NCBI GenBank assembly: GCA_028293125.1
Contig: JAQGPJ010000048.1
Location: 62,001 to 126,000 of the forward strand
Reading direction: 5' to 3'
Length of the DNA stretch: 64,000 bases
DNA from: Verrucomicrobiales bacterium
GTDB taxonomy: Bacteria > Verrucomicrobiota > Verrucomicrobiia > Verrucomicrobiales > V1-33
The translations under genes and the position numbers were made by a program. This document shows, in pieces, positions 1-64,000 of this stretch. Positions within the stretch are counted from its first letter, which is position 1. The number at the start of each line of letters is the position of its first letter. The notes under the pieces were generated by a model. The model was not told the origin of the DNA. It saw only the letters and a program-made list of their open reading frames with translations, and ran no database searches.

Positions 1-24
1 TCCTTCCCGGCATCCCCTGCCCGG

Positions 25-2229
25 TCAGCGTTTGGGCATTTCGTCGTTTTCCAGCACCGCGCCGCGCAGCATTTTCCCGATTTCACCTGTTAGCCAGAGA
101 TAGTGATCCGCTGGCAGCCCGTCATAGGTCACAAACGGCGTCTCCCCAGCGGGCGGAGTGTTGCTGACTTTGAAGATGGCGGTGCCCTCGTCGATTTCAT
201 CGAACATGGCGACGTAGAGCATTTTGGCCCCGGCCCGTTTGCTGGAGACCGCCTGGGTCCACAGAAACTGGCCGCCCAGCCGGGGGATCTGGTTGAACCG
301 GCCCTTCTGCCGGCGCGTCTGCATCAGATTCGACCAGCTGAAGCCGGGAAAAATACCCGGCAGATAGTCCAGTCCGTGCTTCGAGGCCCATGCGGCATCG
401 GGGGCGCGTTCGTGTTTGGCCAGGTTGACAGCTCCGTCCGGATCGGCATACCGGCCCACGGGCCATGGGGCGATCACATCCGCCGCCAGGATCACCTTTT
501 CCAGATCGGAATCACTCACGGCATCGTTTTTGCCGGTGCGCCAATAAAACGGAACTCCCAGAATCACCGTGTTCCCCCCGTAAACCGGATCGTTTTTCAG
601 AAACTGCACCAGGCTGAGGCAGGCACCCGGAGCCGGGCGGTTGTCGCTGAACCCGATGCCCCAGAGCACCACCACCGGCTTCCCGCGGTGATGGATGTAG
701 TGGGGATCGGAACGGATGCCGCCCTCGCCGGCCATCCGCTTCCAGTCCCCGGAGACGTTGGGGAAAATGTCCTGCGCCCTGACTCCTGATAAGTCATACA
801 TCAGTCCCCACTCCACGCCGTGCGTTTTGGAGGCCCCGCGCACTCCGGCCAGCACGCGGTCGAGGTGCGGGCGCAGGGTTGCGTTGGCCGCCGGCTCCAC
901 GAAGCGCTGAAGAAACGCCCCATCAATGCCATACTGCCGCATCCAGTCGAAATGGCGGCTGACCGTTTTGGGATTCTGGGAATCAAAGACGTGGGCCACG
1001 CCGCCGTCGGCGTTGCGGAATCCGGTTTCCACCTTCTCATCGGCATCCAGATCCGAAGTGTCGGGCCACATCTCCACGGAGGAGAATCCGGGCTCGAACT
1101 TCCCCCGGCTGCCGTAATGGACCCAGCGGGCATTGTCCTCCTTCCGCAGTGGTGTGAACCAGCCCTGATAACCGGTGTAAACTTTTCCCTCCATGGTTTT
1201 GGATCCGGTGCCCGGCGTTTCGGCCGCCGCGCTGACCTTGGATTTATTTCCCTCCCCTGCGGGGGAGGGACCGGCGGAGGTGGAGGTGGACAGTCCGGTC
1301 AGGGGATGTTTCGTCAGCTGCCGCCAGGCGATCTCCTGCAGCAGCCGGTTCAGCTCCGGGTTCCGCCATTTGGGATCACCCGCTTTGGCCAGCACCTCCG
1401 GCATGGGCAGCCCCACAGGGGAGCGACGGTAGATGATGGCGAAGTTGCAGTAGGCGGAAAGGGCCTCAATGGCCGCCTGGGGATGCCCCAGCTTGTCCGT
1501 GAAAAGCTCCGCCTGTTTAGAAAGCCCCGGCGCCTGCCCGGCAATCAGTTTTTCCCGCAACTCCACCACACACTGCCCGACCGGCGCGATGTAAACCACC
1601 GGTCTGCCCAGCTTCTCATTGAGGGCCCGCACATAGGCATCCATCGCCGCAAAATACGGGGCGTGCAGCGCCTCCAGCATGGGGACGGTGGCGGCCTCGG
1701 GATCCACGTCAGCCTCGTTGCCTTGGAGCGGCCATTCAAACCTGTCCCACGGAAGCCAGAACTCCTGAAGGATCACCCGCGCACCGGGATTGTGGGCGGA
1801 AGCCAGTTCCGCGAATTTGGCGATGCCCTCATCCTCATCCGGGTGGAGCATGGAGGCCAGGGTCAGCACATCCACTTTCCCAGCCCGCAGCGCGGCTTTG
1901 GCCTCGTTTTTGTCATCGGGGATATCCCAGTGCTGGATGGCCTTGCTGCCGCCGATTTTAGAAACCCCAACAATGATGTGGTTTTTAATGCCGGCCTTCT
2001 CCGCCAAGTCTTGGAGGATGGGCGCAATGAACCAAGCGTGGAAGCTGTTCCCCACCGTGAAAACCCGCTGTCCGTGGGTGATGGGGATCACTTGGGCAGG
2101 CGGCAGCGGGCTGGTGGACGCGGCTGGTTCCTCCGCCCGGCAAAATCCGGTCAGGCTGGAAAACAGTGCCAGCGCCGGCAGCAGCACCACCGCCAGCCGC
2201 CGCCATGAAAAGCAAAGGTATCGGATCAT
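25..2229 (-). CDS. Secreted SGNH-like / GH71-GH99-like two-domain protein
   Basis: 734 aa with an N-terminal signal peptide (hydrophobic residues 11-30, cleavage near CRAEE), so exported. The first half (about 50-310) looks like an SGNH-type hydrolase domain with GNSFH at 60-64. A low-complexity Ser/Thr/Gly/Pro linker (about 310-350) joins it to a second half resembling the GH71/GH99-like TIM-barrel family: GYQGWF near its start, then WMRQYGIDGAFLQRF, and a glycan-enzyme-like C-terminus (FDEIDEGTAIFK). This second half is of the type annotated as xylosidase/arabinosidase or endo-alpha-mannosidase-like. Carbohydrate-directed activity is inferred from the fold; substrate unknown. It stands alone, divergent from the xylF-like gene. 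The linker DNA contains a perfect palindrome (see repeat entry). Confidence 0.75.
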   Translation of the reverse strand: MIRYLCFSWRRLAVVLLPALALFSSLTGFCRAEEPAASTSPLPPAQVIPITHGQRVFTVGNSFHAWFIAPILQDLAEKAGIKNHIIVGVSKIGGSKAIQHWDIPDDKNEAKAALRAGKVDVLTLASMLHPDEDEGIAKFAELASAHNPGARVILQEFWLPWDRFEWPLQGNEADVDPEAATVPMLEALHAPYFAAMDAYVRALNEKLGRPVVYIAPVGQCVVELREKLIAGQAPGLSKQAELFTDKLGHPQAAIEALSAYCNFAIIYRRSPVGLPMPEVLAKAGDPKWRNPELNRLLQEIAWRQLTKHPLTGLSTSTSAGPSPAGEGNKSKVSAAAETPGTGSKTMEGKVYTGYQGWFTPLRKEDNARWVHYGSRGKFEPGFSSVEMWPDTSDLDADEKVETGFRNADGGVAHVFDSQNPKTVSRHFDWMRQYGIDGAFLQRFVEPAANATLRPHLDRVLAGVRGASKTHGVEWGLMYDLSGVRAQDIFPNVSGDWKRMAGEGGIRSDPHYIHHRGKPVVVLWGIGFSDNRPAPGACLSLVQFLKNDPVYGGNTVILGVPFYWRTGKNDAVSDSDLEKVILAADVIAPWPVGRYADPDGAVNLAKHERAPDAAWASKHGLDYLPGIFPGFSWSNLMQTRRQKGRFNQIPRLGGQFLWTQAVSSKRAGAKMLYVAMFDEIDEGTAIFKVSNTPPAGETPFVTYDGLPADHYLWLTGEIGKMLRGAVLENDEMPKR
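1250..1269. repeat. GC-rich palindrome inside an interdomain linker
   Basis: CCCTCCCC-TGCG-GGGGAGGG: an 8-bp perfect inverted repeat with a 4-nt loop, located exactly in the DNA encoding the low-complexity linker of the SGNH/GH71-like protein. It is flanked by a short GGCGGAGGTGGAGGTGG purine-rich tract. The form resembles small REP/MITE-like palindromes that insert in frame in bacterial genes. Only this copy was seen in the window, so the mobile-repeat reading is an inference. Confidence 0.4.
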
Positions 2230-2515
2230 GTCTGGAAAACCTGCATACCGCAGGCCATGCGGCTATCAACGCAGGCAGCTTTGAGCCCTATCACGCGCCG
2301 TCCGCCGCTGCGTCCGGCACTGGCATCAAATCCGGGAAATTTCCAGCCGTCCGGCGACAGGCCGTTCAATATACCTTTAATCCCGCCGCCGTCCGGCGTA
2401 TGAAAATTGGCCACGCTATCCGGCTTACCACTGGCGGCAGGGTTTTGGACGCTTTTTTTGCTTCCGGCCTCCCCCTTGCCCCGCTATCAATCCCGATCCC
2501 GACTCGACGCACCCT

Positions 2516-3577
2516 ATGAAATCAGGAAATCTCAGTCACCGCTCCTTCATCGCCCTGCTCCTCGCGGCAGGCGCCGCCGTGGGCCTGCCCGCCTGCAATA
2601 AGTCCTCCGGACCGGATCAGGGTGCGGGCTCGTCCAGCGGCAAAAAAATTCTCATCGGCCTGTCCCTCGACACCCTGAAGGAGGAGCGCTGGCAGCGGGA
2701 CCGCGACACCCTGGTGGCGGAGGCGGAAAAGCTCGGCGCGGAGGTGGTCGCCCAGTCCGCCAATTCCGACGACACCCGTCAGATGCGTGATATCGAATCC
2801 CTCATCACGCGCGGGGTGGATGTGCTGATCATCGTGCCGCACAACGGCGACGCCCTCACCCGCGCCGTCAAATCCGCCAACGACGCCGACATTCCCGTGA
2901 TCTCCTACGACCGGCTGATCATGAACGCGGATATCAATTATTACCTGACCTTCGACAACAGGAAGGTGGGGGAAACCCAGGCCGCCTACGCCGTGGAGCG
3001 CCTGCCTAAGGACCGCCCGGCCCGCATCGTGCGCATCTACGGCGCGCCTACGGACAATAACGCCAAGCTCTTCAAGGAGGGTCAGGACGCGGTGCTGAAT
3101 CCGCTCATCAAGGAGGGAAAAATCGAGGTGCTGCATGAGGACTGGGCGCTCGACTGGAAGCCGGAGAACGCCAAGAAGATCATGAACGCCGCCATCACCA
3201 AGGCCGGCACCAGCATCGACGCCGTCATCGCCGGCAACGACGGCACCGCGGGTGGAGCCATTCAGGCGCTGATCGAGGAAGGTGTGGCCGGAAAGGTCAT
3301 GGTCATTGGCCAGGACGCCGAACTGACGGCCTGCCAGCGCATCGTGCGCGGCACCCAGTCCATGACCATCTACAAACCCATCAAGGACCTCGCCAAACGC
3401 GCCGCGCGGATCGCTGTCGATATTGCCAAAAAGAACCCGCCCACCGTCACGGAGCATCTCAGCAACGGCTTCAAGGAAGTCCCCACCATTCTCGAAAAGG
3501 TTATCGCCGTGGACAAGGACAACCTCACCCAGACGGTTGTCGCCGACGGCTTCCATAAGGCTGAAGACCTCAAGTAA
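2516..3577 (+). CDS. xylF: D-xylose ABC transporter substrate-binding lipoprotein (XylF-like)
   Basis: 353 aa. Lipoprotein signal peptide with lipobox LPAC (Cys27), then a type-1 periplasmic binding fold. Family signatures include IGLSLDTLKEERWQRD, LIIVPHNG, ISYDRLI, YYLTFDN, IYGAPTDNNA, AGNDGTAGGAI and the late IGQDAELTACQRIVRGTQSMTIYKP segment, all characteristic of XylF-type xylose binders. The protein would capture xylose (or a related sugar) in the periplasm for an XylG/XylH importer. No ATPase or permease gene follows: the next intact gene is unrelated and on the other strand. The partner genes must be elsewhere, or the protein serves sensing. Start chosen at the ATG that gives a canonical lipoprotein signal. 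Confidence 0.88.
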   Translation: MKSGNLSHRSFIALLLAAGAAVGLPACNKSSGPDQGAGSSSGKKILIGLSLDTLKEERWQRDRDTLVAEAEKLGAEVVAQSANSDDTRQMRDIESLITRGVDVLIIVPHNGDALTRAVKSANDADIPVISYDRLIMNADINYYLTFDNRKVGETQAAYAVERLPKDRPARIVRIYGAPTDNNAKLFKEGQDAVLNPLIKEGKIEVLHEDWALDWKPENAKKIMNAAITKAGTSIDAVIAGNDGTAGGAIQALIEEGVAGKVMVIGQDAELTACQRIVRGTQSMTIYKPIKDLAKRAARIAVDIAKKNPPTVTEHLSNGFKEVPTILEKVIAVDKDNLTQTVVADGFHKAEDLK

Positions 3578-3604
3578 GCCGCCGGCGTGATGGCATCCGG
3601 CCCA

Positions 3605-4014
3605 CTATTGGCCGGCACCGGCCTCACGCACAGTTGAGCCGTATTCCCCGTTCCGGGCCGCAATGGCGGTTTTGGACTCTTCCACCGCTTTGCGGATGGT
3701 GGAGGTCACCACCGGGCGTGCGGCGGTTTGGTCGAGGAAGAGCAGTTCCTCACGGCTGCCGTAGGTTTTGACGAGGTCCAGGCACCAGCCGCGCACCTGG
3801 GGGAAACATTGTCGGCGAAAAGTTTCACCGTGAGCTCTATAAGGTGTGGCACCACGACCTTGGAAATGCCCTGCCCCAGCCCCCATGAGGCCCGCTCCGG
3901 GCCACCGTCCTTGCTGCAGGAATGCATCAGACTCCATGCAGCGGGCAAACTGCTAAATCTGTCACGGCCAACCCTGCAGAGCAGCATGGCCGGATACTGC
4001 GCCTGCACGTCCAA
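3605..4014 (-). pseudogene. Frameshifted remnant of an unrecognised gene
   Basis: Two minus-strand frames look coding in succession. One runs from about 4014 down to about 3820 (ends ...VVVPHLIELTVKLFADNV). The next continues from about 3820 to 3605 (starts PQVRGWCLDLVKTYG, then EELLFLDQTAARPVVTSTIRKAVEES). The switch falls in a TTTCCCCC run, and a one-base correction there would give a continuous reading frame of about 130 codons. The family is not recognised. It is probably a decayed or truncated gene, or a sequencing indel. The N-terminal part may be broken as well, since no convincing start is seen. Confidence 0.4.
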
Positions 4015-4037
4015 TAGATTGCAAAGGGACTGAGAGT

Positions 4038-5237
4038 CTAAAAAGTGATGCCCACTCCTGTGAAAACACCTGAAGTCATGGTGTCATAAGTGAAGCCTCC
4101 ACTGGTATAATCCATTTCAAGGCACCTGTAACCAAGCTCAAAAGTGACCTTCCTGCCACACTGCCAACCGAGGCCTGCATAAGCCTGCCATGCGAGATCC
4201 GAACCCACTCCAAATCCCCCTATGTCCGCACGGGCGGCAGCGTAAAAACGGCTGGTGAAGTTATAACGGGCGCGCACTCCAATGATCGGATCAATCCAAT
4301 CCTCCGAACCGGAAACACGGTCCGGGACAGCGGCCGTAAGTGCCTCCTCAATCCGCTGAGCCAATTTTTTTTCCGCCCGCAGGATCGCCTGCTGTGCTTT
4401 GTCCCGCAGCCGGGCTTTGGTTCCGGAGACGGCGGCACTGGCCACTGCGGCGGTTTCCATCAAATTCTCCGCCTTCACGGCCAACCGGGCGTTGACAAGC
4501 TCCCGTATGGCATCGCTGACCGGCCCGTCGCTTTTTTCAAAAAGTTCCAGTGCCCCGGGAAGATTGGGATGTCCGGCCAATACCTGGTCCACGCGTTGCT
4601 GCAGGGACGATTCGACCGCTTGCCTCACCCGCGACTGCACTTGCGGAACGGCCTGACGCACAGCTGAATCAACACGGCTGACGGCTTCCGATGCCAAGTC
4701 TCTGGAAAAAGATTCAATGCCTGCAGTGTCGGCATGGAATCCCAGGCTGCTGTCGAGATGCATGTAACGCACCCCGGCGAAAACATCCAGGAAGCCCCGT
4801 TCATTTTCCCAGATACGGTAGCCTATGGAGGCTTCGGCCATAATCTGCTCCACCTCCACGTCAATGGTGGAGAGAAGCCGTCCAGGGGTCCCGTCATCAC
4901 CGGACATTTTCAGATACATGCCGTCCAGAAGGAGCATCCAGCGGTCATGCCTCACCTCCGCCTGCAGGGCCGCGGTCATCTCAAGATTTTTTAAAATCTC
5001 GTTGAATGACACATCGGTTTCCGCCGTGTATCCTTTAACGCCGGTGGTGCCCTCCATACCCGCAAGCCATCCGTAAGGACGCACCGTAACCTCCCAAAGG
5101 GACGTGGGAGGCGGCGGATTATAGGAAGGCCCGCCGTCCATCGAAACGGTCGGAGCACCGGCTTCAGCGTTTCCCAGCTGAAAAGCAGCGAGAAAAGCCG
5201 CAGCGGCCGCAATTAATAAAAAGCATTTTGATTTCAT
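4038..5237 (-). CDS. Outer-membrane beta-barrel protein with inserted helical domain
   Basis: 399 aa with a signal peptide (hydrophobic 5-20, cleavage near NAEAG). Residues 46-165 and 313-399 show alternating amphipathic strands typical of a small outer-membrane barrel (WEVTVRPYGWLAGMEG, ASIGYRIWE, VFAGVRYMHL; later IIGVRARYNF, YAGLGWQ, FELGYRCLEMDY) and end in the aromatic terminus VGITF. Between them, about residues 170-312, lies a long Ala/Glu/Arg/Val-rich stretch without strand character that should be helical. Function unknown. It is the last gene of the putative Ysc84 transcription unit; 210 AT-rich bases separate it from the lipoprotein gene upstream. Confidence 0.7.
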   Translation of the reverse strand: MKSKCFLLIAAAAAFLAAFQLGNAEAGAPTVSMDGGPSYNPPPPTSLWEVTVRPYGWLAGMEGTTGVKGYTAETDVSFNEILKNLEMTAALQAEVRHDRWMLLLDGMYLKMSGDDGTPGRLLSTIDVEVEQIMAEASIGYRIWENERGFLDVFAGVRYMHLDSSLGFHADTAGIESFSRDLASEAVSRVDSAVRQAVPQVQSRVRQAVESSLQQRVDQVLAGHPNLPGALELFEKSDGPVSDAIRELVNARLAVKAENLMETAAVASAAVSGTKARLRDKAQQAILRAEKKLAQRIEEALTAAVPDRVSGSEDWIDPIIGVRARYNFTSRFYAAARADIGGFGVGSDLAWQAYAGLGWQCGRKVTFELGYRCLEMDYTSGGFTYDTMTSGVFTGVGITF

Positions 5238-5447
5238 AAATTTTTGCCTGCGTGGATGCTCTGAACAGTTTTAACAAACTGACAGTCGTGAAGATCAGGC
5301 TGGAATGACACCCGATGCGCCGACCGGAATTCCGGGCGGTTCCCGCACAAAAACGACGGTGGCCAACAGGAGTGTGCTGTAGGGAAAAGTTGGGCTCAAG
5401 TTCCACCCAAATTTTTAATAATTAACTTTATTTTTATTAAAAACCAT

Positions 5448-6197
5448 TTACCAAGGCTTCAATGTTACAGATTTTGGACGGTTCACGACATGACCCGGAT
5501 TTGTATTCAGGAGCTCGGCAAACTCCGAGGCCCAATCGGCAATATTCCCTTCCGCTCCATGATACCAGCTGTAGCTGCCAAGATTGACCGGGGCAACCTT
5601 ATCGGCGCGCCGGTCGGCAAAAGTGGCAATGATCTCACCGGTGCCGCCATCCCGCAGCCGGCCTTCAATGGCAATACTGCCACGTCCCGCCGCCGAAAGC
5701 AGTCCGGCACCCGGAACCACAAGGCCCGCCGCTGTCGCTCCGGCATTCCAATAGGCTTTGGAGGGGACCAACTCGACCAAGGCAAGCTCAATAACCAAAA
5801 CTCCGGGGCCCGGGCCGGCTGCAGGCGGAATATGGTCTCCGGGATAGCTGGCGAGAGCCTGGTTGAACTCCGCCCGCATGCGCTCGGCAAGTTGCCGGGT
5901 GTCGCTTTGAAGAACATTTTTCCGCTCGCCCTGCTGCTGCCACCAAGTCTGTTCGGCCATATAACGGGTGTTGACCGGGGCGATGTAAACGGATTTGAAC
6001 TGATCCTTCACTGGTCGGCCGCGATATGTCTCCGCCACCCAGCTCTGGCGCAGGAACGCTGCGCGGGTGGTCATGGGAGCGGTGGACGGGTTGTAACCGG
6101 ATGGGGCTGCGGGTGCCGTGTCGAACACGCTGCACGAGGAGAGTGCGGCCAGCAGAAAAACAGACAGGCTGCCCTTGGCAATAAAATGCAAATTCAT
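5448..6197 (-). CDS. DUF3313-like outer lipoprotein
   Basis: 249 aa; lipoprotein signal with lipobox ALSSC (Cys22). The mature protein carries VYIAPVNTRYM near residue 70, a helix with MRAEFNQALASYPG, then VLVIELALVELVPS and a C-terminal pattern (IAIEGRLRDGGTGEIIATFADRRAD) typical of DUF3313-type lipoproteins. No enzymatic motif; presumably anchored in the outer or inner membrane. Molecular role unknown. The leader between it and the next upstream gene is only about 50 nt and extremely AT-rich, with a direct repeat of TTTAAATTTATTT. Part of the co-oriented envelope-gene run 8114-4038. Confidence 0.65.
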   Translation of the reverse strand: MNLHFIAKGSLSVFLLAALSSCSVFDTAPAAPSGYNPSTAPMTTRAAFLRQSWVAETYRGRPVKDQFKSVYIAPVNTRYMAEQTWWQQQGERKNVLQSDTRQLAERMRAEFNQALASYPGDHIPPAAGPGPGVLVIELALVELVPSKAYWNAGATAAGLVVPGAGLLSAAGRGSIAIEGRLRDGGTGEIIATFADRRADKVAPVNLGSYSWYHGAEGNIADWASEFAELLNTNPGHVVNRPKSVTLKPW

Positions 6198-6250
6198 ATA
6201 TTTATATTTAAATTTATTTTTGATTCTGATTCTGATTTAATTATTTAAAT

Positions 6251-6715
6251 TTATTTCACAATAATCCAGACCGCACCCCCCTGATACATCACAGACCGGT
6301 AGTAAATGCCACCCACATACCGGCAGCTGTAGCCGCGGTAAACAACTGTTGTGTACCCCGCCGGCACGGCCCGGATGTAGCCGGAAGGCAGTGGTTTGGC
6401 GACGACAACGGTTTTTTTACTGACAACGACCGTTTTAGGAGGATAAACCGGGCGGGTTGAAACGGCCGCGCCGTTGGGACCCACATAAGCTTTGCCGTTT
6501 CTGGTCACGGCCCCGGCTCTGCCGTCGGCGCCTTGGACCGCAACTCCGCGGGGGCCCACGTAGGCGCTGCCGCCGCGGGATGACTGGTATTGAGTGCCCC
6601 GTCCGGCGGGTGAACTGCTTACGCCATAAGTGCGTCCCGCATAAGTCATTGAGCCAGTGAGGATCAGTAAAGCTGCAACCAGAACACAGCGTGGAAAATA
6701 AAATAACGTTTTCAT
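6251..6715 (-). CDS. Small secreted Gly/Tyr/Val-rich protein
   Basis: 154 aa with a clear signal peptide (residues 10-26, cleavage after TYA). The mature part contains two near-repeated units, AYVGPRGVAVQGADGRAGAV and AYVGPNGAAV, followed by a KTVVVSKKTVVV segment and an aromatic C-terminal region ending in GGAVWIIVK. This layout occurs in small periplasmic or surface proteins of unknown function. It starts 21 nt after the DUF2092 gene, so cotranscription is likely. No catalytic residues are evident. Confidence 0.6.
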   Translation of the reverse strand: MKTLFYFPRCVLVAALLILTGSMTYAGRTYGVSSSPAGRGTQYQSSRGGSAYVGPRGVAVQGADGRAGAVTRNGKAYVGPNGAAVSTRPVYPPKTVVVSKKTVVVAKPLPSGYIRAVPAGYTTVVYRGYSCRYVGGIYYRSVMYQGGAVWIIVK

Positions 6716-6736
6716 GGGGAATTTGAGTTCAAGTTG

Positions 6737-7503
6737 TCATTTTTTGGCCTTGGCCATCATTCTGGCTGTGCTCCACATTTCAATTTTTTCGCTGCCTTCA
6801 GGCGGAGTGAAGACAAAATCAGCAGGGGTCACCGGTGCCGCGAGGTTCCATTTGGAGAATGAAACGCGCAGCTGCGGTTGGCCCTCACGGTTGAAAGTGG
6901 CAATCAACTTGTGCGGAAGCTGGTCTTTAACGCCGATCCAAAGCTCGGCATTGGCGTCCGGTCCCTTCAATTCCAGCCGGTGGCATTTCACACCCCCCAA
7001 ACCGGGAAACCTCCCCGGTATTTTGGCAAGCCCGGCATAAGTGACCGTGCGGGCCTGACGATGAAAATCAGCATAGGGATCGCTCAGCGCAAATTCCGCC
7101 AGTGGCGGGGTGAAACCATATTTTTCATCAAGAACGGCGACGAGACCATCAATGGAGGTGGCTATGGGCACTATGGAATAGCGGCCCGCTTTTTCATCAA
7201 GCAGAGAGAGGGCGCGGCCATCAAAAACGAATCTGCGCACGCCATTCCGGCTGGACGAACACGCAGCCAGCCTGTTTGGGCGCTGCACTGTGATATCAAT
7301 AAGCGCCTTCTCCGGGATGCCTGTCCCTCCATCAGGCCGGCGTCAATTTCACGGACCGCCCTGAAGGTGAAGCTCTGCGAAGCGGCCAGTTTGGCCGACA
7401 TCTGCCGGAGAAGCTGATCAGCGTCGGGGACCGGGTCCGCCGCCAAAGCCGGCAGGAGAGAGCAGGCAAAAGCCGCAAAAATGGTGGTGATTCGGGTTTT
7501 CAT
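6737..7503 (-). pseudogene. DUF2092 family periplasmic protein, interrupted by one frameshift
   Basis: The N-terminal frame (7503 to about 7320) encodes a signal peptide (ending LPALAADP), then ADQLLRQMSAKLAASQSFTFRAVREIDAG. The remainder lies in another minus frame that is open from about 7318 to 6737 (IPEKALIDITVQRPNRL, then FVFDGRALSLLDEKAGRYSIVP and LDEKYGFTPPLAEFALSDPYADF). Together they make a normal DUF2092 protein. The break lies in GGCATCCCGG at about 7312-7322, where one base is missing or two are extra. DUF2092 proteins are exported, lolA-like proteins of unknown role. Start chosen at the ATG of MKTRITT; a GTG at 7524 is possible. Spacing to the Ysc84-type gene upstream is short. 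Confidence 0.7.
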
Positions 7504-7541
7504 ATACCGTAATAAGGTGGACAAAGCAGTCCGTTCTTTAA

Positions 7542-8114
7542 TTAATTCAGACGGGAAATTTTGGACCCCTGAAGCCCGAGGCCGCCCATCAGACCGCGCT
7601 GGTTGAAGAAAAAGGCATAGGTGCCTTTATTGATGGTGGTGGTGGACAGTGAGCGGGAAATGCCCTGATCCACCACCACAAGGCTTGGGCTGCTTCCGAT
7701 TTCCCAACCACCGCTCCGGTTGATATTTTGAAATGCCTCCCGGTCCATGAGAAAAAGCGCATACCCGTATTTCTGCACGCCGGCCTGCAGGCCATAGGAG
7801 AGACCGGCAGTCTGATAAAAGCTCCGGATACTCCCGTCCGGAAGAATGAGGGCTCCATTTCCGCCCATCCCGCCCACAACGAAGCCGCCTTTGGTGATGT
7901 TCGGGAAAACAAGAATGCCCTCCGCCCGGGCACCGAGAGCGCGTGCCTGGGGGTTTTCCTGATAAAGCCCATGCAGTGCGGCACGTGATTCCGCAGCAAT
8001 GGAGGAAGTCATGGTGCTGGTGGCCGCAGGCTGCGTGGCACAGCCCGTGAAACCCAGACAGACCAGGGCCATGCCAAGAATAACTTTCGCGTATGATATC
8101 AATTTATTTTTCAT
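7542..8114 (-). CDS. Ysc84/SYLF-domain lipoprotein
   Basis: 190 aa; lipoprotein signal with lipobox GFTGC (Cys25). The rest matches the Ysc84 (SYLF) lipid-binding domain: AEGILVFPNITKGGFVVGG, GALILPDG, YQTAGLSYGLQAGVQKYGYALFLM and the C-terminal GTYAFFFNQRGLMGGLGLQGSKISRL. In bacteria this domain is found in envelope lipoproteins thought to bind phospholipids. It is the first gene of the run 8114-4038, so it is the gene most directly served by the regulatory palindrome at 8418-8435, although a leader of about 300 nt intervenes. Confidence 0.85.
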   Translation of the reverse strand: MKNKLISYAKVILGMALVCLGFTGCATQPAATSTMTSSIAAESRAALHGLYQENPQARALGARAEGILVFPNITKGGFVVGGMGGNGALILPDGSIRSFYQTAGLSYGLQAGVQKYGYALFLMDREAFQNINRSGGWEIGSSPSLVVVDQGISRSLSTTTINKGTYAFFFNQRGLMGGLGLQGSKISRLN

Positions 8115-8494
8115 AAAAAATCAGAATTTATCAGTTTAGAATAAGTTTTTAATTTAAATTATTGATTATAAACAGCAGGTCGGCGCATCCAGGGCGCACA
8201 CTGCTTTTGGCGTGGAGAAAATGGGACCGTGGTCTTCATCGTGACCGCATGACAGTGCTGACGGCATCCAGCGGGAACACGAATGTCCCTGCATTGCCCG
8301 GCCATGCACCGATGACCCGAGAAATCGGAGGCGGGACCGGCCAGGCAGAATGTTGGCTGAACACTTAAGGCTGTTGATCATCCGCCGCCACCATGAGCCG
8401 CCCCGCAGGGGTTGTATATTATACCTTGGTTCAATTTCCTAAGAAATTGCCGGAATGCTCCATTGGACTTCAGCTCAGCAGAAACATTTAAAAT
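8115..8494. other. Intergenic region, 380 nt, with one copy of the island palindrome
   Basis: No convincing gene. The 5-prime leader of the Ysc84-type gene (8115-8165) is strongly AT-rich. Short open frames on both strands (about 68-71 codons, 8162-8381) lack coding character or recognisable content. The palindrome at 8418-8435 is the only structured element seen. Confidence 0.6.
8418..8435 (-). promoter_or_regulatory. Island palindrome, copy 1 (ATTGAACCAAGGTATAAT on minus strand)
   Basis: One of four 18-bp sites that share ATT at the left end and the 13-bp core ACCAAGGTATAAT. This copy has the least symmetric left arm. It lies between the end of the decayed response regulator (8495) and the Ysc84-type gene (start 8114). 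Its TATAAT end points toward the Ysc84-type gene. It could hold the -10 hexamer itself, or be an activator site with a downstream -10 (CATGGT begins 23 nt past the motif). Confidence 0.65.
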
Positions 8495-9100
8495 TCAGAC
8501 TCCCAGCCGCTCCACCGCACGCACAGGATCAGCCGCGGAACAGATGCCCATTTTCTGCATCACTCTGCCGCGGTGAATTTTAATATTATGCTCACCCGTT
8601 CCCAAATCCGCCGCAATTTGTTTGTTCAGCTTTCCCGTGGCCACATGACTCATGACCTCCCGCCCGCGCGGGGTCAGAAGTTCAAAACGCCGGACAAGCG
8701 CTGCGGTTTCAGGAGCCCCCTCCTGATGCCGGGCGGCATGATCCAAAGCGGTCCGCACAGCCCGCATAAGATCAAGATCATTGACCGGTTTGGTGAGAAA
8801 ATCCACCGCCCCGGCTTTGATCGCCTGGACACTTATGGAATATCGCCACAGCCTGTGAGGAAGACGATGGGCAATGCCGTGCCCCGGAATAGGAGGCGGC
8901 GCTGCAGGTCAAGCCCATCCATCCCGGGCATGCCGACATCAAGCACAAGGCAGGCGGTTCCTTCCGGTTGCCATGCCTCCAGAAAACCGACGGCTGACGA
9001 ATGGGCACACACTTCAAAGCCTTCGCCGCGCAGCAGGCGCGTGAGAGCCCTGAGCATGGCGGGGCTCATCGTCGAGCAGATGGACAATGCCGGGTTTCAT
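8495..9100 (-). pseudogene. FixJ/NarL-family response regulator, two frameshifts
   Basis: Reading three frames in order reconstructs a FixJ-type regulator closely resembling the intact one at 25075-25710. MKPGIVHLLDDEP (start 9100) shifts at a CCCCGCC run near 9070 to AMLRALTRLLRGEGFEV, LVLDVGMPGMDG (phospho-acceptor Asp retained) and VFLTGCGDIP. There one base is missing near 8834, producing an immediate stop. The third frame resumes AGAVDFLTKPVNDLDLM (Lys retained), then the LuxR-type helix-turn-helix LTPRGREVM and LNKQIAADLGTGEHNIKIH. The usual GHGDIP is GCGDIP here. It sits at the distal end of the pentameric-channel operon. Either an inactivated duplicate or indel errors. Confidence 0.8.
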
Positions 9101-9194
9101 GCGGGGTTGGGAGCTTGGAGAGTGCGGGGAAAATGGTGGTGCGGTCAGGATGAGCCCGGCTTCCCGCGATTTCTGATAAGCTGCCCGAAGCCCG

Positions 9195-10268
9195 TCAGCG
9201 CAGAAAAATGACGAGAGAGGTGAGCGTGAAGACGAGTGGAAAGATCCAGCGCGACCAGTTGTCAAGGCGGCGTGCCCCATCCAGCCGGCCGATACCCGCC
9301 AGCTTGGTCGAGGCCAGGACCTCGCAGAACGAAAAAAACACGAGGAGCGAACTCATCAGGATAAAGGAGTCCAGACAGGTGAGATATGGCAGCTTGGGCA
9401 CATCGGAATCCACGGCGGAACGATAGGCGAAAAGGGTAAGCATGGCTGTCACCGCAATCCCAAATTGGGATCCCCCATCAGTGGGCTCAATCCAGAAAAC
9501 CGCCCAGGACATCATCACGATCAGGATCAGTGGCAGGATGACCTTGATGACAAAGTGCCGGGAATTGCGTGCCGCAGTGAACTCTGCGGCCACCCCCGCG
9601 ATCTCACGGCCAGGCGCAATGGTGTAGGGTGCAGGCCCGGCACCGGTGCGCAGAAGCCGCCAGTCCTGCACTGTCAGCCCGGCGGCCATGCCGAAACCGT
9701 CGGAAAAACCGGCGGCGGCGGCATACACATCGGGTTCAAAGACCAATTCCGACGGGGTATAACCAGGGGCAATGAAGTGAATGCGGAAAAGGGCTTCGTC
9801 AAAAGGAAAGGCCCGGAGGTCGAGTCGCTGTGTGAAATCGCCCGTGAGCCATTGCCGGTAAACGACATCACCCTCCGGGGTCACGCTCACAATATCCGGC
9901 AGCGAGTGAGCCTGCTCCGAAGCCTCGTTCAGAACCATGAGGCCGGGGTTCCAGATATCCTCCAGCGCATATCGTTTTGTGCCCGGACCGGCGTGTTTCA
10001 GACGTGGATCATGCCAGCGCAGAAACACGGCGCAATTGGCTTTGAACGTCTGGGCAATACTCTCAATGCGCGTGATGTCGCTGATCCCGATGATGTAGCC
10101 GACTTTGGTCGGACCCGCTGCAGGTTCGGGTCGTTGGGGTGCCGGGGGAAGCGGTGTTGCAGCCTCCGCTGCGCTCACACCGCCCATTCCGGCCACCAGA
10201 AACAGTGTTATGAAAAAGAGAAAAAATGCCTTTGTTCTGCGGGCAGCTCCCAGCAGTCCCGGGCTCAC
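9195..10268 (-). CDS. Pentameric ligand-gated ion channel homologue (Cys-loop superfamily)
   Basis: About 357 aa from the GTG chosen here, which yields a textbook signal peptide (RRTK, hydrophobic AFFLFFITLFLVAG, cleavage near SAAEA); an ATG at 10502 is possible but adds atypical sequence. The extracellular beta-rich domain contains LDLRAFPFDEALFRIHF, equivalent to the conserved loop before Pro-Phe-Asp in prokaryotic channels such as GLIC and ELIC. Four C-terminal membrane helices follow: M1 FVIKVILPLILIVMMSW, pore-lining M2 QFGIAVTAMLTLFAYR, M3 YLTCLDSFILMSSLLVFFSF, M4 near WIFPLVFTLTSLVIF. It should form a homopentameric channel in the inner membrane; ligand and ion selectivity are unknown. 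Last intact gene of the parvulin/HupE unit. Confidence 0.82.
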   Translation of the reverse strand: MSPGLLGAARRTKAFFLFFITLFLVAGMGGVSAAEAATPLPPAPQRPEPAAGPTKVGYIIGISDITRIESIAQTFKANCAVFLRWHDPRLKHAGPGTKRYALEDIWNPGLMVLNEASEQAHSLPDIVSVTPEGDVVYRQWLTGDFTQRLDLRAFPFDEALFRIHFIAPGYTPSELVFEPDVYAAAAGFSDGFGMAAGLTVQDWRLLRTGAGPAPYTIAPGREIAGVAAEFTAARNSRHFVIKVILPLILIVMMSWAVFWIEPTDGGSQFGIAVTAMLTLFAYRSAVDSDVPKLPYLTCLDSFILMSSLLVFFSFCEVLASTKLAGIGRLDGARRLDNWSRWIFPLVFTLTSLVIFLR

Positions 10269-10580
10269 GGGGCAGCCGTCATGAACGTCCCTGCCCTGAA
10301 GCACTGCACCCCGCAGTCCGTGGAGTTCCCGTCCATCATTTACCGGAAACCGCGTTGCGGTGTCCGGCCCGGAGACGATCTGTCCGGCATCAATAGGCAA
10401 CATGATTTCCGGTTCCCCGGGGGTGGGAAGAGTGCATGACCAGGCGGCATCAACGGTTTTCATCTCCTTCAAACTGTTCCAGCGCGGTGCCTGTTTTGAC
10501 ATCGTTGTTTACCCGATGGCGCATGCCGCCATGAGAACAGCCCGAAAAGGCTCGCAAAGAGTTGGCTGTTCGGATTGCTC

Positions 10581-10964
10581 TCATGCTCCAGTGGCTGCCC
10601 GATGAACGGAGATGGACCTGAGGACGGCCACGCACCAGGCAGCCAACGCCGTGTGAAGACCGATGGCCAGCCAGAGACCAGGTCCTGATAACCCGGCACC
10701 AAGAGCCGCATGGGCAAGAATGGCACCGGCGGCGGCGTTGTAAAAAAGCATCGCCAAGACCAGTGCGCGGCTTCCCGCACGCGCCATCCAGCACGCCAGC
10801 CCCAGTGCCAGCAATGCCGCTCCGGCGATGCGCCCGACTGTCCCTGCGGCAAGCCCATCAGGGGGGGTGCCCAGCAGCAGCCGCACAATCAGCGAAGGCG
10901 ACAGGAGCAGTCCCAAGCCGGTCACGGCCTCCATGACGGCTGTGATGGCAAGCAGGAGTTTCAT
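10581..10964 (-). CDS. Small four-helix integral membrane protein
   Basis: 127 aa from the ATG of MKLLLAITAV, selected because translation upstream of it is not membrane-like. Four hydrophobic helices are visible: residues 4-25, about 40-60 (IAGAALLALGLACW), about 66-87 (LVLAMLFYNAAAGAILAHA) and about 93-115 (WLAIGLHTALAAWCVAV). No family recognised with confidence. Located 41 nt after the DUF1254 gene and upstream of the ion-channel gene in the same orientation, so probably cotranscribed. Confidence 0.6.
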   Translation of the reverse strand: MKLLLAITAVMEAVTGLGLLLSPSLIVRLLLGTPPDGLAAGTVGRIAGAALLALGLACWMARAGSRALVLAMLFYNAAAGAILAHAALGAGLSGPGLWLAIGLHTALAAWCVAVLRSISVHRAATGA

Positions 10965-11005
10965 GGATCGGCTGATGGAGTTGTCCCTGTGACAGCAGGG
11001 ATTGC

Positions 11006-12403
11006 TTACGGCACCATTTGCAGCTTTGGCGCGGTCCACCCGCCAGTCAGCGCTTCTTCTTTCGGCCAGTAGAGACGCATCGCCAGCATGAACGGTCCCT
11101 TCGGCGCCGGGAGCCAGTTGGCCTCCTTGTCCTTGCCGGGGGATTCGTTTTGGATGTGGAGCGTTACCCCACCGTCGGCATCCTTCCTGAACTGCGGAAG
11201 CATTGGCGAGTTGAGCAGGTAGCGGTTGAGCGGATTTTCGACCAGGAGTTGGCGCGGCAGATCATACATCGTCACTGACCAGAACGCATGCACCGGCGGC
11301 AACTCGCCCGGTGCAAAGCGCAGCTTGTAGCGGTGGTTCGCGGCATCAAGTTTCCCGCCCGCGCCATCCACCGTGTAGAGCGGATACATTGCTTCAGCCT
11401 TCGAGTTGCCGAAGATACCGAGGATCGCGGCAGCCATCCGATAGAGATAGTTGTTCCGGAGAGAATCGCGGGAGCCGAAGAGGTCGCCGGAAGTCACCTT
11501 GCCGGAATCGATTTCGGTTCGTTTGAAATCGTCGAATGCCTCCCACGCATCAGCCATGCCCTGCTCGAGGGCCTGCCTGATCTCCGGGGAGAGTTTGGTG
11601 GCATCGAAAGCCTTCCCCGCACCCACACCGATCTGCGCGAATCGCGCCATCAGCGCGGTTTCGGAGGGCACGGTGGGACAGTAATTCAGCACGAAGTTCA
11701 GCACGCTGAACAGCTCCAACGAAGTTTTCTGCCCGCTGGGAGTGCAGGGCTTGATGTAATCCAGCGCAGGTGCGGCGGCGGGCGCTGGCTGGCCAAGGAA
11801 TTTACTCAGCGGCTGCAGGCGGTAGCCGGCCTGAATTTTCCTCACCGCGTCCATATCATCCGGCCGGAAGAGTTGTGTGCGGTAGATAGCCAAGACAAAA
11901 TTGGTCTCGCTCGCAATAACCTCCTTGATGCCGGCCGGTTTGGCACCTTTCCAGCCCGGACCGGCGAGCAGGTAGTTCGCGGCACTGTTGCCCTTCGTGC
12001 GGCTCCCGATGTAGGCAAAGTTATGCGTGTAGGCATCAACAAGCTGTATCGAATAATAACGTTCCTTCTCCACCTCCGGCACCGTGATCACCATTGGCTC
12101 TGTGCGCAGGTCGGCACCGAAGAAGGAATAGGGCGTATCGGAGTTTGGCGTCTGCACGGCCTTGTCCTCCGGGGTGAACAGCCGCGCCATGCTCACCAAT
12201 TGATTCAGCGGCCCTTTGAATTCAGGATTTCCCGGCAGCAGCCAGTAGGCATGGTTGATGCGGTAGCTATCCACCATCGGGTAACCATAAATGCAGGCTT
12301 CCTTAGCGATGGCGCGGGCTTCGTCAGGAGTCGGCCCGGCCGCGCGGGAAGTGTTCAGCCCCAGCCCCAGGGCCAGTGCGAGGATTGACAGTTTGATTCT
12401 CAT
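11006..12403 (-). CDS. DUF1254/DUF1214 domain protein, exported
   Basis: 465 aa from the ATG that starts a signal peptide (RIKLSILALALGLGLNTSRA). Hallmarks of the DUF1254-DUF1214 family: EACIYGYPMVDSYR near the N-terminus, VQTPNSDTPYSF, YYSIQLVDAYTHNFAYIGSRTKG, and C-terminal DUF1214 elements PPVHAFWSVTMYD and LTLHIQNESPGKDKEANWLPAPKGPFMLAMRLYWPK-type sequence. These proteins are periplasmic, widespread and functionally uncharacterised. The gene follows the DUF3604 gene by about 35 nt and precedes the membrane protein/channel pair. Confidence 0.88.
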   Translation of the reverse strand: MRIKLSILALALGLGLNTSRAAGPTPDEARAIAKEACIYGYPMVDSYRINHAYWLLPGNPEFKGPLNQLVSMARLFTPEDKAVQTPNSDTPYSFFGADLRTEPMVITVPEVEKERYYSIQLVDAYTHNFAYIGSRTKGNSAANYLLAGPGWKGAKPAGIKEVIASETNFVLAIYRTQLFRPDDMDAVRKIQAGYRLQPLSKFLGQPAPAAAPALDYIKPCTPSGQKTSLELFSVLNFVLNYCPTVPSETALMARFAQIGVGAGKAFDATKLSPEIRQALEQGMADAWEAFDDFKRTEIDSGKVTSGDLFGSRDSLRNNYLYRMAAAILGIFGNSKAEAMYPLYTVDGAGGKLDAANHRYKLRFAPGELPPVHAFWSVTMYDLPRQLLVENPLNRYLLNSPMLPQFRKDADGGVTLHIQNESPGKDKEANWLPAPKGPFMLAMRLYWPKEEALTGGWTAPKLQMVP

Positions 12404-12438
12404 GGATTTGCGTCTGTCCGTTCGTGGAAGGGTACAGA

Positions 12439-14391
12439 TCACTTGGCTGCCGGCGTGTACCAGATCGGTGAGGTGTAAGCGCGCTCGGTGAGGGTCATGG
12501 CCGTTCCGGGGAGCGGTTTCACGCCAAACCGTTTTGCGTCATAGGCGGCCCAGCGCGGTGTGGGAATTTCAAGCACACGGACATAGTAAAACGCTCGCAG
12601 TTCCGGGCTGAAGTCCGGGTCTTTCCAAACTCCGAGAAGTTCCGGCGCGCCGATGGTGTTCGTCCAAGTGGCATTCTCGATATCCACTGTGGATCCGACG
12701 CCAGGGAGCCTGCCCTCCCCGTCTGGCCTGCGGTCGCCGCTCCAGACCGCATCATAGACTTTCTCCTGCAGCTCTCCCTTGGCATCCATCCAGCCTTTGA
12801 TGATCTGGATGCGGTCAAGGTTGGCGCCGATCGGGTCCTTCATGGCCGCCACGAGGAAGCTGGGGGATTTATCCACAGGCGCCCCGTGGAGATCGCTGCC
12901 CATGGGCACGCCCTTCGTATAGCCCGCGACAGCGGGGCTGCGGCTTTCCGCATCCGCCTTTTCAAAATCCCAGCCTCCAAAGAACCGCACCACCATGCGG
13001 GAGCCGGTGGTGGCGTAGGTTTCCCTGCGCTGCATGGCGTCCCAAAGGGAGGCACGGGTGTTTTCCTCAGCCCATACCGCCGCATAGCCGGCCGCGCAGA
13101 CCTCCCAGTCCATGATGGTGATGCCGGTTTTGGGATTTTTCAGGAAAGCTGCGGTGAGCCGGTGGGGGCTGGGTTCGCCGGGCGTGATCTTGCCAAAAAA
13201 ATTATCCTCCTCGACCGCCGCGAGGGCAGTGTGGGCGTCGCTGCTGCCGACCATCCCGAACTTGTAGGGATTCACGCCGAGCTTCTCCTCAAGCCTGAGT
13301 CCGTTCTTCAGCGCGGCGCGGGCATACTCAAATTCGAGCATCTCTTTTTTCTTCGCAGCGCTGCCATCCAGATTGCCTTTATCCCAGCGTTCCTGGTCGG
13401 CAAATTCGTCGTTGGGAGAGAGAAAGGGGTGAGTCTCACCATCGCCCTTGGTTTGCGTGGCCTCATAGAGCCGCTCCCACTTGGCGCGCGCCTCGGCGTA
13501 ATCACGGTCAACTGCTTTGCCGAAAGCCTCCACGATGGGGAACATGGTGCCGTTGCTGAGGTTGCCGTTGTGCGCGATGGCAAGAACGCTGCCGCCGGTT
13601 TTTTTCTCGTAGGCGTCCATCCATTTCCACAACTCGACGGGGTTGTTGCTGCCGAGTGGCGGAACACAGGTGAAAGGCTCGACCTGGATGGCTTTTTCGC
13701 CATTGTCGCGGAAGATCACATTGCGGTGCAGGTTGTTTCCTTTATCCAGGGAGGTCCACTCGTAACCAATGAAGGCGGTGAAACGCCCAGGCTCATTGAA
13801 GGTCTCCGCCGCGTCGATCGTCTCCCTCCATGCACTGCGGAAGGCGCGCGAACCGGGAAGCGATGCGAGCGCCGGGGGGAATTTCCCCTGCGAGAAAGAC
13901 ATCACAATCTCAATACATGCCTCACCCCCTTTGCCGTTCTGGATCATGTCGTACCATCTGCGGCCGGTGGGGTCGGCCAGCATCTCTGTTTTCCCGGCCA
14001 GAAGATCCGGGAAAAAGCCCATGTTGTCCGAGTGATCCGCCACCACGAGGAAATCCAGCGGACGGGAAAGCTTTGCGGGCTGCCCGCTGGAGGCCATCAC
14101 CTGCTCGCCCCGGGCAAAGCGCAGCGCGTCGCGCGGCCCGAGCCGGCAGCCGGCGGCACCCGCATCCATTGAATAGGAAGTATGCAGATGCGTGTCCCCA
14201 AAAAACGGCCGGGTCGGGAATTTGCGGTCCGCGTAGGGTGAGTAAGGCCGCGTTTTAAAACCAGCGGCGGCGGCTTCCCTGCTGAGTGTGCCGGCATCCC
14301 CGGCGGGCGGGTCTCCCTGCGCTCTGAGGCCGGGCTGTGAAAGGCCAAGGAGCGCGAGCGCCATGGCGGTGGTGTGTTTGCGCGTCTTCAT
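12439..14391 (-). CDS. DUF3604 family exported protein (PHP-like metal site)
   Basis: 650 aa with signal peptide (MALALLGLSQPGLRAQG). Conserved DUF3604 elements: FFGDTHLHTSYSMDAG (about 64-78), VVADHSDNMG, FIGYEWTS, IAHNGNLSNGTMFP and GSSDAHTAL. The distributed His/Asp residues resemble a PHP-type metallohydrolase centre, suggesting a metal-dependent enzyme, but no substrate is established for the family. The C-terminus carries beta-rich sequence ending TERAYTSPIWYTP. It lies 18 nt after the HupE/UreJ-like gene. Co-occurrence of DUF3604, HupE/UreJ and a membrane-anchored parvulin is something I recall from other genomes, which supports a shared process. Confidence 0.88.
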   Translation of the reverse strand: MKTRKHTTAMALALLGLSQPGLRAQGDPPAGDAGTLSREAAAAGFKTRPYSPYADRKFPTRPFFGDTHLHTSYSMDAGAAGCRLGPRDALRFARGEQVMASSGQPAKLSRPLDFLVVADHSDNMGFFPDLLAGKTEMLADPTGRRWYDMIQNGKGGEACIEIVMSFSQGKFPPALASLPGSRAFRSAWRETIDAAETFNEPGRFTAFIGYEWTSLDKGNNLHRNVIFRDNGEKAIQVEPFTCVPPLGSNNPVELWKWMDAYEKKTGGSVLAIAHNGNLSNGTMFPIVEAFGKAVDRDYAEARAKWERLYEATQTKGDGETHPFLSPNDEFADQERWDKGNLDGSAAKKKEMLEFEYARAALKNGLRLEEKLGVNPYKFGMVGSSDAHTALAAVEEDNFFGKITPGEPSPHRLTAAFLKNPKTGITIMDWEVCAAGYAAVWAEENTRASLWDAMQRRETYATTGSRMVVRFFGGWDFEKADAESRSPAVAGYTKGVPMGSDLHGAPVDKSPSFLVAAMKDPIGANLDRIQIIKGWMDAKGELQEKVYDAVWSGDRRPDGEGRLPGVGSTVDIENATWTNTIGAPELLGVWKDPDFSPELRAFYYVRVLEIPTPRWAAYDAKRFGVKPLPGTAMTLTERAYTSPIWYTPAAK

Positions 14392-14409
14392 GAATGGATG
14401 GGCTGGAAG

Positions 14410-15522
14410 TCAGAGAATCGTCAGGCGCTGGATGGCCCAGAACATGGCCACACTGCCGATGGCGTACGGCGGGAGGGAATACGTCCATCGGGGAAATGGC
14501 AATCTGTTCCACCTCATGGGCGCGGTGAGGAAAAGCACCATGGCCACAAATGCCAACTGTCCTGCTTCGACCCCGGCATTGAAGAGCAGCAGGGCCGTCG
14601 GGATGTCACCCGGTGGAAGGCCGACCTCCGCCAACGCGCCTGCAAAACCGAATCCATGCAGCAGACCGAAAGTGAAGGCCACCACCCACGGCGCGCGCTC
14701 CGTGAGGCCGGGCTGACCCCGCCGTGAACGGATAATTTCCGCGGCCACAAAAACAATGCTCAGGGCGATAACCGCTTCGACAGGTGCGGCGGGAATATGC
14801 ACCATCCCAAGCGTTGCCAGCGCGAGGGTGATGCTGTGCGCGAGGGTGAAAGCGGTGATCGTTTTCACCAGCCGGCGGGTGCCGCGCACAATAAGCATAA
14901 GCGCCAGAACAAACAAAAGGTGATCGACTCCCAAAAGAATGTGCTCCACTCCGAGGGTGAAGTAAGCACGGACAGGCGGCGCGCCATCACCGGCCTGGAA
15001 GCGGAACGAGGGCGCGTCCGGGCGCAGCAGATGCGTGATGACTTGGCCATCCCTGAGCGCGATGCGCACGAGAACATCAACCATGGTTGCCGGGAGGCCA
15101 TGCACCATGACGTCCCAGCCCTCCAGTCCGCGCGGTCCGGTGCGGATCGTCCAACGTTTCAGCTCCGCCCCCTGAATCCGCTCACTGCGCACCAGGGAAA
15201 TGACCATGGCGTCCGCTGGCAGCGCCGGGTGAATCGCGAGTGTGCCGCGTGCCAGTTGTTCCGCCGTCGGCGCCGGGCAGCCGCAAGGCATCGTCCGCGA
15301 TGCCCCGGGGTCCCCGGGCGGGAGCACTCTCTGCTCATGAGGGATCTCCTCACCGGCCAAGGGAATGCCACCCGGTGCTGGCACTTTCCAGAGCACCTCA
15401 AACTCATTGGGGGCCCCTTCCCTCAGTTCCAAAAACGCCGGACGGACCTCATGCGCCCGCGACGACACGCCTGACAGTATCAGGAACAGCGCCGTGAGCA
15501 AAAAATGTTCCGTGCGGCTCAT
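14410..15522 (-). CDS. HupE/UreJ family membrane protein
   Basis: 370 aa. A signal peptide and about 170 residues of extracytoplasmic domain precede a membrane domain of about six to seven helices with the HupE/UreJ signatures HILLGVDHLLFVLALML and FGLLHGFGFAGALAEVGLP. HupE/UreJ proteins are linked to nickel or cobalt uptake in hydrogenase/urease clusters. This long secondary type occurs without those enzymes, so metal transport here is inference only. Its start overlaps the parvulin stop by 4 nt (ATGA), indicating translational coupling. Confidence 0.85.
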   Translation of the reverse strand: MSRTEHFLLTALFLILSGVSSRAHEVRPAFLELREGAPNEFEVLWKVPAPGGIPLAGEEIPHEQRVLPPGDPGASRTMPCGCPAPTAEQLARGTLAIHPALPADAMVISLVRSERIQGAELKRWTIRTGPRGLEGWDVMVHGLPATMVDVLVRIALRDGQVITHLLRPDAPSFRFQAGDGAPPVRAYFTLGVEHILLGVDHLLFVLALMLIVRGTRRLVKTITAFTLAHSITLALATLGMVHIPAAPVEAVIALSIVFVAAEIIRSRRGQPGLTERAPWVVAFTFGLLHGFGFAGALAEVGLPPGDIPTALLLFNAGVEAGQLAFVAMVLFLTAPMRWNRLPFPRWTYSLPPYAIGSVAMFWAIQRLTIL

Positions 15523-16517
15523 GGATTTTTCTGTGCGGTTGCAGCCGGAGCGGATGCCGCAGCCGCCATCGCGTCCTCATCAATCACGACTTCATAGTTT
15601 TTCCGGAGGCTGGCTATGACTTCCCCGTTTGCCTGCCGGCGGCGCTCGTCGAGAAGATCACGCATCACGGTGTCCCGCACTCTGGCCAGCGGCTCCGGCT
15701 GTGGTCCGGCATGTTCCGTCACCAGCAGCAGATGCAGCCCATAGCTTGAGCTCACCGGGCCGGTCCAAGTTCCAAGCGGGGCATTCATCACCGTCCTGGC
15801 GAATTCCGGGCCGAAAAGACCGCTCACGTCCTGTTCGCGCCGGCCCGCGAAGATGAAGTCATGCAGAAATGGATCTCCCATGGTCTCCTCGGATACTGCG
15901 GATTTTGTCAAGGCAGCCAGCGCCTCCTTCGCCTGATCCTCCACGGTGGCCCCCCGGCGGTCCCTGCCGAAAAACACGTGCCGGAAACCCACCTCCGCCG
16001 GTCGGGAGTAACGCTCCGCATGCTCCGTAAAAAACCGCGCAAGGGCTTCCTCATCCGGTGGCGCCGCCATGCTGATGTCCTGTGTGAGGAACTCCAGCTT
16101 CTGTGCCAGCCTGCGGCGCACAATCGAGTCATCCCTGTCAAGACCCATTGCCAGGGCCTCGCGGCACAGCACTTCCTCTTTTATATGGGCGTCCACCTGC
16201 CCGCTCAGATCCGCAGCGCTTGGCGGACGCAGGAACTGCCGTGTCCAGGCATCCTTCAGACGGGTGATCACTGCGGCATTTATCTCAATCCTTTTCCCTT
16301 TGTCCGCCGCTTCGCTGTCAATGCCTCCGTGCCGCCAGGCGTGGACTCCGAAGATGCCTGCTCCAAGCAGAAGGAAATGAACCAATGGCTCCTTCAAAAA
16401 CTTTGTAAAAGTTGCCCCGGGCCCCTGCTCCGCTGACCGTAATTCAGCATTAGCGGGCTTTACAGGCTTCAGGATTTTACTTCCGTTTGAGGAGCCGGAC
16501 GGGAGAAGGACGTGCAT
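15519..16517 (-). CDS. Membrane-anchored parvulin-type peptidyl-prolyl isomerase
   Basis: 332 aa. A cytoplasmic N-terminus of about 45 residues and one membrane anchor (LVHFLLLGAGIFGVHAW) lead to a SurA-N-like helical region (LCREALAMGLDRDDSIVRRRLAQKLEFL) and a PpiC/parvulin domain (GFRHVFFGRDRRG; FGPEFARTVMNAPLGTWTGPVSSSYGLHLLLV). The product should fold or quality-control proteins on the periplasmic side of the inner membrane. First gene of transcription unit iii. The island palindrome lies 42 nt upstream of the start codon. ATG 16517 is the best start because the palindrome and a compact leader precede it directly. Confidence 0.85.
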   Translation of the reverse strand: MHVLLPSGSSNGSKILKPVKPANAELRSAEQGPGATFTKFLKEPLVHFLLLGAGIFGVHAWRHGGIDSEAADKGKRIEINAAVITRLKDAWTRQFLRPPSAADLSGQVDAHIKEEVLCREALAMGLDRDDSIVRRRLAQKLEFLTQDISMAAPPDEEALARFFTEHAERYSRPAEVGFRHVFFGRDRRGATVEDQAKEALAALTKSAVSEETMGDPFLHDFIFAGRREQDVSGLFGPEFARTVMNAPLGTWTGPVSSSYGLHLLLVTEHAGPQPEPLARVRDTVMRDLLDERRRQANGEVIASLRKNYEVVIDEDAMAAAASAPAATAQKNP

Positions 16518-16844
16518 TTGATTGTCTTTGCATCATGGCGGAAAAAGCAAAGATGGGTATTATACCTTGGTTTAATGCCCGTACGTCCCTTTCCCCCGGT
16601 CCGGTTATTTTCCGCCATCAAAAAGGAATATCCTGCGATCCTCTGCCGGTTGCCAAACCCGCACGCACAGGCAAAGAACCGTTTGGCCTTGAAAACACCA
16701 TTGAGGACTGCATCCCCCGCCTGTCCGGCATCAGTCATCGAAGCTGAGGAGGCGCATTGGACGTCATGGCATTGGATGGCCTTTGAAAAGTGGCCGGCTA
16801 AAACGCAGTGAGCAGCGGGCAGGCATTGCTGTTTCCAGTGGCAG
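16518..16844. other. Intergenic region, 327 nt, with one palindrome copy
   Basis: Separates the lipoprotein-hydrolase stop (16845) from the parvulin start. Contains the island palindrome at 16559-16576. Open frames across it on both strands have no protein-like composition. No terminator-type hairpin with a T-run was noticed. Confidence 0.6.
16559..16576 (-). promoter_or_regulatory. Island palindrome, copy 2 (ATTAAACCAAGGTATAAT on minus strand)
   Basis: Shares the 13-bp core ACCAAGGTATAAT with the other three copies. It sits 42 nt upstream of the parvulin start codon, oriented with TATAAT toward the gene. If TATAAT is the -10, the transcript begins near 16552 with a leader of about 35 nt. 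If the palindrome is an activator site centred near -41.5, CATGAT (starting 22 nt past the motif) would serve as -10 and the leader would be only a few nt. Confidence 0.75.
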
Positions 16845-18515
16845 TCAATGTTTTGAGAATGTCCGCGCATGAAGTTTCAGAATACGCATGACCTCCGCAA
16901 TGGCCTGAGGATTCTGATGGGCGCTGTGGTTGGAAGGCACGATGAGTTCGCTGGCGGCTCCATCCATGTGGCTGCTCCAGTAGGGAACGAAGCCGTCCCC
17001 CCGGACCGGTTTGGCGTGGTCCGGATTGCCCCCCTTGCCTCTGTCCCCGACGATCACGTGGTAGGGAATGCTGCGGGACGGCTCGATTTTGTTGATGAAT
17101 TGGACAAACCGGTTTTTGGGGGACATGGTGTCCACACTGTTGGGAATGCGTGTCGGACCGACGTAATCCCCGGAGGTCCGCACGGACTGCAGCGCCTCGC
17201 CGCCCGCTTTGACCAGCGTGACGGGGGAGTGCACCAGACGGGCACCGAAACGGCCCAGCCAGCCGGAGGCGAGATCGCTGCCGCGGAGCGGGGCGGCGAT
17301 GAGGATGGCCCGCGCCACGTCCTCACGCTTTTTGAAGATGAGGGCGTCGGTGAGAAGCTGACGGGTCTCAGGTGAAAGCTTGGTTTCCGCAGGGGATTGT
17401 TTGAAGGTTTCCCTCCAGATTCTGTCACCGGTGTCCGTGATCATCAGGCGGGTGATGCAGCCGCCCATGCTGTGGCCGATCAGCACCGCGTCTTTGTGTT
17501 CCGGATGCTGCCGCTTGATGGCGTCCATTTGCCTGCGCAGAATGGCGGCGGAGTGTTGGTAGGGGTATCCGCTGGGGTAGCTGAAGAACCAGAACTGATA
17601 GTTCGCGCGGATGGCCGGATCCGCCCGGAGTGTATTAATAAGGGGTGTCCAAGTGGCGGGGGAATCCATCAGACCATGAATACAGATCACAGGAATTTTT
17701 TTCGGATCATAAGGCTGGAGGCGGGCAAGCCGGGCGGTCTCAGTGTATTTTCCCGGCCGCAGCAGACGGGTCAGTTCCATTTTTTTCGGGTTTTCCCTGA
17801 CCAGCATTATGGCCAGCGGCGCGGTGTAGTCCGCAGCCAATGGGTATGGCCTGTTGCCCAGCACCGTGGTTTCGTTGGATAACGGATCCTCAAAGCTGAC
17901 GATGCAGCGACGTCCCTCAAACCGGGCGACAGCGGTGACTCCATAATACATTTTCCTGCCTTGGACAAACTTGTCCCGTTTCAGAAATTCCGAGGCATCC
18001 GCCAGCACGGCGACCAGCGGTGCGCCGAGGCCTTCCTTGACCAGGCGCTCGCTGGTGTAGGTGCCGCCGACCTGTATCTGGTCGGCGGGGATGAATTCTA
18101 TTTTGCCCAGAACAGCCTCCTTTGTAATGGTGGTGGTTCCAGACAATTCCCAGGCACCATCATTCCCGGAGACTGTCAGCGGTCGGTCCCAAGCGCTGAT
18201 TTTCGAGTCGCGGAGCTGCGTGAACACGCGGGCCAGCGCGAAGTTGTACGCTTCCCGTGCCTCCATATTGTCCGGGTGCCGTTTGAGCTCCGAGGCGGCG
18301 ATTTCAGTGGCCGACAGAAGATCGGCCAAGGCTGCATGGGGATTTTTGGAATCATGGGCCAGTGCCGCGATTATATTTTTCCGGGCCAGATCCAAGGTGC
18401 CCACCGTGTGGCTTACGGGCTTGAAAACCGGGCGGGTTTCCGAAATGGTGGCGTAATGCGAGCACCCTGAAAGGGCGGGCAACAGGCTGAGGAGCAGAAG
18501 GAGAAGCTTAATCAT
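16845..18515 (-). CDS. Lipoprotein with C-terminal alpha/beta-hydrolase domain
   Basis: 556 aa counted from the ATG at 18515, which opens a perfect lipoprotein signal (MIKLLLLLLSLLPALSGC, Cys18). An N-terminal region of about 250 residues precedes an alpha/beta-hydrolase core: ICIHGLMDSPATW (oxyanion region), nucleophile elbow GHSMGGC, and a late VPSNHSAH carrying the likely catalytic His. It resembles exported lipase/esterase-like proteins with a lecithin-cholesterol-acyltransferase/PGAP1-like core. The upstream transhydrogenase frame runs into this one without a stop, so the sequence as given could encode a single fused chain. I annotate it separately because an internal lipobox makes no sense in a cytosolic fusion. 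Confidence 0.78.
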   Translation of the reverse strand: MIKLLLLLLSLLPALSGCSHYATISETRPVFKPVSHTVGTLDLARKNIIAALAHDSKNPHAALADLLSATEIAASELKRHPDNMEAREAYNFALARVFTQLRDSKISAWDRPLTVSGNDGAWELSGTTTITKEAVLGKIEFIPADQIQVGGTYTSERLVKEGLGAPLVAVLADASEFLKRDKFVQGRKMYYGVTAVARFEGRRCIVSFEDPLSNETTVLGNRPYPLAADYTAPLAIMLVRENPKKMELTRLLRPGKYTETARLARLQPYDPKKIPVICIHGLMDSPATWTPLINTLRADPAIRANYQFWFFSYPSGYPYQHSAAILRRQMDAIKRQHPEHKDAVLIGHSMGGCITRLMITDTGDRIWRETFKQSPAETKLSPETRQLLTDALIFKKREDVARAILIAAPLRGSDLASGWLGRFGARLVHSPVTLVKAGGEALQSVRTSGDYVGPTRIPNSVDTMSPKNRFVQFINKIEPSRSIPYHVIVGDRGKGGNPDHAKPVRGDGFVPYWSSHMDGAASELIVPSNHSAHQNPQAIAEVMRILKLHARTFSKH

Positions 18516-19904
18516 GGGTTCAGTTTGGAGGGCATCGAAAGCCGCGTATTTATACAGGTCGCCGAGGGTGGGGTAATTGAAACAGGCGCGGTTGAACAAG
18601 TCAGCCCCCGCCTCCGCAAGCATCGCGATCAATCCGACGTGAACCAGCTCCGTCGCATGCTCGCCAAGCAGATGGACCCCCATGAGCCGCATGTCACCGC
18701 GGCGGAAGATGAGTTTCAGAAAGCCGGTCTGATCCCCGATAATCTCCCCGCGCGGCAGGTCCGCATAACGGCAGTGGCCGGTGACGAAAGCGATGCCTTT
18801 TTCCGTCAGACTGGCTTCGGTGTCGCCCACCATGCTGGCTTCGGGAATGGTGTAAATGCCCGTGGGCAGAAGGCTGGCAAGGTCGCTTTTGAAGGTGGAG
18901 CCGAAGGCGTGCGCCACCGCCACCCGCGCCTGCTCAATGCCGGTGGCGGCGAGAGCCGGGGGCCCGACCACATCGCCGGCGGCATAAATGTGAGGGATTT
19001 CACTTTGATAAAATTGGTTCACCGGCACCAGGCCCCGTTTGCCGGGAGTAATGCCGGCGGCCTCAAGATTCAGACGGGCGGTGTTGCTTTGGCGTCCCGC
19101 GCAGACAAGAAGGGCATCGCAGGTCAGAATGGAGCCACCGGTCAGAGTCAGGGACAGGAACCCGGGATGCGAGATGTCGCTGGCCAGGACGCGTTCCTTC
19201 CAGTGGAATCTCACCCCGTTGGCGGTCATCGCCTCGGCCAGGGCCCGTGAAATTTCGGCATCAAGAAAGGGCATCAAAGTATCCCGGCCGTCCACCAGAT
19301 GTGTCTCAATGCCCATGGCCGCAAACGTGCCGGCGTACTCGCTGCCAATGACTCCGCCTCCGATCACAACCATTTTTCTGGGCATCGCTGTAAGATGAAG
19401 AATTTCATCCGAGTCATGCACCCGGGGATCATCGAAGCAAAACTCCGGGGGACGCAGGGGTGAGGATCCTGTGGCGATGAGGATTTTCTCCCCGTGCAGC
19501 CGGGTTTCCCGGCCATCCGGCGCGATGACCCGGATCAGGTGGGGATTGATAAAGCTGGCATGCCCGGTGTAACGGGTGACGTGGCGCAAATCGAGGCGCG
19601 CTTCCGTCCGCGCTCTTTCGGCGGCCGATACATGCCGGGTATGCAGCATGAAATCCCCGATGGTGGCTTCCCGGCGGAGGGAGAGATCGACACCGAACAG
19701 CCGCCGGGAGCGCCAGCCGCTGAGCACCAGCGCGGTTTCCCTGAGGGTCTTGCTGGGAATGGTTCCGGTATTGGTTCCGGCCCCCCCCAGCACTCCGGTC
19801 ATTTCCACAAGCGCGGCCCGCTTTCCTAAAAATCCGGCGGCTCCCGCAGCGCTGGCGCCTGCGGGGCCTCCGCCAAGAACGATAAGATCGAAGGTGTCGG
19901 ACAT
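18516..19904 (-). CDS. sthA: Soluble pyridine nucleotide transhydrogenase (stop codon missing)
   Basis: 463 codons, the normal SthA length. Flavoprotein disulphide-reductase fold: FAD motif GGGPAGASAAG, GTIPSKTLRE, second nucleotide motif IGGGVIGSEYAGTF, IYAAGDVVGPP and a dimerisation C-terminus ending FNYPTLGDLYKYAAFDAL. The active-site disulphide of lipoamide-type enzymes is absent (GGAGTNTGTIP has no Cys), as expected for a transhydrogenase. It would interconvert NADH and NADPH in the cytosol. The frame has no stop and continues into the next gene's lipoprotein signal. One extra A in the CCAAACTGAACCC junction would restore TGA right where SthA proteins usually end. Confidence 0.88.
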
Positions 19905-19965
19905 GGGAACGCTCTGGGTTGAAGGGGGATCAGAAACTCATGGAGCTTGAAAAAACAATACCACT

Positions 19966-20760
19966 TTAACGGTTATCAGTCATCAGTTCGCGGAGAATCA
20001 ACTGGTAAGGCTCGGAACTCAGGCCCAGCTCACCCCGGAAGGGGCGGTCCAGCGCCAGGATCATGAAGATGACCAGCCCCACAAAAGCGGACAGGAGAAA
20101 CACCAGTGCCCCGTGCAGCCGGCCATCCTCCACTTTGAAAAACCAGGAGACGCTTAAAGCGATAAACGCCCCAGCCGCGACAACGATCCACATAACCCCG
20201 GACAGGCCGGTGTTCACCGCGTCAAGGCGCAGGCGGCGGGCAAAAATCATTTCATTCCAGGCACGGAGGGTTTCGCCATGCAGGAGCTTCTGGCCCTCCG
20301 TGACGGGCTCAAAAGCGGTGAGGATATCCTGAAGGGAGTTTATGCGCTCCACCCCGCCCTGAGGCGATTTCCCCTGCTGCTGCCGGGGCCAGGCATCATG
20401 GATGATGTATTCCACATAACCGCGCAGTTCATTCCGAAGACGCTGCCGCGCCGGCTCCGGATAACTGCTTACGCCACGGTATACCACGGCCAGAGCCGTG
20501 GCCTCGCTGGAAACGATTTTGGAAACGTCGTTATAGGTCTCCGAGACATTCACCGCCATCAGGGCCACCGCCAGCCCGTAGAACACCATGACCGACTGCA
20601 TGACCGCTCCGGTGAATTCGGAGTCCTCCGGTTTCCCTCTCAAGCGCGGCAGGACATGACGGCGCACCAGCAGCAGACCGCACAGAACAGGGAGGCACAA
20701 CGCGGCGATGATCCCCGGACAGGTGACCGACAGCGGAAGATCAAAAATCCGGTCCAGCAT
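19966..20760 (-). CDS. DUF4239 (bestrophin-like) membrane protein
   Basis: 264 aa. Membrane helices at about 12-32 (CPGIIAALCLPVLCGLLLV), 53-70 (AVMQSVMVFYGLAVALMAV) and two near the C-terminus (VMWIVVAAGAFIALSVSWFF; GALVFLLSAFVGLVIFMILAL), with a soluble helical middle (QRLRNELRGYVEYIIHDAWP). This arrangement, and the terminal LDRPFRGELGLSSEPYQ, are the marks of DUF4239, described as bestrophin-like. Ion-channel activity is only suggested by that similarity. Starts 9 nt after the zinc-ribbon gene, so cotranscribed. Confidence 0.85.
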   Translation of the reverse strand: MLDRIFDLPLSVTCPGIIAALCLPVLCGLLLVRRHVLPRLRGKPEDSEFTGAVMQSVMVFYGLAVALMAVNVSETYNDVSKIVSSEATALAVVYRGVSSYPEPARQRLRNELRGYVEYIIHDAWPRQQQGKSPQGGVERINSLQDILTAFEPVTEGQKLLHGETLRAWNEMIFARRLRLDAVNTGLSGVMWIVVAAGAFIALSVSWFFKVEDGRLHGALVFLLSAFVGLVIFMILALDRPFRGELGLSSEPYQLILRELMTDNR

Positions 20761-20768
20761 GGCTCAGG

Positions 20769-21185
20769 CTACAGGGTTTGATTTTTGGACACGAAGGCCG
20801 CCGCTTTGGCCATCGCCATCTCCCAGCCCAGGGGGGCAATCCCGGGCATTTTCACTTCTTCGGCTATTTTACTGAATTCCCCGTCATCCAGCCAGATTCC
20901 GGCACAGGAGGGGCATTGGTCGATCTCCACGGATTTGGCCTCCGAAAACCATTTGCGCTCCAAAGCCTGATCTCCGCAACGGGGGCAGAGAAGCACTTTG
21001 TCCGCAGGCCGCGTCTGATGATCCATCCGCCACACCGTGTGCAGGGAAGCGGCTCCCCGGGCATTGAGGCCCTCAAGCTCCCGGGCATCAAACCAAATGC
21101 CACCGCAGCCGCCGTGGCAGAGATCCAGCAGGACGCCGCCGGCATTTTTTTCAAACAGAGTATGATCACAGGAAGGACATTTCAT
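20769..21185 (-). CDS. TFIIB-type zinc-ribbon protein
   Basis: 138 aa with two zf-TFIIB-like modules: CPSC (3-6) paired with CHGGCGGIWFDARELE, and CPRCGDQ paired with CPSCAGIWLDDGEF. Cys spacing fits zinc binding. The C-terminal 30 residues are helical (LGWEMAMAKAAAFVSKN). Small cytosolic proteins of this sort are often called zf-TFIIB domain proteins; function unknown. Located between the TolC-like gene and the DUF4239 gene in one co-oriented run. Confidence 0.85.
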   Translation of the reverse strand: MKCPSCDHTLFEKNAGGVLLDLCHGGCGGIWFDARELEGLNARGAASLHTVWRMDHQTRPADKVLLCPRCGDQALERKWFSEAKSVEIDQCPSCAGIWLDDGEFSKIAEEVKMPGIAPLGWEMAMAKAAAFVSKNQTL

Positions 21186-21254
21186 AGCATGAATGAGTTT
21201 GTTGTCGGGTTTGGTTCAAATCGATGGAGCGGAGGTTTCATCCAGCACTGATTG

Positions 21255-22745
21255 TTATTTTGATCGTTCAACTGCCTCTTGGAAGTCCCCTCCCAGGGCG
21301 AGGTGCAGATTGACCCGCTCGCGGAGAAGCGAAGCTCGGATCTTGGTGAGCTCGATTTTGGCGGCCAGACTTTCGCCCGCGAGCCGGAGGAGGGTAAACA
21401 TATCCGCGTGGCCCTCATCAAACTGCAGTTTTCCCAGTTTGACGGTCACTCCGGCCTGTTCGACCATTCCGGCCAGCGCTCCCGCGCGTTTGTTCAGATA
21501 ATACTCGCTCGCCAAGGCTCCCTCCACCTCCCCGAACGCATGGAGCACGGTGGCGGTGTAGGAAGCGGCGGCGGCCCGCTGCTCGGCGGTGCGGATCTCC
21601 TCGGCGGCTTTCAATTCCCCACCGAAGAAGATGGGCTGGACAACCCCGCCCGCCAGGCTCCAGCTCAGGGCGTCCAGCGTGCCCACTCCGGACAGCTGGG
21701 CCGTTCCCAGGCCCCCTGAGGTGCTCAGTGAAAAGCGGGGCAGGCGGGCGGTGCGGGCCTCATTCACCCGGTGGAAAGCGGCGGCGAACCGGCGCTCGGC
21801 GGCGATGATATCGGGTCGCCTCTCAAGGATTTGCGCGGGGAGGCCTGAAGGCACGTATTTTGGCTGGCCGGGAAAGCTGGCCGGCGGAGTCAGCCTGCCG
21901 GCAGGATAATGGCTGGTCACCACTTCGATGGCCCGGATCGCCTGCGCCCGTGCTGCCTGGGCCACGTAGAGTGAATCCTCCACACCGGCACTGCGGGATT
22001 TGATCTGTGCCAGATCAAAGTCGCTGGCGTGCCCCTGCGTTTTCAGAATTTCCGCCAGCTTCAGATAATCGCGGTAAAGGCCGAGGGTTTCCTCAGCGTT
22101 GACGGCCTGCTGCGCAGCTTCGATGCTGGAGAAGTAAGCGCGGGCCACCGTCGCCGCGAGGGACTGACGGGCGAATTCATAATCCGCGCTCAGGGCTCCG
22201 CTGTCGAAAGCTGCGGCAGCCCGCTTTGACCGGACCCGGCCCCAGACATCCGCCTCCCATGAGGCCCCGACGCCAATCCCGGCAACCCACCGCTGCGAGG
22301 AGGATTCAGCACTGCGGCTGCCCGGACTGCCTCCGGTATTGTCCACTCCCAGTCCTCCCAGGCTGGGCGGGTCAAGCCCGAGATCAATATCCCCATCAAG
22401 CTTCTGCCCTTGGAATTCCCCTAGGGTCTTGACGGCAATCCGGGGATACAGGGACGCTGCGGCCACGCGCACGGCGGCTTGGGAGGCCTCGACGCGCGCG
22501 GCGGCGGCCCGCAGGTCAGGGTTCCACTTCAGGGCGTTATTGACAATCCTTGTCAGGCCCGGATCTCCAAAGGACCCAATCCATCCCGGAGCCATCGTGC
22601 CGCCTTGGTGGGCACCGCTCCATCCGGCCGGGATCTGACCGCGGGCCGCATCCGTCAGAATAGCGGAGCCGGATGGCGGGGTTTTGAGCGCGCAGGCGCT
22701 GAGCCCAAGGCATGCCGCCGGAATACTTAAAATGATCAATTTCAT
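21255..22745 (-). CDS. TolC/NodT-type outer-membrane efflux lipoprotein
   Basis: 496 aa; lipobox LSAC (Cys18). Two outer-membrane efflux protein repeats are visible: an N-terminal helical pair (NPDLRAAAARVEASQAAVRVAAASLYP) and the second repeat starting near ILERRPDIIAAERRFAAAFHRVNEARTA, the latter a hallmark of NodT-family exit ducts. It would form a trimeric channel-tunnel across the outer membrane. Follows the HlyD-type adaptor by 9 nt. No inner-membrane pump gene is adjacent. Confidence 0.92.
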   Translation of the reverse strand: MKLIILSIPAACLGLSACALKTPPSGSAILTDAARGQIPAGWSGAHQGGTMAPGWIGSFGDPGLTRIVNNALKWNPDLRAAAARVEASQAAVRVAAASLYPRIAVKTLGEFQGQKLDGDIDLGLDPPSLGGLGVDNTGGSPGSRSAESSSQRWVAGIGVGASWEADVWGRVRSKRAAAAFDSGALSADYEFARQSLAATVARAYFSSIEAAQQAVNAEETLGLYRDYLKLAEILKTQGHASDFDLAQIKSRSAGVEDSLYVAQAARAQAIRAIEVVTSHYPAGRLTPPASFPGQPKYVPSGLPAQILERRPDIIAAERRFAAAFHRVNEARTARLPRFSLSTSGGLGTAQLSGVGTLDALSWSLAGGVVQPIFFGGELKAAEEIRTAEQRAAAASYTATVLHAFGEVEGALASEYYLNKRAGALAGMVEQAGVTVKLGKLQFDEGHADMFTLLRLAGESLAAKIELTKIRASLLRERVNLHLALGGDFQEAVERSK

Positions 22746-22754
22746 GCTTGGCAG

Positions 22755-23939
22755 CTAGTGCAGCTTGGGAACAAACCAGTCGAGCTTCGTGGAGACGCGG
22801 ATCATCACTTTGCGGATGACATGCAGCATGGCTCCCTTGTCCGTGAAAATAGCTCCCGCTCCCCGGGCTCCGGCGGCGAGGAACAGCTCCCGGTCCTTGT
22901 CATTCACGATCAGCCGCACCGCGATTCGCTGGTCCGGCGCGCTGGCGGGCGCGGTGTTCGGCAGGTTCCCGCTGATAGGCATCTGCCCCTGCGCCGTGGC
23001 CCAGAGAATGGAGTCCACTTTGCATTTGATGACCCGGCCCGGATAGGTCTTCAGGTAGATTTCGGCCTCATTTCCCGGCTCCACATAGCGCAGTTCATTC
23101 TGGCTGAAAAAGGCCACGACCCATTGGTCCTTATCCTCAATGAAACTCATCACCGGCGAGAACGGCATCTGCACCGCCCGCACGCTGGGGCGCAGGGCCA
23201 GATTCGCCACCCGGCCATCCGCCGGAGCCAGATGCACGGTTCCTTCCAGATCAAATTTGGCGCTGGCGAGATCCGCTTCGCCTTGGACAATCTGCGCTTT
23301 TGCCTTGGCAACCTCGTCAATTTCCCCCGTTGCGGTGCGGGCTGAAAGTTTCTGCCGCACCTGGGATTCCGTGGCCTCGGCGGCGATGATCTCACTTTCA
23401 AGGTTGGCGGCATTGGAAAGGGCCTCGTCCAGATCGCTGCGCCTCCCGGCTCCCGCATCAGCCAGCCTGGTGTACTGCTCCACCCGCTTCAAAGCGAGCT
23501 GCAGCCGGGCATCCAGTGCGGCTTTCTTGGCGGCGGCATTTTTAAGCTGCTCGTCCAGCCCCCGCTGGGAGGCTTCAGCGGTGACCAGCGCCACTTTGAA
23601 ACCCTCAAGTTTGGCCTCGGCCAGTTTGACGGCCAGCTGAAAGGGCACTGGATCAATTTTGAAGAGAACGTCCCCCTTTTTGATAGGGCGGTTGGGTTCG
23701 ATGGGCACCTCCGTCACCTGTCCGCTCACCCGCGGCACCACCGGCACCACGTAGTTCATGGCCCGGACATCCACCGTGGAAGGCGCCACAATATTCAGAA
23801 AAAGAATCGTCATTACCAGCCCCACAACCGGAATGGTGACCACGATGACCTGGCTGACGATATTCCAAGGCAGCCATTTCAGCTTGATAAAGATCAGCCA
23901 GACGAAGAATGAGTAAATACCCAGAAGAATGATTTCCAT
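22755..23939 (-). CDS. HlyD/EmrA-type membrane fusion protein (YibH-like)
   Basis: 394 aa. Two N-terminal hydrophobic segments (IILLGIYSFFVWLIFIKL; VIVVTIPVVGLVMTILFLNI) instead of the usual single anchor, then a biotinyl-lipoyl half-domain (VPRVSGQVTEVPIEPNRPIKKGDVLFKID), a long coiled-coil hairpin (about 110-230), the second lipoyl half (DGRVANLALRPSVRAV) and a beta-barrel domain. The arrangement matches the YibH/AaeA branch. It bridges inner membrane and the TolC-like duct. Its ATG overlaps the DUF3302 stop by 1 nt. Confidence 0.9.
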   Translation of the reverse strand: MEIILLGIYSFFVWLIFIKLKWLPWNIVSQVIVVTIPVVGLVMTILFLNIVAPSTVDVRAMNYVVPVVPRVSGQVTEVPIEPNRPIKKGDVLFKIDPVPFQLAVKLAEAKLEGFKVALVTAEASQRGLDEQLKNAAAKKAALDARLQLALKRVEQYTRLADAGAGRRSDLDEALSNAANLESEIIAAEATESQVRQKLSARTATGEIDEVAKAKAQIVQGEADLASAKFDLEGTVHLAPADGRVANLALRPSVRAVQMPFSPVMSFIEDKDQWVVAFFSQNELRYVEPGNEAEIYLKTYPGRVIKCKVDSILWATAQGQMPISGNLPNTAPASAPDQRIAVRLIVNDKDRELFLAAGARGAGAIFTDKGAMLHVIRKVMIRVSTKLDWFVPKLH

Positions 23940-24475
23940 TACGCTTTTCCTCCCTGTTGGTTGGAGATCAGGGATTCCAGCTCCGCCACCCGTGAGCGCA
24001 GCCGTTGGACTTCCGCATTATGATCCTCTGTGATTTTTGTTTCGGTCACGGAATGATCCCCCCAGCCTGTTTTTCCAAGCTTTCCCTTAGGTTCCGGGCC
24101 GTGGGAATCATCGGTATCGGTACCGTAGGCCAGTTTATGCAGAGTCGGCCTGGTGTAGGCCCACAGCCAGGCGATGGGCCAGAGCAGGCCTCCAAAAAAC
24201 AGTGAGAGGAGACAAAGGCACTGAATGGCTTTCGCTTGGGGATGCCGGCGTTTCTCCGCGATTTTCTCGGGGAGAATATGAATGAGCCAGAAAACCGTGA
24301 TGATCACCACCGGAGCCACCACAATGGCCACCCACGAGACCACCTCCGCCATGGTGTCCAGAGCCTCCCCATGCAGAAAGGAGGCGCGGGCCGGAACGGG
24401 CACGCCGCAAAAAGCCGCCAGCACGGACAGGACACACACCCCGCGCGGTGGCCGTCTTAAAAAAGGATATTTCAT
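23939..24475 (-). CDS. DUF3302 family membrane protein (YibI-like)
   Basis: 178 aa. Signal-like N-terminus, then two membrane helices (VVSWVAIVVAPVVIITVFWLIHILP; CLCLLSLFFGGLLWPIAWLW) separated by PEKIAEKRRHPQAKAIQ, the DUF3302 signature. The C-terminal 50 residues are charged and end in a short coiled coil (AEVQRLRSRVAELESLI). In enterobacteria yibI (DUF3302) lies beside yibH (HlyD-type), which is the same pair seen here. Likely an accessory of the adaptor/duct. Follows the receiver gene by about 60 nt. Confidence 0.85.
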   Translation of the reverse strand: MKYPFLRRPPRGVCVLSVLAAFCGVPVPARASFLHGEALDTMAEVVSWVAIVVAPVVIITVFWLIHILPEKIAEKRRHPQAKAIQCLCLLSLFFGGLLWPIAWLWAYTRPTLHKLAYGTDTDDSHGPEPKGKLGKTGWGDHSVTETKITEDHNAEVQRLRSRVAELESLISNQQGGKA

Positions 24476-24538
24476 ACAGATTGCTGAAGGGTTGAAAAAA
24501 ATGGAGTCATAAATAGGGTGGCGGCCGCAGGGTGATTT

Positions 24539-24955
24539 TCAGAATTCCGGAAACGTCTCCTCCTTTGAGCAGGAGCCGCCCATGGCTTTTTGCAGCGCAC
24601 TCAGCAGAATGGTTTCATCAATAGGTTTAGTTAGGTAAGCCACCGCTCCCAATAAGAGAACCCGCTCCGCATTTTTAGGCTCGTCATGTCCGGTGATAAC
24701 GATTACAGGAACAGGACAGTGCCGCGCCCTGAGGGCTTCCATCACCTCGAATCCGGTCATACCCGGCATATGCAGGTCAAGCAGAAGACAGTCCGGGAGC
24801 TGTTCGGAAAATATTTGCAGCATTTCACTGCCCATCGTGTGGGTCTCGACAAGGAACCCATGTGTCCGTAGAAGACGCCCTAGGGCTTTCCTCATCTGGA
24901 CCTCATCATCTAGGATGGCTATGGTTGTCCGCCCGTTGTTCATCGGCTCAACCAT
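24539..24955 (-). CDS. Stand-alone CheY-like receiver protein
   Basis: 138 aa (or 134 from the inner ATG at 24943, which gives the cleaner receiver start MNNGRTTIAILDDEV). All receiver residues are present: acidic pair DDE, phospho-acceptor Asp in LLLDLHMPGMTG, VITGHDEP and Lys in YLTKPID. No output domain. As the first gene of transcription unit ii it may relay or sink phosphate from the kinase at 25707-28859. The island palindrome is 23 nt upstream of the first possible start codon. Confidence 0.88.
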   Translation of the reverse strand: MVEPMNNGRTTIAILDDEVQMRKALGRLLRTHGFLVETHTMGSEMLQIFSEQLPDCLLLDLHMPGMTGFEVMEALRARHCPVPVIVITGHDEPKNAERVLLLGAVAYLTKPIDETILLSALQKAMGGSCSKEETFPEF

Positions 24956-24978
24956 GGCCAGGGGGTTCCACAGGCGCT

Positions 24979-24996
24979 ATTATACCTTGGTGTAAT
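24979..24996 (-). promoter_or_regulatory. Island palindrome, copy 3 (ATTACACCAAGGTATAAT on minus strand)
   Basis: Same 13-bp core as the other copies, in the short gap between the FixJ-type regulator stop (25075) and the receiver gene (24955). TATAAT faces the receiver gene. With TATAAT as -10, the leader to the inner ATG (24943) is about 30 nt; no clear Shine-Dalgarno sequence is visible. The alternative -10, CATGGT, begins 23 nt past the motif, the same spacing as in copy 1. Confidence 0.75.
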
Positions 24997-25074
24997 GCCG
25001 CTGCCTTTTGGCCGGGCTCTCCCGCCCGTCCGGCGCGGAGCCGGCAATGCCCCGGATAACGGTCGCCAACCGCT

Positions 25075-25710
25075 TTAGATTTTTCCCGTTTCAGCCGTCC
25101 CGCCAGGAGCGAGCCGCTGCATGGCCCGCACCAGCCCGGCCACCGATTCCATTCCCATTTTGCGCATCACACGGCTGCGGTGGATTTTGATGTTCTGCTC
25201 ACCCGTGCCCAAATCGGAGGCGATCTGTTTGTTCAGTTTTCCGGCGGCCACATGGGCCATCACTTCCCGCTCCCGGGGCGTCAGCAGCTCAAACCGGCGG
25301 GACAGGGTGTTGGTTTCCGCAATCTCCGCCCTGTTTGAAACAGCCCTTTGCATGGCGGCATGCACCGCGCGGAGAAGGTCGGTGTCATTGACAGGCTTGG
25401 TGAGAAAATCCACCGCCCCGGATTTGATGGCCCGGACACTCATGGGAATATCCCCATGTCCGGTGAGAAAAACGATAGGCAGCACGATGCCCCGGCTGTT
25501 CATGCGGCGCTGCAGTTCCAAACCGTCAACTCCGGGCATCCGCACATCCAGCACCAGACAGGCAATTTCCTCCACTTGGAATTCCTTCAGAAATGCCTGG
25601 GCCGAGGAATGGGCGCGCACATTGAAGCCTTCCCCCCGGAGCAGCCTCGAAAGCGCTTTGAGCATGCCGGGTTCGTCATCAAGCAGGTGGACGGTCTGAT
25701 CGGGATTCAT
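25075..25710 (-). CDS. FixJ/StyR-type response regulator
   Basis: 211 aa from the ATG that overlaps the kinase stop by 4 nt (ATGA). Receiver domain: DDEP, phospho-acceptor Asp in LVLDVRMPGVDG, FLTGHGDIPMSVRAIKSGAVDFLTKPVND. LuxR-type DNA-binding domain: LTPREREVMAHVAAGKLNKQIASDLGTGEQNIKIHRSRVMRKM. This is the FixJ subfamily, which includes FixJ, NodW, StyR and TodT and binds palindromic sites. As the only intact DNA-binding regulator in the block, it is the prime candidate for the island palindromes. Confidence 0.93.
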   Translation of the reverse strand: MNPDQTVHLLDDEPGMLKALSRLLRGEGFNVRAHSSAQAFLKEFQVEEIACLVLDVRMPGVDGLELQRRMNSRGIVLPIVFLTGHGDIPMSVRAIKSGAVDFLTKPVNDTDLLRAVHAAMQRAVSNRAEIAETNTLSRRFELLTPREREVMAHVAAGKLNKQIASDLGTGEQNIKIHRSRVMRKMGMESVAGLVRAMQRLAPGGTAETGKI

Positions 25711-28700
25711 GCGGTGGCGGCGGCGGGCAGAGTGAGTAGAAAAGTGGTGCCTTGCAGGGCATGGCGTTCCGCTTTCAAAGATCCGTGATGGGCCTGCATG
25801 ATGGAGCGGGAGATAGACAACCCCAGACCCAGTCCATGCCCTTTGGTGGTGACAAAGGCTTTGAACCAATGTTCTGGATCCCCGGGAGGAAGCCCGCAGC
25901 CCTGATCGGTCACCGCCAGACGCACCCTGCCCTTCTCCACCGCCGTGGTCAGATGCAGGATGCGGTCCTCAGGCTTGTTGCCGGTCATGGCGTCGCAGGC
26001 ATTGGTGATGAGATTGAGCACCACCTGCTGGAGCTGCACACGGTCCGCCAGAACCTGTGGGAGCTCAGGATTGAAACTGCACTGAACAGAGATCCCCCGG
26101 TTCATCAGGTCCTGACGTGTCAGTGAGAGCACCTCCTGCGTCAGGACATTCAGGGACTCCGGGGCGAACAGGCATTCACCCCGTTTGAGAAGCGCCCGCA
26201 GGCGCTGAATGACTTCCCCGGCGCGCCGGTCCTCACTGACAATATCGGTCAAAATGTCCGTCAGCTCCGGAACATCCAGAGGCTCACGGCTGAGCATTCT
26301 CTGCGCGGCCTGGGCATTGCTGAGAATAATGGCCAGCGGCTGGTTGAGCTCATGCGCCAGGGAACCGGAGAGTTCACTCAGCGTGGCGACACGGGAAAGA
26401 TGCTCCAGCTCCGAGCGCTGCTGCTGAGCCTCAAGCCTCTCCTCCATGCGCAGGTGGCGGCGCCGGGCCGCGCGCCAGGCCGCTCCCGCCCCCAGGGCCA
26501 CCAGCAGCGCGGCCCCGCCGCCGCGGAACCAGGCGGTCTCCCAATAAAACGCCTGCACGGTGAAAGGCAGGGCGGTCCCTGTCTCATTCCAGACACCATC
26601 CCGGTTGGCGGCGCGCACCCGGAAAATATAATGACCGGCCGGCAATTCGTAAAAAGTGGCGGTGTTTTGGCTGCGCATGTCCTGCCAGCCGGCATCCCGG
26701 CCCTCAAGCATAACCTGATAATTGATTTTTTCAGGGGCGGCAAACCCGAGTCCGGAATACCGCAGAACCAGACGCCGGCTGCCTGCGGGAAGCGAAACTC
26801 CGGGCACGCCAAGGGCGGTCAATTTGATTTCGCGGCCGGCGTCCTCCGCGCCGGGCAGCAGGTAGCCCACCTCCTCCATATGAATCTGCGGCGGGACAGG
26901 ATCCGGAGCAAACCGGGCAGGGTCAATAACAGCGGCCCCCCGCAGCAGCGGAAACCACAGCTTCCCAGTTTGATCACGCGCGCCCAATGGCTGCCGGTTG
27001 CTGGAAAACTCCATGCCTGGCAGGCCGTCGCTGACATCAAGAAGAACGCAGCGCACGCGGGGCAGCGTCCGGTCCGCCACCGCGTTAAGCTCCTGCCAGT
27101 CCACACGCGCCACCCCCTTGCGGGTGCTCATCCAGAGATGTCCGGCGGCATCGGGGGTCAAACCGGAGATATCCCCTTCCGGCAACCCGGCTCCGGAACG
27201 CACGACGTCCAGCCTTCCGGTCCGCCAGCGGGTCAGTCCGCCATCCCGTGCGGCCATCCACATCGTGTTGCCGCCCGGCTCCGGGCAGAAAACCGTGATT
27301 CCGCGCAGCGGCTGCCCGGAGGCATCGCGGATTTGCTCAAAGTGATCCCTGGTCCCCGCATACACGCGCTGATCATGCGCAATCCAAAGATTGCCATTGG
27401 ACCCTTCCGCAAAACAAACCGCCGCTCCTGGTGGAAGGCCGGCATCCGTGCCCACCGCATGGAATTGCCCGTTTTCGTAAACGGCCACTCCCTGGCCCCC
27501 GGACATCCAGATCCGTCCCTTCGAATCCTCAAACAGGGCCAACCCGTTGGCTCCGCCTGTTCTCTCCATGGGAACAGCACGCGCCACGCCGTTTTCCACT
27601 ATATGAAACCCGCCGCCATAGGACCCCACCCAAACGCGGCCCGCACGGTCTTCGAGCACACTCTGCAGAACCAGCGGCAGTGATTCACGGGGCACCGGCG
27701 AGGGTTTCACGCCCTGGGCATCAGCCTGAAACAAACCCTGCCCGTAGGAGGCCAGCCAGACTCCCCCTGCCGCGCGTGCGCAGACGGAGGAGAAGTTTGG
27801 CCTTTCCGTGCCTTCTCCCAGAGAAAAACTGCGGATCCGTTTTTCTGTGAATTTTTGCAGTCCGCCGCCGTTGGTGCCAATCCAAATGTTATTTTCCCGG
27901 TCCTCAAACGCGAAACGGAGACGTTGGGCGGCAAGCCCCTCAGCCATGGTCCAGTGACGCATTCCCCCGCCGGGGGAGATCCTGAACAGACCGGCTCCAT
28001 TGGTGGAGATCCAAACCCGCCCCAAATGATCCTCCGTCAGGCTCCAGTAGTCACTGGAAGCTTCCGGGAGCTTCATGCGCAGGACCTCTTTGCCGCTGCG
28101 GAACTTGAGCAGGACGTCACCCAGCAGAACCCATATTCCTCCGTCACGCGCCCCGGCGGCGGCCACCTCGCTTGGGTGCAGTGACGGGGCCGGCAGCATT
28201 TCCGTCCAAACGGCACCATTCCAGAACCCGATAAAATGGTTCTGCACCGCCCACCATCTTCCCTCCGGATCCGCGCAGCCAAAAAACCCCATGCCTTTTT
28301 CCCCGGGCACAGGCAGAGAGCTGAAACGCCCTTGGGAATATTCAGTCAGAGTGCCCTCAAATCCGGTGAACAGCAGATCACCGTTGGCACGCTCGGCAAA
28401 CGTTCTCACATAATCGGCTGTCCAGCCCTGCTCCCTTCCCAGAGTCCTCCAGGTTTCACCCTCCCGCACTCCCAGCCCCTCAATGGTGCTTACCCACAGC
28501 CGTCCCGCTTTATCCAGATACAGATTGATCACCCCCTCACCGGGAAAGCCCGGAGTGTTGGAGTTGTTAATCACTCGGAAATCAGTTCCGTTGAATTTGA
28601 CCAGCCCTCCAAAGGTTCCAAACCACAGATACCCATCGCCTGTCTGCACCATGGCGGTCGCCGAGGTGCCCGGAAGTCCGTCATCCACATCCCATGTTTT

Positions 28701-28859
28701 GATCAGATATTCGGAATCCGCCTGATAAGTGCTGGCGGCAAGACGGCTGGCATCCGCTGCCAAAGCAAACCCCGTCATCAGAACAGCGTGCCTCCCGGCC
28801 ACCGCCAGATGCCGGAAAGCATTCCTGATTCCTCTGCTCCCCTCGAAAATGCCATTCAT
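25707..28859 (-). CDS. Propeller-type sensor histidine kinase
   Basis: About 1050 aa from MNGIFEG (start at 28871 also possible). After an export signal come about 14 regulator-propeller repeats (GYLWFGTFGGLVKFNG, GRLWVSTIEGL, GRVWISTNGAGLFRI and so on, to about residue 690), a Y_Y_Y domain, one membrane helix (about 785-805), HisKA with the phosphorylated His in SLAHELNQPL (about residue 836) and an HATPase domain (NLITNACDAM, DQGCGLPPGD, KGHGLGLGLSISRSI). The kinase part is FixL/StyS-like. The propeller-Y_Y_Y sensor faces the periplasm. There is no attached receiver; the partner is the overlapping FixJ-type gene. Confidence 0.93.
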   Translation of the reverse strand: MNGIFEGSRGIRNAFRHLAVAGRHAVLMTGFALAADASRLAASTYQADSEYLIKTWDVDDGLPGTSATAMVQTGDGYLWFGTFGGLVKFNGTDFRVINNSNTPGFPGEGVINLYLDKAGRLWVSTIEGLGVREGETWRTLGREQGWTADYVRTFAERANGDLLFTGFEGTLTEYSQGRFSSLPVPGEKGMGFFGCADPEGRWWAVQNHFIGFWNGAVWTEMLPAPSLHPSEVAAAGARDGGIWVLLGDVLLKFRSGKEVLRMKLPEASSDYWSLTEDHLGRVWISTNGAGLFRISPGGGMRHWTMAEGLAAQRLRFAFEDRENNIWIGTNGGGLQKFTEKRIRSFSLGEGTERPNFSSVCARAAGGVWLASYGQGLFQADAQGVKPSPVPRESLPLVLQSVLEDRAGRVWVGSYGGGFHIVENGVARAVPMERTGGANGLALFEDSKGRIWMSGGQGVAVYENGQFHAVGTDAGLPPGAAVCFAEGSNGNLWIAHDQRVYAGTRDHFEQIRDASGQPLRGITVFCPEPGGNTMWMAARDGGLTRWRTGRLDVVRSGAGLPEGDISGLTPDAAGHLWMSTRKGVARVDWQELNAVADRTLPRVRCVLLDVSDGLPGMEFSSNRQPLGARDQTGKLWFPLLRGAAVIDPARFAPDPVPPQIHMEEVGYLLPGAEDAGREIKLTALGVPGVSLPAGSRRLVLRYSGLGFAAPEKINYQVMLEGRDAGWQDMRSQNTATFYELPAGHYIFRVRAANRDGVWNETGTALPFTVQAFYWETAWFRGGGAALLVALGAGAAWRAARRRHLRMEERLEAQQQRSELEHLSRVATLSELSGSLAHELNQPLAIILSNAQAAQRMLSREPLDVPELTDILTDIVSEDRRAGEVIQRLRALLKRGECLFAPESLNVLTQEVLSLTRQDLMNRGISVQCSFNPELPQVLADRVQLQQVVLNLITNACDAMTGNKPEDRILHLTTAVEKGRVRLAVTDQGCGLPPGDPEHWFKAFVTTKGHGLGLGLSISRSIMQAHHGSLKAERHALQGTTFLLTLPAAATA

Positions 28860-28972
28860 GTTGAATGGCACGAAACACCTTTCAAAGCGGATTGCGCAAG
28901 AACAACCTGCCGCGGATCACCGTGTATGGTCCAAGGGGTGCCGAAGCGTTTATGTTCAGCCGACCAGGCACC

Positions 28973-30472
28973 TCATTGCACCGGGGCCATCAGCCGCGAA
29001 GTGCGGGCCGCCAGACGGAACCACCAAGGGCGCGAGGTGAAGTCCGCAGCGGAGGCGCGGGTGCTGCGTGCAAAATCAGCCGTGAACATCATTTCCATCG
29101 CGTCCACAACGGATGGCTCGGCGAAGAGCAGCGTGATTTCAAAGTTCAGACGGAAACTGCGGTTGTCGAAATTGGCCGTGCCGACGCCGCCGCAGTCATC
29201 CACAAGGATCGCCTTCCCGTGCAGGAATCCGGCGTTGTAACGCCACGTCTGCACGCCCGCTTTTTCCAGTTCGGGGAGGAAGGTGAAGCTGGAGAGATGC
29301 ACCAGCTGATTGTCGGATTGCGCGGGCACAAGGATGCGCACGTCCACCCCGCGGAGCGCGGCGAGCTGGAGCGCGGAGATGAATTGCTCATCCGGGACAA
29401 AATAAGGACTTGCGATCCATACCCGTCTCTTTGCGGAATTTATAGCGTGCAGAAAAAAGAGCGTGCAGGTCTCGAACGCATCAGCCGGTCCCGACGGCAG
29501 GCAGAACGCCACCCCGTCCCCGCCGCCGGGCGCGGGCGCGGGATTCCAGTTCAGCGCGGGGCAGCTGCCCGCCGCCCAGTTCCAATCCTCAAGCCATGAG
29601 ATCTGCACACACTGGACGACCGGGCCCTGCACTTTCACGTGAGTGTCGCGCCAGGCGCCGATTTCCGGGTCCCTGCCGAGATACTCATCACCGACGTTGT
29701 GTCCGCCGACGAATGCCGTGCGGCCATCGGTGATAACGATTTTTCGGTGGTTGCGGAAGTTGAGCTGAAAACGGTTGGCATCGCCTTTACGGCTATGGAA
29801 ATGGCGGATATCCACGCCTGCCGCACGCAGCCCGTCAACGTAGGACCTTGGCAGGCTGTGGCTGCCGATCTCATCATAAAGCAGATAACAACGCACGCCG
29901 GCACGCGCTTTCGCGGTGAGTGCGTCCTTCAGCCGCCGCCCAAGCACGTCGTCGTGAATGATGTAAAACTGCACCAGCACGTAGTCACGCGCCTGCTCAA
30001 TGCTTTCGAAGATGGCGCGGAACGTGGCCTCGCCGTCGATCAGCAGCTCGGTGTGATTGCCCCGCGTCGCCGGAAGCTTCGCCATCTTTTCCAGAAGCCC
30101 CGCACCCGCCGGCTCCGCATCGGGTGAAGGGCGCATCGCCAGAAGATCACGCGCCAGCCGCCGTGCCGCGTCGTTCAATTCCGCCTCGGCGTCATGCCGG
30201 AGCACCACGTATCCCTCAAAGTCCGACCGCCCGAAAATCCAATACGCCGGCACGGCAACGGACGGAAAAGTGTTCAGTGACACAGCCCATGCAATCGCTC
30301 CCTGCGAAGTGCGCACTCCAAGAACCGCATGGATGGAAGTCAGTGCGCCAAGCAGATGAAGCAACGAAGCGATCAGTATCCGCCGCGTTCCACGATGCCT
30401 CCGCAGCCAAACCAACAGCCCTGCGGCACGCGGGAAACGGGCCATGATTTTATCGGCCAGTGTAGTGAGCAT
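28973..30472 (-). CDS. cls: Cardiolipin synthase / phospholipase D family protein
   Basis: 499 aa from the ATG of MLTTLADK (an upstream ATG at 30532 adds 20 unlikely residues). Two N-terminal membrane segments (ILIASLLHLLGALTSI; AIAWAVSLNTFPSVAVPAYWIF), then two HKD motifs: NHRKIVITDG in the first half and LHGKAILVDDCGGVGTANFDNRSF in the second, the arrangement of Cls. It should condense phosphatidylglycerol into cardiolipin at the inner membrane. The first gene of transcription unit i, about 110 nt upstream of the kinase; the island palindrome lies about 220 nt before its start. Confidence 0.9.
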   Translation of the reverse strand: MLTTLADKIMARFPRAAGLLVWLRRHRGTRRILIASLLHLLGALTSIHAVLGVRTSQGAIAWAVSLNTFPSVAVPAYWIFGRSDFEGYVVLRHDAEAELNDAARRLARDLLAMRPSPDAEPAGAGLLEKMAKLPATRGNHTELLIDGEATFRAIFESIEQARDYVLVQFYIIHDDVLGRRLKDALTAKARAGVRCYLLYDEIGSHSLPRSYVDGLRAAGVDIRHFHSRKGDANRFQLNFRNHRKIVITDGRTAFVGGHNVGDEYLGRDPEIGAWRDTHVKVQGPVVQCVQISWLEDWNWAAGSCPALNWNPAPAPGGGDGVAFCLPSGPADAFETCTLFFLHAINSAKRRVWIASPYFVPDEQFISALQLAALRGVDVRILVPAQSDNQLVHLSSFTFLPELEKAGVQTWRYNAGFLHGKAILVDDCGGVGTANFDNRSFRLNFEITLLFAEPSVVDAMEMMFTADFARSTRASAADFTSRPWWFRLAARTSRLMAPVQ

Positions 30473-30814
30473 GGACGGGCCTGTGAACACGGAACTATTT
30501 TTGCAGGCGCACCGCCGCGAGGAGATTGCCAACTGCGGCCTATTCAGGAAAATGAGCCCGGACTGGCATTCTGCAGACCACTGAGGATGCGTGAAGCGGT
30601 GTGCCCCATCCGGAGTCCATCATTCGAGGTGTCTTTGGTTGACTGACCGTTGCTCATTAGACCCCAGTATAACCGTATTTTTCGAGAGCGCTATTATACC
30701 TTGGTATAATCCGACTCTCTTTTAATCCGGATTTGTTATAATTTTTACCATTAAAAATGTGAACATGGGATCGCCGAGCGCCGGATTCCGATCGTACAAT
30801 GCAGCAAACCCGAA
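30473..30814. other. Intergenic region, 342 nt, with one palindrome copy
   Basis: Between the metallophosphoesterase end and the cardiolipin synthase start. Holds the perfect palindrome at 30693-30710 and, downstream of it on the minus strand, TATACT (30671-30666), which could be the -10 if the palindrome is an activator site. The section 30720-30760 is AT-rich. No gene seen. Confidence 0.55.
30693..30710 (-). promoter_or_regulatory. Island palindrome, copy 4: perfect ATTATACC-TT-GGTATAAT
   Basis: The only fully symmetric copy: two 8-bp arms around a 2-bp centre. On the minus strand it reads ATTATACCAAGGTATAAT and heads the cardiolipin synthase-kinase-regulator run. The central ACC-NN-GGT resembles, from memory, the sites of StyR/TodT (for example ATAAACCATGGTTTAT), regulators of the same subfamily as the one encoded in this unit, so autoregulation is plausible. 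It is outermost in the island; genes to its right have mixed orientation. Confidence 0.8.
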
Positions 30815-31449
30815 CTAAAATGATTGCCCCAGAAATTTGTGCACAAAGGGCGGGTGGGCGATGTGAAAGTCCCTGCCTCCCGCCACTGCGGCATTGTAAA
30901 ACCGGATGCCCCGTTCCACCCGTGAGCCATGGCTGGCATGGACGTGCCCAAAGACATGCAACCGGGGCTGGATCCTTTCCAATTCACGCCGCAGATGGGG
31001 ACATCCCAGATTTCCGTCGCCGGATGATGGCACGTCCAGAATGCCCTGTGGCGGCGTGTGGTGATCAGAATATCGATGCCGGCGGGAATACGGCTCCATT
31101 TTTCCGCCAGCGCTTTTTCCGGCAGGTAAAAGGCAAACCCGGAAAGATCAGGAATCCAAGGAGCTCCGTAAATTTTCAGTCCCTCCACCTCGATCAGTCG
31201 GTCGCAAAGGTAATCCGCGTGGGCAAAACGGAATTCACGGCTCTGAAGCTCAAAATCATGGTTGCCACCGATGCACACCACCCGCCTGGCCGGCACCTCC
31301 GCGAACCAACAGTCTATATCCTCCAGCGTTCCCATATCATCCTGCTGGAAACTGCACATGTCCCCGCAGTGGATCAGCAGGTCACAGGGCGGAATGACCA
31401 GTTCCCGATGCTGCCGGTGGGTGTCGGCGATAATACAGATGGTGGTCAC
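30815..31449 (-). pseudogene. Metallophosphoesterase with one frameshift
   Basis: Calcineurin-like phosphoesterase: IADTHRQH, LLIHCGDM, GGNHDFE and KIYGAPWIPD in the first frame. At about 31061 the sequence ATCACCACACG lacks one C relative to the expected ATCACCCACACG (ILITHTPPQG). The remaining motifs (GILDVPSSG, then LHVFGHVHASHG and FYNAAV) continue in the second frame to 30815. Read through, the protein is about 210 aa with all metal-ligand motifs, so the change is recent or an indel error. As written, the first frame runs on to 30751 with unrelated sequence. Substrate unknown. Confidence 0.8.
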
Positions 31450-31581
31450 AGTTCGGAAAAGCTGCTTCCTTTTTCCTCCATGTGTGGATTAACAGAGGCA
31501 AAAGGCGTTCCAGAAGCCGGTTTTAACGGCGGCAACCAGCAAAATGCCAGTCTCAATAACTATGGAATTTGAAGAGCCGGC

Positions 31582-31977
31582 TTATTTAAGACGTGCCTCA
31601 AGTTCCGCCACAGCCTGATACCACTCGGTTGGATTTTGGCTATCGTCCCAAAGTCCCTTAAGTTCAGAATTGGTTCTAATGCGCTTGATCGAACGCAACG
31701 CGGACGAAACTAAATCCGGTGATGGCGCTGCAGCGAAACGGGCTACAAATTCGGCAACTTCCTCCGGCAGCTCAGCAGCCGGGTGCTGACAAAGTGCCGC
31801 AACAACCTCGGCGGCAGCGATGGCTATTGAGCAGTCCGGAGCTTCCACATAATCCTCATCATCAGTGATGCGGGAAAAAGCCTCCTCCAAAATTGAGGTA
31901 TCATCCGCCTCAGCCAATTCCACGACCCAATCCGCCGCGTCGTCATTGTCAAAACTGCCTGCGTCCGATGCTCCCAT
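31582..31977 (-). CDS. DUF4259 protein
   Basis: 131 aa, acidic, cytosolic. The N-terminal signature MGASDAGSFDNDDAADWVVEL is that of DUF4259 (family form MGxWGxGxFDNDxAxDW), although the usual Trp at position 4 is Ser here. All-helical HEAT-like remainder (IAIAAAEVVAALCQHP). Function unknown; family members sometimes occur near toxin or immunity genes. A start-less open frame lies directly upstream (32006-32323). Confidence 0.75.
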   Translation of the reverse strand: MGASDAGSFDNDDAADWVVELAEADDTSILEEAFSRITDDEDYVEAPDCSIAIAAAEVVAALCQHPAAELPEEVAEFVARFAAAPSPDLVSSALRSIKRIRTNSELKGLWDDSQNPTEWYQAVAELEARLK

Positions 31978-32005
31978 ATTTGCAACTTTTCTTTGCGATT
32001 AATTT

Positions 32006-32323
32006 TCAATGAATATTATGACATTGTTTTAAAACAACCATTCCAATTCCATACTTCCGGTCAAGAGTCCAGTCACCCCTTATCAGCTCGTCGAATTTAG
32101 CTTCTGATAGGAATCCTCCGGTGTGCTCCGGCCATCGTAAAAGCGATTCGGACTCGGCACGGAACCATTTCTCCGAATCTGACGATGGGCTTGTTGAGCT
32201 GTTAAATGCTTCCGCGCATACGAGGAGCTCCTCCAGCGCAAGAGCAGCAATTCTTCTGGCGTCAGAATTTTGATCTGAACCTCCTCCTGGGTTTTCGTTT
32301 TCTTCACAGGTGGAAATACTGGC
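32006..32323 (-). pseudogene. Coding-like open frame without a start codon
   Basis: A minus-strand frame open from the TAA at 32324 to the stop at 32006 (105 codons). Its composition looks protein-like: ARRIAALALEELLVCAEAF, SEKWFRAESESLLRWPEH, GFLSEAKFDELIRGDWTLDRKYGIGMVVL. No ATG, GTG or TTG occurs in a useful position. An overlapping 74-codon ORF in another frame (32083-32307, GTG start) looks less natural beyond its first 25 residues, so an N-terminus in that frame followed by a shift is possible. Probably a truncated or frameshifted small gene; no family recognised. Confidence 0.35.
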
Positions 32324-32403
32324 TTATTATCCCGCCGATTCCGGAGGTCCGCAATCAGTAAAAACTTAACGCAAACCGGGAATGAGCCCCATCCCAGCCC
32401 GCC

Positions 32404-33927
32404 CTACTTCTTAAAATAATCCGCAATGGCCTTGATGAGGCTGGGAATATCGTGAGTTTTGGGAGTGATGTGGGCGGTCAGGCCGTGGCGTTTGAGGGCG
32501 GTGGTGGTGACAGGGCCGATGCTGGCGATTTTGGTCTGCGGGGGGATGGGAAGCTGGAGGGCCATAAAATGGTCCACGGCGCTGCCGCTGGCGAAGGTCA
32601 GGACATCGGCTCCCTCCTCCCTGAAGCGCGCCTGGCCGCCGGCGGTATCCGTGGTTTCGGGCACCGTGCGGTAGGCGATGGCCTCGTCGAGGATGGCGCC
32701 TTTCTCATGAAGGAGCTTGGCCACGGTGTCGCGGGCGGACTCGCCGCGAACCCAGAGGATGGTCTGGTTGTCCACACTGCCGGCATGCTCGATGAACTCC
32801 TCCACAAGGGATTCGGCCACCGATTTCTCCGGCACAAAGTCCACGCTGAGGTGGTATTCCGCGATCTTTTTGGCGGTCCCGGGCCCGATGGCCACGAGCT
32901 TTGCCGGGCCGATGTCACGGGCATCCTTGTAAAGCTTGTAGAAAAGGTCAAAGAACGCCTCCACGCCATTGGGGCTGGTGAAGATGATCCACTCGTATTT
33001 GTGGCAGTCCTGCACCAATTCGCCAAAGGCCATAAGGTCCTTCGGTTTCTCAATGCGGATGGTGGGCAGCTCCCAGGCATCCGCCCCCAGCGCCCGCAGT
33101 CCCTGGCTAAGGACTCCGGCCTGCTGGCGGGTGCGGGTGACGACAATGCTTTTGCCAAAGAGCGGTCGTTTCTCAAACCAGTTCAGCTCCGGTCTCAGGC
33201 TGACGGTGCCGCCGATGACGCAGACGGCGGGCGCTTTGAATCCGTGCTGCTCCACCAGTCCGGCGATGGTGGCCAAGGTGCCGGTCAGGGTCTGCTGGCG
33301 GCCTGTGGTGGCCCAGCGGATCAGCGCCACAAGGGTGCCGGGGTCCGCGCCGTTGTCGATCAGTTTGCCGGTCAGTTCGCCCATGCGGCCCACTCCCATA
33401 AGCATGACCTTGACACCGTCCGCCTTGGCGATTTTGGAGAAATCGAGGCTGCTGATCTCCTTGGTGGGATCCTCGTGGCCGGTGAAGATCGTGAGCTGGG
33501 TGTTGAAATCCCGGTGCGTCACCGGGATGCCGGCGTAGGCCGGACCGGCGATGGTGGAGGAGATGCCGGGCACCACCTCAAACGGGCAGCCGGCGGCGTG
33601 CAGCTCCTGCGCCTCCTCGCCGCCGCGGCCGAAGACATAGGGATCGCCGCCCTTCAGCCGGGTGACGATTTTACCCTCCAGCACCTTGCGGATCAGCAGC
33701 TGGTTGATCTCCTCCTGCGGCAGGGCGTGGTTGGCGGCCTGTTTGCCCACGTAGATAAGCTCCGTGCCAGGCTTCATCCAGGCCAGGACCTGTTTGTTCA
33801 CCAGATAATCGTAAGCCACGACGTCGGCGGCCTCGATGCATTCCTTGGCGCGGAGCGTGACGAGTCCAAGATCGCCGGGGCCGGCACCGACGAGATAACA
33901 AATTCCTGGTTGAGTGGGGAGAAGCAT
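32404..33927 (-). CDS. cobA-hemD: Uroporphyrinogen-III C-methyltransferase / uroporphyrinogen-III synthase fusion
   Basis: 507 aa from the ATG of MLLPTQPG; longer upstream starts lack coding character. N-terminal half is SUMT/CobA: VGAGPGDLGLVTLRA, AYDYLVNKQVL, RLKGGDPYVFGRGGEE, ISSTIAGPAYAGIPVTHR, GVGRM. C-terminal half (about 260-507) is HemD: VVTRTRQQAGVLSQGLRALGA, FTSPNGVEAFFD, AIGPGTAKKIAEY, DVLTFASGSAVDHF and SIGPVTTTALKRHG. It makes uroporphyrinogen III from hydroxymethylbilane and methylates it at C-2 and C-7 to precorrin-2, feeding haem, sirohaem or cobalamin. No other tetrapyrrole gene is nearby. Confidence 0.93.
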   Translation of the reverse strand: MLLPTQPGICYLVGAGPGDLGLVTLRAKECIEAADVVAYDYLVNKQVLAWMKPGTELIYVGKQAANHALPQEEINQLLIRKVLEGKIVTRLKGGDPYVFGRGGEEAQELHAAGCPFEVVPGISSTIAGPAYAGIPVTHRDFNTQLTIFTGHEDPTKEISSLDFSKIAKADGVKVMLMGVGRMGELTGKLIDNGADPGTLVALIRWATTGRQQTLTGTLATIAGLVEQHGFKAPAVCVIGGTVSLRPELNWFEKRPLFGKSIVVTRTRQQAGVLSQGLRALGADAWELPTIRIEKPKDLMAFGELVQDCHKYEWIIFTSPNGVEAFFDLFYKLYKDARDIGPAKLVAIGPGTAKKIAEYHLSVDFVPEKSVAESLVEEFIEHAGSVDNQTILWVRGESARDTVAKLLHEKGAILDEAIAYRTVPETTDTAGGQARFREEGADVLTFASGSAVDHFMALQLPIPPQTKIASIGPVTTTALKRHGLTAHITPKTHDIPSLIKAIADYFKK

Positions 33928-34063
33928 GGAACCCGCAAGAGAGCCCACAGCGCCGGAGATGGCAACCGGCAGGTGCTTACGGCATAAATAACTCCCATGC
34001 CGGCGCATCCGTGCTACCGGAGGAGCAGCTTCCGGCATTTCACCGACTTCCTTTCCCAAACCG

Positions 34064-36001
34064 ATGAAAATCTCACCGCCCGCCCTTTTCGCCGTCTCCC
34101 TGCTGCTGTTGCTGACCCGCGCCGCCGCGGACGTGCCCGCCAACCTGGTCGTGGACGGCATCCCGCCCATTCCGGAGACGGTGACGGCGGATGCCGGCCG
34201 GTATCTGGAATTCCGCGCCGCCGCTCTCCAGAGCTGGCATCCCCAGCGGCGGGAAATGCTCATCACCACCCGCTTCGCCGAAACCCCGCAGCTCCATCTG
34301 GTGCGTCAGCCGGGCGGTGCCCGGCGGCAGCTCACCTTTTCGAAGGAACCGGTGCGAGGAGCGGCATTCCGCCCCGGCAAGGGCGACAGCCTGATTTATT
34401 CGCAGGACACCGGCGGCGGGGAGTTTTTCCAGCTTTATCACTACAGCACCACCGATGGCCGCAGCACCCTGCTGACCGATGGGAAATCCCGCAACACCGG
34501 CGCGGTCTGGGCCAAGGACGGCAGCCGCTTGGCGTGGACATCCACCAAGCGGAATGGGAAGGACAATGATATCTGGATCATGGATCCCGACAAACCGGCG
34601 GAGGCACGCCTGATGACGGAGCTGAGCGGCGGAGGCTGGGGGGTCACCGACTGGTCCCCGGACGGCACGAAACTGGCGGTGGTGGAGTTCATCTCCGCCA
34701 ATCTCAGCCGCCTCTGGCTGGTGGACGTCGCCACCGGCGCCAAGGAGCAACTGACTCCGGATGCGGACAAACCAGTCGCCCGCAGCGGAGCCAAATTCTC
34801 CCGGGATGGCAAGGCCCTCTTTTTCACCAGCGATGAGAATGGGGAGTTTCATCAGCTGGGCCGCATGGACCTTGGCGACCGTAAATTCACCGCTCTGACC
34901 GCCGACATTCCCTGGGATGTGGAGGAATTCGATCCCGCGCCAGGGGGAATCCTCGTGGCCTTTGTCACCAATGAGGCCGGCAGCAGTGTGCTTCACCTCA
35001 AAAGCGCCGGTCCGGCAGCCGTGAAAATCCACGCCCTGCCCGAACTGCCCAAAGGGGTGATCTCCGGGCTCACTTGGCATGAAAACGGCAAGGACCTCGG
35101 CTTCAGCCTCACCGGAGCGCGCTCTCCCGCGGATGCCTACTCTATCGACACCGCCACCGGAACGCTGGAGCGCTGGACCGAAAGCGAGACCGGCAGCCTG
35201 AACACCGGCACTTTCTCCGAACCTGAGCTGGTAAAGGTGAAGAGTTTCGACGGGCTGGAAGTCTCCGGTTTCCTCTACCGTCCCGACCCCAACAAATTCC
35301 CCGGCAAACGCCCGGTGCTGCTGAGCATCCACGGCGGTCCCGAGGGCCAGTCCCGCCCTGTTTTTCAGGCACGGAACAACTACTGGCTGAGCGAGATGGG
35401 CATCGCGCTTTTTTATCCGAATGTCCGGGGATCCGAAGGCTACGGCAAAACCTTCCTCGCGCTGGACAATGGCTTCAAGCGGGAGGACTCGGTGAAGGAT
35501 ATCGGGGCATTCCTGGACTTCATCGCGGCGGATCCCGGCTGTGACGCCTCCCGCGTGGCGGTCATTGGCGGCAGCTACGGCGGCTACATGTCCTTGGCCT
35601 GCATGATCCAGCATGGAGCGCGGCTGCGCTGCGGCATTGACATCGTGGGCATCTCGAACTTCCTGACCTTTCTGAAAAACACCCAGGACTACCGCCGCGA
35701 CCTGCGCCGGGTGGAGTACGGCGACGAGCGCGATCCGGCCATGAACGAATTCCTCGCCAAAATCAGCCCCACGGCCCACGCGGACAAAATCAAAAATCCG
35801 CTGTTTGTCGTCCAAGGTCAGAACGATCCGCGGGTGCCTGTGACGGAGGCCTCTCAAATGGTCGCCGCTGTGCGCCAGGGCGGTGCCCCGGTCTGGTATC
35901 TCCTGGCCAAAGACGAAGGCCATGGCTTCGCTAAAAAGCCCAATGCCGATTACCAGTTCCAAGCGACCATCCTTTTCCTGAAGGAGCATCTTTTAAAATA
36001 G
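34064..36001 (+). CDS. Secreted S9 family (prolyl oligopeptidase-type) peptidase
   Basis: 645 aa with signal peptide (ALFAVSLLLLLTRAAADVP). Residues about 55-370 form a WD40-like/TolB-type propeller (DGSRLAWTSTKRNGKDNDIW, WSPDGTKLAVVEF, FSRDGKALFFTSDENGEF). The catalytic alpha/beta-hydrolase domain follows: LLSIHGGPEGQ, nucleophile GGSYGGY (Ser504), Asp in QNDPRVP and His in DEGHGF. It cleaves oligopeptides, probably in the periplasm. Divergently oriented from the CobA-HemD gene, with about 136 nt between them. Confidence 0.93.
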   Translation: MKISPPALFAVSLLLLLTRAAADVPANLVVDGIPPIPETVTADAGRYLEFRAAALQSWHPQRREMLITTRFAETPQLHLVRQPGGARRQLTFSKEPVRGAAFRPGKGDSLIYSQDTGGGEFFQLYHYSTTDGRSTLLTDGKSRNTGAVWAKDGSRLAWTSTKRNGKDNDIWIMDPDKPAEARLMTELSGGGWGVTDWSPDGTKLAVVEFISANLSRLWLVDVATGAKEQLTPDADKPVARSGAKFSRDGKALFFTSDENGEFHQLGRMDLGDRKFTALTADIPWDVEEFDPAPGGILVAFVTNEAGSSVLHLKSAGPAAVKIHALPELPKGVISGLTWHENGKDLGFSLTGARSPADAYSIDTATGTLERWTESETGSLNTGTFSEPELVKVKSFDGLEVSGFLYRPDPNKFPGKRPVLLSIHGGPEGQSRPVFQARNNYWLSEMGIALFYPNVRGSEGYGKTFLALDNGFKREDSVKDIGAFLDFIAADPGCDASRVAVIGGSYGGYMSLACMIQHGARLRCGIDIVGISNFLTFLKNTQDYRRDLRRVEYGDERDPAMNEFLAKISPTAHADKIKNPLFVVQGQNDPRVPVTEASQMVAAVRQGGAPVWYLLAKDEGHGFAKKPNADYQFQATILFLKEHLLK

Positions 36002-36022
36002 CTCCGCCCTGCGGTATCACCA

Positions 36023-36058
36023 CGCCGGACCGGATGCCCCTCAGCGTCCGGTCCGGCG
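36023..36058. terminator. Hairpin between convergent genes
   Basis: Perfect 12-bp stem CGCCGGACCGGA / TCCGGTCCGGCG with a 12-nt loop, between the S9 peptidase stop and the end of the coiled-coil gene, overlapping the latter's stop codon. No T-run on either side, so efficiency as an intrinsic terminator is uncertain; it may act bidirectionally. Confidence 0.45.
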
Positions 36059-36925
36059 CGCCAGGCGCTGGTTGAAGCGGATGGAGCTGCGCAGTTGGCG
36101 GATGCGGCCCACCAAGGGGCCGAAGCGCTTCAGGATGGGGCGGAGACTATCCGGCCTTTCATCCATGTAATGGCTCAAAAAGAGGCCTATTTCAAAGGCC
36201 AGTTCATTTTTCCGGTTCTCAAGAGCCCCTATTTTGGCCGAAATCTCAGAAATCTGTTTGGCGCGCTGGCGCAGCGTGGTTGTGAGCTCGGCCGTCTCCT
36301 CCCTGAATGCGGCGCGGCGGTTCAGGATCTCCTGTTCCATGGCGGCCGCTTTCTCCTCCAGCGTTTTGATTTCACCCTCCAAAGCTTCGATCTCCTCAAG
36401 ATTCCCCGTATGGGCGGCCTTGAGGTCCGCCAGAGTGGCCCGGGTTTTCTCAATCTCCAGCTCATATCCGCCCTCCGTCTGCTTTTTCAGGACGTCCAGC
36501 TTAGTTTTCAAGCCTCCGAACCGCCGGCGGGTTTCAGCATCCCGGCGCTTGATGCCCTCCGCCGCATCATTGAGGTCCGCAACCCTGGCCGCGATGGTCT
36601 GTTTCTGCTGGCGCAGAACCTCGATTTTATCCTCAAGGGTGTCCTCCAGCTTGTATAGTCTCTCCTGATCGTCCTCACTCTCCCGGGTCAGGCGTTCGCT
36701 GACTGTCCGCAGTTCATCCTGCTGGTCATGGCAGTCACGCAGTTGCCAGTACTCCCCGGAAACCATGTCCACATTCTCCATGTGGGGCCAGGCCATGCGC
36801 CCCAGCATGTCCTGCGTCTCTGTCAGCATCTGGCTTTCACGGGTCACCGCCGCCCACCGGGCACGTTCCCGGCGGATACCCACCTGCCAGGCGATGCGGG
36901 CGACAAAAAAACCAAAGGCGTTCAT
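36041..36925 (-). CDS. Coiled-coil protein of unknown function
   Basis: 294 aa from the ATG of MNAFGFFVARIAWQ. A short hydrophobic N-terminus may associate with the membrane. Residues about 70-245 are almost continuous heptad-type coiled coil (LTRESEDDQERLYKLEDTLEDKIEVLRQQKQ, LEEIEALEGEIKTLEEKAAAMEQEIL). The basic C-terminus (GRIRQLRSSIRFNQRLARR) could bind nucleic acid or lipid head groups. No family recognised. Possibly structural or cell-division related; that is a guess from composition only. Converges with the S9 peptidase. Confidence 0.65.
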   Translation of the reverse strand: MNAFGFFVARIAWQVGIRRERARWAAVTRESQMLTETQDMLGRMAWPHMENVDMVSGEYWQLRDCHDQQDELRTVSERLTRESEDDQERLYKLEDTLEDKIEVLRQQKQTIAARVADLNDAAEGIKRRDAETRRRFGGLKTKLDVLKKQTEGGYELEIEKTRATLADLKAAHTGNLEEIEALEGEIKTLEEKAAAMEQEILNRRAAFREETAELTTTLRQRAKQISEISAKIGALENRKNELAFEIGLFLSHYMDERPDSLRPILKRFGPLVGRIRQLRSSIRFNQRLARRTGR

Positions 36926-37028
36926 GAAGGGGGGAATCAGGAAAGGCCCGGGAATGTGTCCCGGCGGGCGGGTTTTAAAAGCGGACCGCCGCCCTGCCAA
37001 GCCGGAAATGTGGTTGTCCTGTCAACTC

Positions 37029-37847
37029 TCAGGCCACCGGATGACTCAAAGAAGCCGATTTCCCACGTAGCGAGGCCCGGATATTCAACACCTCCACCAC
37101 CACGGAGAAGGCCATGGCAAAGTACACGTAGCCTTTCGGGATGTGGAAATGCGCTGATTCCGCCAGCAGGTTGGTGCCGATCAGCAACAGGAATGCCAAG
37201 GCCAGCATCTTCACCGCCGGGTGCTTCTCCACAAAATTGCTGATGGGATTCACGGCGAAGATCATCACCGCGGTGGAGAGCAGCACGGCGATGATCATGA
37301 TGGGGATCTCCTTCACCATGCCCACGGCGGTGATGATGGAGTCCAGGCTGAAGATCACGTTCATGAGCATGATCTGTATCATGACCTTGCCAATGCTGAC
37401 CGCCACTTTCGGGCCCGCCTCCACTCCCGCCGCCGCCCCCCCCTCGATTTTATGGTGAATCTCCTTCACTGCCTGCACGATCAGGAACAGCCCTCCGACC
37501 AGCATGACCAGATCCTTGCCGGTGAATCCAAGCATGGTTCCCTTCGGAACGCTGGTCAGATAACCCGATTGAGGATCCTCGATCGGCAGCGTGAACAGCG
37601 GTTTCTGCAGGCTGAGGATCAAGCCCAGCAGCAGCAGGAACACCAGCCGGGGAATCACCGCCAGAATCAGTCCCTTGCGCCGCGCTTTGGCCCGGTCCGC
37701 CTCGGGCAGCTTGCTGGTGAGGATGGAGATGAAAACGATGTTGTCGATCCCCAGCACCACCTCCAGCACCACCAGAGTGATCAGACCGATCCAGGCAGCG
37801 CCGCTGCCCACCCAGGAGAAATCCGTCAGATTCTGTAAAAGATCCAT
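37029..37847 (-). CDS. TerC family integral membrane protein
   Basis: 272 aa with about seven membrane helices. TerC signature residues include the acidic LVVLEVVLGIDNIVFISIL in helix 1 and IMLMNVIFSLDSIITAVGMV in the middle, plus LGIDN/FSLDS acidic pairs thought to coordinate metal. TerC/Alx proteins contribute to tellurite resistance or manganese export; the substrate is not decided by sequence. C-terminal helix YFAMAFSVVVEVLNIR. Located downstream of dnaJ in the same orientation with about 30 nt between. Confidence 0.92.
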   Translation of the reverse strand: MDLLQNLTDFSWVGSGAAWIGLITLVVLEVVLGIDNIVFISILTSKLPEADRAKARRKGLILAVIPRLVFLLLLGLILSLQKPLFTLPIEDPQSGYLTSVPKGTMLGFTGKDLVMLVGGLFLIVQAVKEIHHKIEGGAAAGVEAGPKVAVSIGKVMIQIMLMNVIFSLDSIITAVGMVKEIPIMIIAVLLSTAVMIFAVNPISNFVEKHPAVKMLALAFLLLIGTNLLAESAHFHIPKGYVYFAMAFSVVVEVLNIRASLRGKSASLSHPVA

Positions 37848-37878
37848 AGCAGCAAAGGAGAGGATTCAGTCAGTCAGT

Positions 37879-39057
37879 TCAGGAAAAGAAACGCTTGGCT
37901 TTTTCGAAGAAGGATTCCGACATGGGCGAGTTCTCATCCCCGCAGGAGTCGGCGAACGCCTTCAGCTTGTCTTTTTGTTCGGTGTTCAGATTGGTGGGCA
38001 CCTCCACCTGGACTGTCACCATCAGATCCCCTTTCGATCCCCGGTTCAGGATCGGCACCCCCTTGCCACGCAGGCGGAACACCGTGCCCGACTGTGTGCC
38101 CGCCGGCACCTTCAGGGTGGCTTTGCCCTCCAGGGTGGGCACCATCAGCTCACCGCCGAGCGCCATTTTCGAGTAGCTGACCGGAATCTCACAGAACAGA
38201 TCATTGCCGTCGCGCTCGAACACCTCGTGCTTTCTGATGTGGATGACCACATAGAGATCACCCGCCGGGCCTCCCCGGAAGCCGGCGTCGCCATTGCTGC
38301 TGGAGCGCAGACGGCTGCCCTCGCCAATGCCGGCAGGGATGCGCAGCTTGATGCGGGTGGATTTCTCCACGCGCCCCTGACCCCGGCAGTCCGGGCAGGG
38401 ATTGCTGATGACCTGGCCGGTGCCGCCACAGTCCGGGCAGGGCTGCTGCACTTGGAAAAAGCCGCGGCTGGCGATCACTTGGCCGACTCCCCGGCAGGTC
38501 GAACAGGTTTTGACCTCCCCACCCTTCCCGGCACCGGTGCTGTGGCAGGTGTCACAGCCCACGGCGCGCTCCAGCTCCACCTGCTTCTCCACTCCCGTGG
38601 AGGCCTCCTCCAGCGTGATTTCCAGATCGTAACGCAGATCGCTGCCCCGCGCCTTGCCGGAGCGGTCCCGCCCACCGCCGCCGCCGCCACCGCCACCGCC
38701 GAAAAACTCCTCAAAAATACTGCCGCCGGCACCTCCGCCGCCACCGCCGCCGCCGAAAACCTCGCGGAAGATATCGAAGGGATCGTGGAATCCACCACGT
38801 CCGCCGCCAGCGCCGGCTCCGGCCCCGGCTGAAAAAGCGGCATGGCCGAAGCGGTCGTAGGCAGCGCGCTTGTCGGCGTCGCCCAGCACATCATAAGCCT
38901 CCCCCAGCTCCTTGAATTTCTCCTCCGCCACCTTGTCATCGGGGTTGCGGTCAGGATGGTATTTCAGCGCCAGACGGCGGTAGGATTTTTTAAGATCCTC
39001 CGCGCTGACGCTTTTTTCGACCTCCAGAATTTCGTAGTAGTCCCGTTTCGAAGCCAT
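37879..39057 (-). CDS. dnaJ: Chaperone protein DnaJ
   Basis: 392 aa, full-length type I DnaJ. J domain with HPD ([13 protein letters not shown]), very long Gly/Phe-rich region (two poly-Gly runs around SIFEEFFGG, about 75-130), four zinc-ribbon repeats ([37 protein letters not shown]) and the C-terminal substrate-binding domain ([22 protein letters not shown]). It stimulates DnaK ATPase and delivers clients. Follows grpE by 14 nt. The poly-Gly codons create a (CCG/CCA)n tract at about 38680-38760. Confidence 0.96.
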
Positions 39058-39071
39058 GATAAAAACCTGAA

Positions 39072-39626
39072 TTAAGCGCTCTCTGCCGCAGGGCCGCTGG
39101 AGACGATCACGGAGGCCGGCCGCAGCAGGCGGTCCCGCAGTTTGTAGCCTTTGCGGGTCTGCTGGAGGACAATGCCCTCGGCCACAGTGCCGCTGGGCTG
39201 CTGGGAGACGGCCTCGTGCACATTCGGATCAAACGGGGCACCCACAGCCCCGATCTCCTCCACATGGTTCTCCTTCAGGAAGTCCTGGATCTGGCGCAGC
39301 ACCATGCTCAGGCCGAGATAGAGGTTGGAGCCTTCGGACTCCGCCTTCGCCGCCTGCATGCCGTAGTCAAAATTGTCCAGTACCGGCAGCAGGCTTTCCA
39401 GCAGGCCGGCATTGGCATAGCGCAGGGAATCCTGCATCTCACGGGCCATGCGTTTCCGGTAGTTGTCCAGCTCCGCCGCCGCGCGGTGGGCGGCGTCCTT
39501 CCACTGCGCCGCCTCCAGCAGGGCCTTGTTCAACGGATCCTCCTCGGAGGCATCCTGGATGTCGTCCACGTCCACCAGCTCCTCGGGAGCGGTTTCAGGC
39601 GAATTCTTGGGGGTCTTGTCGGTCAT
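39072..39626 (-). CDS. grpE: Nucleotide exchange factor GrpE
   Basis: 184 aa. Acidic disordered N-terminus, long helix ([25 protein letters not shown]), family motif [12 protein letters not shown], and C-terminal beta part with the conserved [22 protein letters not shown] and [22 protein letters not shown]. It releases ADP from DnaK. Starts the grpE-dnaJ(-terC) run. No CIRCE element (TTAGCACTC...GAGTGCTAA) was seen upstream; a sigma-70-like promoter is listed separately. Confidence 0.96.
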
Positions 39627-39703
39627 GGTAAAATTTTGTCAGCCCGCGGGCCAAAGGGGACGGCGCGGTTGGCGCGCCGCACCGGGATGGCCGGGGAGCG
39701 CAC

Positions 39704-39731
39704 ACCATAGAGGCCAACCGGCGTGGCTCAA
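39704..39731 (-). promoter_or_regulatory. Candidate grpE promoter
   Basis: On the minus strand TTGAGC (39731-39726), 16-nt spacer, TATGGT (39709-39704); predicted transcript start near 39697, giving a leader of about 70 nt to grpE. The match to sigma-70 consensus is moderate. The assignment rests on spacing and location. Confidence 0.35.
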
Positions 39732-39907
39732 CCCAATTTCATTCATTTCCCTCAAATCGGCACCGGTCACGACGCTTCCGGCTTTTGATTTCAAAAGACT
39801 GAATCTTCATCCACCCATTCAGGGCAAACCACTCCCCCCTGCCGGGAGGAACGGATGATTATCCCCATGGATGCCGGATAAAAACACATGGCCCCACATC
39901 AGCAAAA

Positions 39908-39936
39908 GCACTGTCCCCCGGACCGGAGGACAGTGC
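39908..39936 (-). terminator. Rho-independent terminator of the PCD gene
   Basis: 9-bp stem GCACTGTCC / GGACAGTGC with an 11-nt loop. On the minus strand it is followed immediately by TTTT. It lies about 56 nt past the stop codon of the pterin-4a-carbinolamine dehydratase gene. Confidence 0.6.
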
Positions 39937-39992
39937 CCGCACATGAATCAATGGATAAGACTGCGGCTTAGGCGCGCAGCACCGCGTCCGGC

Positions 39993-40274
39993 TCAGTCAA
40001 TGAGGTTGTCCAGGCGCTGGGCCACCTCGATGTCCGTCTCCGTGACGCCGCCGGCATCGTGGGTGGTGAGCATCAGGGTCACCTTGCCGTCGCGGATGTC
40101 GACATCGGGGTGATGGCCTTCGTCCTCAGCCACCTCCGCGACGTCATTGAGAAACTCGACCGCCTCCGCGAAGCCGTCGAATTCAATGGTGCGGCTGATC
40201 TTCTTCCCCTCGATTTCCCACTCCGGGGTTTTTTTGAGGAAGCGCTTCAAATCATCTTTGCTCAGGATGTCCAT
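39993..40274 (-). CDS. phhB: Pterin-4a-carbinolamine dehydratase
   Basis: 93 aa, the usual size. Start ATG at 40274; the longer open frame upstream is only the shadow of cysK. Family motif [11 protein letters not shown] with the catalytic His pair, a [14 protein letters not shown] strand before it, and [20 protein letters not shown] at the C-terminus. It dehydrates 4a-hydroxytetrahydrobiopterin during pterin recycling. No aromatic amino-acid hydroxylase is adjacent; such orphan PCDs may serve other pterin or moonlighting roles. Divergent from cysK. Confidence 0.93.
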
Positions 40275-40381
40275 GGGAAGTTTGGTGGGAAAAGGACGGG
40301 CATGAAACCCGGTGGAGAGCCCGTATGGGAAAGCTCCGCCAGGAGGGGGAATTGGGGCGCATTGAAACCCTGTTCTTTCTA

Positions 40382-40410
40382 TTGTCAAAACGAATGCTTC
40401 AAAATATTGT
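40382..40410 (+). promoter_or_regulatory. Candidate cysK promoter
   Basis: TTGTCA (40382-40387), exact 17-nt spacer, TATTGT (40405-40410): a good sigma-70-type match. Predicted transcript start near 40417, leader about 70 nt before the ATG at 40488. Confidence 0.55.
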
Positions 40411-40487
40411 TGCACCCCCCCGCCGGACCGCCCACTCTGCCCGGCACTCCGTTTTCCGCACACGAAATTCTCATCCTCAGCACTCCC

Positions 40488-41453
<966 letters not shown>

Positions 41454-41526
41454 TTGTCCAGGCGGCCTCCGGCACGCCTCATTTCCATTTATCGTTCCCC
41501 CAGTTTCTGAATTTCCGCCCCCTTCC

Positions 41527-42774
41527 ATGGCCAAGCTCCCTGAAGTCCCCGTCGCCCATCTTGAATTCGAGCACAGCCCGCTCGAGGACGCCGTCATGCG
41601 GCATAAAAACAAGCTCATCCTCGTGAGTGTGCTGGCCGTGGTCGGCACCCTGGGCTACTTCGGCAACAAACTGTGGATGGAGCACAAGCACTCCGTGGCC
41701 GCTCTCGCCTTCACACGGGCCAACACCATCGGGGAGCTCCGGGAAGTTTCAGCACAGAATCCCGGCCAGCCCGGCGGCGGCAGCGCCCTGCTGGACGCCT
41801 CCCGCCTCCTGGCCAAGGAGGGCAAAAACAAGGAGGCCATGGAGGAACTGCAAAAGTTCATCAGCAATTACAGCAGCCACGAGCTTATTGATCTGGCAAA
41901 GTTCCGCCTCGCCGACCTGAAGCTCCAGGAGGGCAGCCTGCAGGATGCCGCGGCCGGCTTCCAGGAAATTGCTAAAAACCAGTCCAGCCCCTACGCTTCA
42001 CTGGCGCTGATCCGCGCGGGCGATATCCACTGGCAGGAAGGCAAAACGGAGGAGGCCCGCCGGCTGTTTGAGGAGGCCGTCACCAAAACCGGCGGCAATC
42101 AGGTGGCCATGCAGCGCTTGAAGCAGGTGAAACTGGCGGCCCCCACGCTGATCGACTACGTTCCGGAACCCACGCCGGCGGCTCCGGCTCCCGGTAGCCC
42201 GCCCTCCATTGACGCTCTCAACGGAGGCATCAATGCTCCCGGTCTGATGGGAGATGATCCGGCTGGCCTCGGTGGCGCAGCTCCCCTGCTGCCGCCACCG
42301 GCCCTTCCTGGACTGCCTCCCTCCATTCAGGTGACACCACCCGCGCCGGCTCCTCCGCCTGTCCCGGATCCGGTTCCGGCTCCCGCCACGCCTCCACCGG
42401 CTGCGGATCCGGCTGTCCCGACCCCGCCTGTGGTGCCGGCTCCGGCACCGGCTGTTCCGGCCACTCCGCCGCCTGTGGTTGAGACCCCGGCTGCGCCGGC
42501 GACACCCCCTCCGGCAGTGGAACCGGTGGTTCCTGCTCCCGCCACTCCCCCGCCAGCCGCTGCCGCGCCGGCCCCGGCTCCAGTCACGCCTCCTCCGGCA
42601 GTTGAAACTCCGGCTCCGACACCAGTCACGCCGCCTCCAGCGGTCGAAACACCGGCTCCGGCACCAGCCCCTGCTCCTGTCACACCGCCTCCCGCCACGG
42701 AACCCGCACAGCCAGCCACCCCGGCCCCTGCGCCGGCGGCTCCAGCACCGGAAGCTCCTCCTGCGGCAAAGTAG
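41527..42774 (+). CDS. Membrane-anchored TPR-like protein with Pro/Ala-rich tail
   Basis: 415 aa. Cytoplasmic N-terminus with one membrane helix (KLILVSVLAVVGTLGYFGNKLW, about 28-50) and a TPR-like periplasmic domain to about residue 215 (LLDASRLLAKEGKNKEAMEELQKFISNY, LADLKLQEGSLQDAAAGFQEIA, IRAGDIHWQEGKTEEARRLFEEAV). This topology resembles YfgM/AncA-type ancillary SecYEG proteins. The last 195 residues are a Pro/Ala/Val/Thr repeat region built from units like TPPPAVETPAP. The tail probably forms an extended spacer across the periplasm. Function otherwise unknown. Confidence 0.75.
   Translation: MAKLPEVPVAHLEFEHSPLEDAVMRHKNKLILVSVLAVVGTLGYFGNKLWMEHKHSVAALAFTRANTIGELREVSAQNPGQPGGGSALLDASRLLAKEGKNKEAMEELQKFISNYSSHELIDLAKFRLADLKLQEGSLQDAAAGFQEIAKNQSSPYASLALIRAGDIHWQEGKTEEARRLFEEAVTKTGGNQVAMQRLKQVKLAAPTLIDYVPEPTPAAPAPGSPPSIDALNGGINAPGLMGDDPAGLGGAAPLLPPPALPGLPPSIQVTPPAPAPPPVPDPVPAPATPPPAADPAVPTPPVVPAPAPAVPATPPPVVETPAAPATPPPAVEPVVPAPATPPPAAAAPAPAPVTPPPAVETPAPTPVTPPPAVETPAPAPAPAPVTPPPATEPAQPATPAPAPAAPAPEAPPAAK
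42310..42770 (+). repeat. Tandem Pro/Ala-rich coding repeat
   Basis: Degenerate repeats of about 33-45 nt encoding variations on (V/A)TPPPAVE(T/P)PAPAP make up the 3-prime end of the TPR-protein gene. High CCN/GCN content creates long Arg-rich and Gly/Val-rich open frames on the other strand, which are artefacts. Copy number could vary between strains. Confidence 0.6.
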
Positions 42775-42828
42775 CCACGCCTGACATAACGGCTCCGGCA
42801 TCGCGCCGAAGTATTCGGATTACTTTAC

Positions 42829-42872
42829 AAGTGGTGACTGATGGGACCTGCTCCCTCAGTCACCACTTTTGC
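42829..42872 (+). terminator. Rho-independent terminator after the TPR gene
   Basis: Perfect 13-bp stem AAGTGGTGACTGA / TCAGTCACCACTT, 14-nt loop, followed by TTGCTTTT. Also has A-rich sequence before it, so it may serve the minus-strand transglutaminase gene that converges here. Confidence 0.75.
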
Positions 42873-42966
42873 TTTTCCGGGGCAGTTTCAGGATGGCATT
42901 CGCGAACAGCCAAGCGTGAAACTGTGGCTGTATCCTTGAAATGGAGGGCGCAGGAAGACCTGCCCG

Positions 42967-43938
42967 TCAGGTGATGGAGTGCGCGGTGGGAACCGCAGCG
43001 GAGGGAGGCGCAGCGGTCTGTGCTACCAACTGCGGTGGGAGGGCCGCGCCGGGAGTGGTGCCATCCGCCGGATGGGGAATCACATCCACCATCACTTTGG
43101 GCTGGCCGCCGCTGCCGTAGGTGACACCGCGCAGGGGGGAAACATCTGAAAAATCACGCCCCCAGGCCGTGCGCAGATGCAGCGGACCGGGAATGCAACT
43201 GTTGGTGGGATCGAAGTCCACCCAGCCGCACACGGGATCATAAACCGAGATCCACGCGTGCGAGGCGTCGGCTCCGATCTGGCGCGGTTTGCCCGGGGGC
43301 GGCAGGGTTTCCAGATAGCCGCTGACATACCGCGCTGAAAGTCCCAGCGACCGGAGGCAGGCGATTTCGAGGTGCGCAAAATCCTGGCAAACCCCCCGCC
43401 GGGTTTTGAGCACCGTCTCCACCGGCGTGGACACCGTGGTCGCGGTGGGATCGAACTTGAACTCCCGGAAAATGCGCCTGGTCAGGGACATGGCCGCCTC
43501 CAGCAGGGGCCGGCCCGGTGTGAAGCTGAGCCGCGCAAAGTCCGCGAACCCCGGGCTCTCAGGTGTCTGGGCCGTGGGAAACCGGAACGCCTGAGCGTCC
43601 AGATGCACGGCGTGGTGATCCTCCACCAGCTGCTCCACCACCGTTTCCCAGCGCGGGGATTTCTCCATCGCCGGGGGAGGGACGGGAAAAGTCTCCACCA
43701 TGCTGACAGCCTCCACCGCCAGCACCTCATAAGCCTGCTGGATGGCGAAAAAGGTGAACTGATTGCCAAAGGCATCCGTGCGCTCCACCTTCACGGCGGG
43801 CTCCGGCAGGATCGTGAGCGAGTGGCTCAGGCATTTCTGCCGGTCATCACAGCGGGGACGCAGCCGCGCCAGATGATGCGATTCCGAAACACTGTCGGGA
43901 TACGTGTAGGTGGTGCGGTGGCGGACGTAATACTTCAT
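42967..43938 (-). CDS. Transglutaminase-like cysteine protease family protein
   Basis: 323 aa from the ATG of MKYYVRHRTTYTYPD, the standard start of this family (bacterial transglutaminase-like N-terminal region, HHLARLRPR). Transglutaminase core with catalytic Cys in RRGVCQDFAHLEIACLRSLGLSARYVSGYL, His in DASHAWISVYDP and Asp in WVDFDPTN. The C-terminal 50 residues are Pro/Ala-rich. It has no signal peptide, so cytosolic. Family members are probably peptidases or amidases of unknown substrate. It converges with the TPR gene and is transcribed separately from the esterase gene upstream. Confidence 0.88.
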   Translation of the reverse strand: MKYYVRHRTTYTYPDSVSESHHLARLRPRCDDRQKCLSHSLTILPEPAVKVERTDAFGNQFTFFAIQQAYEVLAVEAVSMVETFPVPPPAMEKSPRWETVVEQLVEDHHAVHLDAQAFRFPTAQTPESPGFADFARLSFTPGRPLLEAAMSLTRRIFREFKFDPTATTVSTPVETVLKTRRGVCQDFAHLEIACLRSLGLSARYVSGYLETLPPPGKPRQIGADASHAWISVYDPVCGWVDFDPTNSCIPGPLHLRTAWGRDFSDVSPLRGVTYGSGGQPKVMVDVIPHPADGTTPGAALPPQLVAQTAAPPSAAVPTAHSIT

Positions 43939-44074
43939 GGGGGCCTGTCCAAAGGAACGGAAAATCCAGCCCTCGGAAAGCGCAAAGATGCGGGCACGGA
44001 GCCGCCTGGCCCGGACGGCGGACACTTGACCGTCAGGGCTGGACAGACCGGGAATTCCCTGCCCTGCCCTCAAC

Positions 44075-45838
44075 TTAGAGCCGGGGTTTCTCCGGCTTGA
44101 TGGGAGCATCACTGGAGCGCACACCCTTGGCGGCGGTTTTGCGCTTCCAGACCTTGTCGCCGGAGGTGATGTAAAGTGTGTCCAGCTGCGGCCCGCCAAA
44201 GGTGAGATTGGACACTTTGCCGTTGGGCGGCAGTTTGATGATGCCATTCACGCGGCCCGCCTGATCACAGTACTGGATGCCGAGACTGGTGGCCACATAG
44301 AGCATGCCATCGGTGTCCGTGGTCATGCCGTCGGCCCCGCTGCCGGTGGCGGCGTCGGGCATGTGCAGGTGGTGATAGCGCTGTTTGTATTTCAGCCCCC
44401 CATCCGCCGCCACCTGCCAGGAATACACAAACTGCCCCCGCGTGTCGGCCACATAGAGCAGTGATTGGTCAGGGCTGAGGGTGAGTCCATTGGGGAAATT
44501 GAGCCCCTCATCGACCTGCTTTTTCGACCCGTCAGGACTGACAAACCACACCTTGCGGTTTTTGTGGTCGGTGAACCATATCCGCCCGCTGTGGGAAACC
44601 GTGACGTCATTGGGATCCAGATCGGAGGCAATCACCGTGCGCTCCCCGGTGCCAATGTTCCATGCCGCGATGCAGCGGTCCCGGTTGCAGGCGGCGTAGA
44701 GCCGGCCATCCGGCCCGAAAGCCATGCCGTCCGCCCCGCCGGTGTTCTCTGCAAAGGCCGTGACCTTCCCATCCAAGCCCACCCGGTAAATTTTGTCGGC
44801 TCCGGAATCCGCGAAGAAGACCTCTCCATTGGAAGCCGCGTCCGGTCCCTCCGTGAATTGGTGGCCTTCGCTCACCAGCTGCCAGTCCTCGCCGGGCAGC
44901 AGCACCTTCATGACCGGCTGGCGGTCATTGCGCGCGGCCTGCAGCGGCTGGCCATGCCCCTGCCACAGCCACCTCAGCGCATCCGGCATGACCGCGCCGC
45001 CCTGTTTGCCATTGTGGCCTCCATCGCCCCAGACGTGATTGACCTCGTAACCGGCGAATGTCAGGGCGGAGAGCATGCCCTGATTGGCGTTGAACCAATC
45101 ACCGCCGTAGATGTTCAGGTCGTTCGATCCATCCTGCAGGAAGATCCGCAGCGGCTTGGGCTCGGTCTTGCGGATCAGGGTGGGATATTCGTTGCCGCCC
45201 CGCAGGCCGACATAGGTGCCGATGGTGCTGAAGACCCGCCGGAAGGCGTCCGGCCTTTCCCACGCGGCTGTGAAGGCGGCGATGGCCCCGGAACTGGCTC
45301 CGCCAATGGCGCGGTCGTCAGGATTGCCCGAAATATTCCATTTCTTTTTCAATTCAGGGATGGCCTCCTCAATCAGAAAACGCGCATAGGCGTCGCCCAG
45401 CCCGTCATATTCATAACTGCGGTTGTAGCGGGCCAGCGCCTGATCGTTTGTGGCCGGCAGCACGCCAGGATTGATAAAAAGCCCTATCGTCACCGGCATC
45501 TGCCCGGCGGCGATCAGATTGTCAAAAACCACTGGCACGCGCCAGCCGCCCTGACGTCCCACGTAGCCGCCGCCATCCTGAAAAACCATCAGGCAGGCGG
45601 GTTTGGCGGGATCATACTGCGCCGGCACATACACCCACGCCTCATGGGTGCTGCCGGGGAAGATTTTGCTCACCCCCAGCTCCAGTTTCTCCTCCTTCCC
45701 CTGCGGCACTCCCTCCTTTGGCTGTGAGTCCGGGCCAAGCTGATAGTCATCAGCGGCCCTGAGAACGGAAGGCACGGCGGCGGTGAGGAGGAGAAAAAAA
45801 GAGGGAAGCAGACGTGGAAGTGACAGAAGCGAAGGCAT
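44075..45838 (-). CDS. Secreted esterase (Fes/D-like) fused to SMP-30/gluconolactonase propeller
   Basis: 587 aa from the ATG of MPSLLSLPRLLP, which gives a signal peptide (FFLLLTAAVPSVLRAAD). N-terminal half: esterase-D/feruloyl-esterase-type alpha/beta hydrolase (VYVPAQYDPAKPACLMVFQDGGGYVG, nucleophile GGASSGAIAAF, FLQDGSNDLNIYGG, VWGDGGHNGKQGG with the likely His). C-terminal half (from about 310): SMP-30/gluconolactonase-like six-bladed propeller (EGPDAASNGEVFFADSG, DGMAFGPDGRLYAACN, GRIWFTDHKNRKVW, NFPNGLTLSPDQSLLYVADT). The combination suggests ester or lactone cleavage of plant-derived or sugar-acid compounds; substrate unknown. Confidence 0.88.
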   Translation of the reverse strand: MPSLLSLPRLLPSFFLLLTAAVPSVLRAADDYQLGPDSQPKEGVPQGKEEKLELGVSKIFPGSTHEAWVYVPAQYDPAKPACLMVFQDGGGYVGRQGGWRVPVVFDNLIAAGQMPVTIGLFINPGVLPATNDQALARYNRSYEYDGLGDAYARFLIEEAIPELKKKWNISGNPDDRAIGGASSGAIAAFTAAWERPDAFRRVFSTIGTYVGLRGGNEYPTLIRKTEPKPLRIFLQDGSNDLNIYGGDWFNANQGMLSALTFAGYEVNHVWGDGGHNGKQGGAVMPDALRWLWQGHGQPLQAARNDRQPVMKVLLPGEDWQLVSEGHQFTEGPDAASNGEVFFADSGADKIYRVGLDGKVTAFAENTGGADGMAFGPDGRLYAACNRDRCIAAWNIGTGERTVIASDLDPNDVTVSHSGRIWFTDHKNRKVWFVSPDGSKKQVDEGLNFPNGLTLSPDQSLLYVADTRGQFVYSWQVAADGGLKYKQRYHHLHMPDAATGSGADGMTTDTDGMLYVATSLGIQYCDQAGRVNGIIKLPPNGKVSNLTFGGPQLDTLYITSGDKVWKRKTAAKGVRSSDAPIKPEKPRL

Positions 45839-45973
45839 GGCTGGCAGGATGGGTGCGACAGCCGGAAACGCCTCCGCTTTATGGGCTCTTTCACCCACAC
45901 CCAAGGTAGGAGAACGCGCCGACAGATACCGGGAAAGACCATGCTCCGGCATTGGGCAGGATGTCCGGCGTGA

Positions 45974-46000
45974 CAGCCGGGCAGCTGTTCCGCCCGGCTG
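45974..46000 (-). terminator. Hairpin after the tonB-exbBD operon
   Basis: 9-bp stem CAGCCGGGC / GCCCGGCTG with 9-nt loop, 15 nt past the stop of the last operon gene. No T-run follows on the minus strand, so it may be a weak or Rho-assisted terminator. Confidence 0.4.
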
Positions 46001-46014
46001 CTGACCGCCGTAGC

Positions 46015-46500
46015 CTATTTCGCCAGCTTGTTGTACTTCGCGGTCAGCTCGTTGAACTCGCGGGTGCGGGCGTTAAGCCGGTCGGCGAAGTCATCGCGCT
46101 CCCGCATGAGCTTCTGCACGGAGGTGTTGAGTTTGGCGATGCTCTCATTCCGCTTATTGATCTCCTCGCCCAAGTTTTTAAGATTGGCGGCATAGTCCTC
46201 AGGCACAACTGTGGCTTGGGCGGCATCCCGTTCCTTCAGAATGCCATTCAGGCGCTCAATCTCCTTTTTCTGCTCCTCCTCACGCGCGGCGGCGGTTTTG
46301 GCGTTCTCCGTGAGGCGGGCAATCTCCGCCTCCCACATGCGGACTTTATCCTGCAGATCCGAGGCGGTGGCTTCGGCCACCATGATCCTCTCATCCATGC
46401 CGGACAGTTTCCGGCGCAGTTTGGAATCCTGCGTCCATTGGGCAACCACCAGCATGCAGAGCGCAAGGCTGACGGCGATCAGGGCGTTTCGGACGATCAT
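46015..46500 (-). CDS. Membrane-anchored coiled-coil protein of the tonB operon
   Basis: 161 aa. One N-terminal membrane helix (NALIAVSLALCMLVVAQW), then a nearly continuous coiled coil (LRRKLSGMDERIMVAEATASDLQDKV to FADRLNARTREFNELTAKYNKLAK). Its ATG overlaps the exbD stop by 4 nt, so it is translationally coupled to the energy-transduction genes. No known family; an accessory or scaffold of the ExbB-ExbD-TonB complex is inferred from context only. Confidence 0.7.
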   Translation of the reverse strand: MIVRNALIAVSLALCMLVVAQWTQDSKLRRKLSGMDERIMVAEATASDLQDKVRMWEAEIARLTENAKTAAAREEEQKKEIERLNGILKERDAAQATVVPEDYAANLKNLGEEINKRNESIAKLNTSVQKLMRERDDFADRLNARTREFNELTAKYNKLAK

Positions 46501-46919
46501 GCTCCAGCGGGGGCGGCGGGTTTCGTGTTGAAGGCGACCTTTGAAAAGCCGATGCGGCGCAGCACATCCAGCACCCGGATGGTGTCGCCGTGCCGGGCAT
46601 TCTCATCACCGCTGATGAAGACGGAGGCCTCGGGTGAAGCCGCATGCTTTTCCCGCATGATCAATTCCAGCTCCGGCAGGCTGACCATTTTTTTCTCAAA
46701 ATAGATATTGCCCTCCACGCTGACCGCCAGATCCAGGCGGTCCGGCTTGATGTCCTTCCGGGAGGCGGAGGCCACGGGCAGACTGACCTTGATCGTCTGC
46801 TGTTTGGTCATGCTCAGGCTGACCAGCATGAAGGACGCCAGCAGGAAGAACATAATGTCGATCAGCGGGATGATCTCCAGCCGGGTCTTTCTCTGAGGAA
46901 GGGGGGAGCGCAGCTTCAT
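46497..46919 (-). CDS. exbD: ExbD/TolR family biopolymer transport protein
   Basis: 140 aa. Short basic N-terminus, one membrane helix beginning at the conserved IPLIDIMFFLLASFML (the Asp used for proton conduction is present in PLIDI), and a periplasmic domain (YFEKKMVSLPELELIMREKH, FISGDENARHGDTIRVLDVLRRIGF) of normal ExbD size. It forms the stator with ExbB and powers TonB. Overlaps exbB by 4 nt. Confidence 0.93.
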   Translation of the reverse strand: MKLRSPLPQRKTRLEIIPLIDIMFFLLASFMLVSLSMTKQQTIKVSLPVASASRKDIKPDRLDLAVSVEGNIYFEKKMVSLPELELIMREKHAASPEASVFISGDENARHGDTIRVLDVLRRIGFSKVAFNTKPAAPAGA

Positions 46920-47560
46920 GCGAGGCTGGATTCGTGATGCTTGCCGGCGAGGAGCAGCTCCACATTGGTGGCCGCCACCTCCAGATCGAACTGCAGTTTG
47001 GCCAGCCGGGCGTGGAAGTAGTTCATGGGCACCAGCACCGTGATGGCGATGCCCAGACCCGCAGCGGTGGCGATCAGCGCCTCGCCAATACCGCCCGTGA
47101 CCTTCTCCACCGCCAGTTCCGCGCCGCCGATGGACTGGAAGGAGCCCATGATGCCCGTGACTGTTCCCAGCAGCCCGAGCAGCGGCCCCAGGGTCACCAC
47201 TGTGTCCATGGCAGTCAGAAACCGGCCCGCCTTCTGAATCTCCAGACCCGCCGCGACCTGCAGGGCATTCTGCAGGGAGGTGTGCGGATGGTTCAGCCCG
47301 TGGTGAATTATGGCCACCACTGGATCTTTGGCATCCCGGCTCATCTCAATGGCCTTGGCCGTGTGCCCGGACTCCAGTGCAGCATACACCTGCTCCACCA
47401 GGGCATTGTTCCGGCGTGTGGCCAGCCGCACCCACCACACGATCCGCTCCACGACAATGCAGACGGCGAAAGCGGCCACCGCGATGACCGGATACATGAT
47501 GGGACCGCCGCGGTGGATGATATCGACCAGAAAATTCGCCAGAAATGGAGGGGGGAGCAT
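46916..47560 (-). CDS. exbB: ExbB/TolQ/MotA family proton channel
   Basis: 214 aa with three membrane helices: VIAVAAFAVCIVVERIVWW near the N-terminus, and MDTVVTLGPLLGLLGTVTGIMGSF plus GGIGEALIATAAGLGIAITVLVPMNYFHARL in the C-terminal half, the signature of the family (TLGPLLGLLGTVxGM, ALxTTAxGLxVAI). Starts 39 nt after tonB. The cytoplasmic loop between helices 1 and 2 is of usual length. Confidence 0.94.
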   Translation of the reverse strand: MLPPPFLANFLVDIIHRGGPIMYPVIAVAAFAVCIVVERIVWWVRLATRRNNALVEQVYAALESGHTAKAIEMSRDAKDPVVAIIHHGLNHPHTSLQNALQVAAGLEIQKAGRFLTAMDTVVTLGPLLGLLGTVTGIMGSFQSIGGAELAVEKVTGGIGEALIATAAGLGIAITVLVPMNYFHARLAKLQFDLEVAATNVELLLAGKHHESSLA

Positions 47561-47599
47561 GGATGGGTGGTGAAGGGGAAAACTTGCCGACGCCGCGGG

Positions 47600-48481
47600 C
47601 TATCTGGTTCTGATCCGGTAGGTCCAAGGCTGCGTCACGGTGGAGCCGGCATTGGCTCCCAAAGACCAGTTACGGGTGATGAAACCAAGGGTCTCGTTGT
47701 CCAGACGGGCATTCCCGCAGCTCTTGATAACAGTGCCGGAGGTGATACGGCCCGTGGTGTCCACGACCAATTTGAAAATAGTGGTGCCTGTAATGCCCGC
47801 ACTCCGCGCCCAGGATGGATAATTTGGTCTTGGCGTGCGGCTTTTCAGGCTTTTGCCGCGGCCCTGCCCGGCTCCACTGCCACCGCCGCTTCCTCCCGCG
47901 CCGGTGCCTCCCGGTGCTGCCACAGGCCCAGCGGACCTTGCGGAGCTGACGGCGGGCTTCGGTTTTGAGGAAACGGGAGCCGGAGCGGTCACCCGCTGAG
48001 GCTGCCGTTTGGGATTAATAACCCTCAGCGCATTCACAATCTCCGGCGGGGGTGGAACAGTCACGGCATCCGGGGCGTCCACCACTTGAACAGGCTCGGG
48101 GGTGTCCGCGACTTCCGGAGTCGCTTGGGGAGGCTGCACATCCTCAGGCTGCGGAAGATTTTCAGGCACTGCTTCAGGCGGGGCCTCCACCTCCATATCG
48201 GAGGACTCGTCCGCATGGCTGTTGGCCAACGCCCCGCCGCCGGCCCCCATTTCGACAATGCCGGTTATGGCTCCAGGCATGAAATAATCCACCCAGCCCA
48301 GCGTCAGAACGCTGAAGGCCAGGGTCAGCACCAGCAGTCCCAGGCTGTCATGGATCTGTGCCGACTTGTCATATCCCAGCGACTGCCGCACCAAAGGTGA
48401 GATCAGCGGCAGAGGCGGCGGTCCGACGGGACGCGGAGCCGCGGGTCCGGGGGGCGGACCGTATATCTGAAGAGTCGGCAT
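47600..48481 (-). CDS. tonB: TonB family protein
   Basis: 293 aa. N-terminal cytoplasmic part of about 45 residues (longer than in E. coli), one membrane helix (SLGLLVLTLAFSVLTLGWVDYF), Pro/Glu/Val-rich periplasmic spacer (ENLPQPEDVQPPQATPEVADTPEPVQVV), Gly/Ser linker, and a C-terminal TonB domain (PRPNYPSWARSAGITGTTIFKLVVDTTGRITSGTVIKSCG). It transmits proton-motive force to outer-membrane receptors. First gene of the four-gene operon, preceded by an inverted repeat likely to regulate it. Confidence 0.92.
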   Translation of the reverse strand: MPTLQIYGPPPGPAAPRPVGPPPLPLISPLVRQSLGYDKSAQIHDSLGLLVLTLAFSVLTLGWVDYFMPGAITGIVEMGAGGGALANSHADESSDMEVEAPPEAVPENLPQPEDVQPPQATPEVADTPEPVQVVDAPDAVTVPPPPEIVNALRVINPKRQPQRVTAPAPVSSKPKPAVSSARSAGPVAAPGGTGAGGSGGGSGAGQGRGKSLKSRTPRPNYPSWARSAGITGTTIFKLVVDTTGRITSGTVIKSCGNARLDNETLGFITRNWSLGANAGSTVTQPWTYRIRTR

Positions 48482-48534
48482 GACTTGCGGGGAATGGCGA
48501 TGACCTAAACGGCCCGTTCGTCATGTCAAAGGGC

Positions 48535-48561
48535 AATTGAGATTATGTCTCAGTCTCAATT
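48535..48561 (-). promoter_or_regulatory. Inverted repeat upstream of tonB (candidate iron-responsive operator)
   Basis: AATTGAGA - 11 nt - TCTCAATT, with an inner copy TGAGA-TTATG-TCTCA, 54 nt upstream of the tonB start. TGAGA/TCTCA arms resemble Fur-type operators in overall form, and tonB operons are commonly Fur-controlled, so iron regulation is a reasonable inference. No fur gene lies in the window. Confidence 0.5.
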
Positions 48562-48600
48562 AGCGACCTGTCTTCGCCCCCGTGTGCCGCCAAGGGCTTT

Positions 48601-50238
48601 TCAGTTCCCCGTATTGGCCAGCCGTGTGGGCCGTGTTTTCCAGAACATGCAGCGCAGCGGATGCTCGTCCGTCAGATTGGCCTCCACGCCTCCCAGCAGG
48701 TCACCGCGGTAGAACTGCACGCCGACATAGTGATAGACCGGAGCCACCACGCATTCGTCCTCAATCAGCATTTTCTCCGCCTGCTGCAGGATGGCGTAGC
48801 GTTTGGCGGGATCGGCCTGCGCCGCCGCCTGGCCGATGAGGGCATCGTAGGCGGGGCTGGCCCAGCCGGTGCGGTTGTTGCCGCTGTTGGACAGGAACAT
48901 GTCGAGGAAGGTGTTGGGATCATTGTAATCACCCACCCAGCTCGACCGGCTGACCTCGTACTCGAGCTTCTGCTGGGATTCGAGGTAGGTCTTGTACTCC
49001 TCCGTGGTCAGGGCCACGGTGATGCCCAGCTGCCGCCACATGGACTGCAGCTCCACGGCGATGCCCCGGTCCGAGGGGAATTTGGACGGAGAAAGGAAAT
49101 CGAGCACCGGAAAGCCCCGTCCATCGGGGAACCCCGCCTCCGCCAGAAGCCGGCGGGCCTCCGCCAGATTGGGAGTCACGCCCCTCGGCGGCTGATAGCC
49201 GTCGCCCGCCCCCGGAGGCGTCATGGCGAAGGCCGGCACCTCCCCCAGCCGGGTCACCGCCGTGACGATGCGCTCCCGGTCGATCACCATGGTCAGCGCC
49301 CGGCGCACGCGGGGATCGTTGTAGGGGGGGCGGTTGGCATTGAAGCGGATGAACCAGGTCGCCAGAAAAGGCTTGTGGTGGAAAAACGGCCTGGTCCTCA
49401 GCTCGTCCGCCAGGGAATTGGGGATGAGCCCCTTGTCCATCATCAGATCCGCCCCGCCGGTGAGGAAGAAATTCACCGCGGTCGCCGGATTGTCGATGGG
49501 GAGCACGTCAATGGAGCCCATGCCCACCTGCGCCGCATCCCAGTAGGTGGGGCTGCGTTCCAGACGGATGCGGTCATTCAGCCGCCACTCCTTCAACCGG
49601 AAGGGACCGTTCACCACCAGGTTTGCCGGTTTGAAGTAGGCCATGCCCAGCTTCTCCCAAGTCGGCACATGGATGGGGCAGAAGGCCATGAAGGCCACCA
49701 GATCCTTGAAATAGGGCACCGGGTTGTTAAGTGACACCACCAGCGTCCAGTCGTCCTTCGCCAGCACACCCACTTGAGTGAAATCCTTGATTTTCCCGGT
49801 GTTGTAAGCCTCCGCATTGTGGATGCAGAAGAAGATGGAGGCGTAATCGGCCCCGGTCTCCGGTCGCAGGAACCGCTCCCAGGATTTCACAAAGTCATGG
49901 GCGGTGACCGGCTCGCCATTGCTCCACCGGGCATTCCTCCGGAAGGGAAAAGTGTAGGTTTTTCCGTCCGGCGAGGGCACCGCATCCAGGGCCACCCCCG
50001 GCTCCGCGCGTCCCTGCACGTTGTAGCGCATCAGGCCCTCGAACAGGGCGGTCACCACCCGTCCATCAATCTGGGAACTGACCTGCGCGGGATCGATGGA
50101 GCCCACCTCCGCGCCGTTGATGAACACCAGATCCGCCGGCGACTCCGCGCGCTGGCCGCAGCCGCCCAGCATCCAGGGAAGCCCCAGCAGAGCGATCAGC
50201 CGGACAGCGGAGAACAGAGAGAACCGGAAACAGGGCAT
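48601..50238 (-). CDS. Oligopeptide ABC transporter substrate-binding lipoprotein (OppA-like)
   Basis: 545 aa from the ATG of MPCFRFSL. Lipobox LGGC (Cys27). SBP_bac_5 family throughout: VGSIDPAQVSSQIDGRVVTALFEGL, FPFRRNARWSNGEPVTAHDFVKSWERFL, VNGPFRLKEWRLNDRIRLERSPTYW, INLPDDPRVRRAL-like NDPRVRRALTMVIDRERIV, and WVGDYNDPNTFLDMFLSNSGNNRTGW. It binds peptides in the periplasm for an Opp/Dpp importer. Permease and ATPase genes are not adjacent. Between it and tonB is a 119-nt gap. Confidence 0.9.
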   Translation of the reverse strand: MPCFRFSLFSAVRLIALLGLPWMLGGCGQRAESPADLVFINGAEVGSIDPAQVSSQIDGRVVTALFEGLMRYNVQGRAEPGVALDAVPSPDGKTYTFPFRRNARWSNGEPVTAHDFVKSWERFLRPETGADYASIFFCIHNAEAYNTGKIKDFTQVGVLAKDDWTLVVSLNNPVPYFKDLVAFMAFCPIHVPTWEKLGMAYFKPANLVVNGPFRLKEWRLNDRIRLERSPTYWDAAQVGMGSIDVLPIDNPATAVNFFLTGGADLMMDKGLIPNSLADELRTRPFFHHKPFLATWFIRFNANRPPYNDPRVRRALTMVIDRERIVTAVTRLGEVPAFAMTPPGAGDGYQPPRGVTPNLAEARRLLAEAGFPDGRGFPVLDFLSPSKFPSDRGIAVELQSMWRQLGITVALTTEEYKTYLESQQKLEYEVSRSSWVGDYNDPNTFLDMFLSNSGNNRTGWASPAYDALIGQAAAQADPAKRYAILQQAEKMLIEDECVVAPVYHYVGVQFYRGDLLGGVEANLTDEHPLRCMFWKTRPTRLANTGN

Positions 50239-50340
50239 GGGGGCGGGCACGATAAAATCCTGCGGCCAGCATGGCCGGGAACGTGCCAGCGGAAACGGGA
50301 ATTTCCGGTTTCAGGCCGATTTTCCGCCAAGTGCCCGCGA

Positions 50341-50553
50341 TCAGTCCCGGCACATAAAAACCGCCACCGTCAGGCCGGCGCCGATTGCCCAGACCTGCCA
50401 GGCTTCGGGGGTGAAGTAGGAGTAAAGCGCGAGCGCAAATCCCAGCAGCAGCACCTTGATATTCGGATTCCGCCGCCCATCCTTGATGGCCCACATTCCC
50501 AGCACGGAAAAGATAATCATGCCGATCAGGGCCAAGGGAGAAGGCAGAGTCAT
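50341..50553 (-). CDS. Small two-helix membrane protein
   Basis: 70 aa. Helix 1 residues 7-22 (ALIGMIIFSVLGMWAI), basic turn DGRRNPNIK, helix 2 residues 33-62 (VLLLGFALALYSYFTPEAWQVWAIGAGLTVAVF). Good membrane-protein character and convincing start; no family recognised. Divergent from proC, about 110 nt away. Confidence 0.6.
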   Translation of the reverse strand: MTLPSPLALIGMIIFSVLGMWAIKDGRRNPNIKVLLLGFALALYSYFTPEAWQVWAIGAGLTVAVFMCRD

Positions 50554-50664
50554 GCTGAAGCCTCACTGCCTCCCCTCCCCCCCACAACCGTCCATTCCCC
50601 GCCTGTCCGCTTTTTCATCCGCTCCCTTTCCTTCCTCAACCCTCCATTCCATCCTTTAAAATTC

Positions 50665-51459
50665 ATGACTCTCGCCTGTCTCGGCACTGGTAAAATGGGC
50701 ACTGCGCTCCTGCAGGGCATCACCGCCCGCCAGCTTTGCCCCGCCTCCTCCATTTTTGTCAGCGATGCCATTCCCGCCGCAGTGGCCGCCGCCGCCGCCA
50801 GCGTGCCGGGCATCCATGCCGCCGCCTCCAATCTGGAGGCCGCCCGCGCCGCGGGAGTGGTGCTGCTGTGCGTGAAGCCCGCCGGCATTGTGCCTCTGAT
50901 CGAAACCCTTCAGGCCCTGCCGGAAAGCCGCCTGCTCATCTCCATCGCCGCCGGAGTCACGCTGGCCGCCATGGAGAAAGCCGCCGGCCACCACCGGGTG
51001 ATCCGGGTGATGCCGAACACCCCCGCTCTCATCGGCATGGGGGCTGCCGCCTACGCCTGCGGGAGCGCGGCCACGGCGGAGGACGCCGCCACCGTGGAGC
51101 GGATCCTAGGGGCGGTCGGCACCGTGACCCGGGTCGCCGAGCCCCTGCTGGATGCGGTTACAGGCGTCAGCGGCAGCGGTCCTGCCTACGTTTACACCTT
51201 CATTGAGGCTCTGGCGGACGGAGGCGTGGCCGAGGGACTGCCCAAGGATCAGGCGCTGCGCCTGGCGGCTCAGACCGTGGCTGGAGCCGCCGCCCTGGTC
51301 CTGCAGACCGGCCAGCATCCCGCCGTGCTCCGTGATCAGGTGACCAGCCCCGGCGGCACCACCATCGCCGCGCTGGCCACGCTGGAGGCCAAAGGCTTCC
51401 GGTCCGCCTGCATCGAGGCTGTCCGCACCGCCGCCCGCCGCGCCCGCGAACTGGGCTGA
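50665..51459 (+). CDS. proC: Pyrroline-5-carboxylate reductase
   Basis: 264 aa from the ATG of MTLACLGTGKMG. NAD(P) motif GTGKMGTALL, LLCVKPAGI, RVIRVMPNTPALIGMGA and the C-terminal signature ALLDAVTGVSGSGPAYVYTFIEALADGGVAEGLP, then LRDQVTSPGGTTIAALATLE. It performs the last step of proline synthesis. The sequence is Ala-rich (a run of Ala at about 40-47) and GC-rich, typical of the neighbourhood. Stands alone. Confidence 0.95.
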   Translation: MTLACLGTGKMGTALLQGITARQLCPASSIFVSDAIPAAVAAAAASVPGIHAAASNLEAARAAGVVLLCVKPAGIVPLIETLQALPESRLLISIAAGVTLAAMEKAAGHHRVIRVMPNTPALIGMGAAAYACGSAATAEDAATVERILGAVGTVTRVAEPLLDAVTGVSGSGPAYVYTFIEALADGGVAEGLPKDQALRLAAQTVAGAAALVLQTGQHPAVLRDQVTSPGGTTIAALATLEAKGFRSACIEAVRTAARRARELG

Positions 51460-51606
51460 AGAGCTGGCTGGCCGGTCACCAAATACGGAGTTGGAAGGTA
51501 TCCTGCCGGAACGCACGGGTAAAATTGTTGCGCCAGGATTCCCGCATGGAGAGTTACATTTACGGGGAACCCATTCCTCTTTTCCAACCCCAACCCGTCA
51601 GCCGCC

Positions 51607-51855
51607 ATGAAACCCCACCTTGCTTCCTTCCTCTGCGGTGCCGCTCTGACCGCCTGCGCCGTCCCTGTCATTTCCACGCTTCACGCCCAGACGGTGACCG
51701 TCACCCCGGCACAGACGCAGGTGCAGTATAAAATTCTCGCCGGCGGCCCTGTTCCGGATGGCAAAGTCATGGAGGAGGAACTCAACCGCCTGGCGGCCCA
51801 AGGCTGGCGGGTCCGCACCGGCGTGATGGCCGGTGTGATTCTGGAAAGAGAGTGA
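51607..51855 (+). CDS. Small exported DUF4177-like protein
   Basis: 82 aa. Signal peptide (FLCGAALTACAVPVISTLHA), then one small domain: VQYKILAGGPVPDGKVMEEELNRLAAQGWRVRTG ending VILERE, which follows the DUF4177 pattern (YKv...LNxLgxxGWel...lErE). Function unknown. Followed directly by a degraded coding region. Confidence 0.65.
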   Translation: MKPHLASFLCGAALTACAVPVISTLHAQTVTVTPAQTQVQYKILAGGPVPDGKVMEEELNRLAAQGWRVRTGVMAGVILERE

Positions 51856-51879
51856 CCCTTGGCATTCCCTCGACGCCAT

Positions 51880-52270
51880 GGGCCGCTCCTTTGACCACAT
51901 CGACCTGGGGGTGCCTCGTCTGGCCGAGGACGGGATTCGTGGGAGGGCGTCGCTTTCAGTATTGCCGTGCAGGACCCTCCGGAGAGGGATCCGGACAATG
52001 AGATCCTCCGCCAAGTATTCGAAAAATTCCGGAACAGTCCAGAGAGCGCCCTTTTTCCGCGACGGCCTCAAGCCCTCCGCTGACGGATCCTTTGAAATCC
52101 CCGGCATACTCCCAGACACTTACCGGATTTTTGCCACCATCCCCGGAGGTGACGGCGCGCCGGTGAATGCTGGAAGCCTGATCCGGACCGATCAGGAAAG
52201 TCCGGTCGAACCTCCTGCGCCGGTGAATATTGGAGAATTGCCACTGACCACTCCGGCTGCCTTCAAGCCA
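51880..52270 (+). pseudogene. Fragment with carboxypeptidase-regulatory-like domain, two frameshifts
   Basis: Three consecutive plus-strand frames are protein-like: FDHIDLGVPRLAED; then, shifted at GACGGGATTC (about 51931), DSWEGVAFSIAVQDPPERDPDNEILRQVFEKFRNSPESALF; then, shifted at CTTTTTCC (about 52057), RDGLKPSADGSFEIPGILPDTYRIFATIPGG. The last part is a typical carboxypeptidase-regulatory/peptidase-associated beta sandwich. Neither a start codon nor an end domain is present, so this is an internal gene fragment, perhaps left by a deletion. Confidence 0.5.
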
Positions 52271-52351
52271 TACTGTGGATGCGTTCCAGCCACACTTCAC
52301 GGGGCCGCCGCAGCCAGATATAGTCGGATTTCCCTTGTGTCCTTTCGCTGC

Positions 52352-52852
52352 ATGTCTGACAATAATTCCTCAAAGGAATTCCAGCCCACTGGACAAACCA
52401 TGCTCATTCTGTTCGCGCTTTTTTGCCTTGTGACGGCCCTGCGCGTCACTTGGCTGACAGCCGGCATGAAGCCTGAAGAGCTTTCCGCTTTCCGCCTGCG
52501 TGACCGTCCCTGGCTGAAAAAAGCCTTTCCCCGGATGGTGTTTGTTCTGAATTGGCTGTTTTTATACATGCTTACATTCGATGGGCAGCGTCTGGTTTCC
52601 TTGGCGGGGTGGGATCCTCCTGGCTGGCTGAATATTCTGGTCTCCGTGTTTTTCATAGCCCTCAGTGTTCCGCTGGTTATCAGCGCCATCGTCTGGCATG
52701 CCTGGCGGTTTTTCCGATTCCGGACATCCCCGCACGGGCTGATCCACCTGCAGATGGCCATGCCGCCGCTTCTGATCATAGGAGGTCTGGTCTGGATAAC
52801 CAGCTACTCGATCATCCATGGCATGTTTGCCGCGCCACAGCCATCGCCGTGA
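52352..52852 (+). CDS. Integral membrane protein, unknown
   Basis: 166 aa from the ATG of MSDNNSSKEF; upstream sequence in the same frame belongs to the degraded gene. Four membrane segments: MLILFALFCLVTALRVTWLT, AFPRMVFVLNWLFLYMLTF, ILVSVFFIALSVPLVISAIVWHAW and MPPLLIIGGLVWITSYSIIHGMF. No family recognised. Converges with the DUF4105 gene. Confidence 0.6.
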   Translation: MSDNNSSKEFQPTGQTMLILFALFCLVTALRVTWLTAGMKPEELSAFRLRDRPWLKKAFPRMVFVLNWLFLYMLTFDGQRLVSLAGWDPPGWLNILVSVFFIALSVPLVISAIVWHAWRFFRFRTSPHGLIHLQMAMPPLLIIGGLVWITSYSIIHGMFAAPQPSP

Positions 52853-52912
52853 CAGGTGGGCCGCAGCAGCCTGGCTGGAGCCATGCCCTCCTGACCCCGG
52901 CACGCGCCGGAT

Positions 52913-53968
52913 TCAGTAACTCCCTGAACCGTAACTCGGCTGCACCGGCGGAGTCGGAAGGTGGGTGCGGATGCGGGTGGAGAAATCGCTGTCATCGTTC
53001 ACGGCCCGGGCGCGGGCGTTCACGTGGGAGGCTTCGCGGTCAGCTTGGAAATCAGGTTTGGCGTGCAGCAGCCAGCCCTCCCTGTAGCCCTGCTTTTCAT
53101 ATGCCGCCGGACTGAAACGACGGCCGAAAAGAGGCTCGGTCCGACCCATGGCCTGCATGAGGTGCAGGCTGATGGCGCTGGCACAGCTGTCGGTCAGCGT
53201 GTTGTAGAATTCCGGGTGACCCTCCAGCCAGTTGGTGCGCGCGGCCATGCTGCGAAGCATCTTTTTCCCCTGCTCCGGAGTCAGACTGGTGCGGTGCAGA
53301 TACACCTCCTCATCCTTCCGATAATTGGTCCGCAGCTTGATCACATCAGGCTCATCGGACCACACGTAGTGAATCTCATACTGCTTGAAGAAGCCCCGCA
53401 GCAGCGTGTTCGGCTCGTCCTTTTCCCGGCGCAGCTCGATGGACACCGCCAGCGGCGGCCCGTCCTGAAAGACAAAGCTGGTGATGACATGGGCCACCCC
53501 GGGAATGCCCCAGTGCACAAAGTGGAGATCCACATACTGCAGCTTCTCCAGATCATAGCTCTGCGTGTGCCAGCGCTCGTCAAAGTCCTCCACGCTGCGG
53601 TAGCGGAACTGTCGCAGCCCGGCCACCGTCAGCAGGTTCAGATCCGTGGTGATCCGCGCGGACTCCACCGTCTCTTTGGCATAGGCCAAATCCCCCTCCG
53701 GCACGCGCCGTGTCCACCAGACGGCCACGACCACAAACAGCACCAGACTCACCATCGCGCCGTGGCTGCGCGTTTTGGCCAGCCGGAAACTGGCCCAGAC
53801 CGCAATGGCATATACCCCGCAAAGTATGAGCGCGGGCACGGAGGGCCCCATGAACCAGAAATAAAGCGCCAGCAACGCCCAGGCATGCAGCCCGGACAGC
53901 ACTGTTCCCAGCAGCATTTGACCCGTTTTCCTCAAGCCGTGGCGGAGTTGTCTCATGGCGTGCAGCAT
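52913..53968 (-). CDS. DUF4105 (Lnb N-terminal-type) membrane protein
   Basis: 351 aa. Three N-terminal membrane helices (VLSGLHAWALLALYFWFMG, LILCGVYAIAVWASFRL, MVSLVLFVVVAVWW), then a periplasmic domain with the DUF4105 features FVHWGIPGVAHVITSFVFQDGPPLAVSIELRRE and HPEFYNTLTDSCASAISLHLMQAMGR, where the conserved Asn-Cys-Thr region reads DSCAS. The fold resembles cysteine-peptidase/acyltransferase-like enzymes; Lnb proteins act on lipoprotein N-termini in Gram-positives, which does not settle the role here. Tail Ser/Thr/Pro-rich. A second ATG 12 nt downstream is equally plausible. Confidence 0.8.
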   Translation of the reverse strand: MLHAMRQLRHGLRKTGQMLLGTVLSGLHAWALLALYFWFMGPSVPALILCGVYAIAVWASFRLAKTRSHGAMVSLVLFVVVAVWWTRRVPEGDLAYAKETVESARITTDLNLLTVAGLRQFRYRSVEDFDERWHTQSYDLEKLQYVDLHFVHWGIPGVAHVITSFVFQDGPPLAVSIELRREKDEPNTLLRGFFKQYEIHYVWSDEPDVIKLRTNYRKDEEVYLHRTSLTPEQGKKMLRSMAARTNWLEGHPEFYNTLTDSCASAISLHLMQAMGRTEPLFGRRFSPAAYEKQGYREGWLLHAKPDFQADREASHVNARARAVNDDSDFSTRIRTHLPTPPVQPSYGSGSY

Positions 53969-54166
53969 CCACCGCCATCACCGTCCTGCCACACCGAATT
54001 GCGGGGCGGACGTTTTCCGCATTTTCCCGCACTCAATGATGATAAATCCCGCCCAGGAAGACCTTACCATTTCCCGTCCGGCACCTTGCCGCTCCTTTTT
54101 TGGGAAAAGCCGCCGGGCTGTCCGTTTTTACACCAACCATCCATCCATCCATCCGCCGCCACCCTC

Positions 54167-55522
54167 ATGAACTCCCTTCCCGCCCGCCAGGACCGCCGGT
54201 CCTTTTTAAAAGCCAGCCTTGCCGCCGGAGCCGCGCCCTTCCTCCTGCCGGGACGCGTCTGGTCCGCCGAAACCGCCCCTTCCGAAAAGCTGCGCATGGC
54301 CTTCATCGGCAATGGCATTCAGAACGGCGGACTGATGCGCACCTTCATGACCAATGAGGGTGTTGTGGTTGCCGCCGTCTGTGATGCGGATAAGAACCGC
54401 CGCGAAAACGCCCAAAAGGTGGTGCAGGATTATTACCAGTCCAAGGGCCGCACCGAAAAGGTGGATGCCTGCAAGGACTTCCGCGAAGTCACCGCCCGCA
54501 AGGACATCGACGCCGTGTGCATCGCCACTCCGGACCACTGGCATGCCATAATCACCGTCGCCGCCCTGAATTCCGGCAAAGATGTGTACTGTGAGAAGCC
54601 ACTGGTGCACTCCATTGAGGAGGGGGTGGCGGTGATCGACGCCGTGAAGCGCAACAACCGCATCCTTCAGACCGGCTCCATGCAGCGCTCCAGCAAGGAG
54701 TTCCGCGCCGCCTGCGAGGTTGTGCGCAACGGGTATATCGGAGACGTCAAAAGCGTGACCTGCAGCTTCGGCGTTCCCGCCGTGGACTGCGATCTGCCGG
54801 AGGAGCCCCTGGAGCCCGGACTGGACTGGGAACTGTGGCAGGGGCCCGCTCCCCGCCGCGGTTACAACTCCATCCTGAGCCCCCGCGGTGTGCACAATCA
54901 CTTCCCGCTCTGGCGCCTGTACCGGGAATACGGCGGCGGTTATGTCACGGACTGGGGCGCGCATCACCTCGATATCGCGCAGTGGGCCCTGGGCATGGAT
55001 GAGAGCGGTCCGGTCAAAGTGCTGCCGCCCTCCGATCCCAAAGCCACGCACGGGGCGCAGTTGGTGTATGCCAACGGCGTCGCGGTCACACATGTGGATC
55101 ACGGCCTAGGGGTTGAGATCCAAGGCAGCGAAGGCTCGGTCCGCGTGGACCGCGGCAAAATCGAGGTCATCGTCAAAGGCCAGACCCTGGCCTCGTTTGT
55201 GGACAAATCCTCCGGCACCTCCCTGGACCGCGAGGTTGCCAAGCTGGACAACACCTTGCTCAAGGATCCCAAAGTCCGTCTCTACCGCACGGAGAAAGGC
55301 AACCACCTTGTTGACTTCCTCACCAGCGTGCGCAGCCGCCAAAAGCCCTGCACCCACGAAATCATCGGCGCCCGCAGCGCCACGGTGTGCAATCTGATGA
55401 ACCTCGTTTACCAGCACCGCAAGCCCATCGGCTGGAATCCCGCCAACTTCACTTTCGCCGAGCCCGCCGGCGATCCCGCCTGGCTGAAATACGCCTACCA
55501 GAACGGCTGGAAACTGGCCTGA
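54167..55522 (+). CDS. Tat-exported Gfo/Idh/MocA family oxidoreductase
   Basis: 451 aa from the ATG of MNSLPARQDRRSFLKASL. Twin-arginine signal (RRSFLKAS, hydrophobic, ending near GRVWSAE), then Rossmann domain (MAFIGNGIQNGGLMRTF) with the family motif CEKPLVHSIEEG, VCIATPDHWHA, and the C-terminal domain with GAHHLDIAQWALGMDESGP. Exported Gfo/Idh proteins carrying bound NAD(P) are abundant in PVC bacteria and act on sugars or sugar alcohols. Substrate unknown. Terminated by a strong hairpin. Confidence 0.92.
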   Translation: MNSLPARQDRRSFLKASLAAGAAPFLLPGRVWSAETAPSEKLRMAFIGNGIQNGGLMRTFMTNEGVVVAAVCDADKNRRENAQKVVQDYYQSKGRTEKVDACKDFREVTARKDIDAVCIATPDHWHAIITVAALNSGKDVYCEKPLVHSIEEGVAVIDAVKRNNRILQTGSMQRSSKEFRAACEVVRNGYIGDVKSVTCSFGVPAVDCDLPEEPLEPGLDWELWQGPAPRRGYNSILSPRGVHNHFPLWRLYREYGGGYVTDWGAHHLDIAQWALGMDESGPVKVLPPSDPKATHGAQLVYANGVAVTHVDHGLGVEIQGSEGSVRVDRGKIEVIVKGQTLASFVDKSSGTSLDREVAKLDNTLLKDPKVRLYRTEKGNHLVDFLTSVRSRQKPCTHEIIGARSATVCNLMNLVYQHRKPIGWNPANFTFAEPAGDPAWLKYAYQNGWKLA

Positions 55523-55580
55523 CAGCGGACATGCGGCGGGACTGAGGGCTCAATCAAAAACCCCGGTCCCCCGGATAAAC

Positions 55581-55620
55581 AAACAGGATCCCCGCCGCCA
55601 TGGCCGGGATCCTGTTTTGT
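55581..55620 (+). terminator. Rho-independent terminator after the Gfo/Idh gene
   Basis: 12-bp stem AAACAGGATCCC / GGGATCCTGTTT, 13-nt loop, then TGTTATT. Lies about 60 nt after the stop codon, in a 292-nt gap between convergent genes with no other feature visible. Confidence 0.7.
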
Positions 55621-55814
55621 TATTACCCGGCAGCGGTCAGAGTTGGGGAATGGATCACTCCGACTCTGTTGCCGCCGGCGCCGGCGGGGGCGCGGCGGTA
55701 TTCACAGAGGCGAGGCCCGCCGCGGAGAGCCAGGCCCGCCAAGTATCGGGATAGCGCCAACGGAATTGGGCTCAGACTGTCCTCACCGGCTTCCGGATTT
55801 GGAATCACGCCCAT

Positions 55815-57389
55815 TCAGGCGGCGGCCTCCGCCACGGCCAGCAGTTCCCGCGCGGCCCGTTCGCCGCTGTCCACGCCGCCGTCCATAAAGCCGGGGCTCT
55901 CCTCACTGGTGTGCTCCCCGGCAAAGTGGAGGCGGCCCCCCAGCTCCGGTGTGGCTCCGTCGGCGATCATGCCGCAGTACTGCCCTACCAGAGGCGCGCT
56001 GAAGGAGCCTTTGGCGAATGCGAAATGCGTCCAGTCCATGGAGGCCATATGGCCGTCATAGGCGGTCCGGGCCTCCGGAAAGACTTCGCTGATCTGCTTC
56101 AGATAGCCCGGTGCCGATCCTGACGAGAATTTGCGGGCGGCCGCGCCTCCGATATAGCAGGTGAGTATCCCGCGGGAACCGCGCTGGCCGGCGCTGGCAT
56201 TCCAAGTCTGCCACAGGCCGTCACTGAAGGCCCCGCCCTGATTGGCCGGTGTGAGCTTATGCCAGAATTTCTCCCGGAAGCTGAGCATCACCTTGGCGTT
56301 CTCACCGAATCCCAGCTCCTGAATGGCTTTCCGCTTCGGAGCGCTCAGTGCCAGCCGGTCCACGCCTGAAATATGCCGCAGCACGCTGAACGGCATAGTC
56401 AGGATCACCCGGCCATAGGACACGCGCTTGGTCTCCCGGCCATGGTCAAAGGTCAGCGCGATCTCCTTCCCGTCATCCTCGATGCGGTTCAGACGGTGGC
56501 CGGCATGCAGCGCCGCATGGCCTTCCAGCCGTCTGACCAGGGCATCCGGCAGCGCGCCGCTGCCTCCCTCCACCCGCCATGCCTCATCGCTGTCACCATA
56601 GAGTTTGAGTCCCTCACTGGTGTCCGGCGAGATGAAATCCACAAAATTCAGTGCCGACTGCAGGCGGGTGTCCAGCCCGTACTCCGTCACATAGGCGATA
56701 TCCAGAATTTTAATCAGCCAGGGCTCAGTGCCGGTGGCCCACCCGGCCTCATTCAGATAACGGTCCAGCGGCACCTGATCCAAGGCGCGGGCCTTGGCCG
56801 TGAATTCCCCCTTTTTATCGTAGAGTCCCTCCGCATCCGCTGCGATCCGCTTCGCCAAGGGGGCAAAGGCGGGAATCAGATCGGCATCGGTGCGGATTCT
56901 GCCGTTCAGGACATAATAATCGCTTCCGGTCTCCGCGCCGGTTTTCAGGTGCTGAACGCCCACGCCCAGCTCCTTCGCCAGGCGGATCAGCGCTTTGTGG
57001 CCGGTGTCCACCAGTTCGCCGCCCAGTTCACAGAACATGCCGTCCTCATTGAAATTCTTTTTTGTCCACATACGTCCTCCCATCCGGGCCGCAGCTTCGT
57101 AAAGATGGACCTCCACACCCCGCTGATGCAGCCGCCAGGCCGCGGTCAGACCAGCCACCCCTCCACCGACAATGGCGACTGCTCCTTTGGGTGCCTTGAC
57201 CGCCAGGCGGCCTCCGCCTCCGCCCAGTCCCGCACAGCCGGACAGCACGCCGGCACCCGCCAGCGTCAGGCTTTTCGCAAAATCCCGCCGTGACCATCCC
57301 CGCGCCGCCTTGCCCTCCGATGGCTGGATCTCCCCTGTGCTGCGCATGGCATGAACCAACTGACGAAAAACCGGAGTGCGGGCATTCAT
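55815..57389 (-). CDS. Tat-exported flavin monoamine oxidase family protein
   Basis: 524 aa from the ATG of MNARTPVFRQ. Twin-arginine signal SRRDFAKSLTLAGAG (Arg34-Arg35) with a lipobox-like LSGC (Cys52), so perhaps a Tat lipoprotein. Flavin domain starts VAIVGGGVAGLTAAWRL, then YEAAARMGGRMWT; substrate domain contains VILTMPFSVLRHI; C-terminal FAD motif GRLHFAGEHTSEESPGFMDGGVDSGERAA. It probably oxidises primary or secondary amines in the periplasm; family members include tryptophan 2-monooxygenase-like enzymes. Confidence 0.92.
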   Translation of the reverse strand: MNARTPVFRQLVHAMRSTGEIQPSEGKAARGWSRRDFAKSLTLAGAGVLSGCAGLGGGGGRLAVKAPKGAVAIVGGGVAGLTAAWRLHQRGVEVHLYEAAARMGGRMWTKKNFNEDGMFCELGGELVDTGHKALIRLAKELGVGVQHLKTGAETGSDYYVLNGRIRTDADLIPAFAPLAKRIAADAEGLYDKKGEFTAKARALDQVPLDRYLNEAGWATGTEPWLIKILDIAYVTEYGLDTRLQSALNFVDFISPDTSEGLKLYGDSDEAWRVEGGSGALPDALVRRLEGHAALHAGHRLNRIEDDGKEIALTFDHGRETKRVSYGRVILTMPFSVLRHISGVDRLALSAPKRKAIQELGFGENAKVMLSFREKFWHKLTPANQGGAFSDGLWQTWNASAGQRGSRGILTCYIGGAAARKFSSGSAPGYLKQISEVFPEARTAYDGHMASMDWTHFAFAKGSFSAPLVGQYCGMIADGATPELGGRLHFAGEHTSEESPGFMDGGVDSGERAARELLAVAEAAA

Positions 57390-57796
57390 GCGGCAACGCT
57401 TAGACAACCCCGCGGGCAAACGCAAGTCAATCCAGGAAAGTGTTAATGAAGGCGCTGCGGACTCCATTTCAACAGGTGCCTGATTTTCCCTCCCCGCAGG
57501 GACTCCCCACCGCCGAACTCAATTCCAGTCTCCGCATTGCTAAAAATACCAGCGTAATACTGAGTTGAGGAACAAATCTCTTTGCCAAGGGAGTTCCCAT
57601 ATCTTAAATTTTGTTCATTTTACCTGACTTTCATCCCACTCAAACAGGCTGATCCCCCGTTGAACACCGTTGGAAATGCAGGGGATTTCCCGGTGCGGAC
57701 CGGAAAGTGCTTTCGTGTTTGCACATCCGGGCGCGGCTGTGCTAGCGTCCCCGCTCCATTCGGCCCTCACCCCCCCTCCAGATCCCCCTTTTGTTC
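57390..57796. other. Upstream region of the SNF2 gene
   Basis: 407 nt without a gene, between divergently transcribed amine oxidase and SNF2 helicase. Contains the helicase promoter candidate at 57719-57747. The middle (57560-57650) is relatively AT-rich; nothing else was recognised. Confidence 0.55.
57719..57747 (+). promoter_or_regulatory. Candidate promoter of the SNF2 helicase gene
   Basis: TTGCAC (57719-57724), 17-nt spacer, extended -10 TGTG-CTAGCG (hexamer 57742-57747). Predicted transcript start near 57754, leader about 43 nt. The -10 match is moderate but the TG extension supports it. Confidence 0.4.
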
Positions 57797-60700
57797 ATGG
57801 AACCCGACCGCGTCACGCAGGCCTTTCTCTCCCGCTTCACAGAACCCATCCTTCAGGAGGCCGAGAGGCTGCGGAAAGAGGGAGCCGTCAAACAAATCTT
57901 CGGAGGGGCCGCCTTTGTCCGGGCCCGGGTGGAGGAGGGAGGGGATGTTTACCGGGTGATGCTCAAACGCGAAGCCCACGGCTGGGAATGGGAGCTGACC
58001 GGTCCCGAATCGCAGCACCCCGCCGTGGTGGCCGCCGCCATGCTGGAGCGCGTGTCCCGCGGGGAGGCGCTGCCGGATTCCCCCAACGAGGTCGGCGATG
58101 CCTCGCTGCTGGAGTTGATCGAGGAGAAACTGGGCCGCAGCCTGTCCCCGATGGAGGACGTTTTTGTCGAAAAGCTGGAGAAGCGCTACCGCCGGTATGA
58201 AATGGAGCAGGCGCTCTTTGACACCGATCTGGTGCGCCTGAGTCCGAAATGGACGGTGGAGAGCTATGAGCCGGTGACCATTTGGCCGGAGCCGCCGAAG
58301 GACATTCTGCAGTTTTGGAACTACATCGCCGCGGCCTTTGAGCGGAAGCGCATCGTTTATCCGCCGTTCATGGAGGTCATCACGGAGAAGGAGGCCACCA
58401 AGGAGCAGATGCGCGCCTGGGAGCGCGAGCGCGAGATGGCCGCCTGGCAGGCCCGCGTGGACCGGGTGATCATGGCTCCGGTCACGCCGCCCCGCCATTT
58501 GGAGCTGCGGCTTCTCCTGACCACCCGCGAGGCCAAGCTGCAGCAGCGCGTGCCGGGTCAGCACCCGCCCGGCGATTATGAAAACATCGTCGGCGAGGTT
58601 GATCTTGGGAAGCTGCGGCAGGCGCAGGCGCAGGGTCAGCTGCTGCTGGACGATGTTTCGGAGTCCCTGGTGTCCCAATGGGCCGGTTACTGGAGCGCCG
58701 GCGACGTGCCCTCCCCCACCCTGCGGCTGGAATCCTACCAGGCCCGGGAATTTCTCGGTCAACTGCTTCGCCAGCGGGCTTTGAGCGAGCGGCTGGTGAC
58801 GCTGGATGAGACACCCTTCTTCCACGTCGCTGATCCCCTCCGCTGGGAGTGCCAGGATCCCGCTCCGGAGCAGGAATCCGAGGGCGCCTACGGATTGCAG
58901 CTGACCATGGCCGACGGAGAGCCTGTCCCCTACGCCCTGACGGTGCTGCCTGGGCCGGCCACATTCTATCTTTCGGATGAGGCCGTGTTCCGCGGTCCGC
59001 GCCCGTGGATGGACACTCCCGAAGCCATGCCGCGCTATGACGTGCCGGCGGAGGTGGTGGAGAGCGAGACCGGGGTCGATTTCCTGCGGCGGCTGGATGT
59101 GGCCCTGCCGCCGGGGCTCAAGTCCCGCGCCGTGGAGGCTGTGCTGCAGCCGCGCCTGATGATGAAGCTGGCCAAACGCGGACCCGCCGCCGACGCGGAG
59201 GTGGTGCAGGCCGAGGTGATGGCCAGTGATGACGATCTCTACCGCACCGAAATCCTGGAGCGCGACACCTGGCGCGTGGAGCAGACGAGGCGGTTCGAGG
59301 ACGGCCGCCTGCCGTGGTTCGACCGGCGGGCCCTGTATGCGGTGCCGGACTACCTGGCGGAGATAGGGCTGGCCTGGGACGGAGCCGGCAAGTTCTTCAA
59401 GGCCCGCCTGACCAAAACGTTTCCTGACAAATTTGTGAAGTGGCTCGACGCCCTGCCGAAGGAGGTGTCGGTGGAGTTGGACGGCGACCTGAAATCCCTG
59501 CGCGCCGACCCGGTGAAGGCGTCGGTGAAATTTGAGATCACGGAGGCCGGGGAGATCGACTGGTTCGATCTCAAGGTCATGGTGGAGGTGGAGGGCATGG
59601 ACCTGACACGGCAGCAGATCCGCGATCTGGTGGAGGCCCGCGGCGGCTTTGTGCGCATGCCCTCAGGCGCGTGGCTGCGGCTGGAGCTGAGCCTGACCCA
59701 CGAGCAGGAGGCCGCGGTCAGCCAGCTGGGACTGGATGTCTATGATCTGTCCGGCGAGACCCACCGCATGCATGTGCTGCAGCTGGCGGAGCCGGGCGCG
59801 GTCGAGATCTTCGATCCCGAGGCTTGGAACCGGGTCTGTGACCGCGCCAGCCGCCTGAAGCTTCAGATCCGCCCTCCGGTGCCGGCGGGCTTCCAACTCC
59901 AGCTGCGTCCCTATCAGATCGAGGGCTTCCACTTCCTTGCCTATCTGGCCACCAACCGCTTTGGCGGCATCCTGGCGGATGACATGGGTCTGGGGAAAAC
60001 CGCGCAGAGCATCTGCTGGATTCTGTGGCTGCGGGAACGCGCCGAAGCCGCCGCCCTGGCGGAGGCCAAGGGAGGGGAGCCGAAGCCCGTCTCCCCGGTG
60101 CTGGTGGTGGCTCCGAAGTCCGTGCTGGATGTGTGGGCCGGAGAAGTCACCAAATTCGCCCCCTCCCTCCGGGTGCAGGTGGTCCGCGACAAGGCGGAAC
60201 TGGATGTCAGCCGGCTGGGCACGGAATTCGATCTGCTGGTGCTGAACTACAGCCAGCTGCGCGTGAACGGAGACAAGCTGAAATCCATCACGTGGCTGAC
60301 CATCGTGCTGGATGAGGGCCAGCAGATCAAGAATCCGGACAGCATGGCCGCCCGCTCGGCCCGCGAACTGACCTCGGACCACCGGCTGGTGCTCAGCGGC
60401 ACACCCATTGAAAACCGCCTGCTGGATGTCTGGAGCCTCATGGCCTTCGCCATGCCCGGCGTGCTGGGGAACCGGAAGTATTTCAAGGACCGGTTCGACC
60501 GCCGCAAGGACACCGGTGCCCAGGTCCGGCTGGGAGCCCGGCTGCGCCCGTTCCTGCTGCGCCGCACCAAGGGCCAGGTGGCTCTCGATCTCCCCAGCCG
60601 CACTGAGGAGGACATGTACTCCGCACTTGAGGAGGTGCAGGAGGAGCTCTACAACGCCGAACTGCAGCGCATGCAGCGCATCCTGCTGGGCTTGGACAGC

Positions 60701-61375
60701 GACGCCGCCCTGCGCAAAAACAGCTTCGTCATTCTTCAGGGACTGATGCGCCTGCGGCAGATCTGTTGCCATCCCGGTCTCATTGACGACAAATACGCGG
60801 AGACTCCCAGCGCCAAGCTCACAGCGCTTTTCTACCTGCTGGACCAGCTGCGCGAGGCCAACCACAAAGTGCTCGTCTTTTCTCAGTTCACCTCCATGCT
60901 GGACATCATCAAGGCCCGGCTGGACGCGGAGCAGCGTCCCCATGTCATGCTCACCGGCCAGACCAAGGACCGTCAGACCGTGGTCCAGGAGTTTCAGTCC
61001 TCCAAGGAGCCTCTGGTTTTCCTGCTCAGCCTCAAGGCGGGGGGCAGCGGCCTCAACCTCACCGCCGCCAGCTATGTCATCATGTACGATCCCTGGTGGA
61101 ACCCCGCCGTGGAGAGCCAAGCCATCGACCGGACACACCGTATCGGCCAGACCAATCCGGTCATCGCCTACCGCCTGCTCGCCGCGAACACCGTGGAGGA
61201 GAAAATCCGCCGGCTCCAGTATCAGAAGCAGTCCCTCGTCACCGGCGTGCTGGGCGAGGAGAGCTTCGCCAGCAATCTCGCCCTCGACGACGTGCGCTCC
61301 CTCTTCACCCGCGACGAGACCCCCGAGCCCCTAAAAAAGGGCAAATCCCGCGGCCAGCTGGTCAGGGATTTTTAA
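57797..61375 (+). CDS. SNF2-family DEAD/DEAH-box helicase (HepA/RapA class)
   Basis: 1192 aa from the ATG (a TTG six nt upstream is less likely). Residues 1-690 have no SWIM Cys/His motif and are not recognised. The SNF2 ATPase follows: Walker A DDMGLGKTAQS (about 727), Walker B with LDEGQQIKN (DEGQ instead of DEAQ, about 838), SGTPIENRLLDVWSLM (about 866). The helicase C-terminal lobe has VFSQFTSMLD (about 1027), LKAGGSGLNLTAASYVIMYDPWWNPA and DRTHRIGQ (about 1111). It presumably translocates on double-stranded DNA to remodel protein-DNA complexes, for example RNA polymerase recycling. Single-gene unit. Confidence 0.93.
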   Translation: MEPDRVTQAFLSRFTEPILQEAERLRKEGAVKQIFGGAAFVRARVEEGGDVYRVMLKREAHGWEWELTGPESQHPAVVAAAMLERVSRGEALPDSPNEVGDASLLELIEEKLGRSLSPMEDVFVEKLEKRYRRYEMEQALFDTDLVRLSPKWTVESYEPVTIWPEPPKDILQFWNYIAAAFERKRIVYPPFMEVITEKEATKEQMRAWEREREMAAWQARVDRVIMAPVTPPRHLELRLLLTTREAKLQQRVPGQHPPGDYENIVGEVDLGKLRQAQAQGQLLLDDVSESLVSQWAGYWSAGDVPSPTLRLESYQAREFLGQLLRQRALSERLVTLDETPFFHVADPLRWECQDPAPEQESEGAYGLQLTMADGEPVPYALTVLPGPATFYLSDEAVFRGPRPWMDTPEAMPRYDVPAEVVESETGVDFLRRLDVALPPGLKSRAVEAVLQPRLMMKLAKRGPAADAEVVQAEVMASDDDLYRTEILERDTWRVEQTRRFEDGRLPWFDRRALYAVPDYLAEIGLAWDGAGKFFKARLTKTFPDKFVKWLDALPKEVSVELDGDLKSLRADPVKASVKFEITEAGEIDWFDLKVMVEVEGMDLTRQQIRDLVEARGGFVRMPSGAWLRLELSLTHEQEAAVSQLGLDVYDLSGETHRMHVLQLAEPGAVEIFDPEAWNRVCDRASRLKLQIRPPVPAGFQLQLRPYQIEGFHFLAYLATNRFGGILADDMGLGKTAQSICWILWLRERAEAAALAEAKGGEPKPVSPVLVVAPKSVLDVWAGEVTKFAPSLRVQVVRDKAELDVSRLGTEFDLLVLNYSQLRVNGDKLKSITWLTIVLDEGQQIKNPDSMAARSARELTSDHRLVLSGTPIENRLLDVWSLMAFAMPGVLGNRKYFKDRFDRRKDTGAQVRLGARLRPFLLRRTKGQVALDLPSRTEEDMYSALEEVQEELYNAELQRMQRILLGLDSDAALRKNSFVILQGLMRLRQICCHPGLIDDKYAETPSAKLTALFYLLDQLREANHKVLVFSQFTSMLDIIKARLDAEQRPHVMLTGQTKDRQTVVQEFQSSKEPLVFLLSLKAGGSGLNLTAASYVIMYDPWWNPAVESQAIDRTHRIGQTNPVIAYRLLAANTVEEKIRRLQYQKQSLVTGVLGEESFASNLALDDVRSLFTRDETPEPLKKGKSRGQLVRDF

Positions 61376-61382
61376 GCCATTG

Positions 61383-61418
61383 CAGGCAGGCGGCCGGGAA
61401 CTGGCGCCCGGCTGCCTG
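61383..61418. terminator. Imperfect hairpin between convergent genes
   Basis: CAGGCAG...CCGGG pairs with CCCGGCTGCCTG around a small bulge, just after the SNF2 stop codon. No T-run; a weak bidirectional terminator at best. Confidence 0.35.
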
Positions 61419-61530
61419 TGTTCAAGGGTTCCCATGAACCGGCATCTGAATTGAGGGATGGAATGCCCGGTACAGAGACGCTGTTCCGGGACCACTGGAA
61501 TCATAAACCGCAGCGTGCTGTGAGCGGCCG

Positions 61531-63393
61531 CTATAAGGGCCACGGTATTTCCCCGGATGACAGAATGCCCGGCGGAACCTTCAGCGCCCCGCTGGCGGCA
61601 TCAATCAGGCCGTTCCGCTCATCCTCAATGTCCGTGGCCTGAGTGTAGACGTCGCCCGCCACCCGCACTTGGCGCAGTTCCTTTTTGAAGAGGCTTATAC
61701 GTTCCGCGCGTTCCGCGCTCCCTTCCGGGCCGCCATAATCCGAAAAGCCAAATCCTCCCCATTCACTCACCATCAACGGAACCTGACCCCGGTGGAAGTA
61801 GGGATCACCGATCACCAGCGGATTGACAGCAACCTTCTCCAGTTCTCCCTGCGCCAGCTTCCCGAGGAGGTCACGCCAGCGCTCCACATCCGGTGTGTAG
61901 AGGTGCGCGGTGAGGAGATCGGATTTCAAACGGCCCTCCCATGACACATGATGCCATCCGTCATTGTCCACCACAAGGAACTGCGGGTGATGGATCCGCA
62001 TGTAGTGATAAGTATCCGTTATATATTCCCGGGCGCTGCGGTTTGTAGCAATATCCTGCACTCCCCAATCCTCGTTGTAAAGGCTCCAGATCACCACCGA
62101 GGGATGGCTCCCGATCAGCGCCAGCATGCGTTTTAGCTCCGCATAGTGGTTCTCCCGGCTCCGGGGACTCGAAGTGTGGGGGCTGGGCACCTCCACCCAC
62201 AGCATCAGCCCCGTTTCGTCCGCGAGACTGCAGATCCTCGGGTCAATGCCCGCAATATGAATCCGTACCAGGTTGCAGCCCAGTTTTTTCATGGCATGCA
62301 TATGCCGCCGCATTTCCTCATAGGTGGCTGTTCCGGGCTGGTAAAGAATCCCATCGAGATAGACAGGCCGGTTATTAAGATAAACGAACCGACCGCGGGT
62401 CTCGATTTTTCTTAAACCGAATTGAGTTTCAATCTGGGCGGCGTTGCCATCAGCATCGATCAGCTGCGCCACCAGCAGGTAAAGGTCGGGGTGTGACGGA
62501 CTCCAAAGCCGGGCGCCGGGCAGTTCCACCACCACCCGCTGGAATTTTTCGCCCGCTTCCAATTTCAGAGGAAAATCGGCCTGGGCCACAGATTCGGAGC
62601 GTATGGCTCCCGATGCGTGGTGCTCATAAATTCTCAGATGCAGATTGTAGGCTCCCGCATCGTGAATCCGCGTGGTGAAATCAAAACGCACCAGCTGATC
62701 CTCCACCACACTCATCACCGCCACGCGGGAGCGCAGCCGGTTCCGCTCCACAGTTTCCAGCCATACACTGCGCACCGCTCCCGTGAAAGTTTGGTACCAG
62801 ATGCCGCCCCGTTTGTAAACGTGCGACTCCTGTTTTCCACGCGGGAGCTCCGCATCCATGCTGGCTGAGATGCGCACCGTCAGCCGGTTCCAGGAATGCA
62901 GCACTTCCGCAGGCAACTCATATGAAAAGGAATTGTATTCACCCAGATGCGCCTCCGCGCCTTCAATGGTGCGCAGTAAAATTCCATTCAGCCAAACCCG
63001 CGTCTCATACCCGCAGGCTCCGAACGTGAGCTGCAAAAGGGTGCCGGGCGTGCCGCCCACGACTGAAGACAGAGCAAATTCACATTCATACCATGCCACC
63101 ACCCTGTCGTTCCACTGTTGCTTTGGCTGATTCTGCTGCGCCTCCCGGATTCCGGCCAAATGCTGCTCAATGGAGCCAGGCCATAAAACAGTGTGCTGAT
63201 AGGCATGGCCCCGGGGCCATCCGTCAGAAAGTCCCCGGTCCTCCGGATCATGAGCAAACCGCCACTTCCCGTCCAGCAATTTATAAAAATTGGACCGGAT
63301 CACGGCCCGTGGAAGCGCTTTTTTCCTGTCCTGCACGGCCTCGGCGGCCTCTCTCTCGTGGGTGAAACCAAAATCGTGTATTTCCTCTTTCAT
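61531..63393 (-). CDS. Glycoside hydrolase family 2 enzyme
   Basis: 620 aa, cytosolic (no signal peptide). N-terminal sugar-binding jelly roll (YKLLDGKWRFAHDPEDRGL, WYECEFAL, FGACGYETRVWLNG), an immunoglobulin-like domain (about 215-320, ending ARLWSPSHPDLYLLVAQL) and the TIM barrel: FVYLNNRPVYLDGILYQPG, acid/base Glu441 in YNEDWG and nucleophile Glu544 in SEWGG. The architecture is that of beta-galactosidase/beta-glucuronidase/beta-mannosidase-type enzymes; the active-site NED rather than NEP/NEx of LacZ does not define the substrate. Transcribed alone, convergent with the helicase. Confidence 0.92.
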   Translation of the reverse strand: MKEEIHDFGFTHEREAAEAVQDRKKALPRAVIRSNFYKLLDGKWRFAHDPEDRGLSDGWPRGHAYQHTVLWPGSIEQHLAGIREAQQNQPKQQWNDRVVAWYECEFALSSVVGGTPGTLLQLTFGACGYETRVWLNGILLRTIEGAEAHLGEYNSFSYELPAEVLHSWNRLTVRISASMDAELPRGKQESHVYKRGGIWYQTFTGAVRSVWLETVERNRLRSRVAVMSVVEDQLVRFDFTTRIHDAGAYNLHLRIYEHHASGAIRSESVAQADFPLKLEAGEKFQRVVVELPGARLWSPSHPDLYLLVAQLIDADGNAAQIETQFGLRKIETRGRFVYLNNRPVYLDGILYQPGTATYEEMRRHMHAMKKLGCNLVRIHIAGIDPRICSLADETGLMLWVEVPSPHTSSPRSRENHYAELKRMLALIGSHPSVVIWSLYNEDWGVQDIATNRSAREYITDTYHYMRIHHPQFLVVDNDGWHHVSWEGRLKSDLLTAHLYTPDVERWRDLLGKLAQGELEKVAVNPLVIGDPYFHRGQVPLMVSEWGGFGFSDYGGPEGSAERAERISLFKKELRQVRVAGDVYTQATDIEDERNGLIDAASGALKVPPGILSSGEIPWPL

Positions 63394-63853
63394 GAATGTT
63401 CTATCTATCCGGCCAAGTCCTCGCTGTTACAAGGCCGGCAAAACCGGAAATTAACCGCTGGAACGGTTTCGTAAATCTTGTTCGGAAATTTTCACTCCGG
63501 GATGCTGTCTTCAACTGATCCCGGAAAGGCAAAATGCCAGCTTTCATAAAATGCGGCTGGCATTTTGCCTGAAATGAACGTGTGCTGTTCATTGAGGATT
63601 TTACCGGCTTGCATCCTTGCCAGCATTGGGAAGTTCCTATGGAGGAGTCAGCTGCCGGAAAGCGTCTTCCTATCCCAAACATGCCTGGCACTGCTTCTGC
63701 GGATAGAGCGTGTCCCCGTTTTTGGGGGATCAATGCTGAACCCATATGTCACGCCGCACACCCCTCATCGTTCCGGAAGCTGGCTCCGCGCTTCAAAACC
63801 TGTCCGCCACGCGCCCGGCTCCGGCCCTTCCCCGGAATCCATCATCCGCCGCC
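63394..63853. other. Intergenic region, 460 nt
   Basis: Between divergently transcribed GH2 and glycosyltransferase genes. The only structure seen is the 14-bp inverted repeat at 63528-63569. Open frames through the region lack protein character. Confidence 0.55.
63528..63569. repeat. 14-bp perfect inverted repeat
   Basis: GGCAAAATGCCAGC, 14-nt spacer, GCTGGCATTTTGCC. Each arm also contains the internal palindrome-like GGCAAAATGCC. It lies upstream of two divergent genes, where a terminator is not needed, and no T-run follows. It may be an operator, a REP-like repeat, or the end of an unrecognised small transcript. Confidence 0.5.
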
Positions 63854-64000
63854 ATGCCGGTGATGCCGGTCCTGACAGATTTTGTGGTGTTCTCCCATCT
63901 GCGCTGGGATTTTGTTTTTCAGCGCCCGCAGCATCTTCTGACCCGGTGCGCCGCGGACCACCGGGTGTTCTACATTGAGGAGCCGGTCTTCGGCGCGGAG
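63854..64000 (+). CDS. Glycosyltransferase N-terminus, cut by window edge
   Basis: 49 codons present, open to the window end. The segment DFVVFSHLRWDFVFQRPQHLLTRCAADHRVFYIEEPVF is the conserved start of a group of family-4-type glycosyltransferases that often sit in exopolysaccharide clusters. Start ATG 63854; a second ATG three codons on is possible. The 5-prime end follows the region of the inverted repeat. Confidence 0.75.
   Translation, partial: MPVMPVLTDFVVFSHLRWDFVFQRPQHLLTRCAADHRVFYIEEPVFGAE

Follow-up and report, generated by a model that had tools for sequence, protein, structure and literature searches.

The window analyzed here, a 64,000-nt stretch of a Verrucomicrobiales contig, carries a minus-strand island of cell-envelope genes (a 27-kb block, ~4.0–30.7 kb), of which the run from a PPIC-type peptidyl-prolyl isomerase (PPI) to a pro-loop pentameric ligand-gated ion channel (pLGIC) is only the middle (Table 1). 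The first-pass annotation had grouped the channel with parvulin, HupE/UreJ, DUF3604 and DUF1254 genes, and Pfam bears out all of these families; for the channel itself, Neur_chan_LBD (PF02931, 2.4e-12) and Neur_chan_memb (PF02932, 1.6e-11) both lie above cut-off. The short junctions it had read are also correct, with a 4-nt overlap between PPI and HupE, 18 nt between HupE and DUF3604, 35 nt between DUF3604 and DUF1254 (ATG 12403) and 41 nt between DUF1254 and a small membrane protein (ATG 10964). Its picture of a tightly spaced unit that ends in the channel holds for these upstream junctions but not for the last one, as an extra 127-aa gene lies between DUF1254 and the channel, and the gap from that gene to the channel is 78 nt if counted to the first ATG and ~312 nt if counted to the likely GTG start. 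No terminator-like site was found on the minus strand in this gap.

Table 1. Features of the minus-strand island, in order of transcription (positions are those of the window).
Feature	Position	Strand	Evidence or remark
Site ACCAAGGTATAATA within palindrome ATTATACCAAGGTATAAT	30692..30705	minus	before PLD-HK-FixJ, proposed unit 1
PLD-family (cardiolipin-synthase-like) protein	28973..30532	minus	
Sensor histidine kinase (HK), Reg_prop/Y_Y_Y sensor and FixL-like kinase part	25707..28871	minus	
FixJ-type response regulator, candidate reader of ACCAAGGTATAATA sites	25075..25710	minus	
Site ACCAAGGTATAATA	24978..24991	minus	22 nt before response regulator, proposed unit 2
Single-domain response regulator	24539..24955	minus	
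DUF3302, HlyD and outer-membrane-factor (OMF) efflux genes	21255..24475	minus	
Bestrophin-like protein	19966..20760	minus	also adjoins lipase-pLGIC in L062
PGAP1-like lipoprotein lipase, recurrent channel partner	16845..18515	minus	in frame behind SthA-like reductase 18516-19904
Site ACCAAGGTATAATA	16558..16571	minus	40 nt before PPI, proposed unit 3 (PPI to channel)
PPIC-type peptidyl-prolyl isomerase (PPI)	15519..16517	minus	Pfam PPIC Rotamase_2 9e-12
HupE/UreJ_2 membrane protein	14410..15522	minus	Pfam HupE_UreJ_2 8.4e-50
DUF3604 exported protein	12439..14391	minus	Pfam DUF3604 4.9e-242; PHP-like metal-ligand motifs
DUF1254/DUF1214 exported protein	11006..12403	minus	Pfam DUF1254 2.9e-46, DUF1214 3.3e-34
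Small hydrophobic membrane protein, 127 aa	10581..10964	minus	ORF; no Pfam or NCBIfam match
Pro-loop pentameric ligand-gated ion channel (pLGIC)	9195..10268	minus	Pfam LBD and TM domains; PDB homologues GLIC, glycine receptor; AF2 pLDDT 89.6, pLGIC fold
Site ACCAAGGTATAATA	8417..8430	minus	before Ysc84, proposed unit 4
Ysc84/SYLF lipid-binding-type protein	7542..8114	minus	homologue directly after channel in L062
Outer-membrane-protein-like	4038..5237	minus	homologue directly after channel in L035/L036

The PHP-like reading of DUF3604 rests on residues invariant across five sequences (HxH 68/70, DH 119/120, E211, H222, H274 and DxH 385/387). A structure prediction from three sequences reached a pLDDT of 37.9, and a sequence search of the PDB gave no homologue, the sole match having an E value of 0.36. 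Literature searches with DUF3604, DUF1254 and combined cluster terms returned nothing on this island, and the only mentions of DUF1254 in the literature searched were one entry in each of two transcriptome tables.

Several reading frames of the island are irregular. In ORF 16845-19904 the lipase is joined in frame to a preceding SthA-like transhydrogenase (482 bits against NCBIfam PRK05249, whose cut-off is 465); the lipase's own signal peptide begins at the internal ATG 18515, which points either to loss of a stop codon or to an internal start. Downstream of the channel, a second FixJ-type regulator gene (8495-9100) is seemingly frameshifted twice, and its comparison with the intact copy at 25075-25710 reveals a 1-nt register change in repeats (spacing 16608 vs 16607). 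DUF2092 (6737-7524) seemingly occupies two frames, 7524-7171 in one and 7288-6737 in the other, a possible further frameshift near the broken FixJ gene, through local decay or sequence error.

Start, fold and pore of the channel

The first-ATG ORF of the channel (ATG 10502, 435 aa) places ~78 residues ahead of an obvious signal peptide, which favors GTG 10268 as the likely start. The homologue at locus L072 backs this choice, as it has a short signal peptide ahead of the same PLPPAP-RP stretch. The AlphaFold model, begun at GTG 10268 and built with 52 sequences (pLDDT 89.6), consists of an N-terminal helix, a beta-sandwich (strands 54–234) and four TM helices (236–356), and aligns over the whole chain with GLIC and with glycine and GABA-A receptors. 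Three hallmarks of pLGICs are present. Specifically, the extracellular ligand-binding beta-sandwich is found both as PF02931 and in the strands of the model, the four TM segments include a hydrophobic gate at M2 9′ (L9′ in 49 of the 52 sequences), and the FPxD Pro-loop appears as FPFD, with ≥90% conservation of P and D among the same sequences. The pore carries G-2′, S-1′ and Q0′ (Q0′ in 45/52), within a clade signature of G/S-2′, S/T-1′ and Q0′, and this filter holds neither an acidic residue at -2′/-1′ (cation, GLIC-like) nor R0′ (anion, GlyR-like). Because the -2′ to 0′ stretch bears no charge, ion selectivity is not readable from the sequence. The channel, which a genome search found to be the single pLGIC of the source genome, is an ordinary member of the known pLGIC family, within a clade having a neutral filter.

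Genomic neighbors of the channel clade

A profile of the channel clade run on 84,980 species genomes gave 80 loci from many phyla. In total, 97 channel loci outside the window were compared, a few of which are the same contig twice (such as L072 and L083, judged one contig by length and content), many are short MAG contigs, and some come from possibly mixed bins. L104, for instance, is labelled Acetomicrobium with a gene content that suggests otherwise; on this one contig, three pLGIC genes fall within 7 kb, accompanied by arylsulfatase, DUF1254, DUF2092, Ysc84-like and outer-membrane genes.

The first-pass annotation had proposed that the channel works with the DUF3604/DUF1254/HupE unit, sensing a DUF3604 or DUF1254 product or a HupE-linked metal/proton gradient, and had named the neighborhoods of DUF3604-HupE-parvulin loci as the place to look. 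The tight, same-strand upstream genes, their common upstream site and the lack of a terminator-like site ahead of the channel speak for such a partnership, as does a gammaproteobacterial locus (L131) where a related channel is preceded by two DUF3604 genes. We consider it improbable nonetheless, as five relatives (L038, L040, L041, L043 and L074, with a different gene order in two) have PPI, HupE and DUF3604 clustered at loci that lack a channel. PF12228 (DUF3604) profile searches of 57 relatives and of 388 genomes from the phylum recovered substantial DUF3604 genes in 11 genomes, the source genome included, and in the ten others none lies near a channel; L042 has DUF3604 and PPI, L037 DUF3604 alone, both without a channel, and three genomes with channel-free DUF3604 loci (G018, G041, G315) carry their channels on other contigs. 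The source genome itself has a second, channel-free island (L039, G000:C88:227000-244168) with HK, FixJ, response regulator, arylsulfatase, PPI, HupE, a DUF3604 81% identical to that of the window, DUF2092, transporter-like and outer-membrane genes. From the channel's side, HupE or PPI is near 0/97 of the other channel loci and DUF3604 near 1/97 (L131), and a pooled Pfam tally of channel neighbors has sulfatase and PGAP1 among the commonest. The absence of the channel from otherwise conserved loci, which the first-pass annotation had itself named as refuting evidence, thus holds as far as an evolutionary link is concerned. Neither a DUF3604/DUF1254 ligand nor a HupE-linked metal or proton gradient therefore finds comparative support, and the search for the channel's role is redirected away from DUF3604 and HupE. 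We rather regard PPI-HupE-DUF3604, as part of the overall explanation that we lean towards, as a plug-in cassette between lipase and channel here, and not as the channel's dedicated partner.

The recurrent cross-phylum neighbors of the channel are a lipase and an arylsulfatase, not the genes first proposed. Homologues of the PGAP1-like lipase encoded in the C-terminal half of ORF 16845-19904 are near the channel in 13/97 loci (12 distinct contigs), always on the same strand (13/13) and 57–210 nt away in five. The lipase stands beside 6 of the 13 channels closest to that of the window vs 3 of the 67 others in the 80-locus scan (Fisher p 0.0004), and, among 19 channel-bearing Verrucomicrobiota genomes, 11 have lipase homologues and 5 of these 11 have one ≤10 kb from the channel vs 0.12 expected (P ~6e-8, or ~4e-6 with one genus, that of G008 and G011, counted once; all but this last value treat loci as independent). 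One arylsulfatase subfamily, with about one copy per genome, is near the channel in nine loci, upstream and on the same strand in 9/9, and lies ≤11 kb from it in 4/9 genomes; the single copy of the source genome is in the C88 island, and the window island lacks a sulfatase. In L062, bestrophin-like, lipase, channel and Ysc84 genes are contiguous. The lipase adjoins the channel in several close relatives, and in L079, L081 and L086 it stands directly ahead of it at a distance of 125–210 nt. Because lipase and channel adjoin in these last three loci but not in the window, where the block from PPI to the membrane protein stands between them, this block looks inserted.

On the channel tree, the sister group of the window channel is L076 plus L077 (support 100/96), both beside a lipase. 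A single ancestral lipase-channel event was considered and rejected, as the lipase label does not form one clade (8 changes; 62/500 shuffles as low); the lipase link is therefore recurrent. In another subclade, a small multi-pass membrane protein without a Pfam family adjoins the channel in two phyla (L131:9197-9817 and L032:8242-8817) and is a possible channel partner there.

The channel might instead be a passenger, a separately transcribed gene in an envelope-gene hot spot with no functional tie to cassette or lipase. Two channel clades (~25% identical) do occur in similar islands, their neighbors vary widely, and only 14/388 genomes of the phylum have the channel. We nevertheless judge this rather unlikely, given the same-strand recurrence of lipase and sulfatase, the invariable upstream position of the sulfatase, the 4-nt overlap of lipase and channel in L062, and co-location far above chance in whole genomes.

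A repeated 14-bp site and a proposed FixJ-type regulon

The 14-bp site ACCAAGGTATAATA is present in four exact copies, spread over 8417–30705 and all on the minus strand. This motif, noticed post hoc, is the only AT-balanced 11-mer repeat found at least three times on one strand in the island, and amounts to a half-palindrome plus TATAAT without an obvious -35. There is no other exact copy of its 13-mer core in the 6.48-Mb genome, and the sole one-mismatch copy (C88:242267) sits in the second island, where FixJ and the response regulator flank it, a position that matches the window site at 24991. A shared site ahead of gene runs, as expected of a FixJ-type regulon, is present in the island in four exact copies, with a near-copy at the second island. 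FixJ-type regulators are also near channels in L131 and L144, and no equivalent of ACCAAGGTATAATA or a similar palindrome was found in the islands of relatives.

The simplest reading is that ACCAAGGTATAATA acts as an activator site overlapping the -10 box, read by the adjacent FixJ-type regulator, its position making that protein the candidate. This suggests a putative FixJ-type regulon of four transcription units, predicted as PLD-HK-FixJ (unit 1), response regulator-DUF3302-HlyD-OMF-Zn ribbon-bestrophin-reductase/lipase (unit 2), PPI-HupE-DUF3604-DUF1254-membrane protein-channel (unit 3) and Ysc84-DUF2092-DUF3313-outer-membrane protein (unit 4). PPI to channel may be one predicted transcription unit because the site 40 nt before PPI recurs only past the channel and no terminator-like site precedes the channel, so that unit 3 would possibly reach it, and the first-pass annotation's idea of co-transcription thereby gains support; against this, the ~312-nt gap could carry the channel's own promoter. 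Copies of a small, non-regulatory mobile repeat would likewise be short, identical and confined to one strand, as these are, and could be missing from relatives. We hold this origin to be very improbable, as the sites are intergenic ahead of gene runs, contain TATAAT, belong to an imperfect palindrome, diverge outside the core and are confined to the island, and the near-copy of the second island, the fifth site, stands ahead of the corresponding regulator gene.

Proposed role and relation to known systems

The observations comprise the genes of the island and their spacing, the fold of the channel, lipase and arylsulfatase recurring next to related channels in several phyla, and the four identical 14-bp sites ahead of gene runs. 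On balance we favor, with some reserve, the explanation that the channel is an inner-membrane, periplasm-facing homopentameric pro-loop pLGIC of a modular cell-envelope island, made together with envelope genes under the FixJ system and reacting to products of envelope enzymes or to lipid state. On this view, the ACCAAGGTATAATA sites would serve as promoters switched on by the FixJ-type two-component system of the island, and exported hydrolases, outer-membrane proteins, efflux genes and lipid-handling proteins would be expressed alongside the channel. The channel would most likely react to something released by the envelope enzymes, or to membrane lipid state, by opening its pore and so changing ion flux. 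Weighing against this explanation, about three quarters of the clade's channel loci are without lipase and sulfatase, many of them on short contigs. We further speculate that the widespread Q0′ neutral-filter clade as a whole belongs to a FixJ-controlled envelope-remodelling program and is gated by lipase or arylsulfatase products (fatty acids, lyso-lipids, sulfate or a desulfated compound), a generalization that we think doubtful.

We know of no established role for bacterial pLGICs, and if the proposed explanation is true they would gain a genetically anchored physiological one. The cross-phylum partners, lipase and arylsulfatase, combined with the possible regulon site in this genome, would narrow the question of what the channel senses to a few testable compounds and knock-outs. 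A 2016 inventory recorded no bacterial pLGIC studied in vivo by then (PMC4795631). Tasneem et al. 2004 (PMC549065), who surveyed Cys-loop relatives in bacteria together with their operons, described PBP, Cache and Na+/H+ symporter neighbors; the present locus differs in that no lipase, arylsulfatase or FixJ systems were reported there. A recurrent lipase and arylsulfatase link in FixJ-type envelope islands was not found in the literature searched.

The regulatory genes resemble FixL/FixJ systems in that the kinase part of the window HK best matches FixL among NCBIfam models, although below the FixL cut-off, and a FixJ-type regulator is adjacent; they differ in the sensor, here a Reg_prop/Y_Y_Y propeller, and the target site here is putative. 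Among channels, the proton-gated pLGIC of Gloeobacter, GLIC, shares the same pro-loop pLGIC fold (24% identity over 326 columns; TM-score 0.84, normalized by target) but bears glutamate at -2′, in contrast to the G-2′, S-1′ and Q0′ of the window channel. The best single-sequence PDB match is the glycine receptor 6pxd (4e-28), and the best structural match a GABA-A subunit (Z 28.5). The glycine receptor and the window channel both have Gly at 2′ and Leu at 9′, whereas glycine and GABA-A receptors have R0′ where the window channel, which is bacterial and has a short M3-M4 link, has Q0′.
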